From positions 227,992-291,991 of the forward strand of contig JAACJM010000111.1 of assembly GCA_013368315.1 (NCBI GenBank): 64,000 nt of DNA, given 5' to 3'. This DNA is from Tetrapyrgos nigripes. Lineage: Eukaryota; Basidiomycota; Agaricomycetes; Agaricales; Campanellaceae. The position numbers and the translations under genes are program-made. Below are positions 1 through 64,000 of this stretch, one piece after another (positions within the stretch are counted from its first letter, which is position 1; each line of letters begins with the position of its first letter). Below the pieces are notes generated by a model. It saw nothing but the letters and a program-made list of their open reading frames with translations, was not told the DNA's origin and did not search any database.

Positions 1-308
1 AATTGCGAGCTGCTGTTTGCTATGCAAACGTCAGCTCTTATACATGAGAATAAGTAAATAAGTTCAAATAAAAATTATATGCCCTAAGGCATCTGACCTG
101 TCCCTGAGTCCTATTTTATATAGCTAATTCTATCCTCGCACGTCTGACCAGTCCATCTGACCTTTTGGGTCAGTCTGGAATCATAATCTGGACTGGCTTT
201 CCCTGAATGACCTCGGATATCTGACCTCTCGGGAGTATCAGAAATCCAATTGTATTAGCCACACAGTTATTTTTATCCGAGCGTACAGAACTTGTACGTG
301 TCATAACA
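1..308 (-). repeat. 3' LTR of chromovirus A (partial, cut by window start)
   Basis: These 308 bases repeat positions 10484-10792 with 8 substitutions and one 1-base indel. The repeat ends in CATAACA, the inverted form of the TGTTATG that opens the complete LTR at 10136. Because element A is read on the minus strand, this is its 3' LTR, and a purine-rich tract abuts it at 309. About 350 bases of the LTR lie outside the window. All eight substitutions are C/T or G/A differences at CpG positions. Confidence 0.93.
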
Positions 309-321
309 TTACTCCTCCCTC
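309..321 (-). other. Polypurine tract of element A
   Basis: Read on the minus strand this is GAGGGAGGAGTAA, directly next to the inner end of the 3' LTR. This is where plus-strand DNA synthesis is expected to be primed in a Ty3/Gypsy element. It overlaps the stop codon of the small ORF ending at 309. Confidence 0.8.
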
Positions 322-524
322 AAGACCTGAGCCCTCGAAGGCCTTGAGTTTTCTTTCAATAGCCTTCTAAATTTTAATTTTGGGTCAACTACTCCTTCTA
401 CATTTAATCTCGTCACCTCAAGTACATCTATCTCCCATGAAATACAAATGGTCCTCCATTTCGGTTCTGCGTTTCTTAATCTGTGGTGTCTTGCAGGTAC
501 TCGAAGAGTCCCATTTTTATCCAT
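309..524 (-). CDS. Small sense-strand ORF next to the PPT of element A
   Basis: A 71-codon ATG-initiated frame lies in element sense and ends with TAA inside the polypurine tract, one base from the LTR. The product is basic and has no domain I recognise. In elements E and G a sense ORF also ends inside or next to the PPT, so this could be a remnant of a gene in the same slot, but I see no shared Cys/His or WG motifs. It overlaps the promoter side of the antisense gene starting at 622. It may be a chance ORF. Confidence 0.3.
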   Translation of the reverse strand: MDKNGTLRVPARHHRLRNAEPKWRTICISWEIDVLEVTRLNVEGVVDPKLKFRRLLKENSRPSRAQVLREE

Positions 525-562
525 GAAAAGTTACGCTTCCCAGGTGCTTATGGCCTTGCGCG

Positions 563-570
563 TATAAAAG
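563..570 (+). promoter_or_regulatory. TATA box for antisense gene A-as
   Basis: TATAAAAG sits 59 bases upstream of the ATG at 622, on the strand opposite to element A. Its spacing to the ATG is like that of the TATA boxes found before the antisense genes in B and C. Confidence 0.55.
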
Positions 571-621
571 GTTTTATCTTTCATGGTACGTCGTTATACT
601 TTTTAAAAAATCTCGCATGCC

Positions 622-2038
622 ATGGCTCATATTCCTTCTGACCTTCTTACTTCTCCTTTGCTTTTCCCTATGGCGTTGGCACTTCTGAGTCTCCCAGACT
701 CCTCATCCAAACGGTCAATTGTTGATGGTGACCCTCCATCGTGTGTTTACTCACTCTTTCGTTTATTTATTTATCTTTTCGTATCTATTCTTTTTTCTTC
801 TACCTACTAACGTAGTCTTTTGTTTAGTAAACCCATCGATCCAACGGACATATTCGCTATGCTTCAAGCTCGCTGTGAGGAACTCGAACGCGAACGTAAC
901 CATCTCAGAGACCAGCTCTCGAACGCCATCTCCGATCAACGGCGCTTGATGCAGCAAGGCGTTAATCAAGAAAAAGATTTTCTCGAGCAACAGGTTAAGA
1001 CCTATTCATGAGTTTTTTTTTTTTTTTTTTTTCCTCTCTTTTTAATTCCTTTCGTTGATCTTTTTGGCTTTAGGGCGTTGGATCGTTTGAAGGAAAACGT
1101 CACTACGCTCAATAATCTCAATGGTATGTATCTATTGAAATTCTTTTTTACTTCTTTGTTTTTTAATTCATCTGATCTTCTCTTTGTAGCCGCTAGCAGT
1201 GGTCTTGTCAAGCTGATTACTGAACGCCTCGAATTCACGTCCCTTGTGGCTGTCCGCCACGTCCATGCCAACGTTTGCCGCATTGAACCTGTGTTAATGA
1301 AGTTTGCCACCGCGACAGAGACTGCTATGACCATGTCAATTGATGCGGCCAATAAACTGTCCGTTGATATCGACTTGGTTAGAGCTCGTCTCGGTATTAC
1401 TAGTGAGGTGGTAGACTCGTTTATCACAGTTCTTTGTCGTGTTTTTAACACTTCAAAGATTATCACCGGCGAAATCGTTGACGGTGACGAAACCATGCAA
1501 CGTATTGGGCATCCTGGTTTGCTAGAGTCGGTTCCTACGATTGAGGCAACTTTAGGTCGGCTTCCGTGCATACCTATTCCATTTTTTTGTACTAAAATAT
1601 TTTAAAAATCTCTTACTTGTCTTTTAGAGCTCCTCTCCTCACTCCCCGAGGTATTCCCTGAACTCCACTCCAGCTATTTCTACTCCTATTCCTCCACTTC
1701 CCATGCCTTCTGTCCCTTCTCTACCTCGCAAACCTCTTGTCCTTTCGATTCCTTTCTGCAAAAGACCCATAGCCCCTATTGATACTGGTTGACCTACTGG
1801 TATCAAAGGTTCCTCTTTGAGTTCCTCTGCTTCCAGCTCATCGTCTATGCCATCCTTGGTTATGCCTTCATCATCTTCGACTTCTTCATCCTCGATTCCT
1901 TCCTCTATTACTTCCTTGATTCCTGTCACCACTCTTCCCAGTCCCGTTACTCGTTCTCATACCAAGCGTGGTCATCGTGCTGGTCGTGGTCATGGTGGAG
2001 CTGTTCGTCAACGTATTAGCTCGGTAACTGTGGTTTGA
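622..2038 (+). pseudogene. Antisense spliced gene A-as in the pol-3'LTR spacer of element A
   Basis: The gene runs opposite to element A, between the end of pol (2380) and the 3' LTR. Proposed exons are 622-740, 828-993, 1074-1123, 1190-1565 and 1630-2038, with introns of 64-87 nt. The first intron has a TACTAAC branch point and the third opens with GTATGT. The product would be a helical protein: residues from about 45 form a charged coiled coil, followed by a helical middle part, then a Ser/Pro-rich tail ending in a basic Arg/Gly/His stretch. Exons 1-2 and 3-5 join in frame. The exon 2-3 join is off by one base and a TGA interrupts exon 5 at 1790, so this copy looks damaged. No known family recognised. 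Confidence 0.5.
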
Positions 2039-2379
2039 GTCAATGTGTTTACTTTGGGTGGAAATTGGAATGAGAAGTCTCCTTTTACTGTACTTTTATG
2101 GGCTTTTGGATATAAAATTTGAAAACCCTACGTAGATGATCCTCCTGTACCATTAATTTGTTGAAATTTTGACGCATTCTTGCTTCTTTTGTGTATTGTT
2201 AAGTCTACACACAGTCTGTGCACTTGTGTGCAAAATTCATGCTGAGTTCAGTGGCTAAATTATACGCGTTAGCATCACCGCCACATTTTTGCATCTTTCT
2301 TCTTTGTTTCTTTTTCAATAATTGTATATAGCAGATCTGATTCAGCTCTCTTATAGGTTATAAATATTCTCTTCTGTTC

Positions 2380-3111
2380 TTAAGCGGAATTTTGAAATCT
2401 CGGTGAGCGTCTTTTTGTATGCTCCTCTGATTTTTCGTTATTCCCACTTCTCTGTCTGGTTTTCTTATGTTCTGGTTGTTTAGGGGTCTTCTTTCCCTTT
2501 TTCTCTAGTTTGGGAACTGGTAACTGTGGGATCTTTTTCCCTTCCTTCAAGGCTTCAAGTTGTTCCTCAGTTGGTCTTGGTTTGTCTGGATTTTGAAGTA
2601 TAAAATCCTCCAAAACATCAATAGAATACCTTAGGCTTTTCAGTGGTTCCCAAGTTTCCTCTTCTTCACCATAATTCTTCCAATGAACAAGAAATTCTAA
2701 CCACCTTCTCCTCTTGATCCTAGAGTCCATTATTTGTTCTACTTCATAAATTCCTTTTTCTTCTAGGTTGACTTCATGCGGTTCCGGTTGGGGGTGATCC
2801 CTTACATCATCGGGAACATTCTTCGATAAAAGGTTTGCGTGGAAGACATCATGAATCCTGCTTAACGATTTGGGTAATCGTAATCGGTAGGCATTTATTC
2901 CAACCTTTTTAATTATCTTGAAGGGCCCAATCTGCTTGTAATCAAACTTTTTCGCTGGTCTTTTTGTGGTTATCTTTTGTGTGTTTAACCACACATACAT
3001 TCCTTCCTCAAACTCGTCTGGTATGTGTTCTCTTTTCTTATCAGTCCTTTCCTTACTAATTTCGTTGACTCGCTGTATTTGCTCTCTCAAATATTTATAG
3101 ATTTCTTCCAT
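2380..3111 (-). pseudogene. Element A integrase C-terminus and chromodomain
   Basis: The N-terminal half has the integrase GPY/F-type region (the QIGPFKIIKK stretch) and the conserved RIHDVFHANLL motif. It is followed by a chromodomain with YEVEQIMDSR, LVHWKNYGEEE and TWEPL, then a Lys-rich tail. Chromodomains bind modified histone tails and steer integration of chromoviruses. The segment continues the integrase frame at 3112-3954 after a TGA in an NP*LTF context. It marks the end of pol; the next 1.7 kb to the LTR is the accessory spacer. Confidence 0.85.
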
Positions 3112-3954
3112 TTGAGCTGCCTTTTGGTGCGCTGCGTGATTGCTTACATTCCTGATTGAGAAGGTGAGTCATGGATTAAAGCCTTTGTTTGCAAAAAATG
3201 GTGACATCCCTATAGACTCATGATGTGCATTGTTGTATGCAAATTCAGCCAAAGGTAATAATTCTTCCCAATTATTTTGCTCATAATTAACGTACAATCT
3301 AAGATACTGCTCTAGAGTTTGGTTAGTTCTTTTGGTTTGACCATCTGTCTCTGGATGGTAAGCAGTCGAAAAGTTTAACTTTACATCTAGTAAGTTGCAT
3401 AGCGCTGTTCAAAATTTTGAAACAAAGGTTGACCCTCTGTCTGATACTATGTCATTTGGTAACCCATGTTTTGCAAATACATGTTGAATAAATAATCTTG
3501 CCAGTTCTTGGGCATTGTCAGTTGTCTGACATGGAATAAATATTGCCATTTTAGTAAATCAGCATACTACTACCATGATAGCGTTATACTCTTTAGATAG
3601 TGGTAGTTCTACTATGTGGTCCACCGATATGGAAGCCCATGGTCGTTGAGCGATTGGTAAAGGTTTTAAGAACCCAAATGGTTTGTGGTGCGCTGATTTT
3701 GCTCTCACACATGCTTCACATGTGTTTACATACCTTTTTACCTCTCTATGCATTCGTGGCCAAAAATAGGTTCGTTGGATTAATTTGGTTGTTTTTCTGA
3801 TCCCTGGGTGTCCCCTCAACTTATGGTCATGATGGTTACTGATGATTTCTTGTCTTAGATTATGTGCATTAGGTACATAAATTAAGCCATTCCTCAACAG
3901 TAATCCATCTTCTACCTTGAACATCCCTGGTTCATCTGAGTTAGCTATCTTCAT
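3112..3954 (-). pseudogene. Element A integrase zinc-binding and catalytic core
   Basis: The N-terminal part shows the HHCC zinc site (HDHKLRGHPG, then CEACVRAK) and YFWPRM. The catalytic core follows: [18 protein letters not shown] and [13 protein letters not shown]. The core is cut by in-frame TGA codons (VVC*FTK, KF*TAL, NP*LTF). Homologs usually have Arg or Trp at these places, which fits CGA or TGG turning into TGA. The catalytic Glu of the TER/TEQ motif appears as Lys (TKR). The enzyme would be dead in this copy. Confidence 0.8.
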
Positions 3955-4074
3955 CCCCTCTTCTACATATTGGTCAGTAGTATTACGGATTTTATTCAGT
4001 TCAAGGTCTTGGTTAATGAGGAGGCCAGCACAGAGTCTTTCTGGTGAGATTAATATCTTCTCATTATGTTTATT

Positions 4075-4761
4075 TCATTCATCTTGCTCTTGTCTCTTTG
4101 GATAAACATCCGGTCTCCTCGTCAACGCATCCGGCTTACCACCTAGTCTCCCTGGATGATAATTAATGGTGAAGTCAAATCCTGAAAGAAATTCGGACCA
4201 CCGGGCCTGTCGATGGCTGAGTTTCTTGGTTGTTGTAAAGAACTGCAAATTATTATGGTCAGTATATACTTGTATTGTATGTCGTGATCCCTCAAGGTAA
4301 GATCTCCATTGTCTAAAAGCCTCCACTATTGCTAATAACTCTTTATCATAAATATCATAATTCAGCTCAGCAGATCCCATTGTCCTCGCATAAAAAGCAA
4401 TTGGATGAATTTCTCCTGTTTCTGGGTGAGGTTGGGATATGATAGCTGCTATGGCGTAATCAGAGGCGTCAGACTCAACAATTATAGGTAATGAAGGATC
4501 AAAATGTCGTAATATTAGGGCTTCAGTGAATGCATCTTTCAACAGGTTAAATACTGTTTGGCATTTATCACTCCAATTGAAGGTCACATTTTTTGAAGTG
4601 AGTGTTGTTAATGGTTTAACTATGCCTGAATAATTGTCAATGAATCTCCTGTAGAAATTTGCAAACCCTAAAAAGCTCTGGACTTCTTTTACATTCCTTG
4701 GTTGCTTCCATTCTCTAATAATCCTAACCTTTTCCAGATCCATCACCACACCATTTGGCAA
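4075..4761 (-). pseudogene. Element A reverse transcriptase thumb/connection and RNase H
   Basis: The open segment begins after a break and shows FLGFANFYRRFI (RT connection). Next come VESDASDYAIAA, the first RNase H Asp region, then YDKELLAIVEAF and TDHNNLQFF, and it ends LGGKPDALTRRPDV. These are the standard Gypsy RNase H landmarks in order. It stops at a TGA in a DE*NKHNEK context. It lies between the RT palm (4843-5217) and the integrase. Confidence 0.85.
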
Positions 4762-4842
4762 GACTATTACTCCAAGATATTCTACAGTGTCAGTATGAAA
4801 TTCGCATTTAGAGGGTTTTAAATGGAGATCATTTTCTTCCAG

Positions 4843-5217
4843 TCATTGAAGAACTTTCTGTATGTGTTTGATATGTTCTTCTTCCGTGTCTGAAAATATT
4901 AGGATGTCATCCAGGTAAATAATTACACACACATCTATCATATCATGAAATATATCATTCATGAAATGCTGAAAGACGCTAGGTGCATTAGTAAGTCCGA
5001 ATGGCATTACTAAATACTCAAAGGCTCCATAACGTGTTCGAAACGCTGTTTTCCATTTGTGACCCTCTGCTACTCGCACGTTGTTATACCCTACTCGTAA
5101 GTCTAGTTTTGTATATATCTTTGCTTTATGAAGCCTATCAATCAAATCTCCTACTAGTGGTAGTGGATATTTGTTTTTAATGGTGACTTTATTTAATGCT
5201 CTAAAGTCAATACACAT
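4843..5217 (-). pseudogene. Element A reverse transcriptase palm
   Basis: Motifs in order are [20 protein letters not shown], then [31 protein letters not shown] and [12 protein letters not shown]. The YLDD catalytic motif is intact. The segment is separated from the upstream protease frame by a frameshift near 5262 and ends at a TGA in VLQ*LEEND, where Arg is expected. The RT is recognisable but split over three frames. Confidence 0.88.
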
Positions 5218-5261
5218 CCTTAAACTTCCATCTTTCTTTTTTGCAAATAATACAGGTGCAC

Positions 5262-6452
5262 CTATGGGTGATTTAGATGCCCTAATGAATCCTTTCCCAG
5301 CATCTCATCTATATACTCCTTCAATGATTTCAATTCTGTCTCAGACATATTGTAAAGTTTTCCTGCTGGTGGTAAGTTATTGTCCCCTGTCTCTATAGTT
5401 ACATCATAGGGTCTGTGAGGGGGCATTCTCAGAGCTTCTTCCACTGAAAAAACTTTTGTCCATTTATGATAGTGATTGGATACTACCTTGTGGATCTCCT
5501 TTTCCTCCTCCCCAGCTGTGGGTTTTACTTGGTTTGACCCAGTTTGATTTGCTTGAAGGGTTATCTCTTCTTTCTCCTCTGGATCTGCCACTGGGTGTAT
5601 GTATAGGGTATATATTTCACACCCTTGTCGCATAAGGGATTGAAATGGCGCAGCTCCAATGATAGAAATGTATGGCCCCTCATATTCTGGTTTTGGTTGT
5701 GATTTACCTTCATCCTTTCTCTCCTGTGGCTGTAATTTAGGGTAATTCTTGTTTTCTTCTGCATAATAGGTTGCCACTTCTGATTCATGTAACAATACAG
5801 GATCATCTAGATCCAATGTAGGTAGGTGACCTGTGTCTTCCTCTTTCTCTTCTTCTATGCTTACAGTTTTCCTTCTGGGATCACTAAAAATTGTTACATC
5901 ACTCCTCAATATTCCCCTTAATTTGGCTCCTCCATCAAAGGCAAAGGTAAGTGTTTTCCAGTCAATTTGAGGGTTGTATCTCCTCAACCACTGAAAACCT
6001 AAAACTACTCTTGCAGCTGGATGTAACTTTGTTACTAGTAAGTACTCCAGGTGAGTTGTCCCATCCTCATAATATAACCAAGTCTTGAGGAAGTGAGTCA
6101 CTGATCCTGCAGATGTAGATTCTCCATCAAATAATGTTAAGGGTATAGGTTTGGGTAGTTGTATTAAATCTTTTGGATAGTTTTTTGCAAGAGAAAAGTC
6201 AATAAAAGATCGTGAAGCTCCTGAATCAATCAATGCAGGTACATATTCGTTACTGTCCTTTGAAACTTTTAATTTTATTATGAATGCTTCTTTAGATTTT
6301 GAGGAAATGGTAATAGGGGAGTCATCATGAAATGGGTTGTTTAGATTAAATGACTCTCCTTCCTCAATTGCTCTCAAAGTAATTGATGGCTCAGGGCTTA
6401 TTGCTTGTCCTGAGCCTGCTCCCATTTCCTGATTGATCTTCAATTTCTTCAC
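5262..6452 (-). pseudogene. Element A protease and N-terminal reverse transcriptase
   Basis: The retropepsin motif ALIDSGASRSFID lies near residue 75, with a second motif VVLGFQWLRRYNPQIDW near residue 155. An acidic linker follows, then the RT leader with EEALRMPPHRPYDV. The frame starts inside the end of gag and overlaps it by about 60 bases in a different frame, so gag and pol are separate frames in element A, unlike the T5 junction of E, G and H. A frameshift at the downstream end separates it from the RT palm. Confidence 0.85.
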
Positions 6453-7176
6453 TAACTATTTCTTCTTGAATCTCTTCTCCAAAGATAGGGTCGAAAGATT
6501 CTGATTCATCGTTCCATCCAAACATTATCATTGTGTCCTCATCATCTAGTAGAACACCTGCCCAGGCCATAATTTCTTCTACATTTCCTAAATCATTTTC
6601 CGGGGGACAATCACTCGCAAAATGACCTTTTCCTCCACATCTCATACATAATCCTTCTCTCATTCGCCTATCCCTTTCCTCAATCAGTAGTCGTATAAAC
6701 GGTTGTACTTTTTGTGGTGTGGTCTGCACCACTCTTCCCTGGACCGGATTGGGTCTTGGTACATTGTTTCTGGGACAACTGATGTTAGTTTGGTTGCGAA
6801 TGAAATTATTTTGAGTGGCTGTCCCTGGACCAGGCTGAGCATTATTTCTGTTGTCATTGGCTCGGTTTACGGGGTTATGAACATTGTTTTCGTTGTAGTT
6901 TGCATTATTTAATTCATTAAAGACTTCACAAGAAGTGTCCAGCTCCATAAAGCGGTCGATGACTCCCTGATACGTCGTTGGTAAAGCACCCACAAGTGTA
7001 AGGCGGTTACGCAACTCTTTCTTAGTTTGTACCAATAGTCGCCACCTCAAAGCCAGATCATTATATCCAGTACGTAAAGCTTCAGTCCTGAACCTTACAA
7101 TGAAACTTGCGAAATTTTTTGTTAACCGACTGGAACGTCTTATCAAGAGTAGCTTGCGCATGGATTTGCTCATCAT
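6391..7176 (-). pseudogene. Element A gag C-terminal part with zinc knuckle
   Basis: The segment starts in the capsid region (FRTEALRTGYND) and carries one CCHC knuckle, CMRCGGKGHFASDC, near residue 180. It continues the frame of 7082-9157 after a single-base slip in an A run near 7120. Capsid forms the particle and the knuckle binds RNA. It ends after the start of the protease frame. Confidence 0.85.
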
Positions 7177-9157
7177 ATACGCTGAACATTCTTCCGAATT
7201 CTAGTACAAAAGCTGCCCATTCATGTAACGCAGGTATATATGCTGCAAATTGATTTGGCTCATCCTCCATCAGGCTCTGATAATAACTTGATGCAGCACC
7301 TGCTAGGTATGACAATGCATAGGTCACTTGGTCTTGATCCCTTTCATATATGGTAGGTTTTGCTGCAAATACCCTATTGTTCTCCACTATAAAAGGTCTC
7401 CATTTTTCCCTATCAGTCCCATCAAATATACTTGGTTTTTTAATATCTAGCTCATGTTCCCTATCCATCATTTCTTTTCGTCTTCTAGCTTCATCATCCA
7501 AAACTATAGGTTTTACAATGCATTCTCTATTCTTTGGTAAGCCCACTTGAATTCCCCTATTCCTTCTCCCTTCTCTAGGTTCTCTTAGATCTCCCAGACT
7601 TTCAGGGTCATTGGGGTCATTTGGGTCTGATGGTGGGCCTCCCCCTGCAGAATAAAATATAGCTGACCTCAGTGGTCTATTATTACTTGGATCTTCATCT
7701 CTTGAGGGTATTGGAGGAGGTGAAGGGGGTGGAGGGGGTGGTGGGGGTGGTGGTGGAGGTGCAATCCCATTACCTCTTTGTGTCATCCAGAAAGGTGGTG
7801 GTTGTGGTACTGGTGGCACAGCTTCATTTTCCCTTCCTCTTCCTGGTCTTTGTTCATAAGGTGTATTATTCAGTTGATTTTGATAACCAGTAACTTCTTC
7901 AATTCTTCTTGTATACATATCTGGTTGTGTATTCGAAGGTTGATAGTTATAGGTTTGCTGAAGAATTGTATTTGTCTGTCGTGGCAAAATTAGTGTCAAC
8001 GTCAACCCTGATCCTCGTATCGGTGCTTTTCCTTTGGCTTCAGCTGGAATATGGGGTGTACTTCTACAGGATGGTGGTTGGATAGCTGGTATGGGCCTAG
8101 GAACTTGACTTGGCCCCTGAATTATAGTATTCATACCTTCCAGTAAAATTTCTGAACCTACGTATTCTCTTCGTGTATCTTCTTCTTCATCTGTTACTGT
8201 CTCCACTGTTGCTCTTCGCATATTTCTCCCTTCCTCCCTTCTCCTATTTAACCCTTCTACCTCTCTCCTCCTGTCCAATGCTTGGGCGTTGCTGATTGGA
8301 AACTGATCATTGTTATTGGGGTCATGGTGTCCACCCCAAAATGCTGATATATTCTCTCCTTGTCTTACCATATTATTCATTTGACGTGTTGAAGGTCCCT
8401 TACCATGACTGGAGGTACCTACGTTTCCCTGATTAATATTAGATGTACTCACCTGTTTTCCCTTTTGATTTCTTATTAGTTCTTCTTCAACCCTTTGTCT
8501 AACACTTGATGGTTGTTCTTGAATTGAAAATCCTCCTATAGTGCTTGGCGGTTCTGGGTTTGGGGGTCTTGGTACTGGGGTTGGTGTAACAGCCCTTGAA
8601 CGACTCCTAGATGGTCCCCGATCGACCAATACATTCCGTAAGTCGCTCAGAGCTCTTTCCTGAGTTACTTCCTCTCCTGTGAGGTGAGTATAGTACTCTT
8701 GGCCCTGTCGTACCGCTTCCCCAGTACTTACTGAATTATTTGCAGACTTGTTGTGATGTTCTTGATCCTCTGCTGGGTCGCTTCCTGTAGAGGGGTCCTT
8801 ATACTTGAACTGTGGTGCATCTCTTATAGCTCTCGTACTCGGGTTGAATCGATAAACCTGTTCAGGATTATCTGGTACAAGATTCAACATGACGGAGTCC
8901 ATTGCTCTTTCGAAAAGTTGTCTAAGAGATGACCCAAACTCATGACTTTGAAGGAGCCCTACTACAAACCCTGGGAGTTCTTGAGGAGATTGTCGAGCCA
9001 AGGTACGTACATAGTTAATAGCCTCTTCATCAGACCATCTTGGAGTACCTACTACTCCTATCCTCCTCGCAAATTGGCGACATTCCACGGCTAGTCTCTC
9101 GACTCTATTCATAACTACATGGTATTGAGGTGTAGTATTAATGAGTGGGGAATACAT
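7082..9157 (-). pseudogene. Element A gag main part
   Basis: A 691-codon open segment. The first 400 residues are Gln/Arg/Ser-rich and look disordered. A polyproline run sits near residue 470 and the capsid-like helical part begins around residue 570 (PSIFDGTDREKWRPFI). The gag is much longer than the 300-450 residues seen in E and G. It is joined to the upstream segment (9214-10104) by a frameshift near 9190-9235. Confidence 0.75.
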
Positions 9158-9213
9158 GACTGCAGTGATGTCTGGATTTTGAATGGATTGTCTTTCACTA
9201 TTATTACTGAAAC

Positions 9214-10104
9214 TTATTCCTTCAGTTCTTCTCTCCCTCTCAACATTGTCTCGTTGTGAAAGTTCTTGAGGGTGTATAGACTTCCCAGGACTGATTGAAG
9301 TTGTGCTTGGTAGGTTCTTTCTGGAAGAATAGGCTGAGGTGTCCTTACTTGAGAAGGTTGGATTGTTGTTGGGTGTTGGTGTTGGGGAGTTCCCTGAAGT
9401 CTTTCTCTTTCTCCCCCCTCTAGAGCTGCTCTAGCCTCTTGGCCCATCTCATCCAATCTGGATCTCAAGTCCCTAATTGTGCCAAATACAACTTGATTTG
9501 CTGCTTGCTGTTCAGCATTTTGTTGTTGATCTATGGCTATCATTTCCCTAACCACTCTTTGTGCAGGTTCCTCCTCCTCCACTAGCATCAAAGGTTGTCT
9601 TTCTGATGTCTCTTCAATTCAATCCAGGACTTGGACCGATCCCCTTCTACTCCCAATGGACGATTGTGAACCCCTCTGAGCCCTTGCCCTTGCTAATTCA
9701 CTTGCGAGAGTCCTTCGTTCCTCTACACTATAATCTTCTACTATCATTCGTAGAATTTCCTGATCCGAAGTTTGTGTATTTATTGGCGTGTTTGGGTGTG
9801 TGTAGAATGTGGTTCGACATTGATTGGAACCCGTCATACTATTCGTGAGCGAACCAGAGTCGTCTGATGGTTGTTCTGTTCCGGTCATCTGGGTTACTCC
9901 CAGTGAGGGTTGAGCACCCCCGATAATTGATCCTCGATTTAGATTTAGGTCATTAAAGATTGCTGGTGGAGGATTTTGATTAATCCATCCACCTCTTGGG
10001 GCAAGAACATGAAAGGAGGTGTTTGGTGGTGTGTGTTGATTGTCAGGATCCCCCTCTTGTGGGGATTGCTGTAATTCAGTGTTAGTTTGCACTTGCATAG
10101 TCAT
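9214..10104 (-). pseudogene. Element A gag N-terminal part
   Basis: I place the start at the ATG at 10104, 19 bases downstream of the primer-binding site; an earlier in-frame TTG at 10131 lies inside the PBS. The segment is Gln/Thr-rich with a coiled-coil-like stretch (VVREMIAIDQQQNAEQQAAN). A TGA interrupts it in a LD*IEE context near 9619. It then opens again in the same frame to 9214, where a frameshift separates it from 7082-9157. Confidence 0.6.
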
Positions 10105-10122
10105 TACTGGTAGGCGACTGAG

Positions 10123-10133
10123 AGCTCGCAATT
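10123..10133 (-). other. Primer-binding site of element A (self-priming type)
   Basis: On the minus strand the 11 bases AATTGCGAGCT lie two bases inside the 5' LTR. They are the exact reverse complement of AGCTCGCAATT in the LTR, read from 10494 to 10484. That is the arrangement known from Tf1-type self-primed LTR retrotransposons, where the mRNA 5' end folds back onto the PBS. Confidence 0.7.
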
Positions 10134-10135
10134 AA

Positions 10136-10792
10136 TGTTATGACCTGAACAAGTATGCTACTCTATGTACTGTAGAGTAATAGAATACCTAAATATTGTA
10201 TGAAAGATAGATACCTAATAGACTTGTAGGCTTTAAACGCGAAGCCGCTAGGCAGAAAATGAGCTGTGAAAGTGCTTACCTGTCGGATTTAAGCTTAGAA
10301 TTAAGAAGCGTTGATTGAGACGGCTTCTCGATCTGAATGGTACCTTGCAGAAGAAGATCAACGTCGGAGTTGATCAATACTCGGTCAATTCATAGTAAAA
10401 GAACAGAGAAAAAGATGTATATTGAGGAAAATGAGTAAATGATACAAAAGACTAAGTAACTAAGGTGAGGGTTCAAGTACAAGAATTGCGAGCTGCTGTT
10501 TGCTATGCAAATGTCAGCTCTTATACATGAGAATAAGTAAATAAGTTCAAATAAAAATTATATGCCCCTAAGGCATCTGACCTGTCCCTGAGTCCTATTT
10601 TATATAGCTAATTCTATCCTCACGCGTCTGACCAGTCCATCTGACCTTTTGGGTCAGTCTGGAATCATAATCTGGACCGGCTTTCCCTGAATGACCTTGG
10701 ATATCTGACCTCTCAGGAGTATCAGAAATCCGATTGTATTAGCCACACAGTTATTTTTATCTGAGCGTACAGAACTTGTACGTGTCATAACA
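10136..10792 (-). repeat. 5' LTR of chromovirus A (complete, 657 bp)
   Basis: The LTR is bounded by TGTTATGAC at 10136 and GTCATAACA at 10792, a perfect inverted end pair beginning TG and ending CA. Its right 309 bases match window positions 1-308. The primer-binding site lies just inside at 10123-10133. Beyond 10792 the integrase remnant of element B begins. The target duplication cannot be checked because the other LTR end is outside the window. Confidence 0.93.
10494..10525 (-). promoter_or_regulatory. LTR promoter of element A: TATA box and predicted start
   Basis: TATAAG (minus strand, 10525-10520) lies 31 bases upstream of the AGCTCGCAATT segment at 10494 that pairs with the PBS. If self-priming is used, 10494 is the expected RNA 5' end. 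The TATA spacing supports this independently. Confidence 0.6.
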
Positions 10793-12239
10793 TTAGCGTA
10801 AAAGCTAAGAGAAAGGTTATAAAAAGAGCTACACATTTCTTTGTTAATGAAAGAACCCTGACATTCAAGGACAGCATCTTCTCTATGTACCTAAAGAAAG
10901 GAGAATGTTTATGATGCATGCCATGCATGAGTGTATGCAACAGAAGGTTTACGCTAGACGATTCTGGTGGCCAGATATGGAAACCAACGTTCAGTGGTTT
11001 GTTGGAAGTTGCAATGTTTGTCAAGCTAGGCAGCTCAGACTACCAAAAATACCTCCTACGCTAATTCATACTCCCTCCTTGTTCCAGAAAGTACACGTAG
11101 ATGTTTTCAAAGTATCACCAGCTAGCAACGGGTGTAAGAATGTTGTGCATGGTAGATGTGTGCCATTAAGATAGTCAGAAGGATGAGTGTTAAAGCATGA
11201 TACCACTAGGGCCATCGCTGAATGGTTCTTTGAAGATATAATATGCAGATGGGGGGTCCCTGAAGAAGTTGTGATGGATAATGCCCCTCAAATGAAAGTG
11301 GTTCTTCAGTGGCTTGAAGATAAGTACAGGATTTGAGGTATAACTATCTCAGCATATAATTCTCAAGCTAACAGAGTAATTGAATGCATGCATTTCGATA
11401 TTAGACAAGCCTTAGTGAAAGCTACGGGTGGTGACTTGTCTAAGTGGTTTTGGTTCTTGAAACCAGTAACTCCTAGGAGGGGCCTAGGATGCTCACCATA
11501 CTTTATTGCTCTGGGAGCGGAATCCATTCTGCCATTAGACATAGTAGAATCGACCTGGTTAGTAAAATTACCAGATAGAGTTCTATCAACTGAAGAGCTA
11601 GTGGGATATCGAGCTCAGGCACTAGCTAAGCATTGAGTACATGTAGAAGAAATGATCACTAGAATAGATGATCAAAAGAGGGCTGAATTGAAGTGCTTCG
11701 AGAAGAAGTATAGACATGTTATTAAAAATTGGGACTTTAAACCTGGAACTTTAGTTCAAGTTCGTAATACTCGAATTGAGAAGAACTTAGACAGGAAGAT
11801 GTATCCTAGGTACATAGGACCTATGATCGTTATCCAAAGAACTAAGGGAGGTGCCTATATCCTAGCAGAAATGGATGGAACAGTTCTGTGAGAGAAAGTG
11901 GCTGCCTTTAGGGTTCTACCTCACAAAGCGAGATATGAACCAATAGATCTTCCAGAAGATATTCATAAACTTATTGATTTAGAGCCAGAGCAGCTTTGAG
12001 CAATGGTTGAGAATGATTCTATGGATGAGTCTTGGGTACCAGGAAAAGACTACATCTTTGATCACATGCCTACACTAAGAGTGCCTCAATATGACTCTAA
12101 AAGAGAAATAGTAGAGTCAACAGTTGAACCAAATGATGGAGAAAACCTAGTGGGAGGATCAGACAACGAAGAAGAGCTACCGGAAGCAGGGTCGACATCG
12201 ATTGGACCTTGTACAAGAGCTAGGGCCAAAAACACTTAG
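10793..12239 (+). pseudogene. Element B integrase remnant (3' end of pol)
   Basis: Plus-strand Gypsy integrase. The zinc site is visible as HECMQQ.. and CNVCQARQ around RFWWPDM, then the core with EEVVMDNAPQ and SAYNSQANRVIE. The C-terminal domain follows with [10 protein letters not shown] and [13 protein letters not shown]. The reading frame is interrupted mainly by TGA codons (RI*GITI, KH*VHVEE, VL*EKVA, QL*AMVEN), where Arg would suit. An acidic tail ends at 12239. No chromodomain is visible. Element A sits at its left edge, so the rest of B's pol should lie left of A. Confidence 0.75.
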
Positions 12240-12695
12240 TAGGATAAATTATGATGAAAATAGTAGTCAATTAAGTAGGACTAGGGTGGATAACAAAAAT
12301 CCACACCTATCTGCAGTGGGTAACGTTTGATCCATAGGAGCAATTGACTGCTATAGATATGCAAGGCGCTACCGAACACTGCAAGTTCTTGGATTCGAAT
12401 CAAGGATTGTGAGGATAAGACAACACCGATACTGCATCAGTGTTATCTCATACTTCGATGCCGTGTTAACCACTACACTAAACTTGCTGTTATTCCTATA
12501 CATAAACCCGGTCGAATAAACTGATGAACACTAGCGCTAGCTTGCATAATACGGGCGGAATAACCAAATCAGGCAATCCCACTTAACGAGATTAATACAT
12601 GGCCATGATCTACTTAATACAAGGACGAGGAACAATTTGGTAGTGTTAACGGTATGTGATAGCCTGTAGGACCTAGTGGATGAGTCAAAGAAACG
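12240..12695. other. Spacer between element B pol and antisense gene B-as2
   Basis: I see no ORF, tRNA or clear repeat here. It lies between the end of B's integrase frame and the 3' end of B-as2 and probably holds the termination signals of the two converging units. Confidence 0.4.
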
Positions 12696-13815
12696 CTAAG
12701 GGACGAGGGTTACAGTACTTACTACAGGAAAAGCGTTTATCCCTCCTTTGGTTTGCCGATTGAATAAATCTGAGGATGTGTCCTGGTCTATGACGTTAGC
12801 GACTATGTGTGATGATCAAGTACTTACCAGTAGATGGAGGGCTGAAGTTGTTCACAGAACCAGTAAACACATAGCTATGCTTGGTACAGGCAAGCTCGTC
12901 CTGACAATTAGCCTCAGCCTTACGAAGGTAATAGTCAGCCTTGAGGTATTCTTGAGATGAGGTATCAATGCCCTCGATGAAGGAGTAATGGAGACATATG
13001 GTGGTAGCACAAGTCGTTGGATGAGGGGTACCAGGAGTTGCTCCAGAAGCTTTGACCTAGTGAGAACGGTCAGAATACTTTAAGTACTAGAATAAGTGGA
13101 AGAAAATGTATCTTGGCGATCTTCAGAAGATCCTTAACATTCTTAGGAGCATGGCTAGACGCTCTGAGACCACGGGCATCACCCATCTTACAAAATAAGA
13201 ATGAGAACAGGGGGATATAAGTGGTTAGGAAAAGATGCAGACTTACTGTAACGTCGTCCTCAGGAATGTCTTTGAGATCAGGCAAGACTTCAACGTCAGA
13301 TTCCCTGCTATCTTCAATAATAGCTGGAGAGGAAGGGCCATGCTAGAAAGGAAAGCAAAAAAATAAGTAAGATGGTTGATAGAGAAAAACGCTAGACGCA
13401 CCCTGCATTTGCCTTTATTGTTCAACAGTTCCTCCTGACGAGCAACAGCCTTATGGAGAGTCTCCACGAAGTTGGTGATTTTATCCAAGCTGTGAAGCTT
13501 GTTTTTGTCAACGTTGAATTGGTTGATGTAACCCTTGATGGTCTCGGCGTGGCGGAGATAGGCAGCAACACAAGCCTTGGACTTGTGGAACTCCTTAGCG
13601 TCTACAGGCTCAGACTATCAAAAGAACATCAGAGGTAAATTGGCAGTATGAACAATAAGTATATGTACCACAGCATCCCCATAGCTCTGAAGAGCAGTAA
13701 TAATGAGGAGACCTGGATTGCGCATACGGGCAATCACAGCAGCATTGTCACTAGCATCTGAGACCTTGGCAAGCCAAGAGTCAGGTTGAAAAGAGGTAGA
13801 AGTAGCAGCAGACAT
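12696..13815 (-). CDS. Antisense spliced gene B-as2 in element B spacer
   Basis: Six proposed exons on the minus strand: 13815-13669, 13614-13402, 13342-13247, 13186-13112, 13056-12828 and 12787-12696. All phases fit and no stop interrupts them, giving about 283 residues. Donors include GTAAGT twice; the last intron is 40 nt with CTAAC. The exon 4 donor reads ATACAT instead of GTACAT, the only irregular site. The product is helical: a SAATSTSF start, then a helix pair with KITNFVETLHKAVARQEELL, then an acidic stretch (EDSRESDVEVLPDLKDI). I do not recognise a family. It lies opposite to element B between pol and the 3' LTR, and is in better shape than the pol beside it. It could be a captured host gene or an element gene. 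Confidence 0.6.
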
Positions 13816-13880
13816 AGCAGAGAGAGATAAAAACAATGATGCGAGGCTTTGTGCTAAAGAAAATTGAATTTCTTGTGGTT

Positions 13881-13888
13881 TTTTTATA
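13881..13888 (-). promoter_or_regulatory. TATA box for antisense gene B-as2
   Basis: On the minus strand the sequence reads TATAAAAA, 73 bases upstream of the B-as2 ATG at 13815. The stretch between holds a pyrimidine-rich run near the ATG, as is common in fungal promoters. Confidence 0.55.
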
Positions 13889-13962
13889 CCTCTGCAGTCT
13901 GAAGACTGGAAAAACTATGTGTTATCCTTGATCCTAATATGACATCTTCATCAGGACAATGA

Positions 13963-13980
13963 ATCTTTAGTTGGGGGGAG
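13963..13980 (+). other. Internal PPT-like tract in element B
   Basis: The 18 bases ATCTTTAGTTGGGGGGAG recur exactly at 16857-16874, where they abut the 3' LTR. The internal copy could be a second (central) polypurine tract, or the scar of a duplicated segment or nested element. Confidence 0.6.
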
Positions 13981-14528
13981 GAGGTGTGCTGTGACCTAGC
14001 AATTTCTGAAAATGGTAGTAATGCCATCAGAAAAATTCAGACAACAAGTATTGCAAATAGGTGGAGGAAGATATGAAATTCCTATGCCTAGGGCAATGTT
14101 CGAGCATGGAAACAAGATGGAAACAATAGAAACAGGTATCTCCAGCAAGGATACGAGAGAAGGGTACTCAATAAGAGCCTAGCGAGGGTCCAAAAGGCAG
14201 AAAAATCGCCGTGTCGAAGGTGGAAAAGCATATATTCGAAGAGAATCAGGCTTTAAATACTACAGGAGGGCTCTACACTAGTGCAAAGGCATAAATACGT
14301 TACTTAGAATAGAGGGAGCAACCCCTAACGAATGTCTGAGTGACTCACGAGTCCAAAAGCTTAAAATAACTTAGTGTTCTCACAGGGAACGGGATAAAAG
14401 GGCAGAATACATATAATTCAAGGACTTTAAAGGTCCTATAGACATACATAAAAGCTACAAAAGTAGCTACAAGAAAGGCTACAAGATAAATGAATACAAA
14501 CTACAAGAAGAGATACAAGAAAAAGGTC
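13981..14528. other. Non-coding spacer between the two antisense genes of B
   Basis: No convincing ORF. It is A/G-rich on the plus strand. It begins GAGGTGTGCTGTGAC right after the PPT-like tract, so an LTR fragment is possible, but I find no second copy in the window. Confidence 0.35.
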
Positions 14529-16358
14529 TTAATCAGAATCTGGATACATCAACTCGAGCTTCTCATCGTCTTCTTCATCTTCTTCCTCAGGGATAGGAGC
14601 CTGGAAGGTATTGACGAGGTGGCGATGGAAAGCCCGAGGTTGGAAACGAGGCGGGAGTCCAGCAGCAGTGCTAGACCCTAAAGCTGGAGGATTCAATGGC
14701 AACTAAAGAAGAAAGATAAATACGTTAGGCGCTAGCGTATTGAAGAGAAAAAGACTTACTTGGGTGTAGGAACTTGAAGCTCCCCCCTCTCGAGGTATGG
14801 GATGGGAAGGAGACCAATACAAACGTTCTTGACAACGACAAAAGAGGCGGATGGGATGACCAAAATTGGTAGGCTCGTTGTAATAGCCTGGATTGTCAAA
14901 AGTGTGCTTGTTCAACCAGTCGAGTACAAAAGGAGGAACCTAAACCAGTAAGCATAACAGAAAGGAGAAAAACAAAGACAGAAACTTGGATCCGATTGCG
15001 AACTTGGTCTTCAGCCCAAGCCTGAACCTCATCGTAGTTCTGAAGCCCTAGAGGAATGCCTGAATCTTGGGAGGGTGGAGCCTCCTGAACAGCAGAAAGG
15101 CTTGAGGCCTCGGCACCACAGCTAGTGGATGGATCCGGAGGCATGACGTTTGTCTCAACCTCAGCAGTAGCCAAGGGAGAACGAGTCAGCCTATAAGATG
15201 GAGGCTGAGGAGACAGCACCTAGACGAATCCAAATGAGTTTAAAAATTAGGAAAAAGTGAAGAGGAGCAAGACTTACCATGTCCTCCATATCCAAATCTG
15301 GAAGGAAAAGAGGATCAGTGGGAGCGGTCACTAGCAGTGCTGGAGGAGGAGGTCGGAGTGGAGACAAAGGAAGGCAGTATTGATGAGACGGAGGCTGGTG
15401 AACCCCTGGAATGGCCAATACACATATGTGGGCTTGGGAGCCTCTGGCTAGTGGATAAGCGTTAGCAAAAAGTTCAGAAAGAAAAAGAGAAAAAGGGGCA
15501 GGACGTATGACACACATCGTACCCTGATTCTGGTCCTTGGACTTTTGCTTGCCCTTGCTCTTTTTCTTGTCGATCTTAACACGTTCTTCAGCCATGGGAA
15601 CGGACTTGCTCATCAGACGCAAGAATGCAGGAATGCTAGGCTGGAAAAACGAGAGAATTCAGTATGCAAAAGTACATAGAAACGAGACAGTGGAGACTTA
15701 TAAGTGATGCCGCAATCGAGGTCTTGACCTTTTTGAAGGGAGGCAGCTTGATTTTGAGGGAACTTGAGGTAGGGATGCTAGCGAGTTGGTCCCAGTATAA
15801 AGGCTTGTCCACCTGTAACCATAAAAGATTGTTAGGCACACAGAGGAGGCAAAAATAAGAAGGTGGACTTACTAAATTATCTTGACGAGGCAGGAGTTCC
15901 TCAAAGTCCCAGTTAGGTAAATGATCAACAATCGTCAACCAGGAAAAATCCAGCAATGGGCACGAGTTTCGATTCTTGAGGTTGCGCTTGGCTGGGAAAG
16001 TGGTGATGACCAGATTGAGGGCCATCATGACTACGTTCGGCATCCAGGGAGGAAAATTGTTGGGGCAAGCATATACTGAGTGCCATAAATCACGCTAGAA
16101 ACCAAATAAAGGTGAATATAAATGAGAAAAAAGAAAAAAAAAATTAAAGGACACAATGAAAGGAATCCTAGTCACCACAAAATTCAGATCGTCGTTGCTC
16201 AGGCTTTGATGACTAACCCGAGCCTGATGATACACGCTCTCATACTGATCATGTAGTTCCAGTAGCCGACGGCGAAGTTCGCGGCTGCGAGGATTAAGAC
16301 GACGAGGATGGAACGAGGAGTCGCTAGTGGGCTTCAGCATGGTTGATCTTGGAGGCAT
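14529..16358 (-). CDS. Antisense spliced gene B-as1 in element B spacer
   Basis: Eight proposed exons on the minus strand: 16358-16176, 16094-15873, 15812-15702, 15640-15523, 15447-15278, 15219-14986, 14939-14760 and 14702-14529. Every junction keeps phase and no stop appears, giving about 463 residues and TAA at 14529. Most donors are GTAAGT-like; intron 4 has GCTAAC near its acceptor. The third donor reads ATAAGT, as if GTAAGT had lost its G. The product starts MPPRSTMLKP, has Arg-rich helices, a Trp-rich part (LDFSWLTIVDHLPNWDFEEL), a Lys-rich linker, a Pro-rich middle and a very acidic C-terminus (PEEEDEEDDEKLE). No family recognised. It lies opposite to element B, next to the PPT and 3' LTR. 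Confidence 0.6.
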
Positions 16359-16856
16359 AGCAATGGGACAAAACAAGTGGAGAAGAGGATGGGTGAAAGG
16401 ATGTGGTCAACGATAGAGGAGAAGGCAAGAATGGGGACTTGAGTCGAAAAGCTTTTACCTACTTCGTTATAATCATGCTAGGGTACAGACAACGGTGCCC
16501 TGACCCCAGATTGCGAGCCTCAAATGGGCACTGGCCTTTCACAATGTCCCCGACCAGAAAATCCAATCAGAACTGGGACCCATAACTCGAGAAAAGCTAG
16601 ATTAGCTATTCAGGGTAATCCCAAATGTATAGTTTGATGGCCAGAAAGAGAATGATTCGTACAGATGGACACAATGGCAGGCTTCTTTTCCAGAAAAACA
16701 TATGAAACAGGGACTGTGCATGCTTACAATGATCGAACAGAGAAGTCAGGCTGGAATGGACCGCACGCTAAGGCCAAAATACACCCAGAGCCCAAAGTGA
16801 GTTAGCACAGCGTCAGCTTTACAGCTATCGAATCCATTGACCAAGGGACAGTCAAG
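16359..16856. other. Spacer upstream of B-as1, before the PPT
   Basis: This is the presumed promoter side of B-as1. I see no strong TATA box; a TATAAC about 110 bases upstream of the ATG is the best candidate. No ORF or repeat recognised. Confidence 0.35.
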
Positions 16857-16875
16857 ATCTTTAGTTGGGGGGAGA
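16857..16875 (+). other. Polypurine tract of element B
   Basis: ATCTTTAGTTGGGGGGAGA lies immediately before the 3' LTR start at 16876. The first 18 bases are identical to 13963-13980. Confidence 0.75.
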
Positions 16876-18513
16876 TAATACGCCATACAAAATCGCAGTA
16901 TACATACTTGGATTTTGGTTCATAATATCAGTTTTGACATTCTTTTAAGAGAATAAGAGGACTAGGGTGAGCCCTGAACTGCTAGTTAATACCTAGCGGG
17001 ACTAAGAAAACAACAGTACAATAATATTAAGTGCTTACGAATGGAGAAACAACTCACTCTAAGTACTATGATAGATAATAGCAGACCCACCAAATGATAA
17101 AGATAGTCTATAAAGGCTTTCGAATCCTATTATAACGACTAGATCTACTAGCGTGATCCAAAGGGACAGTGAAATGTGAGGTAGCCCCTATTCATGGGCA
17201 TAGGAACGCGTAAGCAACACAATCCTTGGCCAAAAGGTCACTTGGAGAAGACAGCGCTAAGATTGGACATGTGGACAATCACGCTAGGTCTAGATCTATG
17301 TATCAGTAAAACCCATAGTACTAAAATGGCTTCAAGGGAATCTTAAGTATCTGTAAAAGGTACATATGGACAAAAGTAGGACAAAGTATATATGTACAGG
17401 ATCCCAGAGAGTTCAGCTATCCATCGGTACAGAAGGGATAGTGGACAGACATCTCTACACAGAGATATGAGGGACAGAAGCGCTAAGTTGCAATACATCT
17501 GAATGATTGGAATACAACCCAAACAGGTAACGTTATTTCCAGATAAGGATAAATCTGTCAGTAATTGTCTAGCTAGGTGTTGAAAGCATTGAGGCAGGAA
17601 TAAGTATGCAAACGGGACTGCAGAAGAGCTGGACTTGTATGTAGGACTCAGTAGTAAACTGCTGGCAATACATAGAACACGAATAAAGCAAGATCAGAGA
17701 AAAAGGGAAAGGAGAACTGAACGGAATAAAGAAACTATGAGAAAACCCTATGCCCCTAGTGTAAGGACACATATGAAGAACCTAGCAGTCATAAGTGGAG
17801 CATTCTGAGTCATAGATGCGATGCTCGCTAACCAGGATAGTACATGAAAACACAAGACAGCTTACAAAGGGAACTGAAGAAAGTTCCTACGAATATTTAG
17901 ATAATATTGGACAGTTTCTGTATACCCTAATAAGCAAGTCTTTACTTACGAGGAAATAGGTAGAACTTGCTAGTGGACTTTTCAATTTGTTTTATAGTTT
18001 TTCTATGTACCTTTTAGCGGACCTTGAAAAGAAATAGGTAACTGTATAGTTGTAGCTGCGAGTAGTATAAAAAGGACCAGATATTACAAGTAGCTACGGA
18101 AGCCACATACTGTAGAGTATCGGATCTCGCTAGCAATAGTAGAGGACGTGAAACACAGACTAACTGCACTCGTTACGAGTATAAACATTGTGTTGGAGAT
18201 AATAGAGTTTCAGAATTGAACATCTTTGGGATTATAACTTTGATCTTTGTGTTGACCTTCTGGTCTATTGAGTGTTGATTTTAAGGCAACTGCAGCCTAC
18301 AAGTGTTTGATTTTTGGGACTCGTTGATCCTCTTGGTGTTAAACTTGTGTTTATTGTGTCGCGTGCTAAGCATTAACTTCATTGAAAAACCCTGATCAAA
18401 AGTACTTATAGTACAAGTAAACTGGGAGTTTGAGTACTCTGACTACTCGGAACACTCGTCTCATTTACGTTTGTATACGGATTTTGTGTTTGGGTGCAGT
18501 TCCTAGCCTATTA
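16876..18513 (+). repeat. 3' LTR of element B (about 1.6 kb)
   Basis: The sequence from TAATACGCCATAC to CCTATTA is an inverted match to 33551-35084. The related copies begin TGATATGCC and TGATACACC, so the start is probably a mutated TGATA. It lies after a PPT, as a 3' LTR should, and before a Gypsy integrase frame (element C) that it interrupts. Copy 33551-35084 has about 20 extra bases near the end. Ends are accurate to roughly 10 bases. Confidence 0.82.
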
Positions 18514-19688
18514 CCGGACTCTCGATCTTATCCGATGGCATTACACTTGGCCAAAGATACAGAAATTCATCCGGGACTATGTGTCTTCCTGCACAGTTTG
18601 CAGTTGCAACAAGCCTCGATGACATTGCCCCTACGGTCTGCTCAAACTCCTTCCCGTTCCAGTCTGTCCTTGGGATTTAATTTCCATGGATTTTATTGAA
18701 CAATTACCAGATTCCAACAGATACACAGTGATCCTGGTAATTGTGGATTGAGCATCCAAACAGGGAATTTTCATCCCTATCCACAACACTATCACCTCAG
18801 AACAACTCACAGAACTCTTTGTTCTCCATGTCTTCTCTAAACATGGTGTTCCTAACCATGTCACTTCCAACTGCAGTTCCGAATTCGTTTCCCATTTCTT
18901 CCAGTCCTTAGGCAAAGCCTTAGACATGAAACTTCATTTCACTTCAGGTTATCACCTGGAAGCCAACAGACAAACTGAGCATACCAACCAAACACTCGAG
19001 CAGTACATCTGGATCTATTGTTTCTACCAACAGGACAACTGGTCTTCCCTACTTCCCATTGACAAGTTTGCTTACAACAACGCTCCGAATGCTTCCACCG
19101 GAATCACCCCTTTCTTCACAAACAAGGGTTTCCATCCAAACCTCACAGTCGCTTCTGAGCACGCCTGGCATTTCATCATCAATCTTGAGGAACTTCATAA
19201 TTTCCTCCAGGATGAGATCTGGGAAGCTCAGCAACGTTACAAGATTCAAGCTGACAAATGTCGTCTATTGGTTCTGAAGTCTTTGTATCAGCCAACCTAC
19301 TCCGAAGTTTTCTGAAAAGTTCCTAGGTCCTTTCAAAGTCATTGCTTGTCCTAGCTCTCTGTCGTATACTCTAAAGCTTCCCAATTATCTCCAGGCTATC
19401 CATCCTGTTTTCCATGTGTCCCAACTTGAACCTGCTGTTCCCAACACCATTCCAAATTGACACCTGGATCCACCAGCCCCGGTCCAGTATGAAATCACTG
19501 AAATCTTGGACTCGAAAATCGATCGGTGCTGCCAGAAATGTCCTCTCTTATACATGGTACAGTGGTCTGGTTATGAGGGCACTGATGAGGAATTTTCATG
19601 GATTCCAGCAGATGAGCTTACTGCTGATGAAGCTATTGCAGACTTTCACAAGAAGAACCTGATGAAGCCTGGTCCACTTCCATTATAA
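18514..19688 (+). pseudogene. Element C integrase and chromodomain remnant
   Basis: The frame opens inside the integrase zinc domain (YTWPKIQKFIRDYV, then CTVC). The core follows with [11 protein letters not shown], a damaged second Asp motif (TSNCSSEF for the usual TSDRGSEF), and [19 protein letters not shown]. The C-terminal part has HPVFHVSQLEP, and a chromodomain ends the protein (YEITEILDSKI, LYMVQWSGYEG, SWIPADEL). A TGA replaces the usual Arg in VD*ASKQ, and a frameshift lies near 19315. It is a chromovirus. Its 5' part must lie left of elements B and A. Confidence 0.82.
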
Positions 19689-19957
19689 TCATTTCTGAGT
19701 GCTTTCCACTTTCTCCATCTCTGTCTCATCTGTTTTTACCATTTACAAGTCCTTTCTGAGTCATTCCGACTCATTTCCATTTTACGATTGCATTACATGC
19801 ACTTGATTCATACTTCCTTTTGGTTCCAATCTTATTTGTGCTTCAAACATGTCCAAGAAAGTTTTTGCCCATCCGGGTCTGGTCAAGTATCTATTACATG
19901 CAAAAAACTATATACAATAAAATTACAAGTCCATGTCTGTGCATCCCTGACTCATTC

Positions 19958-20966
19958 CTAGTCCTCAACAGTAGCCTTGTATTTCAGTTTTCGACTCTTA
20001 GTCTTTCCCTTTCCCTTTGCCCTTCCTGACAGATCCCCAATTGACATCAGCCACGCGTCTGCTGCCACTTCCTTGACAACATGTTTTGTGATCACGTCCA
20101 TGGTATCTCTGATCCTTATCAGGTGGTTGAGCTGTGCAAGTTGAATCGGAATGAGGAGGAAGGTGTTGGGAAACAGTTTGGCCTGACCAGTAAAGCTGCA
20201 CCCACTCTTGGCATTGGCACAAACCTTGCAAGCCGTCTTCCCATGCCCATTGGAAATGCACGGAATTCCATGCCTTCTGCACTGATCACACGGATCCTCA
20301 AACGCATCCCCTTCATCAACGTCGTTCTCCAACTCATTTCCACTCTCCTCGTCAACTTGCCTTCTCTGAGATCCACGTGGGCTTGCCGGCTCTGCTCCCA
20401 CTGGTCGTTTTCCTCTCACCTTTTCCAATGGCCCCATTACGTTTCCCTCTTCTTCTCCACCAGACCTTCGCCTCTCCATGTTCTTGTTCAGAACTGCTAT
20501 CGACTTCTTCCACTCCTCATATTTTCCCTTCTCCTCCATCCATTTCCAAAGTGCCAGGGCCTCTTCTGCTTCCAACTCCACCTTTTTCTTGGCCTCTGCT
20601 GAATTCCAGTCATCCTCCCAATCCTCCATCGCCGTGTTTGCTTTCACAAATGCCTTATGTAATGCAATATACTCGTCCATGGCTAAATAAATAAAAAAAT
20701 TTCTGTCAAAGCCCAGAAGTACTTACCAGCTTCATTTTCCTTGTTGATTGTGACCTTTTCCACTTGGCTACCGACACGTGGTTTATCAACAGGAATGACA
20801 GGCTCCAGAGGAATTTCAGGTCTCAGGTTGTCATTCTCCCACTCCTGCAGGAATTTGTAAAGGCGGGCAGAAACATCAATAGGAACGTGAGGAGCAGGGG
20901 GAACCAAGAATTGGAATGTTGAGGGAGTAGCAGGGCTGTGGTAGTGGCACTGGTAGAAGAAGACAT
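19958..20966 (-). pseudogene. Antisense spliced gene C-as with Zn2Cys6-spaced cysteines
   Basis: It lies opposite to element C between its chromodomain and PPT. Exon 1 runs from the ATG at 20966 to 20727. A 44-nt intron (20726-20683) opens with GTAAGT, and exon 2 runs from 20682. A single missing base near 20935 breaks the first exon; otherwise both exons are open. The product is about 320 residues: a Ser/Thr-rich start, a long charged helical region rich in Glu, Lys and Trp, then six cysteines spaced C-x2-C-x6-C-x9-C-x2-C-x6-C (CDQCRRHGIPC, then CKVCANAKSGC). That spacing matches the fungal Zn(II)2Cys6 binuclear cluster. It then ends in a Lys/Arg-rich tail. A DNA-binding role is an inference. 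Confidence 0.6.
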
Positions 20967-21009
20967 TGCTGCAATGAAGTTACTGTCCAGGCATTCCCAA
21001 CCCTATACA

Positions 21010-21017
21010 TATTTATA
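21010..21017 (-). promoter_or_regulatory. TATA box for antisense gene C-as
   Basis: On the minus strand the sequence reads TATAAATA, 44 bases upstream of the C-as ATG at 20966. It lies inside element C, before the PPT. Confidence 0.55.
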
Positions 21018-21240
21018 GGACCCAAAACTGTGCACAGACCATTTACATTTGTTTACGCATTTTGACCCATCCATTTCCAAATCTGGTAACTCAACAACCT
21101 TCTGATCATTCCCATTACTTTCCATTTCTTATTGTTCCATTCTGGGGTCAACCCTTTTTCTATTTTTACTTTTATTGTTCCATAACTTCAATTTCTTATG
21201 GACTCTACTCCTTTCCATACCTCTCAAGGGCTCGAGGGCT

Positions 21241-21253
21241 AAGAGGGGGATAC
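21241..21253 (+). other. Polypurine tract of element C
   Basis: AAGAGGGGGATAC directly precedes the TGTAGCC that opens the 3' LTR at 21254. Confidence 0.75.
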
Positions 21254-21366
21254 TGTAGCCTATGCCTTTCCATAACTCCTTCCAATCACTTCCAACTCCT
21301 TTCCGACTCTCCCCTTTTGTTCCATTTCATTTCCGATTCATTTCCGAGTTGCCACAAATCCATTTA

Positions 21367-21590
21367 CAGTGGGTCAAAATATTGTCCACATGTTTCGCAT
21401 TTTTGGAAAGATTGCCAATTTAAGCAATACTGAGTAGAGATATTGAAATGTGGTCAGTGATGGGCAGAACGCCCTTGATAAGAGCTACAATAATCTGTTT
21501 TATTTGTCCTATTTGGCTCAAAACTCATGGAGATATGATTGATTTAAAATGGTATGTCATTTGGACAATTTTTTGAGTTGCCACTTCAAA
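21367..21590 (+). repeat. Left terminal inverted repeat of Tc1 copy 1
   Basis: About 220 bases that match 22771-22993 in inverted orientation. The outer end carries a GTCAAAATATTGTCCACATG-type motif and the inner end carries the reverse complement of a close variant, so each TIR is itself bounded by inverted motifs. These are likely transposase-binding sites. Confidence 0.8.
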
Positions 21591-21736
21591 ATCAGTATTG
21601 TAACTATGTGATGTCTCATAGATGACATCATAAGTGGAGTTGTACAATGATGCAATGGCTACATCATAATGATATCATAGCTGCCAGCTGGACCATATAT
21701 AAGGGCATCCAGTTGTTCTATAGCCCTCATCAAATC

Positions 21737-22753
21737 ATGAGACCCATCACATCCACCCAGAAAGACAATATCCTCTCTCTCCTCCAAACTTCTGCTTCAT
21801 CCAGGGAAATCTCTGCTAAAACTGGGGTATCCAAGTCAAAGATTGCTTCTCTGGCCAAAGAGATGTATCCTGACAAGGAGAACCATCAAGCAGGGCGTCC
21901 TAGAAAGCTGTCTACCACTGATGAACGTGCTGCTATCCAACAAATCAACACTGGCAAAGCTGAAAATGCTACAGAAGTGGCCAGAAACATCAATCCCCTC
22001 CTTGACCAACCTGTCTCCACCCAAACCATTCGAAATTCCCTTCTCAGGCATGATGTGGACACATCTAAAACGAAGAAGAAGCCCAAACTCACTGCAGCTC
22101 ACAGGAAGGCTCGTTTAAACTTTGCACAGAAGTACAGAAACTGGACTGTGGATGACTGGAAAAGGGTTATTTGGTCAGATGAGACTAAAATCAATCGATA
22201 TGGGTCAGATGGACAGCAGTATGTGTGGGGGAGGAAGGGTGAATCCTTGGGAGAGAGAAATGTGGTGGAAACAGTCAAATTTGGAGGAGTAAATATCATG
22301 GTGTGGGGATGTATGGGGTGGGAAGGAGTTGGAAACATGGCAGAGGTGGAGGGCAGGATGAATGCAGAGCAGTATGTGGACATTTTGGAGAACAACCTTC
22401 TGGAGAGCATGGATATTTTGGGTGTTGATCCAGAGGTGGCCATTTTTCAGCAAGACAATGATCCTAAACACAAGTCAAAACTGGCCACCAAGTGGTTTGA
22501 AGACAACAACATCCATTGCATGAGCTGGCCTGCTCAATCTCCTGACCTGAACCCCATTGAACACCTCTGGACAACCCTCAAACACAAGCTCAATGGATAT
22601 GACACAGCACCCTCTGGAGTTTGGGAAATATGGGACAGAGCAGCTGAAAAGTGGGATGAAATCACAGAAGAAGATTGTCAGAAATTGATCAGGAGCATGC
22701 CTAGAAGGATTGAGGCTGTGTTGAAGGCCAAAGGAGGGCATACCAAGTACTGA
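21737..22753 (+). CDS. Tc1-like DD34E transposase
   Basis: I choose the ATG at 21737 because copy 2 starts at the equivalent MRPITSTQKDN; a longer frame reaches 21647. The product is 338 residues, the usual Tc1 size. The N-terminus holds two helix-turn-helix parts (REISAKTGVSKSKIASLA; GRPRKLSTTDERA), and a second DNA-binding stretch ends near residue 120. The catalytic triad is visible as WSDETK, QQDNDPKH and NPIEHLW, with 34 residues between the second Asp and the Glu. There are no stops or frameshifts, so it could encode an active cut-and-paste enzyme that moves this element and copy 2. Confidence 0.95.
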   Translation: MRPITSTQKDNILSLLQTSASSREISAKTGVSKSKIASLAKEMYPDKENHQAGRPRKLSTTDERAAIQQINTGKAENATEVARNINPLLDQPVSTQTIRNSLLRHDVDTSKTKKKPKLTAAHRKARLNFAQKYRNWTVDDWKRVIWSDETKINRYGSDGQQYVWGRKGESLGERNVVETVKFGGVNIMVWGCMGWEGVGNMAEVEGRMNAEQYVDILENNLLESMDILGVDPEVAIFQQDNDPKHKSKLATKWFEDNNIHCMSWPAQSPDLNPIEHLWTTLKHKLNGYDTAPSGVWEIWDRAAEKWDEITEEDCQKLIRSMPRRIEAVLKAKGGHTKY

Positions 22754-22770
22754 GCTAGCACTTTCTGTAT

Positions 22771-22993
22771 TTTCACTTGCATGTCAAAAAATTGTCCAAA
22801 TGACATACCATTTTAAATCAGTCATATCTCCATGAGTTTTAAGCCAAATAAGACAAAACAGACAGAATATTGTAGCGTTTATCAAGGGCTTTCTGCCCAT
22901 CACTGACCACATTTTAATATCTCTACTCAGTATTGCTTAAATTGGCAATCTTTCCAAAAATGCGAAACATGTGGACAATTTTTTGACCCACTG
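22771..22993 (-). repeat. Right terminal inverted repeat of Tc1 copy 1
   Basis: Inverted match to 21367-21590, ending GACCCACTG before the TA duplication. Confidence 0.8.
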
Positions 22994-23511
22994 TAGTTTA
23001 CAATTCCCATTGGATTCTATCTGACTCATATTGGATACTAACTGGACAGCTCGCATTCATACTTCTTTCATTTCTGCTTCATATCTCATAGCACCTTGTG
23101 CTCCCTTTCCTTTTCTTTCCAAAGGGTTTCCATGCAATGATAGCAAATTGAGTGTTTCCCTTTGTCTTTACCTTTTTCAGTAGTTTCCATATTCATTTCC
23201 AATAGTTCCCTATCTCATTCCATTTACTTCCAATATAGTACTTAAGCTAGCAACTTTGTAGTAGATAGCTTAAGTCTAAAATTGATTTAGCTGGTCTCCT
23301 ATCTTTTCTGATCGATTCTGATTAGACAACTAGCGAGGTGGTACCAATAGTGCCATTAACCTTCCATCTTGACTTCCCAGTCTTTCCGACCAGATCCTCT
23401 CTCTTCCAGTCTATCCTCTTCCTGTCCAGTTCCACCCGGATCTATTATTGTTCCATTCTTTCTCATAGACCTCCACCTAGTACTAGGATCTGCCTGGACT
23501 TAACACAGCCC

Positions 23512-23979
23512 TAGGTAGGTTTGGGGATCATCCAGTGGAGTCCCTGAACCAGTACCTAACTGGCAAATTTTGGAAATGCCCAAAATCTCAAAATAGTGGT
23601 CTAGAGCATTGAGGTGAGCCACTTGTTCATACAGGAGCCAGGATTTATCTCCTGATTTCTATAATACTTTGAATGTGGCCAGCTCTTTTGATCTGACATG
23701 GTTCAGAATTTCTTGGACCAGCCATTTGCTTTCCAATTCCACATTTTGATTTTTCAGCAACTGACTTGTGTCATGCCCAGGAAATAGACGATCATCATTA
23801 GGAAGGTGAATCTGAAGCAGGGATGCATGAAAGACTGGGTGTACTCCTCTAGCTTTAAGATCCAAAGGTAAGTCTATCTTGAATGAGCTGTTTTGGAAAT
23901 CTCTATGGACTTTATATGGTCCTATGAATTTCAGAATGAGCTTCTTTGCAAGTCCTTTCTTAAAACTAATATTCTTCAT
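23512..23979 (-). pseudogene. Element D integrase C-terminus with chromodomain-like end
   Basis: Minus-strand pol end. It shows FIGPYKVHRDF, then HPVFHASLLQIHLP. A degenerate chromodomain-like part follows (KWLVQEILNHV, WKSGDKSW context with a TAG at the Trp, HLNALDHYFEILGI). The frame runs on to the edge of the LTR of element C (DDPQTYLGL), which suggests that C inserted into D here. Confidence 0.7.
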
Positions 23980-24274
23980 AGATATATATATACAAAATCT
24001 CCTTCAGTGAAGTCCTCATGATAGCATACTTGCTGCCCAAGTGAAGCAAACTCAAAACGCAAACAAAAGAAGACGTACCATGGACTCATAATGGCATGTT
24101 TGACTTTTAGAGCGAAATTTCGAATGCCAGGTTGTCCCAGACCATTGATCTGGGCATTCTCCCAGTATTCAAGAACAGTGCATATCCAGTAGTTTCTGAG
24201 TGAGCTAAGTTAATAGTGAACTCTATTCCAGGCAGCTTTTGAACCCAATCCTTTTGATCTGGTGATACACATTG

Positions 24275-24961
24275 TCATATCATTTGTACAATGGTTCTAT
24301 TCACTTGTTTGGTTGATCTGTCAGTCTGGGGATGGTAGGTGCTGGACATTTGTAAATTGATGCCAATAGGAGAGTGTAAGTGCTGCCAGAAATGGCTAGT
24401 GAAGAGAACATCACGATCTGATATTATATTCTTCAGTAAGCCATGGTATTTGTATACTTCTGCGAATACCAATTCAGCTATGTCTTTTGCTTTGTAGTCT
24501 GTTTGACTTGGTACTAGATGTACCATTGCTGTCATCAGGTCAATTACAACTGCAATGGAGTCAAATTTACCATCATGATTCAAAGATTTGGGCAACAGTC
24601 CTACAAAGTCAATCCCTATTGACTCCCAGGATTGAGTAGGTATGTCTAATGAATTAAGTAGTCCATACGGCTTCTGATTATTTGGTTTACTTCTCCTACA
24701 AGTGATACATGATTTGCAGAACTTCTGGACATCTCTTGCCATGTCCTTCCACCATACATTGTCTTTTAGGTAAGTCAAAGTCTTTCCATAACCAAGATGT
24801 GCTAACAATGAGTGAGCTTCAGATATTACAATTTCTCTTAGCTGTTTACCATCTACAGACACATTTGCAGGTATACATAAGGCTAGTCCACCATCTTCTT
24901 TTTTCAAGTAGACAAGTCCATCTTCAAGTAGGAAGTTCCAATAGTGTTTAGGATTTTCCAT
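24275..24961 (-). pseudogene. Element D integrase
   Basis: An open segment of 228 codons. The HHCC site is HSLLAHLGYGKT and CKSCITCRRSK. The core follows with GIDFVGLLPKS (first Asp), IISDRDVLF (second Asp) and HPQTDRSTKQVNRTI, where the expected Glu is Lys and the preceding Gly is Arg. The enzyme is therefore inactive. It belongs with the RNase H at 25257 and the C-terminus at 23512. Confidence 0.82.
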
Positions 24962-25256
24962 GATTGTTTTTAGGAGGGGATCACTGGTAGAGCTGCTTCA
25001 TATTATATAACTGATTATTTCCTAGTTTCTTTGATAGAAAATATACAAGATCTGTTTGTTCTGCATTTTCGGGAGGTGTCTGTGAGATACTTGAACCAGA
25101 GGCAAGTTTTTGAGCTGTTGGTTCAGTTGTGGGTGTGGGGTTTGGTTCATCAGTAAGTTCATAAATTTCAGAATTTTCAGTTTGGGTTCCCCTACTCCCG
25201 CCCTCCATTTGTTCTGTTGGAGCCTTGGGCCCCAACAAAACAAATCCTGGAGCTTT

Positions 25257-25920
25257 TCATTTGGCAAATTCCCTGCCTTCTGCCTGCGAGCTGGAGTGAG
25301 CAGCCTGTTCCACAAGACTAGTATACTCTGGAACCCTAGACTTTGGCCCCACCTTGATGCCAGAGGAACCATGAGTCCCAATTGCTGATGCTTCTAGACC
25401 CATGAACAGGGACATGGAAATGTCATGGCCCTTGTTGTCATTGTATATTGTATATTCCAAAGGTGAACGCACAGTTCCAGGTGCATCGTTTGAATACATC
25501 CTTGATAGTGCATCACAAAGAATATTTTCAGCACCAGGTACATAAATAATTTCAAAATCGTATTGTGAAAGCAGTTCCATCCATTGAGACTGATGTCTCG
25601 AAAGGTTCTTTTGATTTAGTAAGTGTATTAAACCTTTATGATCAGTGTACCAATAAAACTTATACCCCAATAGGATGTCAGCATGGCCAGCCATCATTTC
25701 TTGCTCAAAAGAATGCAGCCACCTTCACTTTCCTCCAATTATCTCCTTGAGAGATTACACCACCAATTCCCTCACTACTAGCATCCATGACCACATTGAT
25801 ATGAGGAGCACCAGGTGAGTAATCCAAAGGAAAACAGTGTTGGGAACAATACTTATTGGTCAGTCTTTTTACCTCTTTGAAAGTGTGTTGATGGACCTCA
25901 GTCCATCAGAAGGGGACTGT
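25257..25920 (-). pseudogene. Element D RNase H region
   Basis: Visible landmarks are KFYWYTDHKGLIHLL, LSRHQSQWMELLSQYDFEI and VPGAENILCDALSRM, the end of a Gypsy RNase H. Upstream the frame is broken up to 25920. There element E interrupts D, and the target duplication ATTTC at 25921-25925 recurs at 33009-33013. The region after the RNase H is a Ser/Glu-rich linker to the integrase. Confidence 0.75.
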
Positions 25921-25925
25921 ATTTC

Positions 25926-26378
25926 TGTCACAAAGAGGCGAGCGCTTAGATAGCGATAACGAGGAGCTACGGGCTCGACTAACAAGCAACAGTAAGAACT
26001 AGAACTGGTCCCAACAACGAAGAATGTATTAAATACCTAACAAGCAACAGTAAGAACTAGAACTACAGTGCTTGTTAGCAAAGGTGAAAGAAACTATAAC
26101 AAAGGGGAATACACACCTGGTCCCAACGACGAAGAGGTCAAGATGGGAAACCAGGTGTCAGGATGCAGGTTATATATGTAAAGGGAAAGCTGTGGAGTAA
26201 AGCTGTAATGGAAGCTGTACGAATGGCTATACAATAAGCTGTATCGGGGAAATGAAAGGTCCGGTGCATAGCATGTGGAATGTGAGTCATAAGGTGTAAA
26301 GGTCCGAGGAGTGGTATGAAGATCCGAGGATGCGGAGATAGAAGGAAATAAATAGTACCAAATATAGACTTCATGACA
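25926..26378 (-). repeat. 3' LTR of element E
   Basis: 453 bases from TGTCACAAAG to TTCATGACA, matching 32556-33008. It contains an internal direct duplication of a segment with CTAACAAGCAACAGTAAGAAC. The flanking ATTTC at 25921-25925 is the target duplication. Confidence 0.95.
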
Positions 26379-26391
26379 TTACCCCCCTCCT
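26379..26391 (-). other. Polypurine tract of element E
   Basis: Read on the minus strand it is AGGAGGGGGGTAA, directly before the 3' LTR. It overlaps the TAG stop of ORF3. Confidence 0.8.
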
Positions 26392-26914
26392 AAACTTCAT
26401 CGTCCTCGATGAATACTTTCGGAAGCCACTCGGCCCACTGTCTTTTCCACTGATCGCGGATCAGGGTGTCCAACCCTCGTTGCCCAGGCCAGTAGTTGGG
26501 TATGCTTGGCCGCGGGTCCGGAGACCACCATCTGGTGACATTGGCCGCAGTCCCCCATCCTGTTCCATCCCCCCAACCTGCTCCCCATCCATCATTGTTA
26601 GCCTCAACATCCTGAGCAAAGTGTGCCCCCCATACTGTGTTGGTTCCCCACCCAAGATTCCCTCTGTGCTCTGGTCAGAGGGACGTTTGATGAGCGACAC
26701 ATCCAGCTCTATGCCCAACTACCAGTATACAGCAGCTGTTTGCGTCGTCTTCTCCTCTCCATGTGCAGCGTTTGCAGCTGTTGTGTGGTCCTTGGTGGTT
26801 GTTGGCCAGTCGGCATCGTCGTTCTGACCGTCGTGCATACGTGCATCGTCCTCTGTTGGTTGGCTGAACGACCGGTGAGTTTTGTGTAGAGGGAGCAGTG
26901 ACGGCGGTAGACAT
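26390..26914 (-). pseudogene. Element E ORF3: Cys/His cluster plus WG/GW-repeat protein (one TGA)
   Basis: A sense-strand third ORF between the chromodomain and the PPT, 174 codons from ATG at 26914 to TAG at 26390. The N-terminus is Ser/Thr-rich. A Cys/His cluster follows: C-x9-C-x5-H-x3-H-x2-C-x2-C-x10-C, then GHRAGC. The middle has LGWG, VWG, DGWGAGWG and GWG repeats. The end is RGLDTLIRDQWKRQW and EWLP. Element G has a homolog at 49097 with the same Cys/His spacing, WG repeats and tail. One TGA near 26675 stands exactly where G has CGA (Arg). Zinc binding and Argonaute contact through WG/GW are inferences. I know no named family. Confidence 0.75.
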
Positions 26915-27073
26915 AGTGGTAGGTGGGTGCGAGTGATCGTTGGTTTGGTAGGATGTGATTGAATTCTGACTTTCTTGTTCTGGGATGGCTTGCTTTTATA
27001 GGCGTGGTTAGTGCTGACGTGTTGTTCGGCGCTTTGCCCATAAGCGGCTGGTGACAGCAGACACCGTCGCTCC

Positions 27074-30000
27074 CTAGATCCTCGTTGCCTCGGGGTGTTT
27101 TTTGTGGAATGCAGTGATTTTCCGCTTCGCATTTTTGAGGTTCGGGGCTGGTTCCCATGAGTTGTGGCCGCCGTCATAACCTTTCCACTTGACAAGGTAC
27201 TCCATTCGCCTCCATCACACTCTGCTGTCCAGGAGAGTGTCCACCTTGTACTCTGGCTCGTCCTCCCCTTCGAGGTATACCAGCTCTGGTTCTTCGGGCA
27301 AGAGTCTGTTCACCATGTTACCCCTGTAGGGATACAGTTTGTCAACATGGAACACCGGATGTAGGCGACTCAGGGATTCGGGAAGGTCTAACCGATAGTC
27401 CAAGTCGCCGATCTTTTCCAAGATCACGTATGGGCCTAGCTGTCAGTCACCCAACTTGTCGCTCGAAAGCTTTAAGTCGATGTCTTCTGCACTCAGCCAG
27501 ACGTAGTCTCCAACCTTGAACTGATGCCCTTTCCGTCTCCCTCTCTCATATCCCTCTTTCATACGCTGTTTAGCCAGATGTAACGCTGATCCAGCATCTT
27601 TCCGAACTTCTCTCAGGATCTTTAGGTGGTCTTCGATGTCTGGAATGCCTGTGCGCTGACTGACCGGTATGTTGAACAAGGGGAGGTAGCCATAGGTCAC
27701 TTCAAAGGGGGCCATGTTATGCGCTGAGTGTGTACGGGAGTTTAGAACGAATTCGGCCATGGGAAGGTGTTCTACCCAATCGTCCTGTCTGTAGTTTGTG
27801 TAGAGACGTAGGTATTTCTCAACCTCTTGGTTTGCTCGTTCTGTCTGACCATTCGTCTGGGGTCGGTAACCTGAGGAGAGGCTTGACTTGATCCCGAGTC
27901 GGTCCAAGAGAGAGCACATGGCTTGGGCGGCAAACTGAGGGCCACGGTCTGACACGAAATGGAGTGGAAGACCGTGTAGGCGAAAGATTTCTCGGTAGTA
28001 TAGGTCAGCAACTTCCGCAGCGGTGATGTTAGACGTGCAGGGAAGGGTATGGACCTGTTTTCCGTAGAGATCTGTGCAGACCAGGATCGCGTTGTAACCT
28101 TGTGAGGGTGGTAGCTGTGTAATGAGGTCAACTCCGACTTCTTCCCAGAGTCCTAAGGGGACGTCCAATGGTTGGATTACTGCACGTGGGTGACGTTGTA
28201 GCTTCTTCCTAGCACATCGGTCGCATCCTTCCACGTACTTCTCTATGAAGGAGCGGACGGTGGGCCACCAGAAGTGTGAGGTTACCAGGTCGAGTGTCCC
28301 ATGTAGTCCTGGGTGTCCTGCTGACGGCTTGTCGTGACACTGCTCTACTATTGCTTTCCGTAGTTCTTCATTTGGAGGGACATAGACTCGACCCTTGTGA
28401 TATACTAGCCCGTTATCCTCTTCCCATTTGGGTAACCCATTTGCCAGTCGCTGTAGTCCATCCTTTTTCAGCTGTTCTAGTCCTTTCAAGACTTCTACTT
28501 CTCTTCCCAATGCCTGTCGGATTCATTCTTCTAGGGGGTTGACTAGGGTAGTAGCCGCAAGTCTCACGAAGTGCTCTGGTTTGAGTACCGTGGTTTCTAG
28601 ATTGTCTTCTCGATCCGTCACCTGATGAGGGTGTAGGCGAGACAGAGCGTCTGCCTGGGTGTTCGCTTTGCCAGGCCAGTGTATGAGTTTGAAATCAAAG
28701 CGTGATAGCCAAAGGGCCCATCTCGCTTGTCGCCGACTAAGATCTTGTGCGGTTTTCCAGAACTCTAGATTGGAGTGGTCGGTGATGATCTCGAACAGCT
28801 GTGGCAGTCCTTCCAGGAAGTTTCGCCAGTCCTTCAGGGCTTCGATGATAGCTAACATTTCCTGGTCGTAAATCTCGTAATTTCGTTCCACCGGCTGCAT
28901 AGACGCTGAACGGAACGCTACCGGATGCCAAAGACCATCTTCGAGCATCTGCATCAGGGCTCCGCCCGTTGCAAAGCCTGACGCGTCTACTTCAACGCGG
29001 GTAGGGCGGTCCGGTGACCAGAGTGTAAGGATAGGAGCAGAAGTGAAGGCCGTTCGGAGAGAGTCGAAGGCTCCCTGTTGGTGAGTCCCCCAGTTAAATG
29101 AGATGTCTTTGTGGGTGAGATTGTTCAGAGGACGAGCTGTTTTAGCGAAGTGTTCGATGAATCGTCAGTAGAAGTTCACAAAACCTAAGAATGCTCGAAC
29201 ATCTCGGACGTTACGGGGAATCGGCCAGTGACGCACTGCTTCCACTTTTACCAGGTCCATACGGACTTGCCCTTCTCGGATTATCAGACCAAGATACTCT
29301 ATCTCTTCTCGCTCAAACTCGCACTTCTCCGGTCTTAGATACAAATCGTGCTTCTTCAGCCTTGCTAGTACCTCCCGAACCACCTTTCGGTGTTCTTCCA
29401 GGTTTCCACTGAAGATCAGGATATTGTCCAGGTAAACGGCCACTTTTCCTGCAGCAATTAAATCGGAGAAGATGGAATTCATGAGGCTCTGGAAGGTCGC
29501 TGGAGAGTTCGTTAGCCCAAAGAACATGACAGTTGGCTCAAAGAGCCCCCGGTTCGTTGCAAATGCCGCCTTCCATTCGTCCCCTTTCTTGATCCGGACA
29601 TTGTTATATCCCCAATGTACATCAAACTTGGTGAAATACTTGGCTCCTTGCAGTCGGCAGACTATGTCTGCAACGAGGGGCAGAGGGTAGCGGTTCTTCA
29701 CGGTGTACTCGTTTAGCCGTCAGTAGTCCTGTATGAATCGAAGTTTTCCGTCTTTCTTCTTGATGAAGAAGACTGGAGAGGACAGGGGAGATTTGGATGG
29801 TCGGATGTAGTCTTTGCAGATGTTTTCTTCAAGGAAACGATCGAGCTCCTGCTGTTCGTTGATAGACATTGGATAGATCTTGGTACGTAGGGTGGCAGGT
29901 GCTCCTGGTACTAGATCAATAGCATGGTCCCAAGGTTTGTATGCAGGAAGGCGTTCGGATTCGGTTTCAGAGAAGACTTGAGCGTAATCTCAGTACTGAG

Positions 30001-30847
30001 GGGGTACTATCTCCTCAAATGACTGTTTCGGCTTCGACCGGTTTGCCTCTTCGGCTAACTGTTGCGAGTAAGTGAACCCCGCTGCACACCAGACCTCCTC
30101 TCCGGTGTCGGCAATGATCCCTGTTTTCTTCCAGGAGTGCCTGAGACGTCGATTGGCCCGAATGCGGTAAACTGGGGGTTCCTCCTCCTCCTCCTCTTGC
30201 TCCTTTACTGGATCTGGTGCTTGGTCGGTGGAAACATGTGTTTCCTGTGGGGTCAACTGGGTTGATTCCAAATCGACGCTTTCGAGGATAACATTTCCTT
30301 TTGGAGCAGGTTCAAGACTTGAGGCAACGAACTGATCTTGATCTGGGATCTCTTTTACCGATGGGGGTTGTGCTTTAGGAATTTGTAATCGACCGCTCGT
30401 CCAGTCAATCCGTGGGTTCACCTTACGTAGCCAAGGAAGACCCAGAATGACGTCTTCTCCACCTAAGTCCGTTACCAGAAAGTCTAACCATGTCTCTTGT
30501 CCATCTGCCGTCATCGCTAGTCGACAGAATCGGTCTATGCACCCTGCTCGGTTAAGGGTGCCATCAATGTTGTAGACATCTAGGGCTTTACGGAGAGGGT
30601 GTGTTTGGATTCGGTGTTGCTTTACAAATGTCTGTCCCAGGAACAGGCCCATAGCTCCACTGTCAATCATCGCCACTACCACTGTTTTGTTTTGTCTTCC
30701 CCGGAGTTTCACACGTATACGAAAGTGCGAAGCATTGGATTCTATTTCGGAAATATTGGATATGGTACATGAGGGAATAGAATCGTACGAAGAGCAGGAG
30801 AACATGTGGGTAGTCAGGGGTGTTCGCGTCATGGCGGGAATGGACAC
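27074..30847 (-). pseudogene. Element E pol: protease, RT, RNase H, integrase, chromodomain
   Basis: A single frame over the whole pol. Protease AMIDSGAMGLFLG with VILGLPWLRKVNP comes first. RT shows FVNFYRRF-type motifs and AVYLDNILIFSG, with Asn in place of the second catalytic Asp. RNase H has VEVDASGFATGG, and integrase has CDRCARKK, VDLITQLP, VSDRGPQF and TNGQTERANQE. After [11 protein letters not shown] comes a chromodomain with [11 protein letters not shown]. Six TGA codons interrupt it (PQY*DY, QDY*RL, FY*RF, LEE*IR, LGD*QL, SRV*WR) with no frameshift. At QDY* and FY* the related elements in this window have Arg. Pol is in the -1 frame relative to gag, entered at a T5 run near 30855. 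Confidence 0.9.
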
Positions 30848-30852
30848 CCGTT

Positions 30853-32016
30853 TTAAAAACCTGGTTGGGCAGCAATGTTACATAGTAGAGCGGTCTGATC
30901 GGCGATGGACTTTTGCAAGGCATTGAGTGCAGACGAGGACTTGGAGGCTGCGATAGTGACAGTGGGGGTGGGGGCGGTGATAGGAGAGGGCGGATCGTCC
31001 AGGAAGAGACTGAAGTTGCCACTAGCAGTAGCGGCCACACGCTGTCGATTCCGGCCCCCTCCTCTGGGTCGTCCCATGTATCGGTCTTGACAGACCGAGC
31101 CGCGGTGACCCGTTCTCTCACAGTAGTCGCATTTATCACGCCCGTGGTTTCCGTCTCGTTTCAAGTGGTCCCTGGATCCGCAGCCGTAACAACGCCCTTG
31201 CATTGCCTTCTGATAGTCTCCGAAGCTTCGTCCGTTACCCTGAGGACGCTCAGTACGCGAGGCGTCGACATCCATGGCGTTAGGGTCTCGTGTAGAGGAG
31301 AATCGGGGGAAAGAGGTGACAGGCCTAGTGATGGGTTTCCCTAGAAATTCAGCTAGGGTCTGTTCGACGTGGAGTGCTCTGTTGATTAGTTCATCCAGGT
31401 TCTTGGGGGCCTCCTTCTGGCCTAGCTCTACATTCGCTAATGGGAGCAACAGGTCTTTATGAAGGCGCTTTCGGAACTTGTATTGAAGGTCCTTGTCTGA
31501 AAATCCAGTTTTCTCTGCCCACTGTTTGAAAACCTGAGAGAATTCTGAAACCGTTTTATCTCCCTGTTTCAGCACCTCGAGCTTGTTCTGTGCCAACTGC
31601 TGTTCGTTTGCTACTCCAAACCGAACTTTTAATGCGTGGGTAAAGTTATCCCAGTTCCCTTCCCAGGGGAAGGCTGCTCCAGCTTCTTCTGCTCGGACTC
31701 TGCTGATATGGCGGGCGTATTCTGCGGCCCACTCTGCAGCGGGTCCCTCCATCATGAGAAGCGCTTCAGCAATACACTTCTGTGGATTGAGTTTCCCATT
31801 ATCGAGTTTGAGCCGTTTCTGTTCTCCAGCCCAGAGAATGAAGAGGGATAGGAATGAGTCGAGCTTGGCAGGTTCGCCTTTGAATGGGGCAGGCTTGGGA
31901 GTTTTATCTGAGGCCTCGTGGACAGGTCTGTTGACTAGGCTGGTGATCGCCTGTTGAAGTTGGTCCTGGTTATTAATCAGAGCCTGAAGGAGGTTTTCGA
32001 GGGCAGGGGAGGACAT
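30853..32016 (-). CDS. Element E gag
   Basis: I place the start at the ATG at 32016 (MSSPALENLLQALI), giving 387 residues. The capsid region shows KPAPFKGEPAKLDSFLSLF and FALKVRFG-like helices (FTHALKVRFGVANEQQLAQ). There are two zinc knuckles, CYGCGSRDHLKRDG (last Cys replaced by Gly) and CDYCERTGHRGSVC. No stop interrupts it. It ends Gly-Phe-stop on a run of five T, where a -1 slip would enter pol. The frame stays open upstream to about 32516 without an ATG. Confidence 0.88.
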   Translation of the reverse strand: MSSPALENLLQALINNQDQLQQAITSLVNRPVHEASDKTPKPAPFKGEPAKLDSFLSLFILWAGEQKRLKLDNGKLNPQKCIAEALLMMEGPAAEWAAEYARHISRVRAEEAGAAFPWEGNWDNFTHALKVRFGVANEQQLAQNKLEVLKQGDKTVSEFSQVFKQWAEKTGFSDKDLQYKFRKRLHKDLLLPLANVELGQKEAPKNLDELINRALHVEQTLAEFLGKPITRPVTSFPRFSSTRDPNAMDVDASRTERPQGNGRSFGDYQKAMQGRCYGCGSRDHLKRDGNHGRDKCDYCERTGHRGSVCQDRYMGRPRGGGRNRQRVAATASGNFSLFLDDPPSPITAPTPTVTIAASKSSSALNALQKSIADQTALLCNIAAQPGF

Positions 32017-32516
32017 GTTGGTGTCAGAGATTGGGGAGTGAATGGGACTGAGTGAGGCTGATGCAGGAGGGGATGAGACAGGAGCGATTGTAGGGCTGGG
32101 GCGGGCTGTTGGCACAGCTGACGATGGAACAGGGGTTACAGGGGGCAGGGGACTGGAGGGCTCTGGATCGGCAGTGAAGATTGGGCGGAAAGTGCGGCGA
32201 GTGGGGATAACGAGATGGCTTCCTCCTAACTCGTCCACAAAGAGTGCAAGACTGGGAAGCAGGTTGTTGTAGGCGTGTGGGCAGGGCTGTGTGTCACAGT
32301 CCCAATATTCCTCGAGGCGATGGTGGTGACAGTCAGTGCGATCATAGATATCAAAGCCGTGCAGATGATTTGAACAATCGAAGCCTGGTTCAGGGGAGAG
32401 CTGGGATGATGTAGTGGGAGACGGAGGTGCAGATGCAGATGCGGAGGATTCAGAGACAGAGGACGGTGCGGTGTATCTCCCAGACGTGATGAGAGCAGTA
32501 CCTGCAAGGACAACCT
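32017..32516 (-). CDS. Element E leader frame upstream of gag (no ATG)
   Basis: The frame of gag is open for a further 165 codons upstream, starting close to the PBS, but has no ATG. It contains a Ser/Pro-rich part and then FDIYDRTDCHHHRLEEYW and TQPCPHAYNN. Element H has a similar block before its gag (FDLDSYFEDG, HPCPNAY). That likeness suggests a coding leader, with a non-ATG start or a spliced 5' exon. In H the same block lies in another frame relative to gag. Confidence 0.45.
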
Positions 32517-32543
32517 ATACAGAGGCCGCCAGTGCAGTGAGGG

Positions 32544-32553
32544 ATCTTGACCT
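32544..32553 (-). other. Primer-binding site of element E (self-priming type)
   Basis: On the minus strand AGGTCAAGAT lies two bases inside the 5' LTR. Its exact reverse complement ATCTTGACCT lies in the LTR, read from 32774 to 32765. Confidence 0.65.
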
Positions 32554-32555
32554 AA

Positions 32556-33008
32556 TGTCACAAAGAGGCGAGCGCTTAGATAGCGATAACGAGGAGCTAC
32601 GGGCTCGACTAACAAGCAACAGTAAGAACTAGAACTGGTCCCAACAACGAAGAATGTATTAAATACCTAACAAGCAACAGTAAGAACTAGAACTACAGTG
32701 CTTGTTAGCAAAGGTGAAAGAAACTATAACAAAGGGGAATACACACCTGGTCCCAATGACGAAGAGGTCAAGATGGGAAACCAGGTGTCAGGCTGCGGGT
32801 TATATATGTAAAGGGAAAGCTGTGGAGTAAAGCTGTAATGGAAGCTGTACGAACGGCTATACAATAAGCTGTATCGGGGAAATGAAAGGTCCGGTGCATA
32901 GCATGTGGAATGTGAGTCATAAGGTGTAAAGGTCCGAGGAGTGGTATGGAGATCCGAGGATGCGGAGATAGAAGGAAATAAATAGTACCAAATATAGACT
33001 TCATGACA
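32556..33008 (-). repeat. 5' LTR of element E
   Basis: 453 bases from TGTCACAAAG to TTCATGACA, paired with 25926-26378. The flanking ATTTC at 33009-33013 repeats the ATTTC at 25921-25925. Confidence 0.95.
32774..32808 (-). promoter_or_regulatory. LTR promoter of element E: TATA box and predicted start
   Basis: TATATA on the minus strand near 32806 lies about 33 bases upstream of the ATCTTGACCT segment at 32774 that complements the PBS. The geometry matches elements A and G. Confidence 0.55.
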
Positions 33009-33013
33009 ATTTC

Positions 33014-33550
33014 CTGCAACTGAATTAAGTACCCCCATAGGTACTCAAACCATTGCAATATCATCTGCCAAATAACCAACAGACCCAATGAATTCCTGTA
33101 GGAGTTCTCTAGATGTAGGGGTTTTCCATTTGAGCACTGAATCAACTTTCTCTGGGTCCATTTGAATGCTGTTCAAGTTTATGATTCGTCCCAAAAGTTT
33201 TACTTCAGCAGGTAAAACCTTTAACTTCTTTTCACTTAAGTAGAACTTTTCTCTCCATAATATATTCATAACCTCTTTTACATGTCAGACATGGTCTTCC
33301 AAAGTATCAGAATATATTACAATATCATCTAAGTATACATCAAGGCATACTCTAATAAGATGCGAGAATATATGATTCATTAAGGATTGAAAAGTAGCAG
33401 GTGCATTACAATCACCCTGTTGGATCACCCTACTAATCATTGTACCATTGGGAGTAGATACCGCTGTATGATCCTCATGGTCAGGGTGGACCCTGACCTG
33501 TTTGTAAGCAGCCTGCATGTTGATGACTGTCTGATACCTCCTTCTCACAG
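33014..33550 (-). pseudogene. Element D reverse transcriptase palm and thumb
   Basis: It shows RRYQTVINMQAAYKQVRV, GDCNAPATFQSLMNHIF and VYLDDIVIYSD, so YLDD is intact, then LLGRIINLNSIQMDPEKV. It is separated from the RT start (35012 onward) by a solo LTR and from RNase H by element E. A TGA lies near 33270. Confidence 0.82.
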
Positions 33551-35084
33551 TAATAGGTGGTTTTTGTAATTAAGTGCTAGGAACTACACCCAAACACAAA
33601 ACTATATACAAATGTAAATGAGACGAGTGTTCTGAGTAGTCAGAGTACTCAAACTCCCAGTTTACTTGTATTATAGTACTTTTGATCAGGGTTTTTCAAT
33701 GAAGTTAGTGCTTAGCATGTGACACAATAAACACAAGTTTAACACCAAGGGGATTAACAAGTCCCAAATCAAACACTTGTAGGCCACAGTTGCCTTAAAA
33801 TCAAACACTTAATAGACCAAAAGGTCAACACAAAGATCACAGTTATAACCACAAAATGTTCAATTTAAACTCTATTATCTCCACCACAATGTTTATACTT
33901 GTAGAGAGTGCAGTTAAGTTTGTTTAGAAGCTTTAGTCTGTGTTTCATGTCCTCTACTATTGCTAGTGAGATCCGATACTCTACAGTACATGGCTTGGGT
34001 AGCTACTCATAATATCTGGTCCTTTTATACTACAGTTACTTATTTCTTTTTGATGTCTGCTAAAAGGTACATAGAGAAAATACAAAACAAATCGAAAAAT
34101 CCATTAGCAAGTTCTACCTATTTCCTCATAAGTAAAGACTTGCTTATTAGGGTATACAGAAACTGCCCAATATTATCTAAATATTCGTAGGAACTTTCTT
34201 CAGTTCTCTTTGTAAGCCATCTGGTGTTTCATGTACTGTTCTGGTTAGCGAGCATTGCATCTATGACTCAGAATGCTCCACTTATGACTGCTAGGTCCTT
34301 CATACATGTCCTTATGCTAGGGGCATAGGGTTTTCTTGTAGTTTCTTTATTCTGTTTGGTTTTCCTTTCTCTTTTCTCCAATCTTGCTTTATATGTGCCC
34401 TATGTATTGCCAACAGTCTACTACTTAGTCCTACATATGAGTCCAGCTCTTCTGCAGTCCTGTTCGCATACTTATTCATCCTTCAATGCTTTCAACACCT
34501 AGCTAGACACTTACTGACAGATTTATCCTTATCCAGAAATATCATTACCCATTTGGGATGTACTGCAACTTAGCACTTCTGTCCCTTATATCTCTGTGTA
34601 GAGACATCTGTTCACTATCCTCTCTGTACTTATGGATAGCTGAACTCTCTGGGATCCTGTACATATATACTTTGTCCTACTTTTATCCACATGTACCTTT
34701 TACAGATACTTAAGATTCCCTTGAAGCTGTCTTAGTACTATGGGATTTATCGATACATAGATCTAGACCTAGTGTGCTTGTCTGCATGTCTGATTTTAGC
34801 ACTGTCTTCTCCAATTGACCTGCCTATGTGTTCCTATATCTTTATTATTTGGTGGGTCTGCTATTATAACTCCAACTCATACATATCTATCATAGCACTT
34901 AGGATGAGTTGTTTCTCCATCCATAAGCACTTAATATTATTGTACCATTGTTTTCTAGTCCTGCTAGGTATTAACTAGCAGTTCAGGGCTCACCCTAGTC
35001 CTCTTATTCCCTTAAAAGAACGTCAAAACTGATATTATGGACCAAAATCTAAGTATGTATACAGCAATTTTGTATGGCATATCA
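33551..35084 (-). repeat. Solo LTR of the element B family
   Basis: Inverted match to 16876-18513 with no PPT, PBS or internal part, so it is probably a solo LTR left by LTR-LTR recombination. It interrupts the RT of element D between LPPIESVLHHA and RRRYQTV. It starts TGATATGCC in its own sense (minus strand, 35084). The flanks GCCAT and ACTGT differ by transitions only and might be a decayed target duplication. Confidence 0.75.
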
Positions 35085-36074
35085 ATGGCATGATGCAATA
35101 CTGATTCAATAGGTGGCAAAGGAACTGACAATTTCTGAGTATTGGCATTACGCTGGTGTAGATCAAAGACCACATGTAGCTCAGGGTTGTCTTTCAGTCT
35201 CCCAGCCTTTGGAATACACAACATGGGACAAGTATTTCTGGCCCAGTACTAATATAGGCATTGTGTTTAACATCCCACTGAGGCCTGAGAGCCTCAGGGC
35301 AGTGTGAAGGTTGCAGATCAATCACAAGGATTTCGTGATTGATTGTGTGAAGAGGTGGCAGAGGTGTCAGAGATGCATCTTGAAAGAGGGGACAAGCATA
35401 TTCCATAAGCTGTGTACAGATTCATTCAAGAGCATCCTCAACTAGATCAATTGCTTGTGAGGAAAGATGCCACACATTGTTTCCATGATTGGGTAAGGTG
35501 CTAACCTGGCCAATATTCATGCAGGTGGGGTTAAAGCTCAAAGAGACTTGATGTTGAAATAGAAAGGATGTTCCAAGTATGACATCGTAGTTTGATAGGT
35601 TGATAATATCAAAGTAGTGATCCTCTGCTATATCTTGATATTTAATCTTGACAATTGTCCCTGTATTGATCTTTGAACGAGAGCCCTGTATGGCAAGGTG
35701 AAGCAGAATTGGCTTGCAGATAGTTGATCCACCAAATAGGAACTAATGAAATCTCCTAGGGAACCAGAATCCACCAGAGCCCTGGCAGGTTGACCAAGTA
35801 CTTGCAGTACTATGACAATAGGTTTCGGGACTGAACGAGAGAGGTCTTGAGTTGACCCAGCGTTACACTGTAGGCCATTGTAGACTGCTGGCTCAACAAT
35901 TGTGCCAAGCCAACATGAGTAACCGGTGTTGGGCTGATCACTGCCACTTGGAATCTTATGTTTTTTATGTGTTATCATTGGATTCCAAGTGATTTGGTGC
36001 AGTGTAGGCCATTGAGAGTAGCCTTGGTGGCTTGGGCAAAAATGGTGCTCAAGTGGAGTCAAGCTCTGTCTCAA
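35085..36074 (-). pseudogene. Element D protease and N-terminal reverse transcriptase
   Basis: The retropepsin motif ARALVDSGSLGDFIS is followed by YDVILGTSFLFQH. A linker comes next, then the RT start with CPEALRPQWDV, MLCIPKAGRLKDNP and VFDLHQRNANTQKL. The last is a degenerate form of the usual RxVxDLRxLNxxT. Several stops break the frame. No gag of D is seen in this window; the element is cut at about 36075. Confidence 0.75.
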
Positions 36075-36079
36075 TACAT

Positions 36080-36152
36080 GGCACTATAGCTCAGTGCTTA
36101 GAGCAACACAGGCCATATGTGGAGGTCTGGGGTTTGAATCCCCATAGAGCCA
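36080..36152 (+). tRNA. tRNA-like sequence, probably a pseudogene or SINE head
   Basis: 73 bases fold as a cloverleaf. The D arm GCTC/GAGC and the T arm TGGGG/CCCCA with TTTGAAT are perfect, and the acceptor stem has one A-A mismatch. The box A TAGCTCAGTG and a near-perfect box B (GGTTTGAATCC) are present. The anticodon loop reads GGCCATA, so CCA would be the anticodon, but the base at position 33 is G and not U. That speaks against a working tRNA. Confidence 0.55.
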
Positions 36153-36200
36153 CTTCTGTTTAACTTGTGGTCATAAGCATATTCATTACTGGATTGGTCT

Positions 36201-36357
36201 GTGTAATTCTATGATGTAAAATATGGAAAGAGAATTAGTTTTCGAGACTAAGCACTGACTTCGTGCACATGTGACCTTGTCGCTTCTTGTCCTCAACGTC
36301 CAACATCGCAACAAGCTCAGAATATTTATTCTATTGCAAGTTTTCCAAACTTTCGAT
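36201..36357 (+). repeat. Repeat A1 of element F
   Basis: From GTGTAATTCTATGATG it matches A2 at 50131-50284 with scattered transitions and small indels. It marks the 5' end of element F. Confidence 0.88.
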
Positions 36358-36407
36358 TTCCTTTTCCTTTCCTGTGATCCATCGCCATTCTCCAAACACC
36401 TTCCATC

Positions 36408-38479
36408 ATGTCCAGTTTGCAACCTCCTCTCCAGATCCATCGCTTACCTCCCCGCCGTGTCAACAGCAGGTTTGCCGCACACGACGATCAAGCCAATGAC
36501 CAGGGTAACAACCCCGTTCCACCACAGCCTGCTCCTGGGCAACCAGCATACATCATCGATGGCTCTGATGACGACCCTGACGACCCTGATGACCCTGATG
36601 GTGGGGTGGACGTGGCAAGGGCCGAAACTCGCTCTCTCACCAGCAGTGAGTTAACCTCTTCGCTACCAAACTCTGTCACTGGCGAGTCTGAAGGCGGGGT
36701 CAATTCACGACTTCCGCCTTTGGCGGATGCCTGTCGGCCTCCTCAGTTTCGCGACCTGGGACAGTCTATGTCGCCTGAGTCCAGGACCGAGGCATCGGTT
36801 GCCTCCCATGACACTCGGCATACACACAACACTCCTCCAGGTGTTTCTCCAGCTGCTGAGCAGCAAATTCGTGATCCAGCTGAAGGTCTTCCAGGACCAG
36901 GCATTTCCAGTGGTGAGTGATCCACACTCATCCATACCGTCTTGACATTTGACGTCCTTTCTGCACTCCAGTGCCTTCCACTCTGGGTCGTCAGCAGTTC
37001 CATACCCAGTCACGGGGTAGAACTGCAGAACAATCTGGTAAGGGCCCTTCTTAACTTTCTAGTGCTTGCATGGGCTGAATTCTTCCAGTTCTTTCTTCTC
37101 CCACGAGTCCGCGTGGTGCTTCTCTGCCACCACCAAGCTCACCACGACTTGGAGGGCATGTGCGCAGGAATGCCACACCGGGACCATCACGTACAGAGCC
37201 CCACATTCCATGGCAGGACAAAGGCAAAGACCCTGAGCATCCTCGCAGGACTTTCATTCCTCGCTCTCCTCACCTGGATCCTTCTCCAAACCAGCAACGT
37301 CCTTACAAACGTTCCCGTCATGCTCCTCCTCACCCTGGTGGCGAAAAGCGCAAGGCACCTCCATCCCCTCATGCAGCTGCATCTTCGGACAATTCTGGGG
37401 GCGAGTCCGACTCCGATGCTGATGATGCCACGCATCTTCGTCCAAGGTCCTCCCAGGTCACGGAGTCGCAAAAGTCGCAAAAGTGGAAAGCTTGGAAGCT
37501 GAAGAAGAGTGGGAAGGCGAGGCGTGGTGCCAACTCAGACGATGACTCAGATTCCTCCACCAACATGCCCAAGTCATACCACGCAAAGAAGTCCAACAAG
37601 AACAGCTCCAAGTCTAAGTCGAGGAAGTCGAAGGCGAAGAAAAATAAATGTCCGAAACTCCCCGACACCTCTTCTTCGTCCTCGTCTCCTTCCAGTGATG
37701 ATGACTCCTCCACCGACGAGGAAGATGTCCCACATCGCCAGCTTCCTTCCACCTCCTTCACCTTGGCTCCCGCAGTCGTCACAAACCTCTACAACGGTTA
37801 CAAGGCTTCTATGAGCCCCACCCTCTTCATCGACCGGCTCATGTGCAACTTCACTCCAGTTCTCAAAGACGGCACTCTCACAGCACCTTCCATCATGCTC
37901 ATACAGGAGAACAATTTTCCTGGGATGGCGAAGGTTTACAAGCATGCCTTCCTCACTCATTACCAGTACAAGAAGGGCAAGGACACTGGTGGTGCCGTTG
38001 CAAGGCTTGTGGCCAAGGATTTTTACCAGCTTATCACTTCCATTGCTGCACTTGACCACTTCACCAATGATTTTCCCACAGCTGTTCACTATCTGATGCA
38101 GACTGTCAGAGAATGGGAGCAGGACCCAGCTCGTTGGGAAATTTCCATTCGCGAAATCCGTCAGCGAAAATGGGACAAGTATCATAAGCTCCTGAATGAC
38201 CAGATCTCGAAATACTCCAAGCTTCTTCCCATCGGCTCCAACTGCTACATGCACACATGGTTGGAGGAACACCGTCCTGACCAGTTACGTCGTCCTTATG
38301 CGGCATCAGGCAGTACTCGTGCAGGTGGATCCATTTCTTCATCTTCCTTTCATAACACCAACACCGCCTCCACTGCCTCTACCAACCTCAAGTGTATGCT
38401 CTGTGGATTGTTTAGTCACAACCACAACGATCACCCCAGATTCCAGAGACTTCCTTACCAAACATGGAAAAGCGTATAA
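36408..38479 (+). pseudogene. Element F gag with two introns
   Basis: Exon 1 (36408-36912) is Pro/Asp-rich and has an acidic DDPDDPDDPDG run. Two introns, 36913-36971 (GTGAGT..CTCCAG) and 37038-37088 (GTAAGG..TTCCAG), keep the frame when removed. The third exon leads into a Lys/Ser-rich basic region with acidic clusters, then a helical capsid-like part (FIDRLMCNF, NDFPTAVHYLMQTVREWE). The frame ends after CMLCGLFSHNHNDH. The expected continuation with a Cys/His region (CIAYNRNGCRRGRC, CGRC) lies in another frame from about 38420, so a frameshift is likely. Confidence 0.7.
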
Positions 38480-40452
38480 GGACTCCAACAACAGGACCTA
38501 TTGTATCGCTTACAACAGGAACGGATGTCGACGAGGTAGATGCGACTACCATCACGCCTGTGGCCGATGCAGCTCAGGAGACCACACCTCTCAGAACCAT
38601 CGCAGTTCTGGATCTGGAAGTACAGGAAATGGTGGCTCTGGAGGTGGCCCCTCTGGCGCCAGATGAGGATGTTTTTCCCGTTGTCACCAGACTCAAACAC
38701 AAGGTCTGGTACAAACTACTCAAGGACTCTGGAGGACTTGAGCAGTTCACTGAGGTTCCGAAAGGCCTCGAACACAGTTTTCTCATCGGTGTCGAGGGCT
38801 ACACTCTCTCGCACACATACACACCACCTAACCATCCTTCTGCTTCACAATATGCATATGTGATTGAGGACAAGTTTCGCGATGAGATTTGTCTTGGACG
38901 GATCTCGTGAGGCTATCAACCCGCATATCTCAAATCCATCATTGGCCCCTTCTGCACCTCTCCAATGGCGGTCATAGAGCAAAAACCCCAAAAATATTGC
39001 ATTATTGTTAATCATTCGTACTCCAAACGTCAGAAGTCCAACAAACTTACTCCATCGCAGACGCCAACTGTTCACAAGAAATAACTTGCACATTCCAACA
39101 CAAAACCTATGCCCTACACATCATCTAACTCTATTGTTATTGATCCAGAACATTTCTCACCAAACTTGCTCATTGATTCCACCAAGTTCCAATGCACCTG
39201 GGGCACCTTTTCCCAATGTTGGCTCCTCATAGCCAAGGCACCACCAGGTACGCAGGCGGCGGTGTTCAATGTCAATGCCGCTTTTCACAACATTCCCATT
39301 CATCCATCAGCTTGTTGTTTCGTTGCCTTGCTTTTCAACGGTCTAGTCTTCCTTGATCAGTGTCTCAACTTCGGGAAGGCTTCGTCACCAGGCATTTGGG
39401 GTTTGGTAGCCAACGCTATGGTCCACATACTACTGTTCTACAGCGTGGAAGCCTTAGTCAAGTGGGTAGATGATTTCATCTTTTTTTGTTATCCAAAGAA
39501 GACTAATACGGACAGCAGCCACGAGTACACCTATGACGAATCACTCATATGGTCCATTGCGGAGAAACTCGGATGGCCTTGGGCACTGGTCAAGTTCATT
39601 CTATTCGCACTAGCATTCATGTACATCGGCTTCTTCTGGGACATTGATAAGAAGACTGTTGAATTACCCAAGGCAAAGAAGACGAAATATGCGAAAAAGA
39701 TCACTGACTGGCAAGGGAATGCCACTCATTCAAAGGAAGAGGCCGAGTCATTGGTTGGCACCCTTCAACACATCACGTTGGTTCTTCCTGAAGGCCACTC
39801 ATACCTATCATCTCTTCATCACTTCGTTTCTGGATTTGCAAACGACAACCATCCCTTAGTTCGTCACACTTCTTCAAAAACTGTCAACGACGACCTTGTC
39901 TGGTGGCTAGAACAGTTACAACGGCCTTTTCTTGGACTCCACATCATCAAACCACCACCCATCAATTCAACTATCTCTCTATATGTCGATGCTTCCACAT
40001 CATGGGGCATCGGGCTCATTCTCAACGGGAAATGGTTAGCATGGGAACTAAAACTGGACTGGGCTGGCAGTGGACGTCACATTGGGTGGGCCAAGATGGT
40101 CGCCGTCGAGTTGGCCTTGCTCACACTCATCACTTCACATTATCACAACATCCATATTCACATACACTAGGACAATCAAGGTGTAGTCAGCGCACTGAAG
40201 GCAGGGCACTCGCAGGGAAAGGAACAGAACGCCTCCCTCCAATGTATTGTCAGCCTTATGCAGGAACATTCGATATGGCTATCGGTGGACTGGATCCCGA
40301 GTGGCGAGAACATCGCAGATGAACCTTCCAGGGGTATTCTTAGAAACAAACGAAAGATTCATCCCCATCCTCCCAAAATCCCTAGACAGCTCTCCCCGTT
40401 TTTATATGGATATGTCATTCCTTCTGATCCTCGTATACTACCATCCTCATAA
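38464..40452 (+). pseudogene. Element F reverse transcriptase and RNase H
   Basis: One frame with three stops: TGA after CLGRIS, TAA near 39080 and TAG near 40168. RT landmarks of the DIRS/Ngaro type are HTYTPPNHPSAS, PMAVIEQKP, the palm motif VFNVNAAFHNIPIHPS (usual FDVDSAY), LNFGKASSPGIWG and VKWVDDFIFF. RNase H shows SLYVDASTSWGIG, DNQGVVSALKAG and GENIADEPSRG. Both Asn residues in FNVN follow a codon ending in C, so FDVD to FNVN fits CpG loss; one is the catalytic Asp. Confidence 0.82.
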
Positions 40453-40670
40453 ACAAGAGTATCCACACCTTCTACACATATAATTGTATAACCACAACCT
40501 TTAAAATCATAACATGTATCCCAAAATTACGCACCAGGCTAGGAAGCTTTCAACGAAAAACAGACATGTTCATTACAATCACATGACAGCAGTTACAAAC
40601 TGCCACACGACACAATTTACCAACTTCTCCTCATCATCAACCATAACATGTCCTTTCTACAGCCAACATC

Positions 40671-41854
40671 ATGCCTAGAGCCAGATCTCTCCCGGCGACA
40701 AGACGTAAATCACTGATACAGCCCAGCAAACATTGTGTTTCACTTCCCGCTCGCTTCGTGGACCACCCGCATTTCAACTCACTTCGTCACCCCGACTTAA
40801 CTGACAATGCAGCCTTGGCAATTGCTGGGGCAGTCAAACCTGAGACACTGCGTAGACAACAGAACGCCATTACGGAGTTCGCGAACTGGGCCAACAACAT
40901 GGGTCTACATGCTGATGAAGTTTTTCCAGCATCAGAAACCATTCTCATCGAGTTCGCAGCCTCCTTCCGTGGTCGTCTCGCAGGTGGCACAGTCAAGGCC
41001 AAGATCAGTGCACTCAAGACCTGGCATCTCTCTCTTGTGGTTTCAGCTGGAAAGGCAGCAAACTACTTCGGCGTACATTAACCAGTATCGAGAAACAAGC
41101 ACCCGCCTCCTCTCATTGTCCTGAACGCCCTCCTGTCACACATGACATGATGAGACTACTCCACTCCGCTTGGTCTTCTTTCAACAAAGGAATCCACAAG
41201 ACGGCGAACTCATCTGCCAAGATAAGCTTCCTAGGACAACTCAGACTAGGTGAGTAAAATCACAAACGAGACACATCCATTATAATGAGGCCTGCACCAG
41301 GCGAGATCTTCCCCTCTCATTCCGACCCCAGGATGTTTGACTGGAAAAAACATCCTCGAGTTAAGGACGTCACTGAGCTCAATCCTCTTCCAAACCACAA
41401 ATATGGTCCAATGGACATCCGATTGCCGAGCACCAAGACTGAGACCAGCAACGGCGACAACGCTTACATTTCCGCATATGAAGGCTCCCTCAACGCCACC
41501 AAGGCAATTCATATACATGTCAGAGCAAATAACCTAGCCCCAGGTCACTCTCTTACAGCCTACCGTGATTCCAATGGTCAACTCAAAGTCCTAACGAAGT
41601 CCAAATTTCTTTCCATGTGCAACGGGATCTGGTCCAAGGCGGGCTACGAGCGCTACTCCGGACACTCATTCCACATTGGCGGCACATCCTTTCTCCTTCA
41701 TGATGGCGTTGACACCGAGGTAGTCAAACGGATGGGAAGATGGAAGTCCAGTGCCTTCACCAGGTACTGGAGGGACATACACACCATTGCCTCAGTTCAC
41801 ATAGACCGAGTTCATGCTCATTGTCGCCTACAGCAACGCCTACACAACAACTAA
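40671..41854 (+). pseudogene. Element F tyrosine recombinase with one intron
   Basis: The N-terminal SAM-like part (TLRRQQNAITEFANWANNMG, then GGTVKAKISALKTWH) is followed by a frameshift near 41075. The core has PPVTHDMMRLLHSAW and LGQLRLGEIFPSHSDP. The Gly codon of LRLGE is split by an intron at 41250-41300 (GTGAGT..CACCAG, 51 nt) that keeps the frame. The catalytic end has SGHSFHIGGTSFLL, RMGRWKSSAFTRYW. The Tyr is present but the Arg of HxxR is His. The enzyme would integrate circular cDNA. Confidence 0.8.
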
Positions 41855-42041
41855 ACCACATCATCCTAACAAATCACTCTCCTGACCGTCGAGATCCACA
41901 TCTGCATCCGTCACATCACACAATGATACTATACTCATACATCACAACAACTAAACCACATCATCCTAACAAATCACTCCTTACCGTCGAGATCCACATC
42001 TGCATCTGTCACATCACACAACGATACTATACTCATACATT
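41844..42041 (+). repeat. 100-bp tandem duplication after the recombinase gene
   Basis: Two units begin ACAACAACTAAACCACATC at 41844 and 41944. They differ by a few bases (TCTCCTGACC versus TCCTTACC and single transitions). The first unit includes the recombinase stop codon. Confidence 0.85.
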
Positions 42042-42213
42042 TGACAAAGTGATACCTTCTTTCCATTTCTTCTGTCCTATACTCAAAATTGTTAAAAAAT
42101 TTGTAATCTGTATTCCAACTCATTATTGTGAACAATCCATACTATCACTATGGTCCTCAGGTGTCGGTGTTGTCCTTAGTCATATGACGTGCTTTGGCTC
42201 GCTTGCAGCTACA

Positions 42214-42349
42214 GGTAGTCATAATTTATTTCCCTCTGGACAAAACCGACGCTGAATAATTATCCCGTGAACTCTCAGAATAATTATTCCACCAGTCTCC
42301 CCCACTACGACAGCATGTCTGTGGTCCGTGTCGCGAAAGGAAGTCTTAT
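42214..42349 (+). repeat. Repeat B1 of element F
   Basis: It matches B2 from 50430, starting GGTAGTCATAATTTATTTCC. It is interrupted at its end by element G; the last eight bases of the unit lie at 50123-50130. Confidence 0.88.
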
Positions 42350-42823
42350 TGTCATGAATCATCTCCCGTCTCTTTGATCTCCTCTTCATTTCCTTCTACT
42401 ACCTATTCACTTCTATTCACTGTTCTATCACCTTCCATAAACCCATAAACACTAATTACTTCTCATCATCATCCACCCCGATCTATGACTCACTTCTCCG
42501 CTTCCTTTATCTCCATGGACATTCTCACACATATACTCCTTTACTTAACTCACATTCTTATCTCCTCCAATCCCTAGGCTCCATGGACATTCTCACATAT
42601 TCATTCCTCTCTTATATATATCTTGGATCTCGTAGCTAGATTCCTTAGTCTGTTCACTTCGTCTCCACTCCGCTCCTAGTACAGTGCAGTGTCGAGCATA
42701 GTCAGCTACTCGACCCCTTTCATCTCCATTATCCTTTCTCTATCTCATCTCATTGTAACTTGCCAAATCTATCTGTTCATTGTGTGACTTGGGTGGTTTT
42801 GCTAAGTGACAACGTTCTTGACA
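42350..42823 (+). repeat. 5' LTR of element G
   Basis: 474 bases from TGTCATGAATC to CTTGACA. It differs from 49644-50117 at six sites, all transitions, five of them at CpG positions. Confidence 0.96.
42613..42647 (+). promoter_or_regulatory. LTR promoter of element G: TATA box and predicted start
   Basis: TATATATA starts at 42613, 34 bases before AGTCTGTTCA at 42647, the segment complementary to the PBS. No ATG occurs between this predicted start and the LTR end. Confidence 0.6.
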
Positions 42824-42824
42824 C

Positions 42825-43376
42825 TTGAACAGACTCTCTTACACCCACCTCACAAACAACCCCGTACAGAAATTCCTGATAAACACACTGGCTCTTAACT
42901 TCGAACCCCTTCTTGACAACCTACGAACTCGACCCCCACCAATATACCCTTTCCCCATCGAAGAATCAAAATGCTTCGTAAACTACCTAGAAGAACTCAA
43001 AACAACAGTATGCGAACACGCTATCGCATTCGACGACTATTGGATTATACTCAACAAGAGATCGTGGACCTCAGGTGAAGTAACCGTCTCCGAATACCTC
43101 CGAATAAAGATATCACCTGAAAACACTTCTCCACGCTACGTTGCAATTGCAGATACGTGCTACCTCGTCCAACTAGGAGACACAACCCTCCCATATTGGT
43201 TCAGTCATGCTGACTACGAAGATAGCGCCATCTCCGAATTCTGCCAAGAGGAATACCACGAATATCTCCAGACTCGAGTTCCTAGAGTAAACAACTATTA
43301 TAGATCGTTGGTCTCTTGGGAAGATATCTCGGGAGAGCAGTGGGACCATCTGTTTCCGGAAACCGAAAACGAGTGA
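42825..43376 (+). CDS. Element G leader ORF without ATG
   Basis: 183 open codons begin at the PBS and end in TGA directly before the gag ATG, in the same frame as gag. No ATG occurs in the frame. The product looks like a real folded protein, rich in Tyr, Trp and Glu (FDDYWIILNKRSW, YWFSHADYEDSAISEF). It could be the original N-terminus of gag with the TGA a changed CGA, started by a non-ATG codon or a lost ATG. No family recognised. Confidence 0.45.
   Translation: MNRLSYTHLTNNPVQKFLINTLALNFEPLLDNLRTRPPPIYPFPIEESKCFVNYLEELKTTVCEHAIAFDDYWIILNKRSWTSGEVTVSEYLRIKISPENTSPRYVAIADTCYLVQLGDTTLPYWFSHADYEDSAISEFCQEEYHEYLQTRVPRVNNYYRSLVSWEDISGEQWDHLFPETENE
42826..42835 (+). other. Primer-binding site of element G (self-priming type)
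   Basis: TGAACAGACT lies two bases inside the 5' LTR and is the exact reverse complement of AGTCTGTTCA at 42647-42656. Confidence 0.65.
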
Positions 43377-45023
43377 ATGAGCGGAAGCGGAATTCCTAGA
43401 ACCACTAGATCTCGCACAGCCTCACAAAATCCCAGTCGCACCTCCTCTCCCAACTTCGTTTGTCTCCGACGACCTCACGCACACTTTCCTCGAAACCAAC
43501 AAGATTGCTACTTCTCGCACGAAAACCGGTGGGAGTTCTGCACAACCCATCTGTGTCCCAACCGACTCTCCATAAACAATCGACCCCTCTCAGTCGAAGA
43601 ACAAACAGTCGGTATCGAACCAGTTCTACTCTTCCAATCACTCCCATCAGAACCAACCATGGAAAACCCGAATCCTACCACAACCCCGTCACCGACTCCT
43701 TCTCACGAACCAAACCCAAACAACGAAACTCCCTCAGAATCCCAAAACCCTCTCAACAGATCCCCAACGGACAGTACTCCTAGTGCAGTCCAAGAACCTA
43801 TATCAGTCAATCCCTCACTACCAATCGACTTCCACTCCATTCATGCCGCTCTCGAAATGTCTGAAAACCCTGCCTCAGCTACAGCCGCTGCAGGAGGAAC
43901 CCAAGCTCCCTGAGACGCCGTACCACCCGACGACGACGCTCAGTCCTCGGTCTTTCCCAATATGACTACCAAAGAATGAGGAGTAAAGCCAGAAAAGTTC
44001 ACAGGAGACCGGAACCAAACAAAGGATTGGATGGCCGAATTTAACAACTATCTTTGGCTCAACGATCAAGTCTATCCCACTGAAGAGGAAAAGATATCAT
44101 TCTTCCTCACGTTGTTCTCAGGAGAAGAAGCTAAACGATGGGCTCATAACATGATGGTAAAGGTGTTTGAAGAAGAAGACGATTTCAGCGATAGCGACGA
44201 AGAATATACAAGTACTGATGAAGATTCCTCCACCTCGAAACCGAAAACGAAAGGAAAATCCTGGACTCTACGCGAAATAAAGCGAGAATTCCTACGGGAT
44301 TTCAAACCCTCAGCTCGGGAAACCCAGACCCAAACCAAAATAGAACACATCAAAATGGAGGGAGCCCTGGCCGATATAGATAAGTACAACTCCCAATTCA
44401 AACGATACGCTGACGATACTGGCTATAACGACAAGGCGTTAATGAAGTACTATCGAAAGGGACTCCCCCGAGGACTAGTCGACCGGATCTCCTACCTATC
44501 CACTCAACCCAGAAATCTCGCGGCATTACAAAAGGCAGCGGTAAAACAACACATGATTTGGTTGGAAAGACAGGAAGAGAAAACCTCATGGAGTAAACCT
44601 CGAAGGGAGGAAGGACAACCGGGAAGGGGATCACAGGGCACGAGAAGTGGTCGAGCAAGAAGTATGGAAGTAAACGCCTTCCAAGATAACGTCCCAGGTG
44701 CATCTTCAATCACTAAATATCCACCGAAACTGACCCCCCAAGAAAGGGACAAAATGAGGAAGGAAGGGCGATGTTTCAGGTGCCGAGGACAGGGACATAT
44801 GGGTAACGATTGCCCTACGTTCCCTAGCACGCCTCCAACCACTCCCAACAACACGACCTGGAGACCCTCCATAAAGAAAACCGCAGTTGTCACAGAGACC
44901 TCGGAGCCCAAGGTCAACCCTACCACGGATAACATCTCAGAACTCACTGCCAGAATCGGAGCATTGTCAGGAGAAGAGAAAGAAGGGCTACTAAAGAAGT
45001 TCGTAACAGAATCGGATTTTTGA
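43377..45023 (+). pseudogene. Element G gag (two in-frame TGA codons)
   Basis: ATG at 43377. The first 178 codons are Pro/Thr/Ser-rich and end at TGA (43911). Another TGA follows at 43977, after which the frame is open to 45023. The capsid part shows GVKPEKFTGDRNQTKDWM and WTLREIKREFLRDFKP. One zinc knuckle, CFRCRGQGHMGNDC, lies near the end. An acidic EEEDDFSDSDEE stretch sits in the capsid part. It ends Asp-Phe-stop on five T, where a -1 slip leads into pol. Confidence 0.85.
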
Positions 45024-48000
45024 ATACCTCCCCTGCCACGTCGTCGGGAGGAGGGACATGGACATACATACCAGTAAAACACAGGCAATACACAAGCCTT
45101 ATACCCTTTCGTAAGCCACGATCCCCATCTGAATTGAGAATCACGGCAATCACTCGAAACCAACAGACCCCCTCAATAGAGCTTAAAACCGAATTGATCG
45201 GGAAAATAACTGGACGAAAAATCAACGCAACCGCTCTGCTAGACAGTGGAGCAGAAGGAATCATCATTAATGATGCCTTCGCCCAAAAACATCATCTCAA
45301 ACGCATCCCCCTAGAAAAACCATTTCCGGTTCGAAACGTCGACAGATCAGAAAACGTGATGGGATGGGTAAGGCACTACACCATTCAAAAATTACGAATC
45401 TACACCCAAGACCACCAATCTCACCACGAAGAAACCGCCGAGTTTTATATCACGGATATCGGAGATCACGATATCATCTTGGGTACCGATTGGTTACGAC
45501 ATCATAATCCGGAGATCGACTGGGTGACATCAGAGATCAACCTAACACGATGCCCCAACGCTTGTGCACTGGGAAAAGCCCCAGTATTAACCAAAGCTAA
45601 GTCGAAAATCTCCCCTCCAAAAACAAAACAACCTGAAATAGTCGACCCCAGAACACATCACCGAAATTACCAAGTAATATTCAAAGACATCGTAGGACCT
45701 CACAAAACGACACCACAACCCAAGGTGGCCGGACAACGTCGATCACAACGACCTAGGAAGATCCAACTGCAAAGAGTGGACTTAGGAGTGATGCTTGGCT
45801 CAGAAGACACGACTGGACAATGGAATGTCCCAGAACAATGGAGTGAACTCGTTATGGAATATCTAGATACCCCAAACGACCCTGACGAAGGTCTGTCAGG
45901 AACCAAGCTGAGTATCCGAACTGCCTTTACCAAAGCACGACGAAACACTGAAGACGAATCCACAAACTCGCCAACCACGTTACAAGAACAAATACCCAAA
46001 CAATATCACGAATACTTATCGGTGTTCGACAAAAAGACTTCAGAACGCTTACCCCAACGAAGCGATTGGGACCATGCAATCGAGCTACAAGACAGCTTCC
46101 AACCACGCGCATGTAAAACATACCCTCTTTCCCCAAACGAACAATCCGAACTCGACTCCTTCCTGAACGAAAATCTCGAAAAAGGATATATTAAACCATC
46201 AAAATCTCCAATGGCAAGTCCCTTCTTCTTTGTTAAGAAAAAGGACGGAAAGCTACGCCCAGTACAGGATTACAGAGCACTCAATAAGGGTACCGTGAAA
46301 AACGCGTACCCACTACCCCTCATCCCAGAACTAATCGACAAACTCAAGAACGCATATGTGTTCAGTAAAATCAACCTACGGTGGGGATACAATAACATCC
46401 GTATCAAAGAGGGGGACGAATGGAAAGCCGCCTTCAAAACCAACCAAGGACTATTTGAGCCGACTGTCATGTTTTTTGGACTAATGAACTCGCCAGCGAC
46501 CTTCCAAGCAATGATGAACACTATTTTCAAGGACCTCATCGACCAAGGGAAGATCGTCATCTATATGGATGACATTTTAGTATTCACCCATGACCTAGAA
46601 GAACATCGAGAATTAGTTCGAACAGTTCTACAACAACTACGAGACAACGACCTATACGCCAAACCTGAAAAATGCGTATTCGAAGCAGAAAAGGTCGACT
46701 TCTTGGGACTGATTGTCTCGCACGACACCTTGTCGATGGACCCAGCCAAGGTAGAAGGAGTACTTGAATGGCCAACCCCCAAAACAGTAAAGGAAGTTCA
46801 GGCCTTCTTAGGATTCGGAAACTTCTACAGACGCTTCATCAAAGACTTTTCGAAAATCGCACGCCCCCTCTTCGATCTGACGAGGAAGGACAACCACTAG
46901 AACTGGGGAACAGAGGCCGAAAAGGCATTTCAATCCCTCAAAACGGCCTTCACATCCAAACCCGTCCTACTGATGCCAGATCACACGAAGCCATACCGAG
47001 TGGAAGTAGACGCATCAGACTACGCAACGGGGGGGATACTCATGCAAACCGGAGAAGACAATCGATGGCACCCAGTCGCCTACATCTCCAAATCCCTCTC
47101 AGAAACCGAACGAAACTACGACATCCACGACAAGGAATTACTGGCAATCATACGGGCGCTGGAAGCATGGAGACACTATCTGGAGGGGGCCCCCCATTCT
47201 ATCGAAATCTTCACCGACCACAGAAACTTGGAGTATTTCCAGACCGCCCAAAAGCTCAGTCAGCGACAGGCACGATGGGCGTTGTTCCTCACACGATTTG
47301 AGTTCTCCCTCCAACATAAACCAGGAAGTCTGAATAAAGCTGACCCATTGTCTAGACGACCAGACCACAAAATCGGGACTGAGAACGACAACACCGACAG
47401 AATCCTTCTCGACCCCAAATTCTTCCGAATCCGAGCGACTAGACAAGGAACAGTAACCGCTATAGGAGACGTAGAACTACGACGGAGAATCAAGGAATGC
47501 CCCAAGAGGGACCTAGAGGTAGTAAGTGCCTTAGATGTCATCCTACGAAACGGACCACGTTCGCTGGTGAAGAATCTACAGGAATGGAACTACGAAGATG
47601 GAATCATCTTATTCCGAGGCAAAATCTATGTACCAGCAGATAACGACCTCCGACGGGATATCGTAAAACTACACCACGACTCCCTGGCAACAGGACACCC
47701 CGGACGATACAAGACCTACGAACTAGTCAGCAGAGAATTTTGGTGGCCAGGAATGTCAGTCTTCGTCAGAGACTACGTAGCTGGCTGCGCCAAATGCCAG
47801 GCGACGAAAACCAACAACCATCCCACTCGGATCCCCTTAATTCCCACCGAAATTCCAGAACGTCCGTTTGGGACTATTACCACCGACTTCATCACGGATC
47901 TCCCCGAATGTAAAGGGTTCAATGCAATTCACGTCACAGTCGACAAGTCAACAAAAACGGTCATCATATCGCCGTGCACAAAAACAATTGACAGTGACGG

Positions 48001-48937
48001 AACGGTGAATCTGCTACTTGACAACACTTGGCGGCAGTATGGATTGTGGGACAAAATGATATCCGACCGAGGACCGCAGTTCGCTAGCAAGGTCATGACC
48101 GCGATCCATGAGAAGCTAGGCATAACTTCAGCCCTTAGTACCGCTTACCACCCACAGACTGACGGAGAGTCGGAGCGATACAATCAAGAATTGGAACAGT
48201 TCCTACGGATCTTCTGTAACTACCGACAAGAAGACTGGGTGGACTATCTACCCTACGCCGAATTTAGTCATAACACCAGAATCCATGCAGCGACAGGAAA
48301 ATCCCCCTTCGAACTCCTACACAGATACCAACCACGCTTCTTTCCATCATTCAATCCAACCTCTAACCTACCGACGGTAGAGGAACGACTCGAAAACCTC
48401 AACCAACTCAGGGACGAACTCAAAGCAAGCCTGACATCGGCCGCCGAGACAATGAAAGCACAGCATGGAAATCATTCCATGTCCTGGACAGGGTACAAGG
48501 TCGGAGATAAGGTGCTACTCGACGGAAAAAATCTAAAGACAACAAGACCGAAAGCTAAGTTGTCCGATTGTCGTCATGGCCCATTCGAGATCATTGAAGT
48601 AATCAGCCAGGTTAACTACAAATTGAAATTACCGACAACCTGGCGTATACACCCTGTCTTCCACGCTTCCCTATTAACGCCGTACGTCGAAACGGACGCT
48701 CACGGACCAAATTACCCCGAACCTCCCGCGGAGCTGCTAGACGCAGACAAAGAATACGATGTTGAAATGATATTAGACTCAAAACCAACCAGAAACAGAA
48801 AAGGTACTCAGTACCTCATCAAATGGTTGGACTATCCCGACTCGGAGAATACTTGGGTACCTACGTCAAACCTGACCAAGGTAAAAGACATGATCGAAGA
48901 ATTCCATCAGAAACACCCCCGAGCTTACCGACACTAA
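45020..48937 (+). pseudogene. Element G pol: protease, RT, RNase H, integrase, chromodomain
   Basis: One frame of about 1305 codons with a single TAG at 46898 (DNH*NWGT, where Trp is expected). Protease is ALLDSGAEGIIIND with IILGTDWLRHHNPEIDW. RT has QDYRALNKGTVKNAY, PTVMFFGLMNSPATFQ and VIYMDDILVF, so the catalytic motif is intact. RNase H has VEVDASDYATGG. Integrase has HHDSLATGHPG, CAKCQAT, TTDFITDLPE, ISDRGPQF and TDGESERYNQE. The chromodomain is YDVEMILDSKP, YLIKWLDYPDSENTW. Pol is -1 relative to gag. Confidence 0.93.
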
Positions 48938-49096
48938 CGGCGTCTACTGTCACCACCTAATTGACGGCGACTTTGTCGCCTCCCACCACCACAAACAAGG
49001 ACTCGTTAAAAGGCAGATATACCGAAACTAAACGACAGAACAAGCTCAATCACATCCTACCACACACCTCTTCACCCTCTCACTATACCTCCATCA

Positions 49097-49632
49097 TGAC
49101 TACACCCATCGCTATCACAGTCTCGACTACCACCACAACAACAATCGACCCGTTGACGGACAACACCGGACGCTGCAGATACGGTCAACGATCAGGCCGG
49201 CGTTGCAGACTAGACGAAGGGCACACGGGGAGGCACAGCGGATGTAATCAATGCATCTGGCCAGGACATGAATCGTCAAAATGATGCAAGTTGGGAGCAG
49301 GACACCGAGCGAGATGCGCTACCTACCGGTCTAGCCTCCGAGCCAACGAACGAAACAACCTGGGATGGGGAGATGCAAGCGTATGGGGAGGAAACACTCA
49401 GTTAAACTATGTCGACGACAACATCAGATGGGGTAACAACAACGATGGATGGGGAACATGGGAAGGGATAGGATGGGGGGGACGTGAGTCAGACCTAACA
49501 GGATGGGGCACCTTCCCCAACGACTCACCGGAAACTTGGCCGACTATACGTGGTTTGGACAAAAGGATCAAGAAGCAGTGGACGAAGCAGTGGACCAATT
49601 GGCTTCCGAGCTCTGGTGAAAGCTCGACCTAG
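49097..49632 (+). pseudogene. Element G ORF3: Cys/His cluster plus WG/GW-repeat protein (one TGA)
   Basis: A sense-strand third ORF between the chromodomain end and the PPT, ATG at 49097, TAG at 49630. The start is Thr-rich. The Cys/His cluster has the spacing C-x9-C-x5-H-x3-H-x2-C-x2-C, then a Cys and GHRARC. The middle has LGWG, VWGG, IRWG, DGWG, GWGG and GWG. The tail is RGLDKRIKKQWTKQW and NWLP. All of this aligns with E ORF3 at 26390-26914. A TGA at 49282 splits the cluster. WG/GW repeats are the known Argonaute-hook signature in GW182-type proteins and in some plant-virus silencing suppressors; that role here is a hypothesis. Confidence 0.78.
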
Positions 49633-49643
49633 AGGGGGGGTAG
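49631..49643 (+). other. Polypurine tract of element G
   Basis: AGAGGGGGGGTAG directly precedes the 3' LTR at 49644 and overlaps the stop codon of ORF3. Confidence 0.82.
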
Positions 49644-50117
49644 TGTCATGAATCGTCTCCCGTCTCTTTGATCTCCTCTTCATTTCCTTCTACTACCTAT
49701 TCACTTCTATTCACTGTTCTATCACCTTCCATAAACCCATAAACACTAATTACTTCTCATCATTGTCCACCCCGATCTATGACTCACTTCTCCGCTTCCT
49801 TTATCTCCATGGACATTCTCACACATATACTCCTTTACTTAACTCACATTCTTATCTCCTCCGATCTCTAGGCTCCATGGACATTCTCACATATTCATTC
49901 CTCTCTTATATATATCTTGGATCTCGTAGCTAGATTCCTTAGTCTGTTCACTTCGTCTCCACTCCGCTCCTAGTACAGTGCAGTGTCGAGCATAGTCAGC
50001 TACTCGACCCCTTTCGTCTCCATTATCCTTTCTCTATCTCATCTCATTGTAACTTGCCAAATCTATCTGTTCATTGTGTGACTTGGGTGGTTTTGCTAAG
50101 TGACAACGTTCTTGACA
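49644..50117 (+). repeat. 3' LTR of element G
   Basis: 474 bases from TGTCATGAATC to CTTGACA, followed by the target duplication CTTAT at 50118-50122. Confidence 0.96.
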
Positions 50118-50130
50118 CTTATCCTCAAAA

Positions 50131-50284
50131 GTGTAATTCTATGATGTAAAATATGGAAAGAGAATTAATTTTCAAGACTAAGCACTGACTTCGCGCACAT
50201 GTGACCTTGTCGCTCCTTGTCCTCAACGTCCAACATCGCAACAAGCTCAGAATATTATTCTATTGCAAATTTTCCAAACTCTCG
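50131..50284 (+). repeat. Repeat A2 of element F
   Basis: It matches A1 at 36201-36357 from GTGTAATTCTATGATG. It follows the completed end of B1 (50123-50130). Confidence 0.88.
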
Positions 50285-50429
50285 ACCCACCACCACCCTC
50301 TGCACCATCATTTTATCACAATTTCACGTAACTATCCATTGATATCAAATATAAAATACAAGGTTTCAAAACGACATCCTTTCACACACGCTTCTACTTG
50401 CAGGCTGTCGTCCAGAGTAAAATAAGTTG

Positions 50430-50574
50430 GGTAGTCATAATTTATTTCCCTCTGGACAAAACCAACACTGAATAATTATCCCACGAACTCTCGGAATAAT
50501 TATTCTGCCAGTCTCTCCCACTACGACAGCATGTCTGTGGTCCGTGTCGCGAAAGGAAGTCTTATCCTCAAAAA
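50430..50574 (+). repeat. Repeat B2 of element F (3' end)
   Basis: It matches B1 at 42214-42349 and runs on through CTTATCCTCAAAA, which is also the end of B1 once element G is removed. Confidence 0.88.
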
Positions 50575-51400
50575 TGATGTCATCTGTCCTCGGATCACTT
50601 ACTTGGTTCAGACTTAAGCCTAGGTCTGACTCAAACCAATCCCATCTTCCCAAGCATCTTCTCATACCAGTCCTCAAGGTTTAGGTGAGTACACCTCAAG
50701 ACACACTGACTTACATAGTAAGTCAAACCCATAAGGTTATCTTTCAGTATAGTGCCATTGGGGAGACAAGGTATAACAGAGAATTGCCTAAGCTTGCTAG
50801 CAGTTCACTCTTAATGACCCTGTCTGGCAGTCAACTAACCTGTTTAAGTGTCTCACGAAGCCCCGATGCATCGTGTCTTCCATTCAGAACCAATGCTTGA
50901 CTGGCTGGTTTCGTTTCTTTGATTTCAAGATCTCTGCAAACTGCATCATCCAATGACAGTATCAATTAACTAAATCAAAAGCTGGGTTTTCCACCAATGC
51001 AGTTGGGATCCTTACAGCCTTGGGTATGCCTCTTCCATTTCCTGGTTCAATATAGAAAGTATCTGTCATGACAGTATTATTTTCAGGGTATTTTCATTCA
51101 TTTTCTGTTTCTTTTCTTCATCAGTCACTGCCTTTTGATCATCGTTTTGATCATCCTTTGCCCTATCTTTTGTTCATCTTTCCTTGATCATCTATGCACA
51201 GCTATCATCCCCTGTTTCATCATTTGTTAATCTTTTTATGATACATCTCTTACAGGAACACTATGCACAGCTTGTTCATCTTTTGTTCATCTTTTCATGA
51301 TACATCTCTTACAGAGACAATAGGCTGTACTTTGATTGTTCTGAACAGTTCTCTGATTTCTTTCTTTGCTTTGCTCAGTTTTTATCTTTCTTTCTGTTCT
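50575..51400 (+). other. Region before element H, probably including its LTR
   Basis: No gene recognised. TGTCATGAC near 51067 resembles the LTR start of element E (TGTCATGAAG), and a TATATAAG lies at 51404, so the LTR of H may span this part. There is no second copy in the window. Short repeats of TTTGTTCATCTTTT and GATACATCTCTTACAG occur between 51170 and 51320. Confidence 0.4.
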
Positions 51401-51403
51401 GTG

Positions 51404-51411
51404 TATATAAG
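51404..51411 (+). promoter_or_regulatory. Probable TATA box of element H
   Basis: TATATAAG about 650 bases upstream of the gag ATG, at the place an LTR promoter would be expected. I could not find a convincing PBS complement near it. Confidence 0.45.
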
Positions 51412-51454
51412 CTTAGAGTAGTAGCTCCCTAGTCCCCATCTTAACCTCTTCATC

Positions 51455-52138
51455 TTGGGACTAGGTGAGCATCTCATGTATTCCTTGTCTTCATTCAATA
51501 TTAACTTCGTCTTGGGACTAGTCTCTTATCATTATCTGTCTACTGCTGTTCTGTTTACACCTATTGCTTTGAGCCAAGTGGGTGCTCTTTATCACATTAA
51601 GTCAAGATCTCTTGCTGCACCAACAGCCTACTTATCAGGTTGTCCTTGCAGAAACTCTGTTACCACATCTACAGAACCCTCTCGAGCACTATCTCGTGCT
51701 TCTCGTACTTCCCATGCACCCAGTTCTGTATCCAGCAAGTTGTCTTGTCTAGGACAACTACACGGCTTTGATCTAATCAATCGGAGACATGTCTGTTTTG
51801 ATCTTGACAGCTATTTTGAAGATGGAGACAAAGGATTCTTTAACTGTCCAAGCCATCCTTGTCCAAACGCTTATATCTGTTCCATTTCCCAAGTCCATTA
51901 CTATAGTTGGGAAGACAACGACACTCATATTGACTGTATCATCTTACCTACCAGTTCAGCCTTCTTCATCAGCATTTCTGTTACCTACCGCTTCCATCAC
52001 CCACATTCCACACCCCTGTCATTCCATCGTCTCCCATTTCTTCAGATATCAATATGTCTGAACAAGCTCAACAACCCCATTTTGATATCCATTGTGCCGA
52101 ACAAATTCATCAGGCAGCTACCATTCAGGACATCATAA
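51455..52138 (+). CDS. Element H leader ORF upstream of gag
   Basis: An open frame of 227 codons that overlaps the start of gag in a different frame. Its middle part (CFDLDSYFEDGDKGFFN, HPCPNAY) resembles the leader block of element E (TQPCPHAY), which argues that it is coding. The N-terminal part may lie in the LTR or hold an intron. The function is unknown. Confidence 0.4.
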   Translation: MGLGEHLMYSLSSFNINFVLGLVSYHYLSTAVLFTPIALSQVGALYHIKSRSLAAPTAYLSGCPCRNSVTTSTEPSRALSRASRTSHAPSSVSSKLSCLGQLHGFDLINRRHVCFDLDSYFEDGDKGFFNCPSHPCPNAYICSISQVHYYSWEDNDTHIDCIILPTSSAFFISISVTYRFHHPHSTPLSFHRLPFLQISICLNKLNNPILISIVPNKFIRQLPFRTS

Positions 52139-53208
52139 ATGCTCATGGACTTCTCCAAGAGCAAGTCACTACATTCCTCCAATGCATAAACCAGCAACAG
52201 ACTCAACCCCAGCCTCAGGCTCACACGATAAGCCAGAGCTCTGATAAATCCAGTATGGCCAAGCCTGAACCCTTTAAGGGTAAGGCCGTAGATGTCAGGT
52301 CTTTCCTGGTGTCTTTCAGGAACTGGGCTGGAGAACAGAGAGATATTGCTGAAATGAAGGAAAAATGATCTGATCTGCACTTTCATTCATGCAGGGGGAG
52401 GCATACATTGAAGAAGCTATGGCATATGACAGGACTGCTCAGACTGTCAATCCATTTAACAGAACTTGAAATGCATTTGTGGAAGCTTTTAAACCATGGT
52501 TTGGATCATTGGATGAACAGGCAGATGCACGAGACACAGGGAAAACAGACAGTTGTGAAGTATATTCAGGTATTCAGGGACCTGGGTCAAAGGACAGGTT
52601 ATTCTGACAAAGATCTCTGAGCTTGTCTTGAACAAGGACTCAACTATAATCTCTGAGTTGGCTTAGCCCCCATTGAGGCAGTGAAAGGCAAGCCAATTTC
52701 ACTTGATGATTTGGTTAGAAGGATCACCACTCTCAAGAACCTCATTCACCACAAACAGGGTCATAAGACCACCACTACTACCTCCACTTCTACCTCCACT
52801 TCCGATCCCTATGCTATGGACATTGACGCCACTCGCACTGGCAATGGTAAAACGCACAAAGACTACCTTTGTGCTATGCAAAACCATTGCTATGGTTGTG
52901 GTGCTCCAGGCCACATGAAGCCTCAGTGCAACCATAAGGAGGCCAAGTGCAACTACTGTGCTTGGAAGGGTCATTTGGATCATGTCTGTCAGGACAAGTT
53001 CATGGGTCTGTTACGTCCTCAGAGGCAATGCATTGCCGCCACTACTACAGACGACTACTTCACATTATTTCCATCTGAATCCCCAGCTGTTCCTTCCACG
53101 TCCACTACTTCATCCCCAGATTATTCTGCACAACTCACTGCTCTCCAAAATGCTATGACTCAACAGGCTGTCATTTTGGCTACATTTATGAAGAAGATGG
53201 ATTTTTAA
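52054..53208 (+). pseudogene. Element H gag
   Basis: ATG at 52054 (MSEQAQQPHFDI). The capsid part has KPEPFKGKAVDVRSFL, close to the E motif KPAPFKGEPAKLDSF. It is broken by a TGA and frameshifts between 52365 and 52680. The end has two zinc knuckles, CYGCGAPGHMKPQC and CNYCAWKGHLDHVC. It ends Asp-Phe-stop on five T, the same junction as E and G. Confidence 0.82.
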
Positions 53209-54668
53209 AGCGGGTGCCTGTTCTGGCCATGTGGACAACACCCTTCGAACAATTTTCTATGATTTCTATCTCCTCATACAACTATTTCCACATGTAAAAT
53301 ATCAGCTATTCAGGAAATAGATCCTCTTTCATCACATTTCCGTGTGGGAGTAAAATTATGAGGAGAAAACTGAAGTCTAGACACAATGGCAATGATAGAC
53401 AGTGGAGCAACAGTGTTATTTCTGGGAAGGGACTTTGTGACGAAACATCATATTCGAACATTCTGACTAAAGCAACCCATTAATGTTTTCAACATTGATG
53501 GAACCTCAAACCAAGCAGGACGTATTGAGAGGTTTGCACATTTGGAACTTACTGTTGATGGACAGGAAAACTGGATGGATTTTTTGGTCACGGACATTAG
53601 AGACAAAGATATCATTCTAGGATTACCTTGGCTACGGCAGATAAATTCTGGGAGGTAAAGAGACAAAAGGCAACAGTTGAAGAGGTTGTAGATGAAGGTG
53701 ACGAGATTCGATGGACTGGAGAGGTACCATTAGAAAGAGAGGATTTGATAGTGGATAAGGAGGAGAAACAGAGGGAAGAAAGAGTAACGTCTGATTTGGG
53801 GGAGGAAGAAACCCCCTTTTGCCACATCTGTGCTAATCAGACAACTTGAAGGAAATGGTGGAAGGCAGAGATTCTTCAAGAACCAAGTGAGGAGGTTTGG
53901 TGCACAGCTAGGTACACTTATTCTCAACAGCTTGCAGAGCAAGCTCAAAAGGACAAACCCAAGCAGATGTTTGAACAGATGGTACTGGCACAATACCAAG
54001 ATTTCGCAAAAGTATTCTCAGAAATGGAGTCTGAACGACTTCCTGCTCATAAATCCTGGGATCATGCTATCGAACTGGTACCAGAAGCACTGGAAACTAT
54101 GTGCACCAAAATCTATCCTATGTCAATCAATCGGTTCCTGGAGGATAACTTACGCAAGGGGTATATTCAACCGTCCAAATCACCACTATCGTCGCCAGTC
54201 TTCTTTGTAAAAAAGAAGGATGGCAAGTTGTGGTTCATACAAGACTATCGGAAGCTGAATCAGTTCACAATCAAAAACTGTTACTCTCTCCCTCTGGTCA
54301 CTGACATTATCAGTCGTCTGCAGAAAGCCCGATACTTCACCAAGTTCGATGTACATTGATCAAGTCTGGAGATGAATGGAAGGCGGGATTATTTGAACCT
54401 AAGGTCATGTTCTTTGGACTCACCAATTCCCTGGCAACCTTCCAATCTCTAATGAATTTGATATTTGCTGATTTAATTGCTGCAGGGAAAGTAGCTGTAT
54501 ATCTGGACAACATCCTTATCTTCAGTGGGTCATTAGAAGAAGTACAAGCAATTACACAGGAAGTTTTGAAGAGGTTGGAAAAGCATGATTTGTATTTGAG
54601 ACCAGAGAAGTGTGAGTTCAAGCAGGAGAAGATTGAATATCTAGGACTGGTAATAGGGGAGGGGCAGG
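53209..54668 (+). pseudogene. Element H protease and reverse transcriptase, 3'-truncated
   Basis: The -1 frame opens FLKRV, as in element E. Protease remnants are a DSGA-type region near 53400 and ILGLPWLRQI. A frameshift and deletion follow, then RT with FVKKKDGKLWFIQDYRKLN and FGLTNSLATFQSLMN. The catalytic motif is AVYLDNILIF, with Asn for the second Asp as in E. A short deletion removes the WGYNNVR region near 54357. The frame stops at the Tc1 copy 2 insertion, and no RT continuation is seen beyond it, so H is truncated here. Confidence 0.82.
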
Positions 54669-54670
54669 TA

Positions 54671-56297
54671 CAGTGGGCAAAAAAATTGTCCGCATGTTTT
54701 ACACTTTTGCAAAGATTGTCAATTATAGAGCTACTGAATAGAGATGAGACAAAATAGTCAGTGATGGCCTGAAAGCCCTTGATAAGTGCTATGATAATCT
54801 TCTTGTTTTGTGTTATTTGGTCAAATACCCATGGAGATATACCCAATTTAAAATGGTAAGTCATTTGGACAATTTTTTGAGTTGCTACTTTATCAATACT
54901 ATTGGCACAATGTGATGCCTCATAGATGACATCATAAGTGGAGCTGTACAGCGATGCAATGTATACATCATAATGATGTCATAACTGTCAGCTAGACCAT
55001 ATATAAGGACATCCAGATCATCTATTGCCCCCATAAAATCATGAGACCCATCACCTCCACTCAGAAAGACAATGTCCTCTCTCATCTCCAAACTGGCGCT
55101 TCATCCAGGGAAATCTCTGCTCAAACTGGAGTATCCAAGTCAACAGTTGCCTCTCTGGCCAAAGAGATGTATCCTGACAAGGAGAACCATAAGGCAGGGC
55201 GCCCTAAGAAGCTCTCTACCACTGATGAACGGGCTGCTATCAAACAAATCAACACTGGGAAAGCCAGGAACGCTGCAGAGGTGGCCAGAAACATCAATCC
55301 CCTTCTTGACCAAGCTATCTCCACCCAAACCATGCAAAATTCCCTTCACAAACATGGTGTAGACACCAAGAAACCACAGAAAAAGCCCAAACTCACTGCA
55401 GCTCACAGGAAGGCTCGTTTAAAATTTGCAGAGAAGTACAAGGACTGGACTGTGGATGACTGGAAACAGGTTATATGGTCAGATGAGACTAAAATCAATC
55501 AGTTTGGGTCAGATGGGCAGCAGTTTGTGTGGGGTAGGACAGGTGAATCCATGGGAGAGAGAGATGTGGTGGAAACAGTCAAATTTGGAGGAGGAAATAT
55601 CATGGTGTGGAGGTGTATGGGATGGGATGGACCTGGAAACATGGCAGAGGTTGAGGGATGGATGAATGCAGAGCAGTATGTGGACATTTTGGAGAACAAT
55701 CTTCTGGAGAGCATGGATCGTTTGGGTGTTGATCTGGAGATGGCCATTTTTCAGCAGGATAACGATCCAAAACACAAGTCAAAACTAGCCACCAAATGGT
55801 TTGAGGACAACAAAATCCATTGCATGAGCTGGCCTGCTCAGTCTCCTGACCTAAACCCCATTGAACACCTCTGGACAACCCTCAAACGCAAACTCAACAA
55901 GTATGATACAGCACCATCTGGAGTTTGGGAAATATAGGATAGAGCAGCAGAAAAGTGGGTGGAAATCACAGAAGAGGATTGTCAGAAATTGATCAGGAGT
56001 ATGCCTAGAAGGATCAAAGCTGTTTTGAAGGCTAAAGGAGGGCATACCAAGTACTGAGCAAGCACTTTCTGTATTTTAAGGCATATGTCAAAAAATTGTC
56101 CAAATGACTTACCATTTTAAATTAAGTATATCTCCATGGGTATTTGACCAAATAACACAAAACAAGAAGATTATCATAGCACTTATCAAGGGCTTTCAGG
56201 CCATCATTGACCATTTTGTCTCATCTCTATTCAGTAGCTCTATAATTGACAATCTCTGCAAAAGTATGAAACATGCGGACAATTTTTTTGCCCACTG
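54671..56297 (+). mobile_element. Tc1-like DD34E transposon, copy 2 (1627 bp)
   Basis: It begins CAGTGGGC and ends GCCCACTG, flanked by TA at 54669-54670 and 56298-56299. It has the same length and layout as copy 1, with long inverted terminal repeats. Its transposase gene has one nonsense codon. Confidence 0.95.
55041..56057 (+). pseudogene. Tc1-like DD34E transposase, copy 2 (one nonsense codon)
   Basis: ATG at 55041, stop at 56055, 339 codons including the stop, as in copy 1. A TAG at 55935 replaces the Trp codon TGG of copy 1 (WEI*DRAAEK), a G-to-A change. All three catalytic motifs (WSDETK, QQDNDPKH, NPIEHLW) lie before the stop. The truncated protein of 298 residues lacks about 40 C-terminal residues. 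Confidence 0.93.
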
Positions 56298-56299
56298 TA

Positions 56300-58115
56300 G
56301 ATCTGAGTCCAAGTCCATTCTTTTGACCAAATGGACTTTGTTGGTCTTAGAGTTAGCTTTTGAATGTGCTCTGCCACTCCTGACTCAGCAGCTTACTTCT
56401 TGCCAGCTCCTCTTCTATCTTCTTTGCCTTTGCCTTGTCACCCAACTCCTCATTTTCTCAGATGCATTGAAGTTCATCTTCATGAAGATGCTCCTGAACA
56501 TAATCAGAATTACCTGGAGTGGGAAAGTCACTACAGTTGTTGTTCATACACTCAACAACTACTCACAAAAATACCCAGGAACTCTTTCATTATCTGAGTC
56601 ATTGCTTTTGCTAGAGTGTTTGAGAGATGACCATGAGCCTAGCTTGGTAGGTGGGTCTTCATTGTGCACAGATGCAGGACTATCTTGCCTGTTCAAGTCA
56701 ACATCATCACAATGACTCAGAGTTATATTGTTGGAAAGGGACATAGGGGGGTTGGAAGAGGCCAAAGATGTGCCTGCTGCCATCTCAGGCTCATGCTCTT
56801 GAGGTGAACCCACAAGTTCATCCAATTCTGAGTCAGAGTCTTCAGCCAGAAGCTCCTCAATTCTGTGATCCACTTCATCCACTAGTAGTAGAAGTATCAA
56901 ATATTAGCTCTGTATGACAACTCACTGGCAATAAATGATAGTACTAACTCTGAGCGAAAGATGCCCTGATACCATCAAGTATGGTATCTTGAGAGAGAAC
57001 AGCAGAGGCTGTGGGTAATGGTCAGTGTTGATGATTTAGGGTGGTTGAGGATGTGACTGCTCTACTTACATCCCTGAACGTTTGAATCAGGAGTAGAAGG
57101 AAGTGCAAGCCTGTCAATAAAAGATTAAACTTGAAGAATCTTTAAAAGAAACACTTACCAAGACCATTAAGATCCAACCCAGCAATCTGCCCTGATCCTT
57201 GGGAATGAGATAATAATGCGTCTCCCACATGCTTGTGGGAAACTCATCCAGGTTGAAATCTGGTTTGTTCTGCAGGGGGTTGTAGTTGAGAAGTTTGAGC
57301 GTTGGATCATGTTCAAGAATTTCCCAGTTTGGGTCATGGACATAAGGGTGAATGGGGCCAAGGCTGGTGCTGTTGTTGAGTAGGTTGACTGTCCAGTCTT
57401 AAAGGCAGCAGGATGGAGCCAGGAGGAAGGTCAGGGTCCAGGTTTATGAAGATGTTTGGGAGATCTGGGAGCATGGTAATGAAAAGTAGAGTTGTCCAGC
57501 TCTTTATATGTTGGCTAGATGCATACATGAACACTGAAGTTGCATAGGCAACAAGTATGTGATTGTCTTTCTGCATGTGACAGAGTGTACTCTGAAGTGT
57601 GGGGCTATGATAGACATACAACATACCAGAAGGGTGAGGCTTTATAACTGTTGCCAGTGGAGTTATGATGTTCCTGAAATTTTCATGATGTTCTCCATGT
57701 TCACCTAAGGAAATTTACTCTATATTTGGTTTCCACTGAGATACAAACATGCTAAGGAAATTTGCTCTACATTTGGTTTCAACAAGTCCAAGTGGACTTT
57801 CCACAACTCCCCTGGGTGTTTCAGCCATTCAGCCTTCTCCTGGAAATTGTGCTCCAGGGCAGGGTTATCCTGCTCTAGCAAGTCAATGACATTGCCATAC
57901 AGAGCATGGATCTGTGGAAAGTACAACTTGAGATAATCAAGGACCCAGAACTCCAGAATGTCGCAATCTCTAGTTGTTTGACAATGGATCAGACTTATTC
58001 TGACAGAGACAGTACAACAGGGACAGCAGCTACAATGGTACAGCAGAGAGAAGGAGTAGCATGAGACACATAGAGTACTAAGTAAACAAAAACATTTATC
58101 GTATATGGCATACAA
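56300..58115 (-). pseudogene. Unrecognised minus-strand coding fragments
   Basis: Several short open stretches on the minus strand look exon-like but do not join cleanly. One is acidic near 56560-56900 (ELLAEDSDSELDELVG). One near 56420-56530 has a helical Lys/Glu run. One near 57167-57361 reads HPYVHDPNWEILEHDP in its best frame. One at 57720-57990 has FWVLDYLKLYFPQIHALYG. They could be a decayed host gene or an unknown transposon. I do not recognise a domain. Confidence 0.3.
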
Positions 58116-58200
58116 AATAATGTATTTTGGATACCATTTTGTGTACAGTATCTGTTGTAGGGCTGTAGGATAGTAGAAACATAGAGTTGAAGCAATCCAG

Positions 58201-58725
58201 TAGATGCAACACGACTGTCACAGGTTGTGTTGCACAGTGGTCAATCATTCTCAAACCTCTTCTGCTCATAACCATTTTACATTAATCAAATCTGCAGGGG
58301 GAGGTCAGATTAGAGATAAACAAGGGCCCAAGCAAGGCCAGCCTATTGAGGGTCAAAAGCCTGAACTGGGAAAAGAAGAACCTAAGGCACCTGCACCTCA
58401 TACTTTTCTTGTTTTTGTCTGTGGGATCTGCAAGCAGCCACTATTGGTAGCAGGTGAGTATTATTTATGCTAGCAGAGGTGTCTCACCTAGATTGCGAAG
58501 AAGCTGCATCTCGAAGGGTGGGACAAGGAGGAGAAGGCTAGTATGTGTCCTGTCTGTGCAAATGATGGACTCCTGTTGTTGGATCATTTGGCTGTTTGAG
58601 AGGATATTTTGACAGCTGAGAGCAGTGTGTATGAGGGAATGACTGTGGAGGAGGCTTTGGAACTGATTGAAGATGAAATTGCAGGAGAGGAATGGAGGTT
58701 TGATTTCAAGTAAGGTGAAGGATGC
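58201..58725 (+). pseudogene. Fragment with paired cysteines (zinc-ribbon or RING-like)
   Basis: The plus-strand stretch shows VCGICKQPLLVAGEYYLC, a QRC, and after a stop or intron MCPVCAND, a CxxC-x(n)-CxxC type pattern. A GTGAGT near 58454 and AG sites after it could mark an intron. It then runs into an acidic end (EEALELIEDEIAGEEW). The gene is not recognised and no clear start is seen. Confidence 0.3.
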
Positions 58726-59164
58726 CAACATTCGATGATGTACTATTACTATCAGCACTTGATGAAGTGTACTTGAAGTGTACGAGTATTTTGTGGACAT
58801 GTATTGTTATTGTTATGAGACATTCTTGGGATCAGAAGCTAGCTATATTGAGCCTTGGGGCTTGTTGAAAGCAGTATGGCAGTGGGAAAACCACAGGAAA
58901 AGGAAAAGGACATTGGTAGTGTATAAAGAGGGGAGAAAGGGAGAGAAAGTAGTGGATATGTTGGTATGTATACCAACCATTGGTTAGATACAGGGAACAG
59001 AAAATGACAAGAGCATTTATTGGAATGATGTGTGAAAGAGGGTGTATTGGAATAATATGGGAATGAGTGTGGATTGAGAACAACATAACAATGGGAAAAG
59101 GACCTTGGTAGTATTATAAACTTGATGAGGGGAGAAAGGCAGAGAAAGTAAACTGACACAATTA
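58726..59164. other. Spacer with an imperfect duplicated segment
   Basis: No gene recognised. A segment with GGGGAGAAAGGGAGAGAAAGTA (near 58930) recurs in altered form near 59130, each next to GGTAGT(A/G)T. Confidence 0.35.
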
Positions 59165-59640
59165 TTGGGTTTGCAATTGAGGTGGAAGAATGGGGCCACC
59201 CATTGGACTACTTGCAGCTGAAGGAACATGCAGACAAGATACTGAAGGCATGGATACCAGAGTTCCCTGGTATTGGAAAAAATTGGGCATGTCATTTTGT
59301 TGAAAAACACTCAGATCAGCTGCAAACATATTATGCAAGACCTTTGGACTCAAAGCAGGGTCAAGCTGTGAATGAAACAAGTAACAACTCTATTTTGATA
59401 TGGTGGAAAAGCTCCAGGAAACAGGTGATGATGGAAAGCCTATAGATTCCGGAATATGGTATGCAGTAGATGAGATTGGAGTATCAGAGCAGAGTGGACA
59501 GCGGAAGTGGGAGATAGCATGGAAAGCGGAGGAAGTAAGGAAATGACAACAGTAATCATTACCATCTGTGCAGACAGCACTTTCATTCCACTCAACATGA
59601 ATGCAGATTCCAAGGTTAGGGAGCATTTTTGAAGGCCTCT
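59165..59640 (+). pseudogene. pogo-like (Tc5/CENP-B type) transposase fragment
   Basis: The first part has the CENP-B/Tc5-type DNA-binding pattern: GIGKNWACHFVEKHSDQL followed by YYARPLDSKQGQAVN. After a frameshift the catalytic start can be read as IWYAVDEIGVSEQSGQRK, then TTVITIICADSTFIPLN, like the first Asp region of pogo-family transposases. TGA and TAA stops break it, and no further motif is seen past 59640. It is a decayed remnant. Confidence 0.55.
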
Positions 59641-60554
59641 GCACACAACCAGATAACTAGCAATGACTTGGAGACCACATCTCCAAGTTATTGCTAATCT
59701 TCTCCTTTTGCCAAATTGCACTTCATCTTTGATTTCTTCACTGTTCATTTCCTACTTGTACCATACGCTTCTCCTGTTCAAATAACATTGTTTACATTGC
59801 CCAAAAGGCTTCAACAGCGCTGGGGGTCCATACACTTCCATATGGTGCATCTACATACATTTTTCTTAAAAGTTCTAACTCTTTGAGTTGAGACTTTTAG
59901 TGTACACTTGTGCATTGCGATCGCTATACTTACCCGTTTGACCTGCTACTTCTACACAGCCTTTCGTACGTTATTATCGATCTCCCGTCTCATTTTTGGC
60001 CAAATCGGTTGACGTTTGCCTTCGCAATGTTCACTTTAAGTTACAGATCTCTTTTGATCAGTTATCTCCTTTCATGACTTTACTCCATTCTGCTTTCCCT
60101 TTCACATACCTTTTATATCCAAGTGTCCAGACCGCATCTGGTGCATTATCCACAGTGAATGCATCTATGAAACCACCGATTTCTCCAGTGAAAAAGTCCA
60201 ACACCAGCCTTAACAACCTGCTTGCATGAGAACCAAAGACGAAGGCAGAATGGGAGCTCCATGACACACTTCAACTTGCCACAACAAAGAAGGACCTGTA
60301 CAAAGGACAGATGTTGCACCTTCAGGCGACCAACGTGATGCAGTAAGTTTATTGTGGTCAGATGCGCAACAAAAAGAAAGAGAAGGATGGCAAAAAGAAG
60401 GGAAGATTGATGAGGATGGCTTGCAGGTGGTCATAACATCTGATGAGTACCCTGTGATTTTAACGTTTACAGAAGTACCCAGTTTGATTACATAGTCCTT
60501 GGTGGCTGAAACTTCAACAGGGAGGTGAGGATTCAGATGAGCACAAGTTTTGGC
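59641..60554 (-). pseudogene. Possible retroelement gag fragment
   Basis: The minus-strand frame around 60058-60267 reads GEIGGFIDAFTVDNAPD and GYKRYVKGKAEW. Such a stretch could be part of a retroelement polyprotein, but I see no diagnostic motif. The rest of the interval shows nothing I can name. Confidence 0.25.
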
Positions 60555-61930
60555 TCAGTGAACCACTTTTGCTCGGATAAAGGATTTCAAGAAATTGGCT
60601 TGTCTAATGTTGAAGTTCAGAGGTTCTCCTGTCTTTACTGAAGAGGTGAGAATGCACCTCTCTGTTTTTCCTATATGAATCAAGTGGGACCCACTGGCTG
60701 AGCACTGAGTGGATAGTTCATAGGCCATTTGGAAGTCCTCCCCATGCAGAATTGGGATATTCATGTTTTTAACAACATATGCTTCTATCATGAATTGTAC
60801 AAATGTATCATCAGTAGTTTTCATGAATAGCAGGAAGTGAATATAGCCCGGGACTGAAGTTTCTCTGGTAAGGTGATAGAGTTTCATGTGTAGTCTAGTT
60901 TTTGGTTTTGGCAATACTCTTCCGACATGAGAGTTATATCCACATTCCAGGCAGCAGAGATCTACTCGCTTTAGCTTCTTTGACCTTTCTATCTGCATTG
61001 TCATAAGTCCTTAGAGGAGGTGAACAACTCCTGGACAGGGACTGTTTTGTTTTCCTTGATGAAAACCTTGTAGCTCCCTTGATCATCTGACAATCTCCAA
61101 TCTTCTCCTTGCATTTAGATTCTGTTGACAGATGTTGTCTAATGTTACAGGAGCTGGGGATGAATGATTGACGTGAACACTAGCAGCTGTTCTAATAGTC
61201 GCTCTTTGTATATCCATCTGAAAGACTCTTCTGAACCCAATGTGAAATTCACACTCAGGTTATCATTAGAGTCAGTTATGTCTTTCACTGAAGTGTCAAC
61301 ATTCTTGTCAGATTCATCAAGTATGTCAGAATACAGCAGATCTTGTTTGTAAATGATGTGGTCCACAGCTATAACTTCTATTTTCTTAGCATCTTTCACC
61401 GCCAACCACTTGCCATAATTCAGACAGTCTCTACCAAAATGAACAGGTGAACCACATATATAACATCCTGGTCTGGTGGAGCATTCTTGCTTTTCTTTGA
61501 ATCATCGCATTTGAAAAGAGGTTCCTTTGGCCAAAGGGGTCTGGACAATAGGTTGCATGCGATTTCAACTCCTTTCTGGCCACTAAAATTTCTCTATCCA
61601 AATCTGTGTCAATTTGAGTCAACTTGTCCTCAGGTTGGACTTCAGGACTATCCTCTACATTCAAAGCTCTTCATCTGTAAGGAGTTTTCCTTTGGTTAGT
61701 GAGAAGGAGCTGATTGACGTTTTTCATATCTTTACTGTTTTACCAGTATGTGATGAGGGTCGCTTCGAGCGTCTTGGCTTGGCGAATGAGGGTGTCGGTA
61801 TTGGGACAGACAGTAGAGTTGAGAACAGGAGTCTATAGATCTGGAGTTCCATCCAAAATGTACTGTACTAGCATGCCCTGGTCTTTCAAATCCCTAACTG
61901 TTTTTATCGCTGGATGAATTGTATCAGAGT
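60555..61930 (-). pseudogene. Retroelement gag zinc knuckle and protease-like remnant
   Basis: Minus strand. A gag-like part (LDREILVARKELKSH) leads to a CCHC knuckle, CYICGSPVHFGRDC, near 61430, followed by LNYGKWLAVKDAKKIE. Downstream an open segment of 149 codons has VDLCCLECGYNSHVGRVLPK and NIPILHGEDFQMAYELS, like the second half of a retropepsin-type domain. No RT is found in the window. Frameshifts and TGA/TAG stops break it. Confidence 0.5.
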
Positions 61931-62634
61931 GACCAGCATTATTACACAAATATCAAGGCCAGCTGGTGCTTGGTATGGTGAAGACAAATTTGGACACAAG
62001 GAATACAGAGGCCTGCTGATGCTCTGATAAGAAATGAGAGGAAAGAGAGGAAATGTCCTTGCAATTTATGTACCAGCATAGACTTTGACTAAAAGTATGT
62101 ACTGATATAGAGCTTGAACTTGTCCATGTTCTACCAGATTCATTCCTCTGACCCACTAACCTGATTACCTGTTCCTGCAGATCAAGTACCATGATCCTGC
62201 CTACCTTCTGCCTTGGTAGTATTCTTTGAGTACTCCTGGTAAGTTGTAACTGCGTTCTGCTCATTTCAGTATACTAATTTGCTGTCTTTAGCTTGTATTA
62301 ACTTCATTCTCTGTCTGTTCTCTCTTGTCCACTGCTGTTGTGGCAGTCCAAGAAATTCTTGGAGAAAATGTTCAACAGCCTGGCTAGCTATGGAATACCC
62401 ACCATCAAATATCCATTATCTGATGCTCTCAATCATGTCTTGCCTCTGTGGCATAAAAACTTGAGCTTGTATCTTATGATATTGGTAATCATGATACATT
62501 TCCAGTTGGTGTATGCAATGAGATTGTGAATTAGTAGCCAGAAGGACTCTGGAAGAGAATGAGTGTCAATAGTATAATATATATATATACTTTCACTTAC
62601 AGAATAAGTAAAGAACTAAGGGAATAGTTGACAG
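61931..62634. other. Unassigned region
   Basis: A minus-strand ATG at 62264 opens a short basic stretch (MSRTQLQLTRSTQRILPRQK) that could be the N-terminus of the remnant ending at 60555. A (TA)n run lies at 62579-62589. Nothing else recognised. Confidence 0.3.
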
Positions 62635-62870
62635 TGATACACCATACAAAATTCACATATAGAAACACTATTTGACAGTTAGAAAGCTAGTTTACCATTT
62701 CAATTGGTGTATAAAGGACTAGAGTGAGTCCTGCTAGTCAAAGTGCTAGTGGACTAAGTGTATGTGCCAGTACAATAAAGCTAAGTACCTATGAATAGGA
62801 TATGCTTATTCTAAGTACTATGGTTGATGTGTACAGGACCCACCTCTATAAAGACTTTGTAACAATACCT
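62635..62870 (+). repeat. Diverged LTR fragment of the element B family
   Basis: It starts TGATACACCATACAAAAT and keeps the order of blocks seen at 16876: GGACTAG(A/G)GTGAG, CAGTACAATAA, TCTAAGTACTATG, GACCCACC and CTATAAAG. It supports TGAT as the true LTR start. Similarity fades after about 62870. Confidence 0.6.
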
Positions 62871-64000
62871 ACTACAACAACCCAGACTCTTGCCAGACAT
62901 GCTGGCCATAGTAGTGATTCATCAGTTAAATACAAGCATGGTGCACTAGTAGCTCCCTTTTTACTTCTTAAGTACAATTTCATGTACTTACACTTGATTG
63001 TGTACTTGATTTTGTGATACATGTGTATATACTTACTTGAAGATGAGAGGGATGTGTTGCTATCCAAGTTAAGCAGGCTGCCTCAGGCTCAGTGTCCTTT
63101 CACAGCCTTTCACATGAGGAATCCTTAGATAAGCTCATTCTGTCTCTGTGCTATAAGTAGCACTCATTGTCAATGACTGTCTTCTGCGACATGTGATGAT
63201 AGGATAGGAAAGCAGGACTCAATAAGAATACAGACAGGGTTGTAACTGTGCCAAAATCTTGGGAGTGGGTGACGTGTCCCCTAGATTTTGGAACACTCAC
63301 ATGATGTGCATTATTTGTCTGAAGCTTTAGATAACTGGGTCCAGATCAAATTCTATAAGGTACTCTCTTTCCTTTGTGTTGTATTGATATAGTTCATGTT
63401 CTAGTCACTTTGTTTCCTGCATGGCCCCAGTATCATACATTTTTGTAGTACAGTAATGGGGAACTGGTAGCTGGTCAGCTGGTGAAACCAGCTAACTAAT
63501 TGAAATGAGTCACCTGTAATCTGATGAGCCACACGTACTTTTGAATTCCATATAGGCTTGTTCTTCACTACCATGTCCTCATTTCTTGCTTAAGTAGTTG
63601 CTGTCTATCACCAGTATGTTCCTCAGGGTAGGATGTTTCAAGATCAATGACAAAAATGGAGCCAGGCTTGTGTGCAAATGCTGACTGACAACCACGAGGT
63701 GAGTGTCACTGAATGATCGACATCAGAATCATCATGTTTGAGTATATTTATCAGAACATCAAACATCTCCTGGCTTTTTTTGGAACATCAGCTACAGTTA
63801 GACATGGAACAACGTCATATACTAGCTCACATCTGGGCAGATAAGGACACCTGGAACCATATTCTACAATACTGGAATACTTTCTTGTTATGGACAATAT
63901 TGCTGATCCCAATCCATGTGATGCACCAGAAAGAATTTGCCAGGATATACAAAAGACAGTGAGTGAGTCATTATCTTCTTATTAGTTTGAGACCCCTACT
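62871..64000. other. No recognised feature to the window end
   Basis: Only short open stretches without motifs. The sequence could be unique host DNA or old LTR; I cannot decide. Confidence 0.35.

Follow-up and report, generated by a model that had tools for sequence, protein, structure and literature searches.

Two chromoviruses in the window

The window analysed here is a stretch of 64,000 nucleotides of the Tetrapyrgos nigripes genome. Two LTR retrotransposons, named G and E, are located in the window, and their features are as follows.

42350..50117, + strand: element G, chromovirus; LTRs at 42350-42823 and 49644-50117, with CTTAT at each flank (exact ends by eye)
43980..45023, + strand: gag of G, open stretch; Retrotrans_gag (Pfam) and a gag-type zinc knuckle
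44933..48937, + strand: pol of G; protease, RT, RNase H, integrase and chromodomain; open stretches 44933-46900 and 46901-48937
48755..48913, + strand: chromodomain, C-terminal in pol of G; PF00385, 57.8 bits, residues 619-671 of the second pol stretch
48937..48952, + strand: 16-nt motif ACGGCGTCTACTGTCA of G, at the pol stop
49006..49011, + strand: TATA-like box TTAAAA of G, 90 nt before the ORF3 ATG
49035..49053, + strand: candidate transcription start region of G (ACAGAAC, then TCAATCAC), shared in the upstream alignment
49096..49632, + strand: ORF3 of G, type 1, interrupted by TGA (49282-49284); ATG 49096-49098, stop TAG 49630-49632
49174..49317, + strand: Cys/His cluster in ORF3 of G, interrupted; nine positions invariant in the 16-copy alignment A1
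49354..49629, + strand: W/G-rich tail and C-terminal QW..QW..W end, ORF3 of G
49633..49640, + strand: polypurine tract AGGGGGGG of G, immediately 3' of the ORF3 stop
25926..33008, - strand: element E, second chromovirus; LTRs at about 25926-26378 and 32556-33008; pol in several pieces
27052..27064, - strand: motif copy in E, two mismatches to GCGTYTACTGTCA
26995..27000, - strand: TATAAA box of E, 86 nt before the ORF3 ATG
26390..26914, - strand: ORF3 of E, type 1, interrupted by TGA (26675-26677); ATG 26912-26914, stop 26390-26392

G is a chromovirus of the Ty3/Gypsy group, with LTRs, gag, pol and a chromodomain, and so is E, the chromodomain of which was recognized by eye. The two LTRs of G show 98.5% identity over 480 aligned bases, and those of E show 98.9% identity over 453 bases. 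The two open pol stretches of G are joined at a stop codon (46898-46900). According to Pfam, the domain set of E is the same as that of G apart from the chromodomain; the chromodomain-like stretch of E was seen in the translation and is broken by a stop.

The sequence-only reading had described a homologous sense ORF between the chromodomain and the polypurine tract (PPT) of the two elements, and this ORF, named ORF3, is present at that location in both. In G, 158 nt separate the pol stop from the ORF3 start at 49096. The two elements were said to differ in gag and LTRs. The gag proteins show only 23% identity over 188 aligned columns (E 3e-5), and the integrases show 37% identity over 360. 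Different LTRs are also indicated, on the sole basis that no repeat joining the LTRs of G and E is listed.

Other repeats were observed in the window. At 39085-42040, an RT-like ORF precedes tyrosine-recombinase-like ORFs and a direct repeat of 64 nt, and by eye the unit looks DIRS-type. At 54669-56299, a transposase-like ORF (54996-55937, Tc1-like by eye) lies between 212-nt inverted repeats. This unit is nested in a chromovirus-like remnant (about 51.9-54.8 kb), and a related inverted-repeat pair is present at 21365-22995. The stretches 16878-18484 and 33598-35082 are inverted copies, about 90% alike, and perhaps represent more nested element fragments. The direct repeats 1-311 and 10484-10795 are 97-99% alike and 10.5 kb apart, and they are possibly LTRs of another element.

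ORF3 copies and selection

Two ORF3 query pieces were searched against the 98.5 Mb genome, and at least 150 scored matches were obtained for each (351 and 449 candidates). Full-length open ORF3 was found in 36 copies among 72 loci. These 36 copies were selected as open, with C-x5-H-x3-H-x2-C-x2-C, an MST or MTT start and a known C-terminal ending. Open copies with a lost ligand or ending, such as L011, L040, L042 and L043, were left out; L011 is open and full length, with one Cys of the cluster lost. As the copies are related to one another, the counts per copy and the shuffle counts given below are not independent. These further homologues in the same genome have the order of features described for G and E. 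The earlier view of a conserved ORF is borne out by the homology and the many open copies, but not by the two window copies as such, which are both broken by TGA (49282-49284 and 26675-26677), a point absent from the sequence-only reading.

In all 27 intact copies with the flank at hand, a pol match on the same strand ends 151-528 nt upstream. The upstream DNA was fetched for five of the other nine intact copies, and pol was found in each; thus, pol is located upstream in 32 of the 32 testable copies. The ORF3 carriers belong to three pol lineages, G, E and a third, comprising L047 to L077, that is named H. At the integrase-chromodomain end, G and H share 69-73% identity, and E shares 39-43% with the others.

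Among the 150 matches listed for one of the two query pieces, the in-frame stops in the ORF3 rows are TGA in 22 cases, TAG in 7 and TAA in 2 (by eye), and five of the seven TAG-stopped rows score identically. Decay through cytosine deamination would be compatible with the prevalence of TGA; the host genome contains two matches to DNA methylases.

The pooled pN/pS of type-1 ORF3 is 0.25 (220 pairs, dS 0.1-0.9). In pairs of the same range, the values are 0.16 for the Cys/His part, 0.30 for the WG part and 0.31-0.32 for the two ends. In successive dS bins from 0.05 to 1.0, ORF3 gives 0.26, 0.21 and 0.27, and the integrase-chromodomain end gives 0.18, 0.12 and 0.08. Above a dS of 1, the value is 0.47 in ORF3 and 0.17 in the integrase-chromodomain end; below 0.05, one pair each gives 0.64 and 0.42. 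The third codon positions hold 9513 of the 17013 pairwise differences in ORF3. The comparison indicates that the constraint on ORF3 is clear, but weaker than that on pol. The evolution is non-neutral as anticipated, since pN/pS of 0.21-0.27 at dS 0.05-1 is far below 1. These results demonstrate that ORF3 codes for a conserved protein, is under purifying selection and occurs in lineages with 39-43% identical integrase ends; it is almost certainly an accessory gene maintained by selection.

Two unusual sets of loci were also observed. L091 and L092 represent a more divergent type-1 lineage with broken frames, the same upstream motif and a TTAAAA box; they are absent among the matches listed for the two type-1 query pieces. 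At L102 (G000:C57:84900-86450), RT-RNase H is fused in frame to the ORF3 W tail by an internal deletion. This is a single copy, and the fusion may be due to chance.

Head and tail of the type-1 protein

In the alignment of 16 diverse type-1 copies (203 columns), the start Met and nine Cys/His positions are invariant. The spacing C-x9-C-x5-H-x3-H-x2-C-x2-C of the sequence-only reading is found in both G and E, but the cluster is longer than described and continues with x(10-11)-C-x5-H-x3-C. The whole pattern C-x9-C-x5-H-x3-H-x2-C-x2-C-x(10-11)-C-x5-H-x3-C is present in 36 of the 36 copies, a count partly imposed by the filter. The cluster consists of two similar halves, C-x9-C-x5-H-x3-H and C-x(10-11)-C-x5-H-x3-C, and one extra Cys. 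From this arrangement, two metal sites are likely.

Both G and E contain the WG/GW units and the QW..QW..WLP end that had been noticed. Trp50, Trp92, Trp109, Trp118, Trp141, Trp155 and Trp159 (L077 numbering) are invariant in the 16 diverse copies, and Trp86 is present in 15 of them. Over the 36 related copies, eight of the nine columns with a tryptophan majority are conserved at 97-100%, and the tryptophan positions are thus kept among related copies, as had been supposed. The type-1 proteins contain 7-11 WG/GW dipeptides, compared with 2.6-3.9 in residue shuffles; in the 9 proteins tested out of 36, the observed count was attained in 0-40 of 1000 shuffles. Argonaute-binding proteins are characterized by WG/GW above the level of composition; such an excess is found in type 1 and is weaker in type 2, a second ORF3 type described below.

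The head is basic, with 9-11 Lys/Arg and 2-4 Asp/Glu, and the tail is acidic and W-rich, with 11-14 Asp/Glu and 5-7 Lys/Arg (four proteins counted). The tail tryptophans are located beside Gly, Asn, Asp and Ser. The composition of the tail would fit an unstructured, low-complexity type, a point on which the AlphaFold model is uninformative, as its confidence is low throughout, including the head; the mean pLDDT is 31 with the 16-row alignment and 44 with the 30-row Cys/His alignment. No membrane span, as expected of envelope-like third ORFs, was detected in the 36 type-1 and 8 type-2 proteins, the highest 19-residue Kyte-Doolittle mean being 0.78.

In the Pfam search with 16 type-1 members, no significant match was obtained, and the best hit (E 0.2) was a stray one. 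DUF3716 was considered as the family of ORF3 and dropped, as it matched one member only with E 0.92. The PDB search with the alignment A1 gave no relative up to E 10. These searches agree with the earlier statement that no named family has this combination, and the Cys/His domain appears to match no described family.

Three protein searches, one of them up to E 10, gave no homologue outside T. nigripes. The sole protein found was P0001 (D9758_002048), a gene model of T. nigripes. These searches require that query and target have 5-residue words in common and are of similar length, and gene annotation often omits repeats. Thus, the absence of ORF3 homologues elsewhere is weak evidence. In the P0001 model, an ORF3 tail is joined to a piece of a Tc1-like DDE transposase; this composite is probably a nested insertion or an annotation artefact.

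Upstream region and candidate internal promoter

In 37 of the 38 upstream regions, a TATA-like hexamer is located 79-97 nt before the ORF3 ATG. The strict TATAAA is present at -110 to -70 in 18 of the 38 regions and nowhere else in the 200 nt; the shuffles gave a mean of 0.57 and a maximum of 4, counts that are not probabilities because the copies are related. The box reads TATAAAAG in E and in most H copies; G and the type-2 elements have a TTAAAA-like form. On its 3' side, ACAGAAC or a near variant is found, and in many copies also CACATCC or similar.

The start of a 16-nt motif (ACRGCGTYYACTGTCA) is located between 97 and about 175 nt from the ORF3 ATG, on its 5' side. The degenerate pattern of this motif occurs in 198 copies in the genome, and the reversed pattern in none. 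Of the first 100 places listed, 82 are upstream of a listed type-1 ORF3 match. Six of the 18 other places were fetched, and a W-rich ORF3 comes next in all six (three open and three broken frames); by eye, five more of the 18 are directly upstream of a type-2 ORF3 match. Within two mismatches, no copy of the motif is present in the LTRs of G.

In 34 of the 38 copies, no other ATG is present in the 100 nt preceding the ORF3 ATG, and the exceptions are L017, L022, L049 and L057. Hairpins near the motif were inconsistent across copies by eye and were dropped. A bacterial promoter scan was set aside, as it is unsuited to a fungus.

From these features of the DNA, we predict that ORF3 is probably transcribed separately from its own internal promoter, which would consist of the motif, the TATA-like box, the start region and a short leader. 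Alternatively, ORF3 would be expressed from full-length or spliced RNA, and the upstream stretch would be an RNA signal or an exchange point (a template-switch anchor) instead of a promoter. By eye, the similarity between G and a type-2 element seems to stop just past the motif, and the end of the motif resembles the PPT-LTR edge; both points are in favour of this alternative. The near-constant distance from the TATA-like box to the ATG and the 34 copies with no other preceding ATG argue against it. By eye, the splice signals are also not consistent across copies, and the splice-acceptor reading was dropped. We thus consider expression from full-length or spliced RNA rather unlikely, and the internal promoter is retained as the working interpretation. 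The resemblance noted above concerns the motif end at 48944-48952 of the window (CTACTGTCA) and the PPT-LTR edge at 49638-49648 (GTAGTGTCA). Given this likeness, the motif end might be an old LTR-edge remnant or an exchange point.

Second ORF3 type and exchange between lineages

A second type of ORF3 was found by following the 16-nt motif, at L088 and L089 and then at L094-L099. The type-2 protein has no Cys/His cluster; it is acidic, contains 8-10% Trp, and its N-terminus is typified by TKIPYNPRDDGVDLFW. The genome search for type 2 gave 73 match rows. The pairwise dN/dS shows a median of 0.24 and a range of 0.10-0.47 (28 pairs, saturated pairs left out), and the pooled pN/pS is 0.38. Tryptophan occupies 8 of the 34 invariant columns. 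The WG/GW count was reached by 19-130 of 1000 shuffles (4 of the 8 proteins tested). No significant Pfam match was obtained for type 2, the best having E 0.3.

The tail profiles of types 1 and 2 are not significantly alike (probability 2.6%, single-comparison E 0.017), and the shared W-rich tail may be a convergence. This result, together with the lowest pN/pS being that of the Cys/His part, would also fit the view that the two tails are unrelated low-complexity stretches with no common function, only the Cys/His head being important in type 1. In that case, the conservation of nearly all tail tryptophans across copies would not be expected, nor would the selection on type 2 with its invariant tryptophans, nor the same location and upstream motif in both types. 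This view is accordingly judged quite improbable.

The pol genes of the two type-2 elements examined are 78 and 86% identical to that of G, and 60-67% identical to that of H. The type-2 pol is thus close to G, although G and H share type 1, which indicates that ORF3 was replaced between close relatives. The replacement point is apparently just after the motif.

Between E and H, the ORF3 similarity is 0.58 and the integrase similarity is 0.42, whereas between G and H the values are 0.48 and 0.71. The bootstrap intervals of this reversal exclude zero in opposite directions, E being represented by one intact copy (L041). A faster rate in G, instead of exchange, may also produce the reversal. In the ORF3 tree, the H rows are located on one side of a weak branch (60/41), and in the integrase tree, a constraint joining E and six H rows is not rejected (p-AU 0.325); both were calculated with LG+G4 without mixture, and long branches meet in them. 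The exchange is therefore based on the distance reversal and the type-2 replacement, and not on the tree topology. As the ORF3 and pol similarities are in conflict among the lineages, ORF3 behaves as an exchangeable cassette, and it is quite likely that the cassette or its coding part was exchanged or replaced between lineages.

Possible function of ORF3

We propose the following mechanism. In one basidiomycete genome, three or more lineages of chromoviruses would carry ORF3 as a cassette between pol and the PPT, and the ORF3 product would act as a two-part adaptor. The basic Cys/His head of type 1, or the other N-terminal module of type 2, would target it to the nucleic acid or the chromatin of the element. 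The acidic W/G tail would dock a host factor via its tryptophans. If this factor is an Argonaute of the RNAi pathway, the element would blunt the small-RNA silencing of itself.

Both types share the acidic W-rich character, and the tail is therefore taken as the working part. That the tail is the business end, as had been suggested, becomes likelier with the type-2 ORF3, which has no Cys/His cluster and yet is W-rich and acidic. A role of the tail as a host-docking module is reasonably plausible. Piwi-domain and RdRP matches are present in the host genome. Considering these matches, the WG/GW units and the WG/GW suppressors of plant viruses, Argonaute is the best single candidate for the partner, and the assignment is tentative. 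The whole chain of accessory gene, own promoter, cassette exchange and Argonaute docking by the tail is doubtful as one scheme. An exchangeable anti-silencing cassette of fungal chromoviruses in the strict sense would combine a separate promoter, an N-terminal targeting module that can be swapped and a constant W-rich Argonaute-docking tail; the module would be either a nine-ligand Cys/His domain of a new kind or another one. This scheme is unlikely to be correct in every part.

WG/GW suppressors of plant viruses, the P1 proteins of ipomovirus and WSMV, are reported to act via Argonaute (PMC6563293). ORF3 resembles these suppressors and the Argonaute-hook protein GW182 in the repeated WG/GW in an acidic stretch rich in Gly, Asn, Ser and Asp. 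Like the viral suppressors, it is carried by a selfish element, here in a host with Argonaute genes. It differs in that it is coded by a fungal retrotransposon and has a Cys/His head unmatched in Pfam or another N-terminal module.

Tryptophans among acidic residues are typical of activation domains. ORF3 may thus be a transactivator similar to Tas (bel-1) of foamy viruses, with an internal promoter, a head on the element DNA and an acidic-aromatic activation domain acting on the LTR or on its own promoter. The basic head and the acidic W-rich tail are in agreement with this reading, and the location and the probable internal promoter are as described for Tas (PMC8003144). However, no known DNA-binding domain was matched in Pfam or PDB. 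The motif is kept in type-2 elements without the Cys/His head and is absent from the LTRs of G within two mismatches; therefore, a role as the binding site of the head is not obvious. The type-1 excess of WG/GW beyond composition is also unneeded for an activation domain. A Tas-like transactivator is, taken by itself, an unlikely description of ORF3. As a reading of the tail, Argonaute docking is only slightly more likely than an acidic-aromatic activation domain. In the account of Tas in PMC8003144, the gene is located before the 3' LTR, has an internal promoter, and both activates transcription and inhibits RNA silencing. The transactivator and suppressor readings are thus not mutually exclusive. 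ORF3 is likewise an accessory gene before the 3' LTR, with an internal promoter in the prediction made above (PMC8003144, for Tas). ORF3 is located after pol and Tas after env, and no sequence relation between them was found.

The basic Cys/His head and the position beside the chromodomain and the PPT are also compatible with a helper of packaging or integration. Such a protein would bind RNA or DNA in a nucleocapsid-like or chromatin-targeting manner, and the W tail would serve for self-assembly or contact with Gag or integrase. However, a zinc knuckle is already present in both gags, and the gag-type knuckle C-x2-C-x4-H-x4-C is found in none of the 36 type-1 and none of the 8 type-2 proteins. 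The head is wholly absent from type 2. E and G have ORF3 in common in spite of their highly divergent gags, an argument against a close fit between ORF3 and Gag. A packaging or integration helper is hence regarded as improbable, and the two-part adaptor remains the preferred interpretation.

Comparison with other elements and significance

VANDAL is a DNA transposon, and its VANC protein binds specific motifs and removes methylation; we know of no WG tail in VANC. VANC of the Arabidopsis VANDAL elements is described as an anti-silencing factor coded by a transposon, which is the role proposed here for ORF3 (PMC5735166).

The usual coding content of LTR elements is two ORFs, gag and pol, as stated for fungal elements (PMC3248453). 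Accessory genes of LTR retrotransposons are already known from plants, rotifers and retroviruses. Grande of maize and other plant Gypsy elements carry, like the elements studied here, an additional ORF between pol and the 3' LTR, and the accessory gene of Grande is described as nuclear and as transcribed from a promoter of its own (PMC11963269). As described there, the ORFs of Grande, RIRE2 and Retand are antisense, whereas ORF3 is sense, and the proteins are different (PMC11963269). In LTR elements of bdelloid rotifers, the same ORF3 type occurs in unrelated retroelement lineages, which is read as modular exchange; the rotifer ORF3s described are enzymes or envelope-like proteins, unlike the mushroom ORF3 (PMC5408684). 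The ORF3 family of T. nigripes is abundant, selected and akin to known additional ORFs of LTR retrotransposons, and its protein is new. To our knowledge, no transposon coding a WG/GW protein has been known, and none was found for fungal retrotransposons in searches of open-licence papers.

If the proposed mechanism is true, ORF3 would be the first WG/GW silencing suppressor known to us from a retrotransposon, and the replacement of its head would recall an arms race. Should the tail bind Argonaute, one small protein would make it possible to test directly the arms race suspected between RNAi and the transposons of fungi. The two ORF3 types would then offer a natural comparison of the part that is kept, the tail, and the part that is replaced, the head. 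Even without Argonaute, a cassette of promoter and gene that seemingly moves among chromoviruses would be a new case of modular retroelement evolution.
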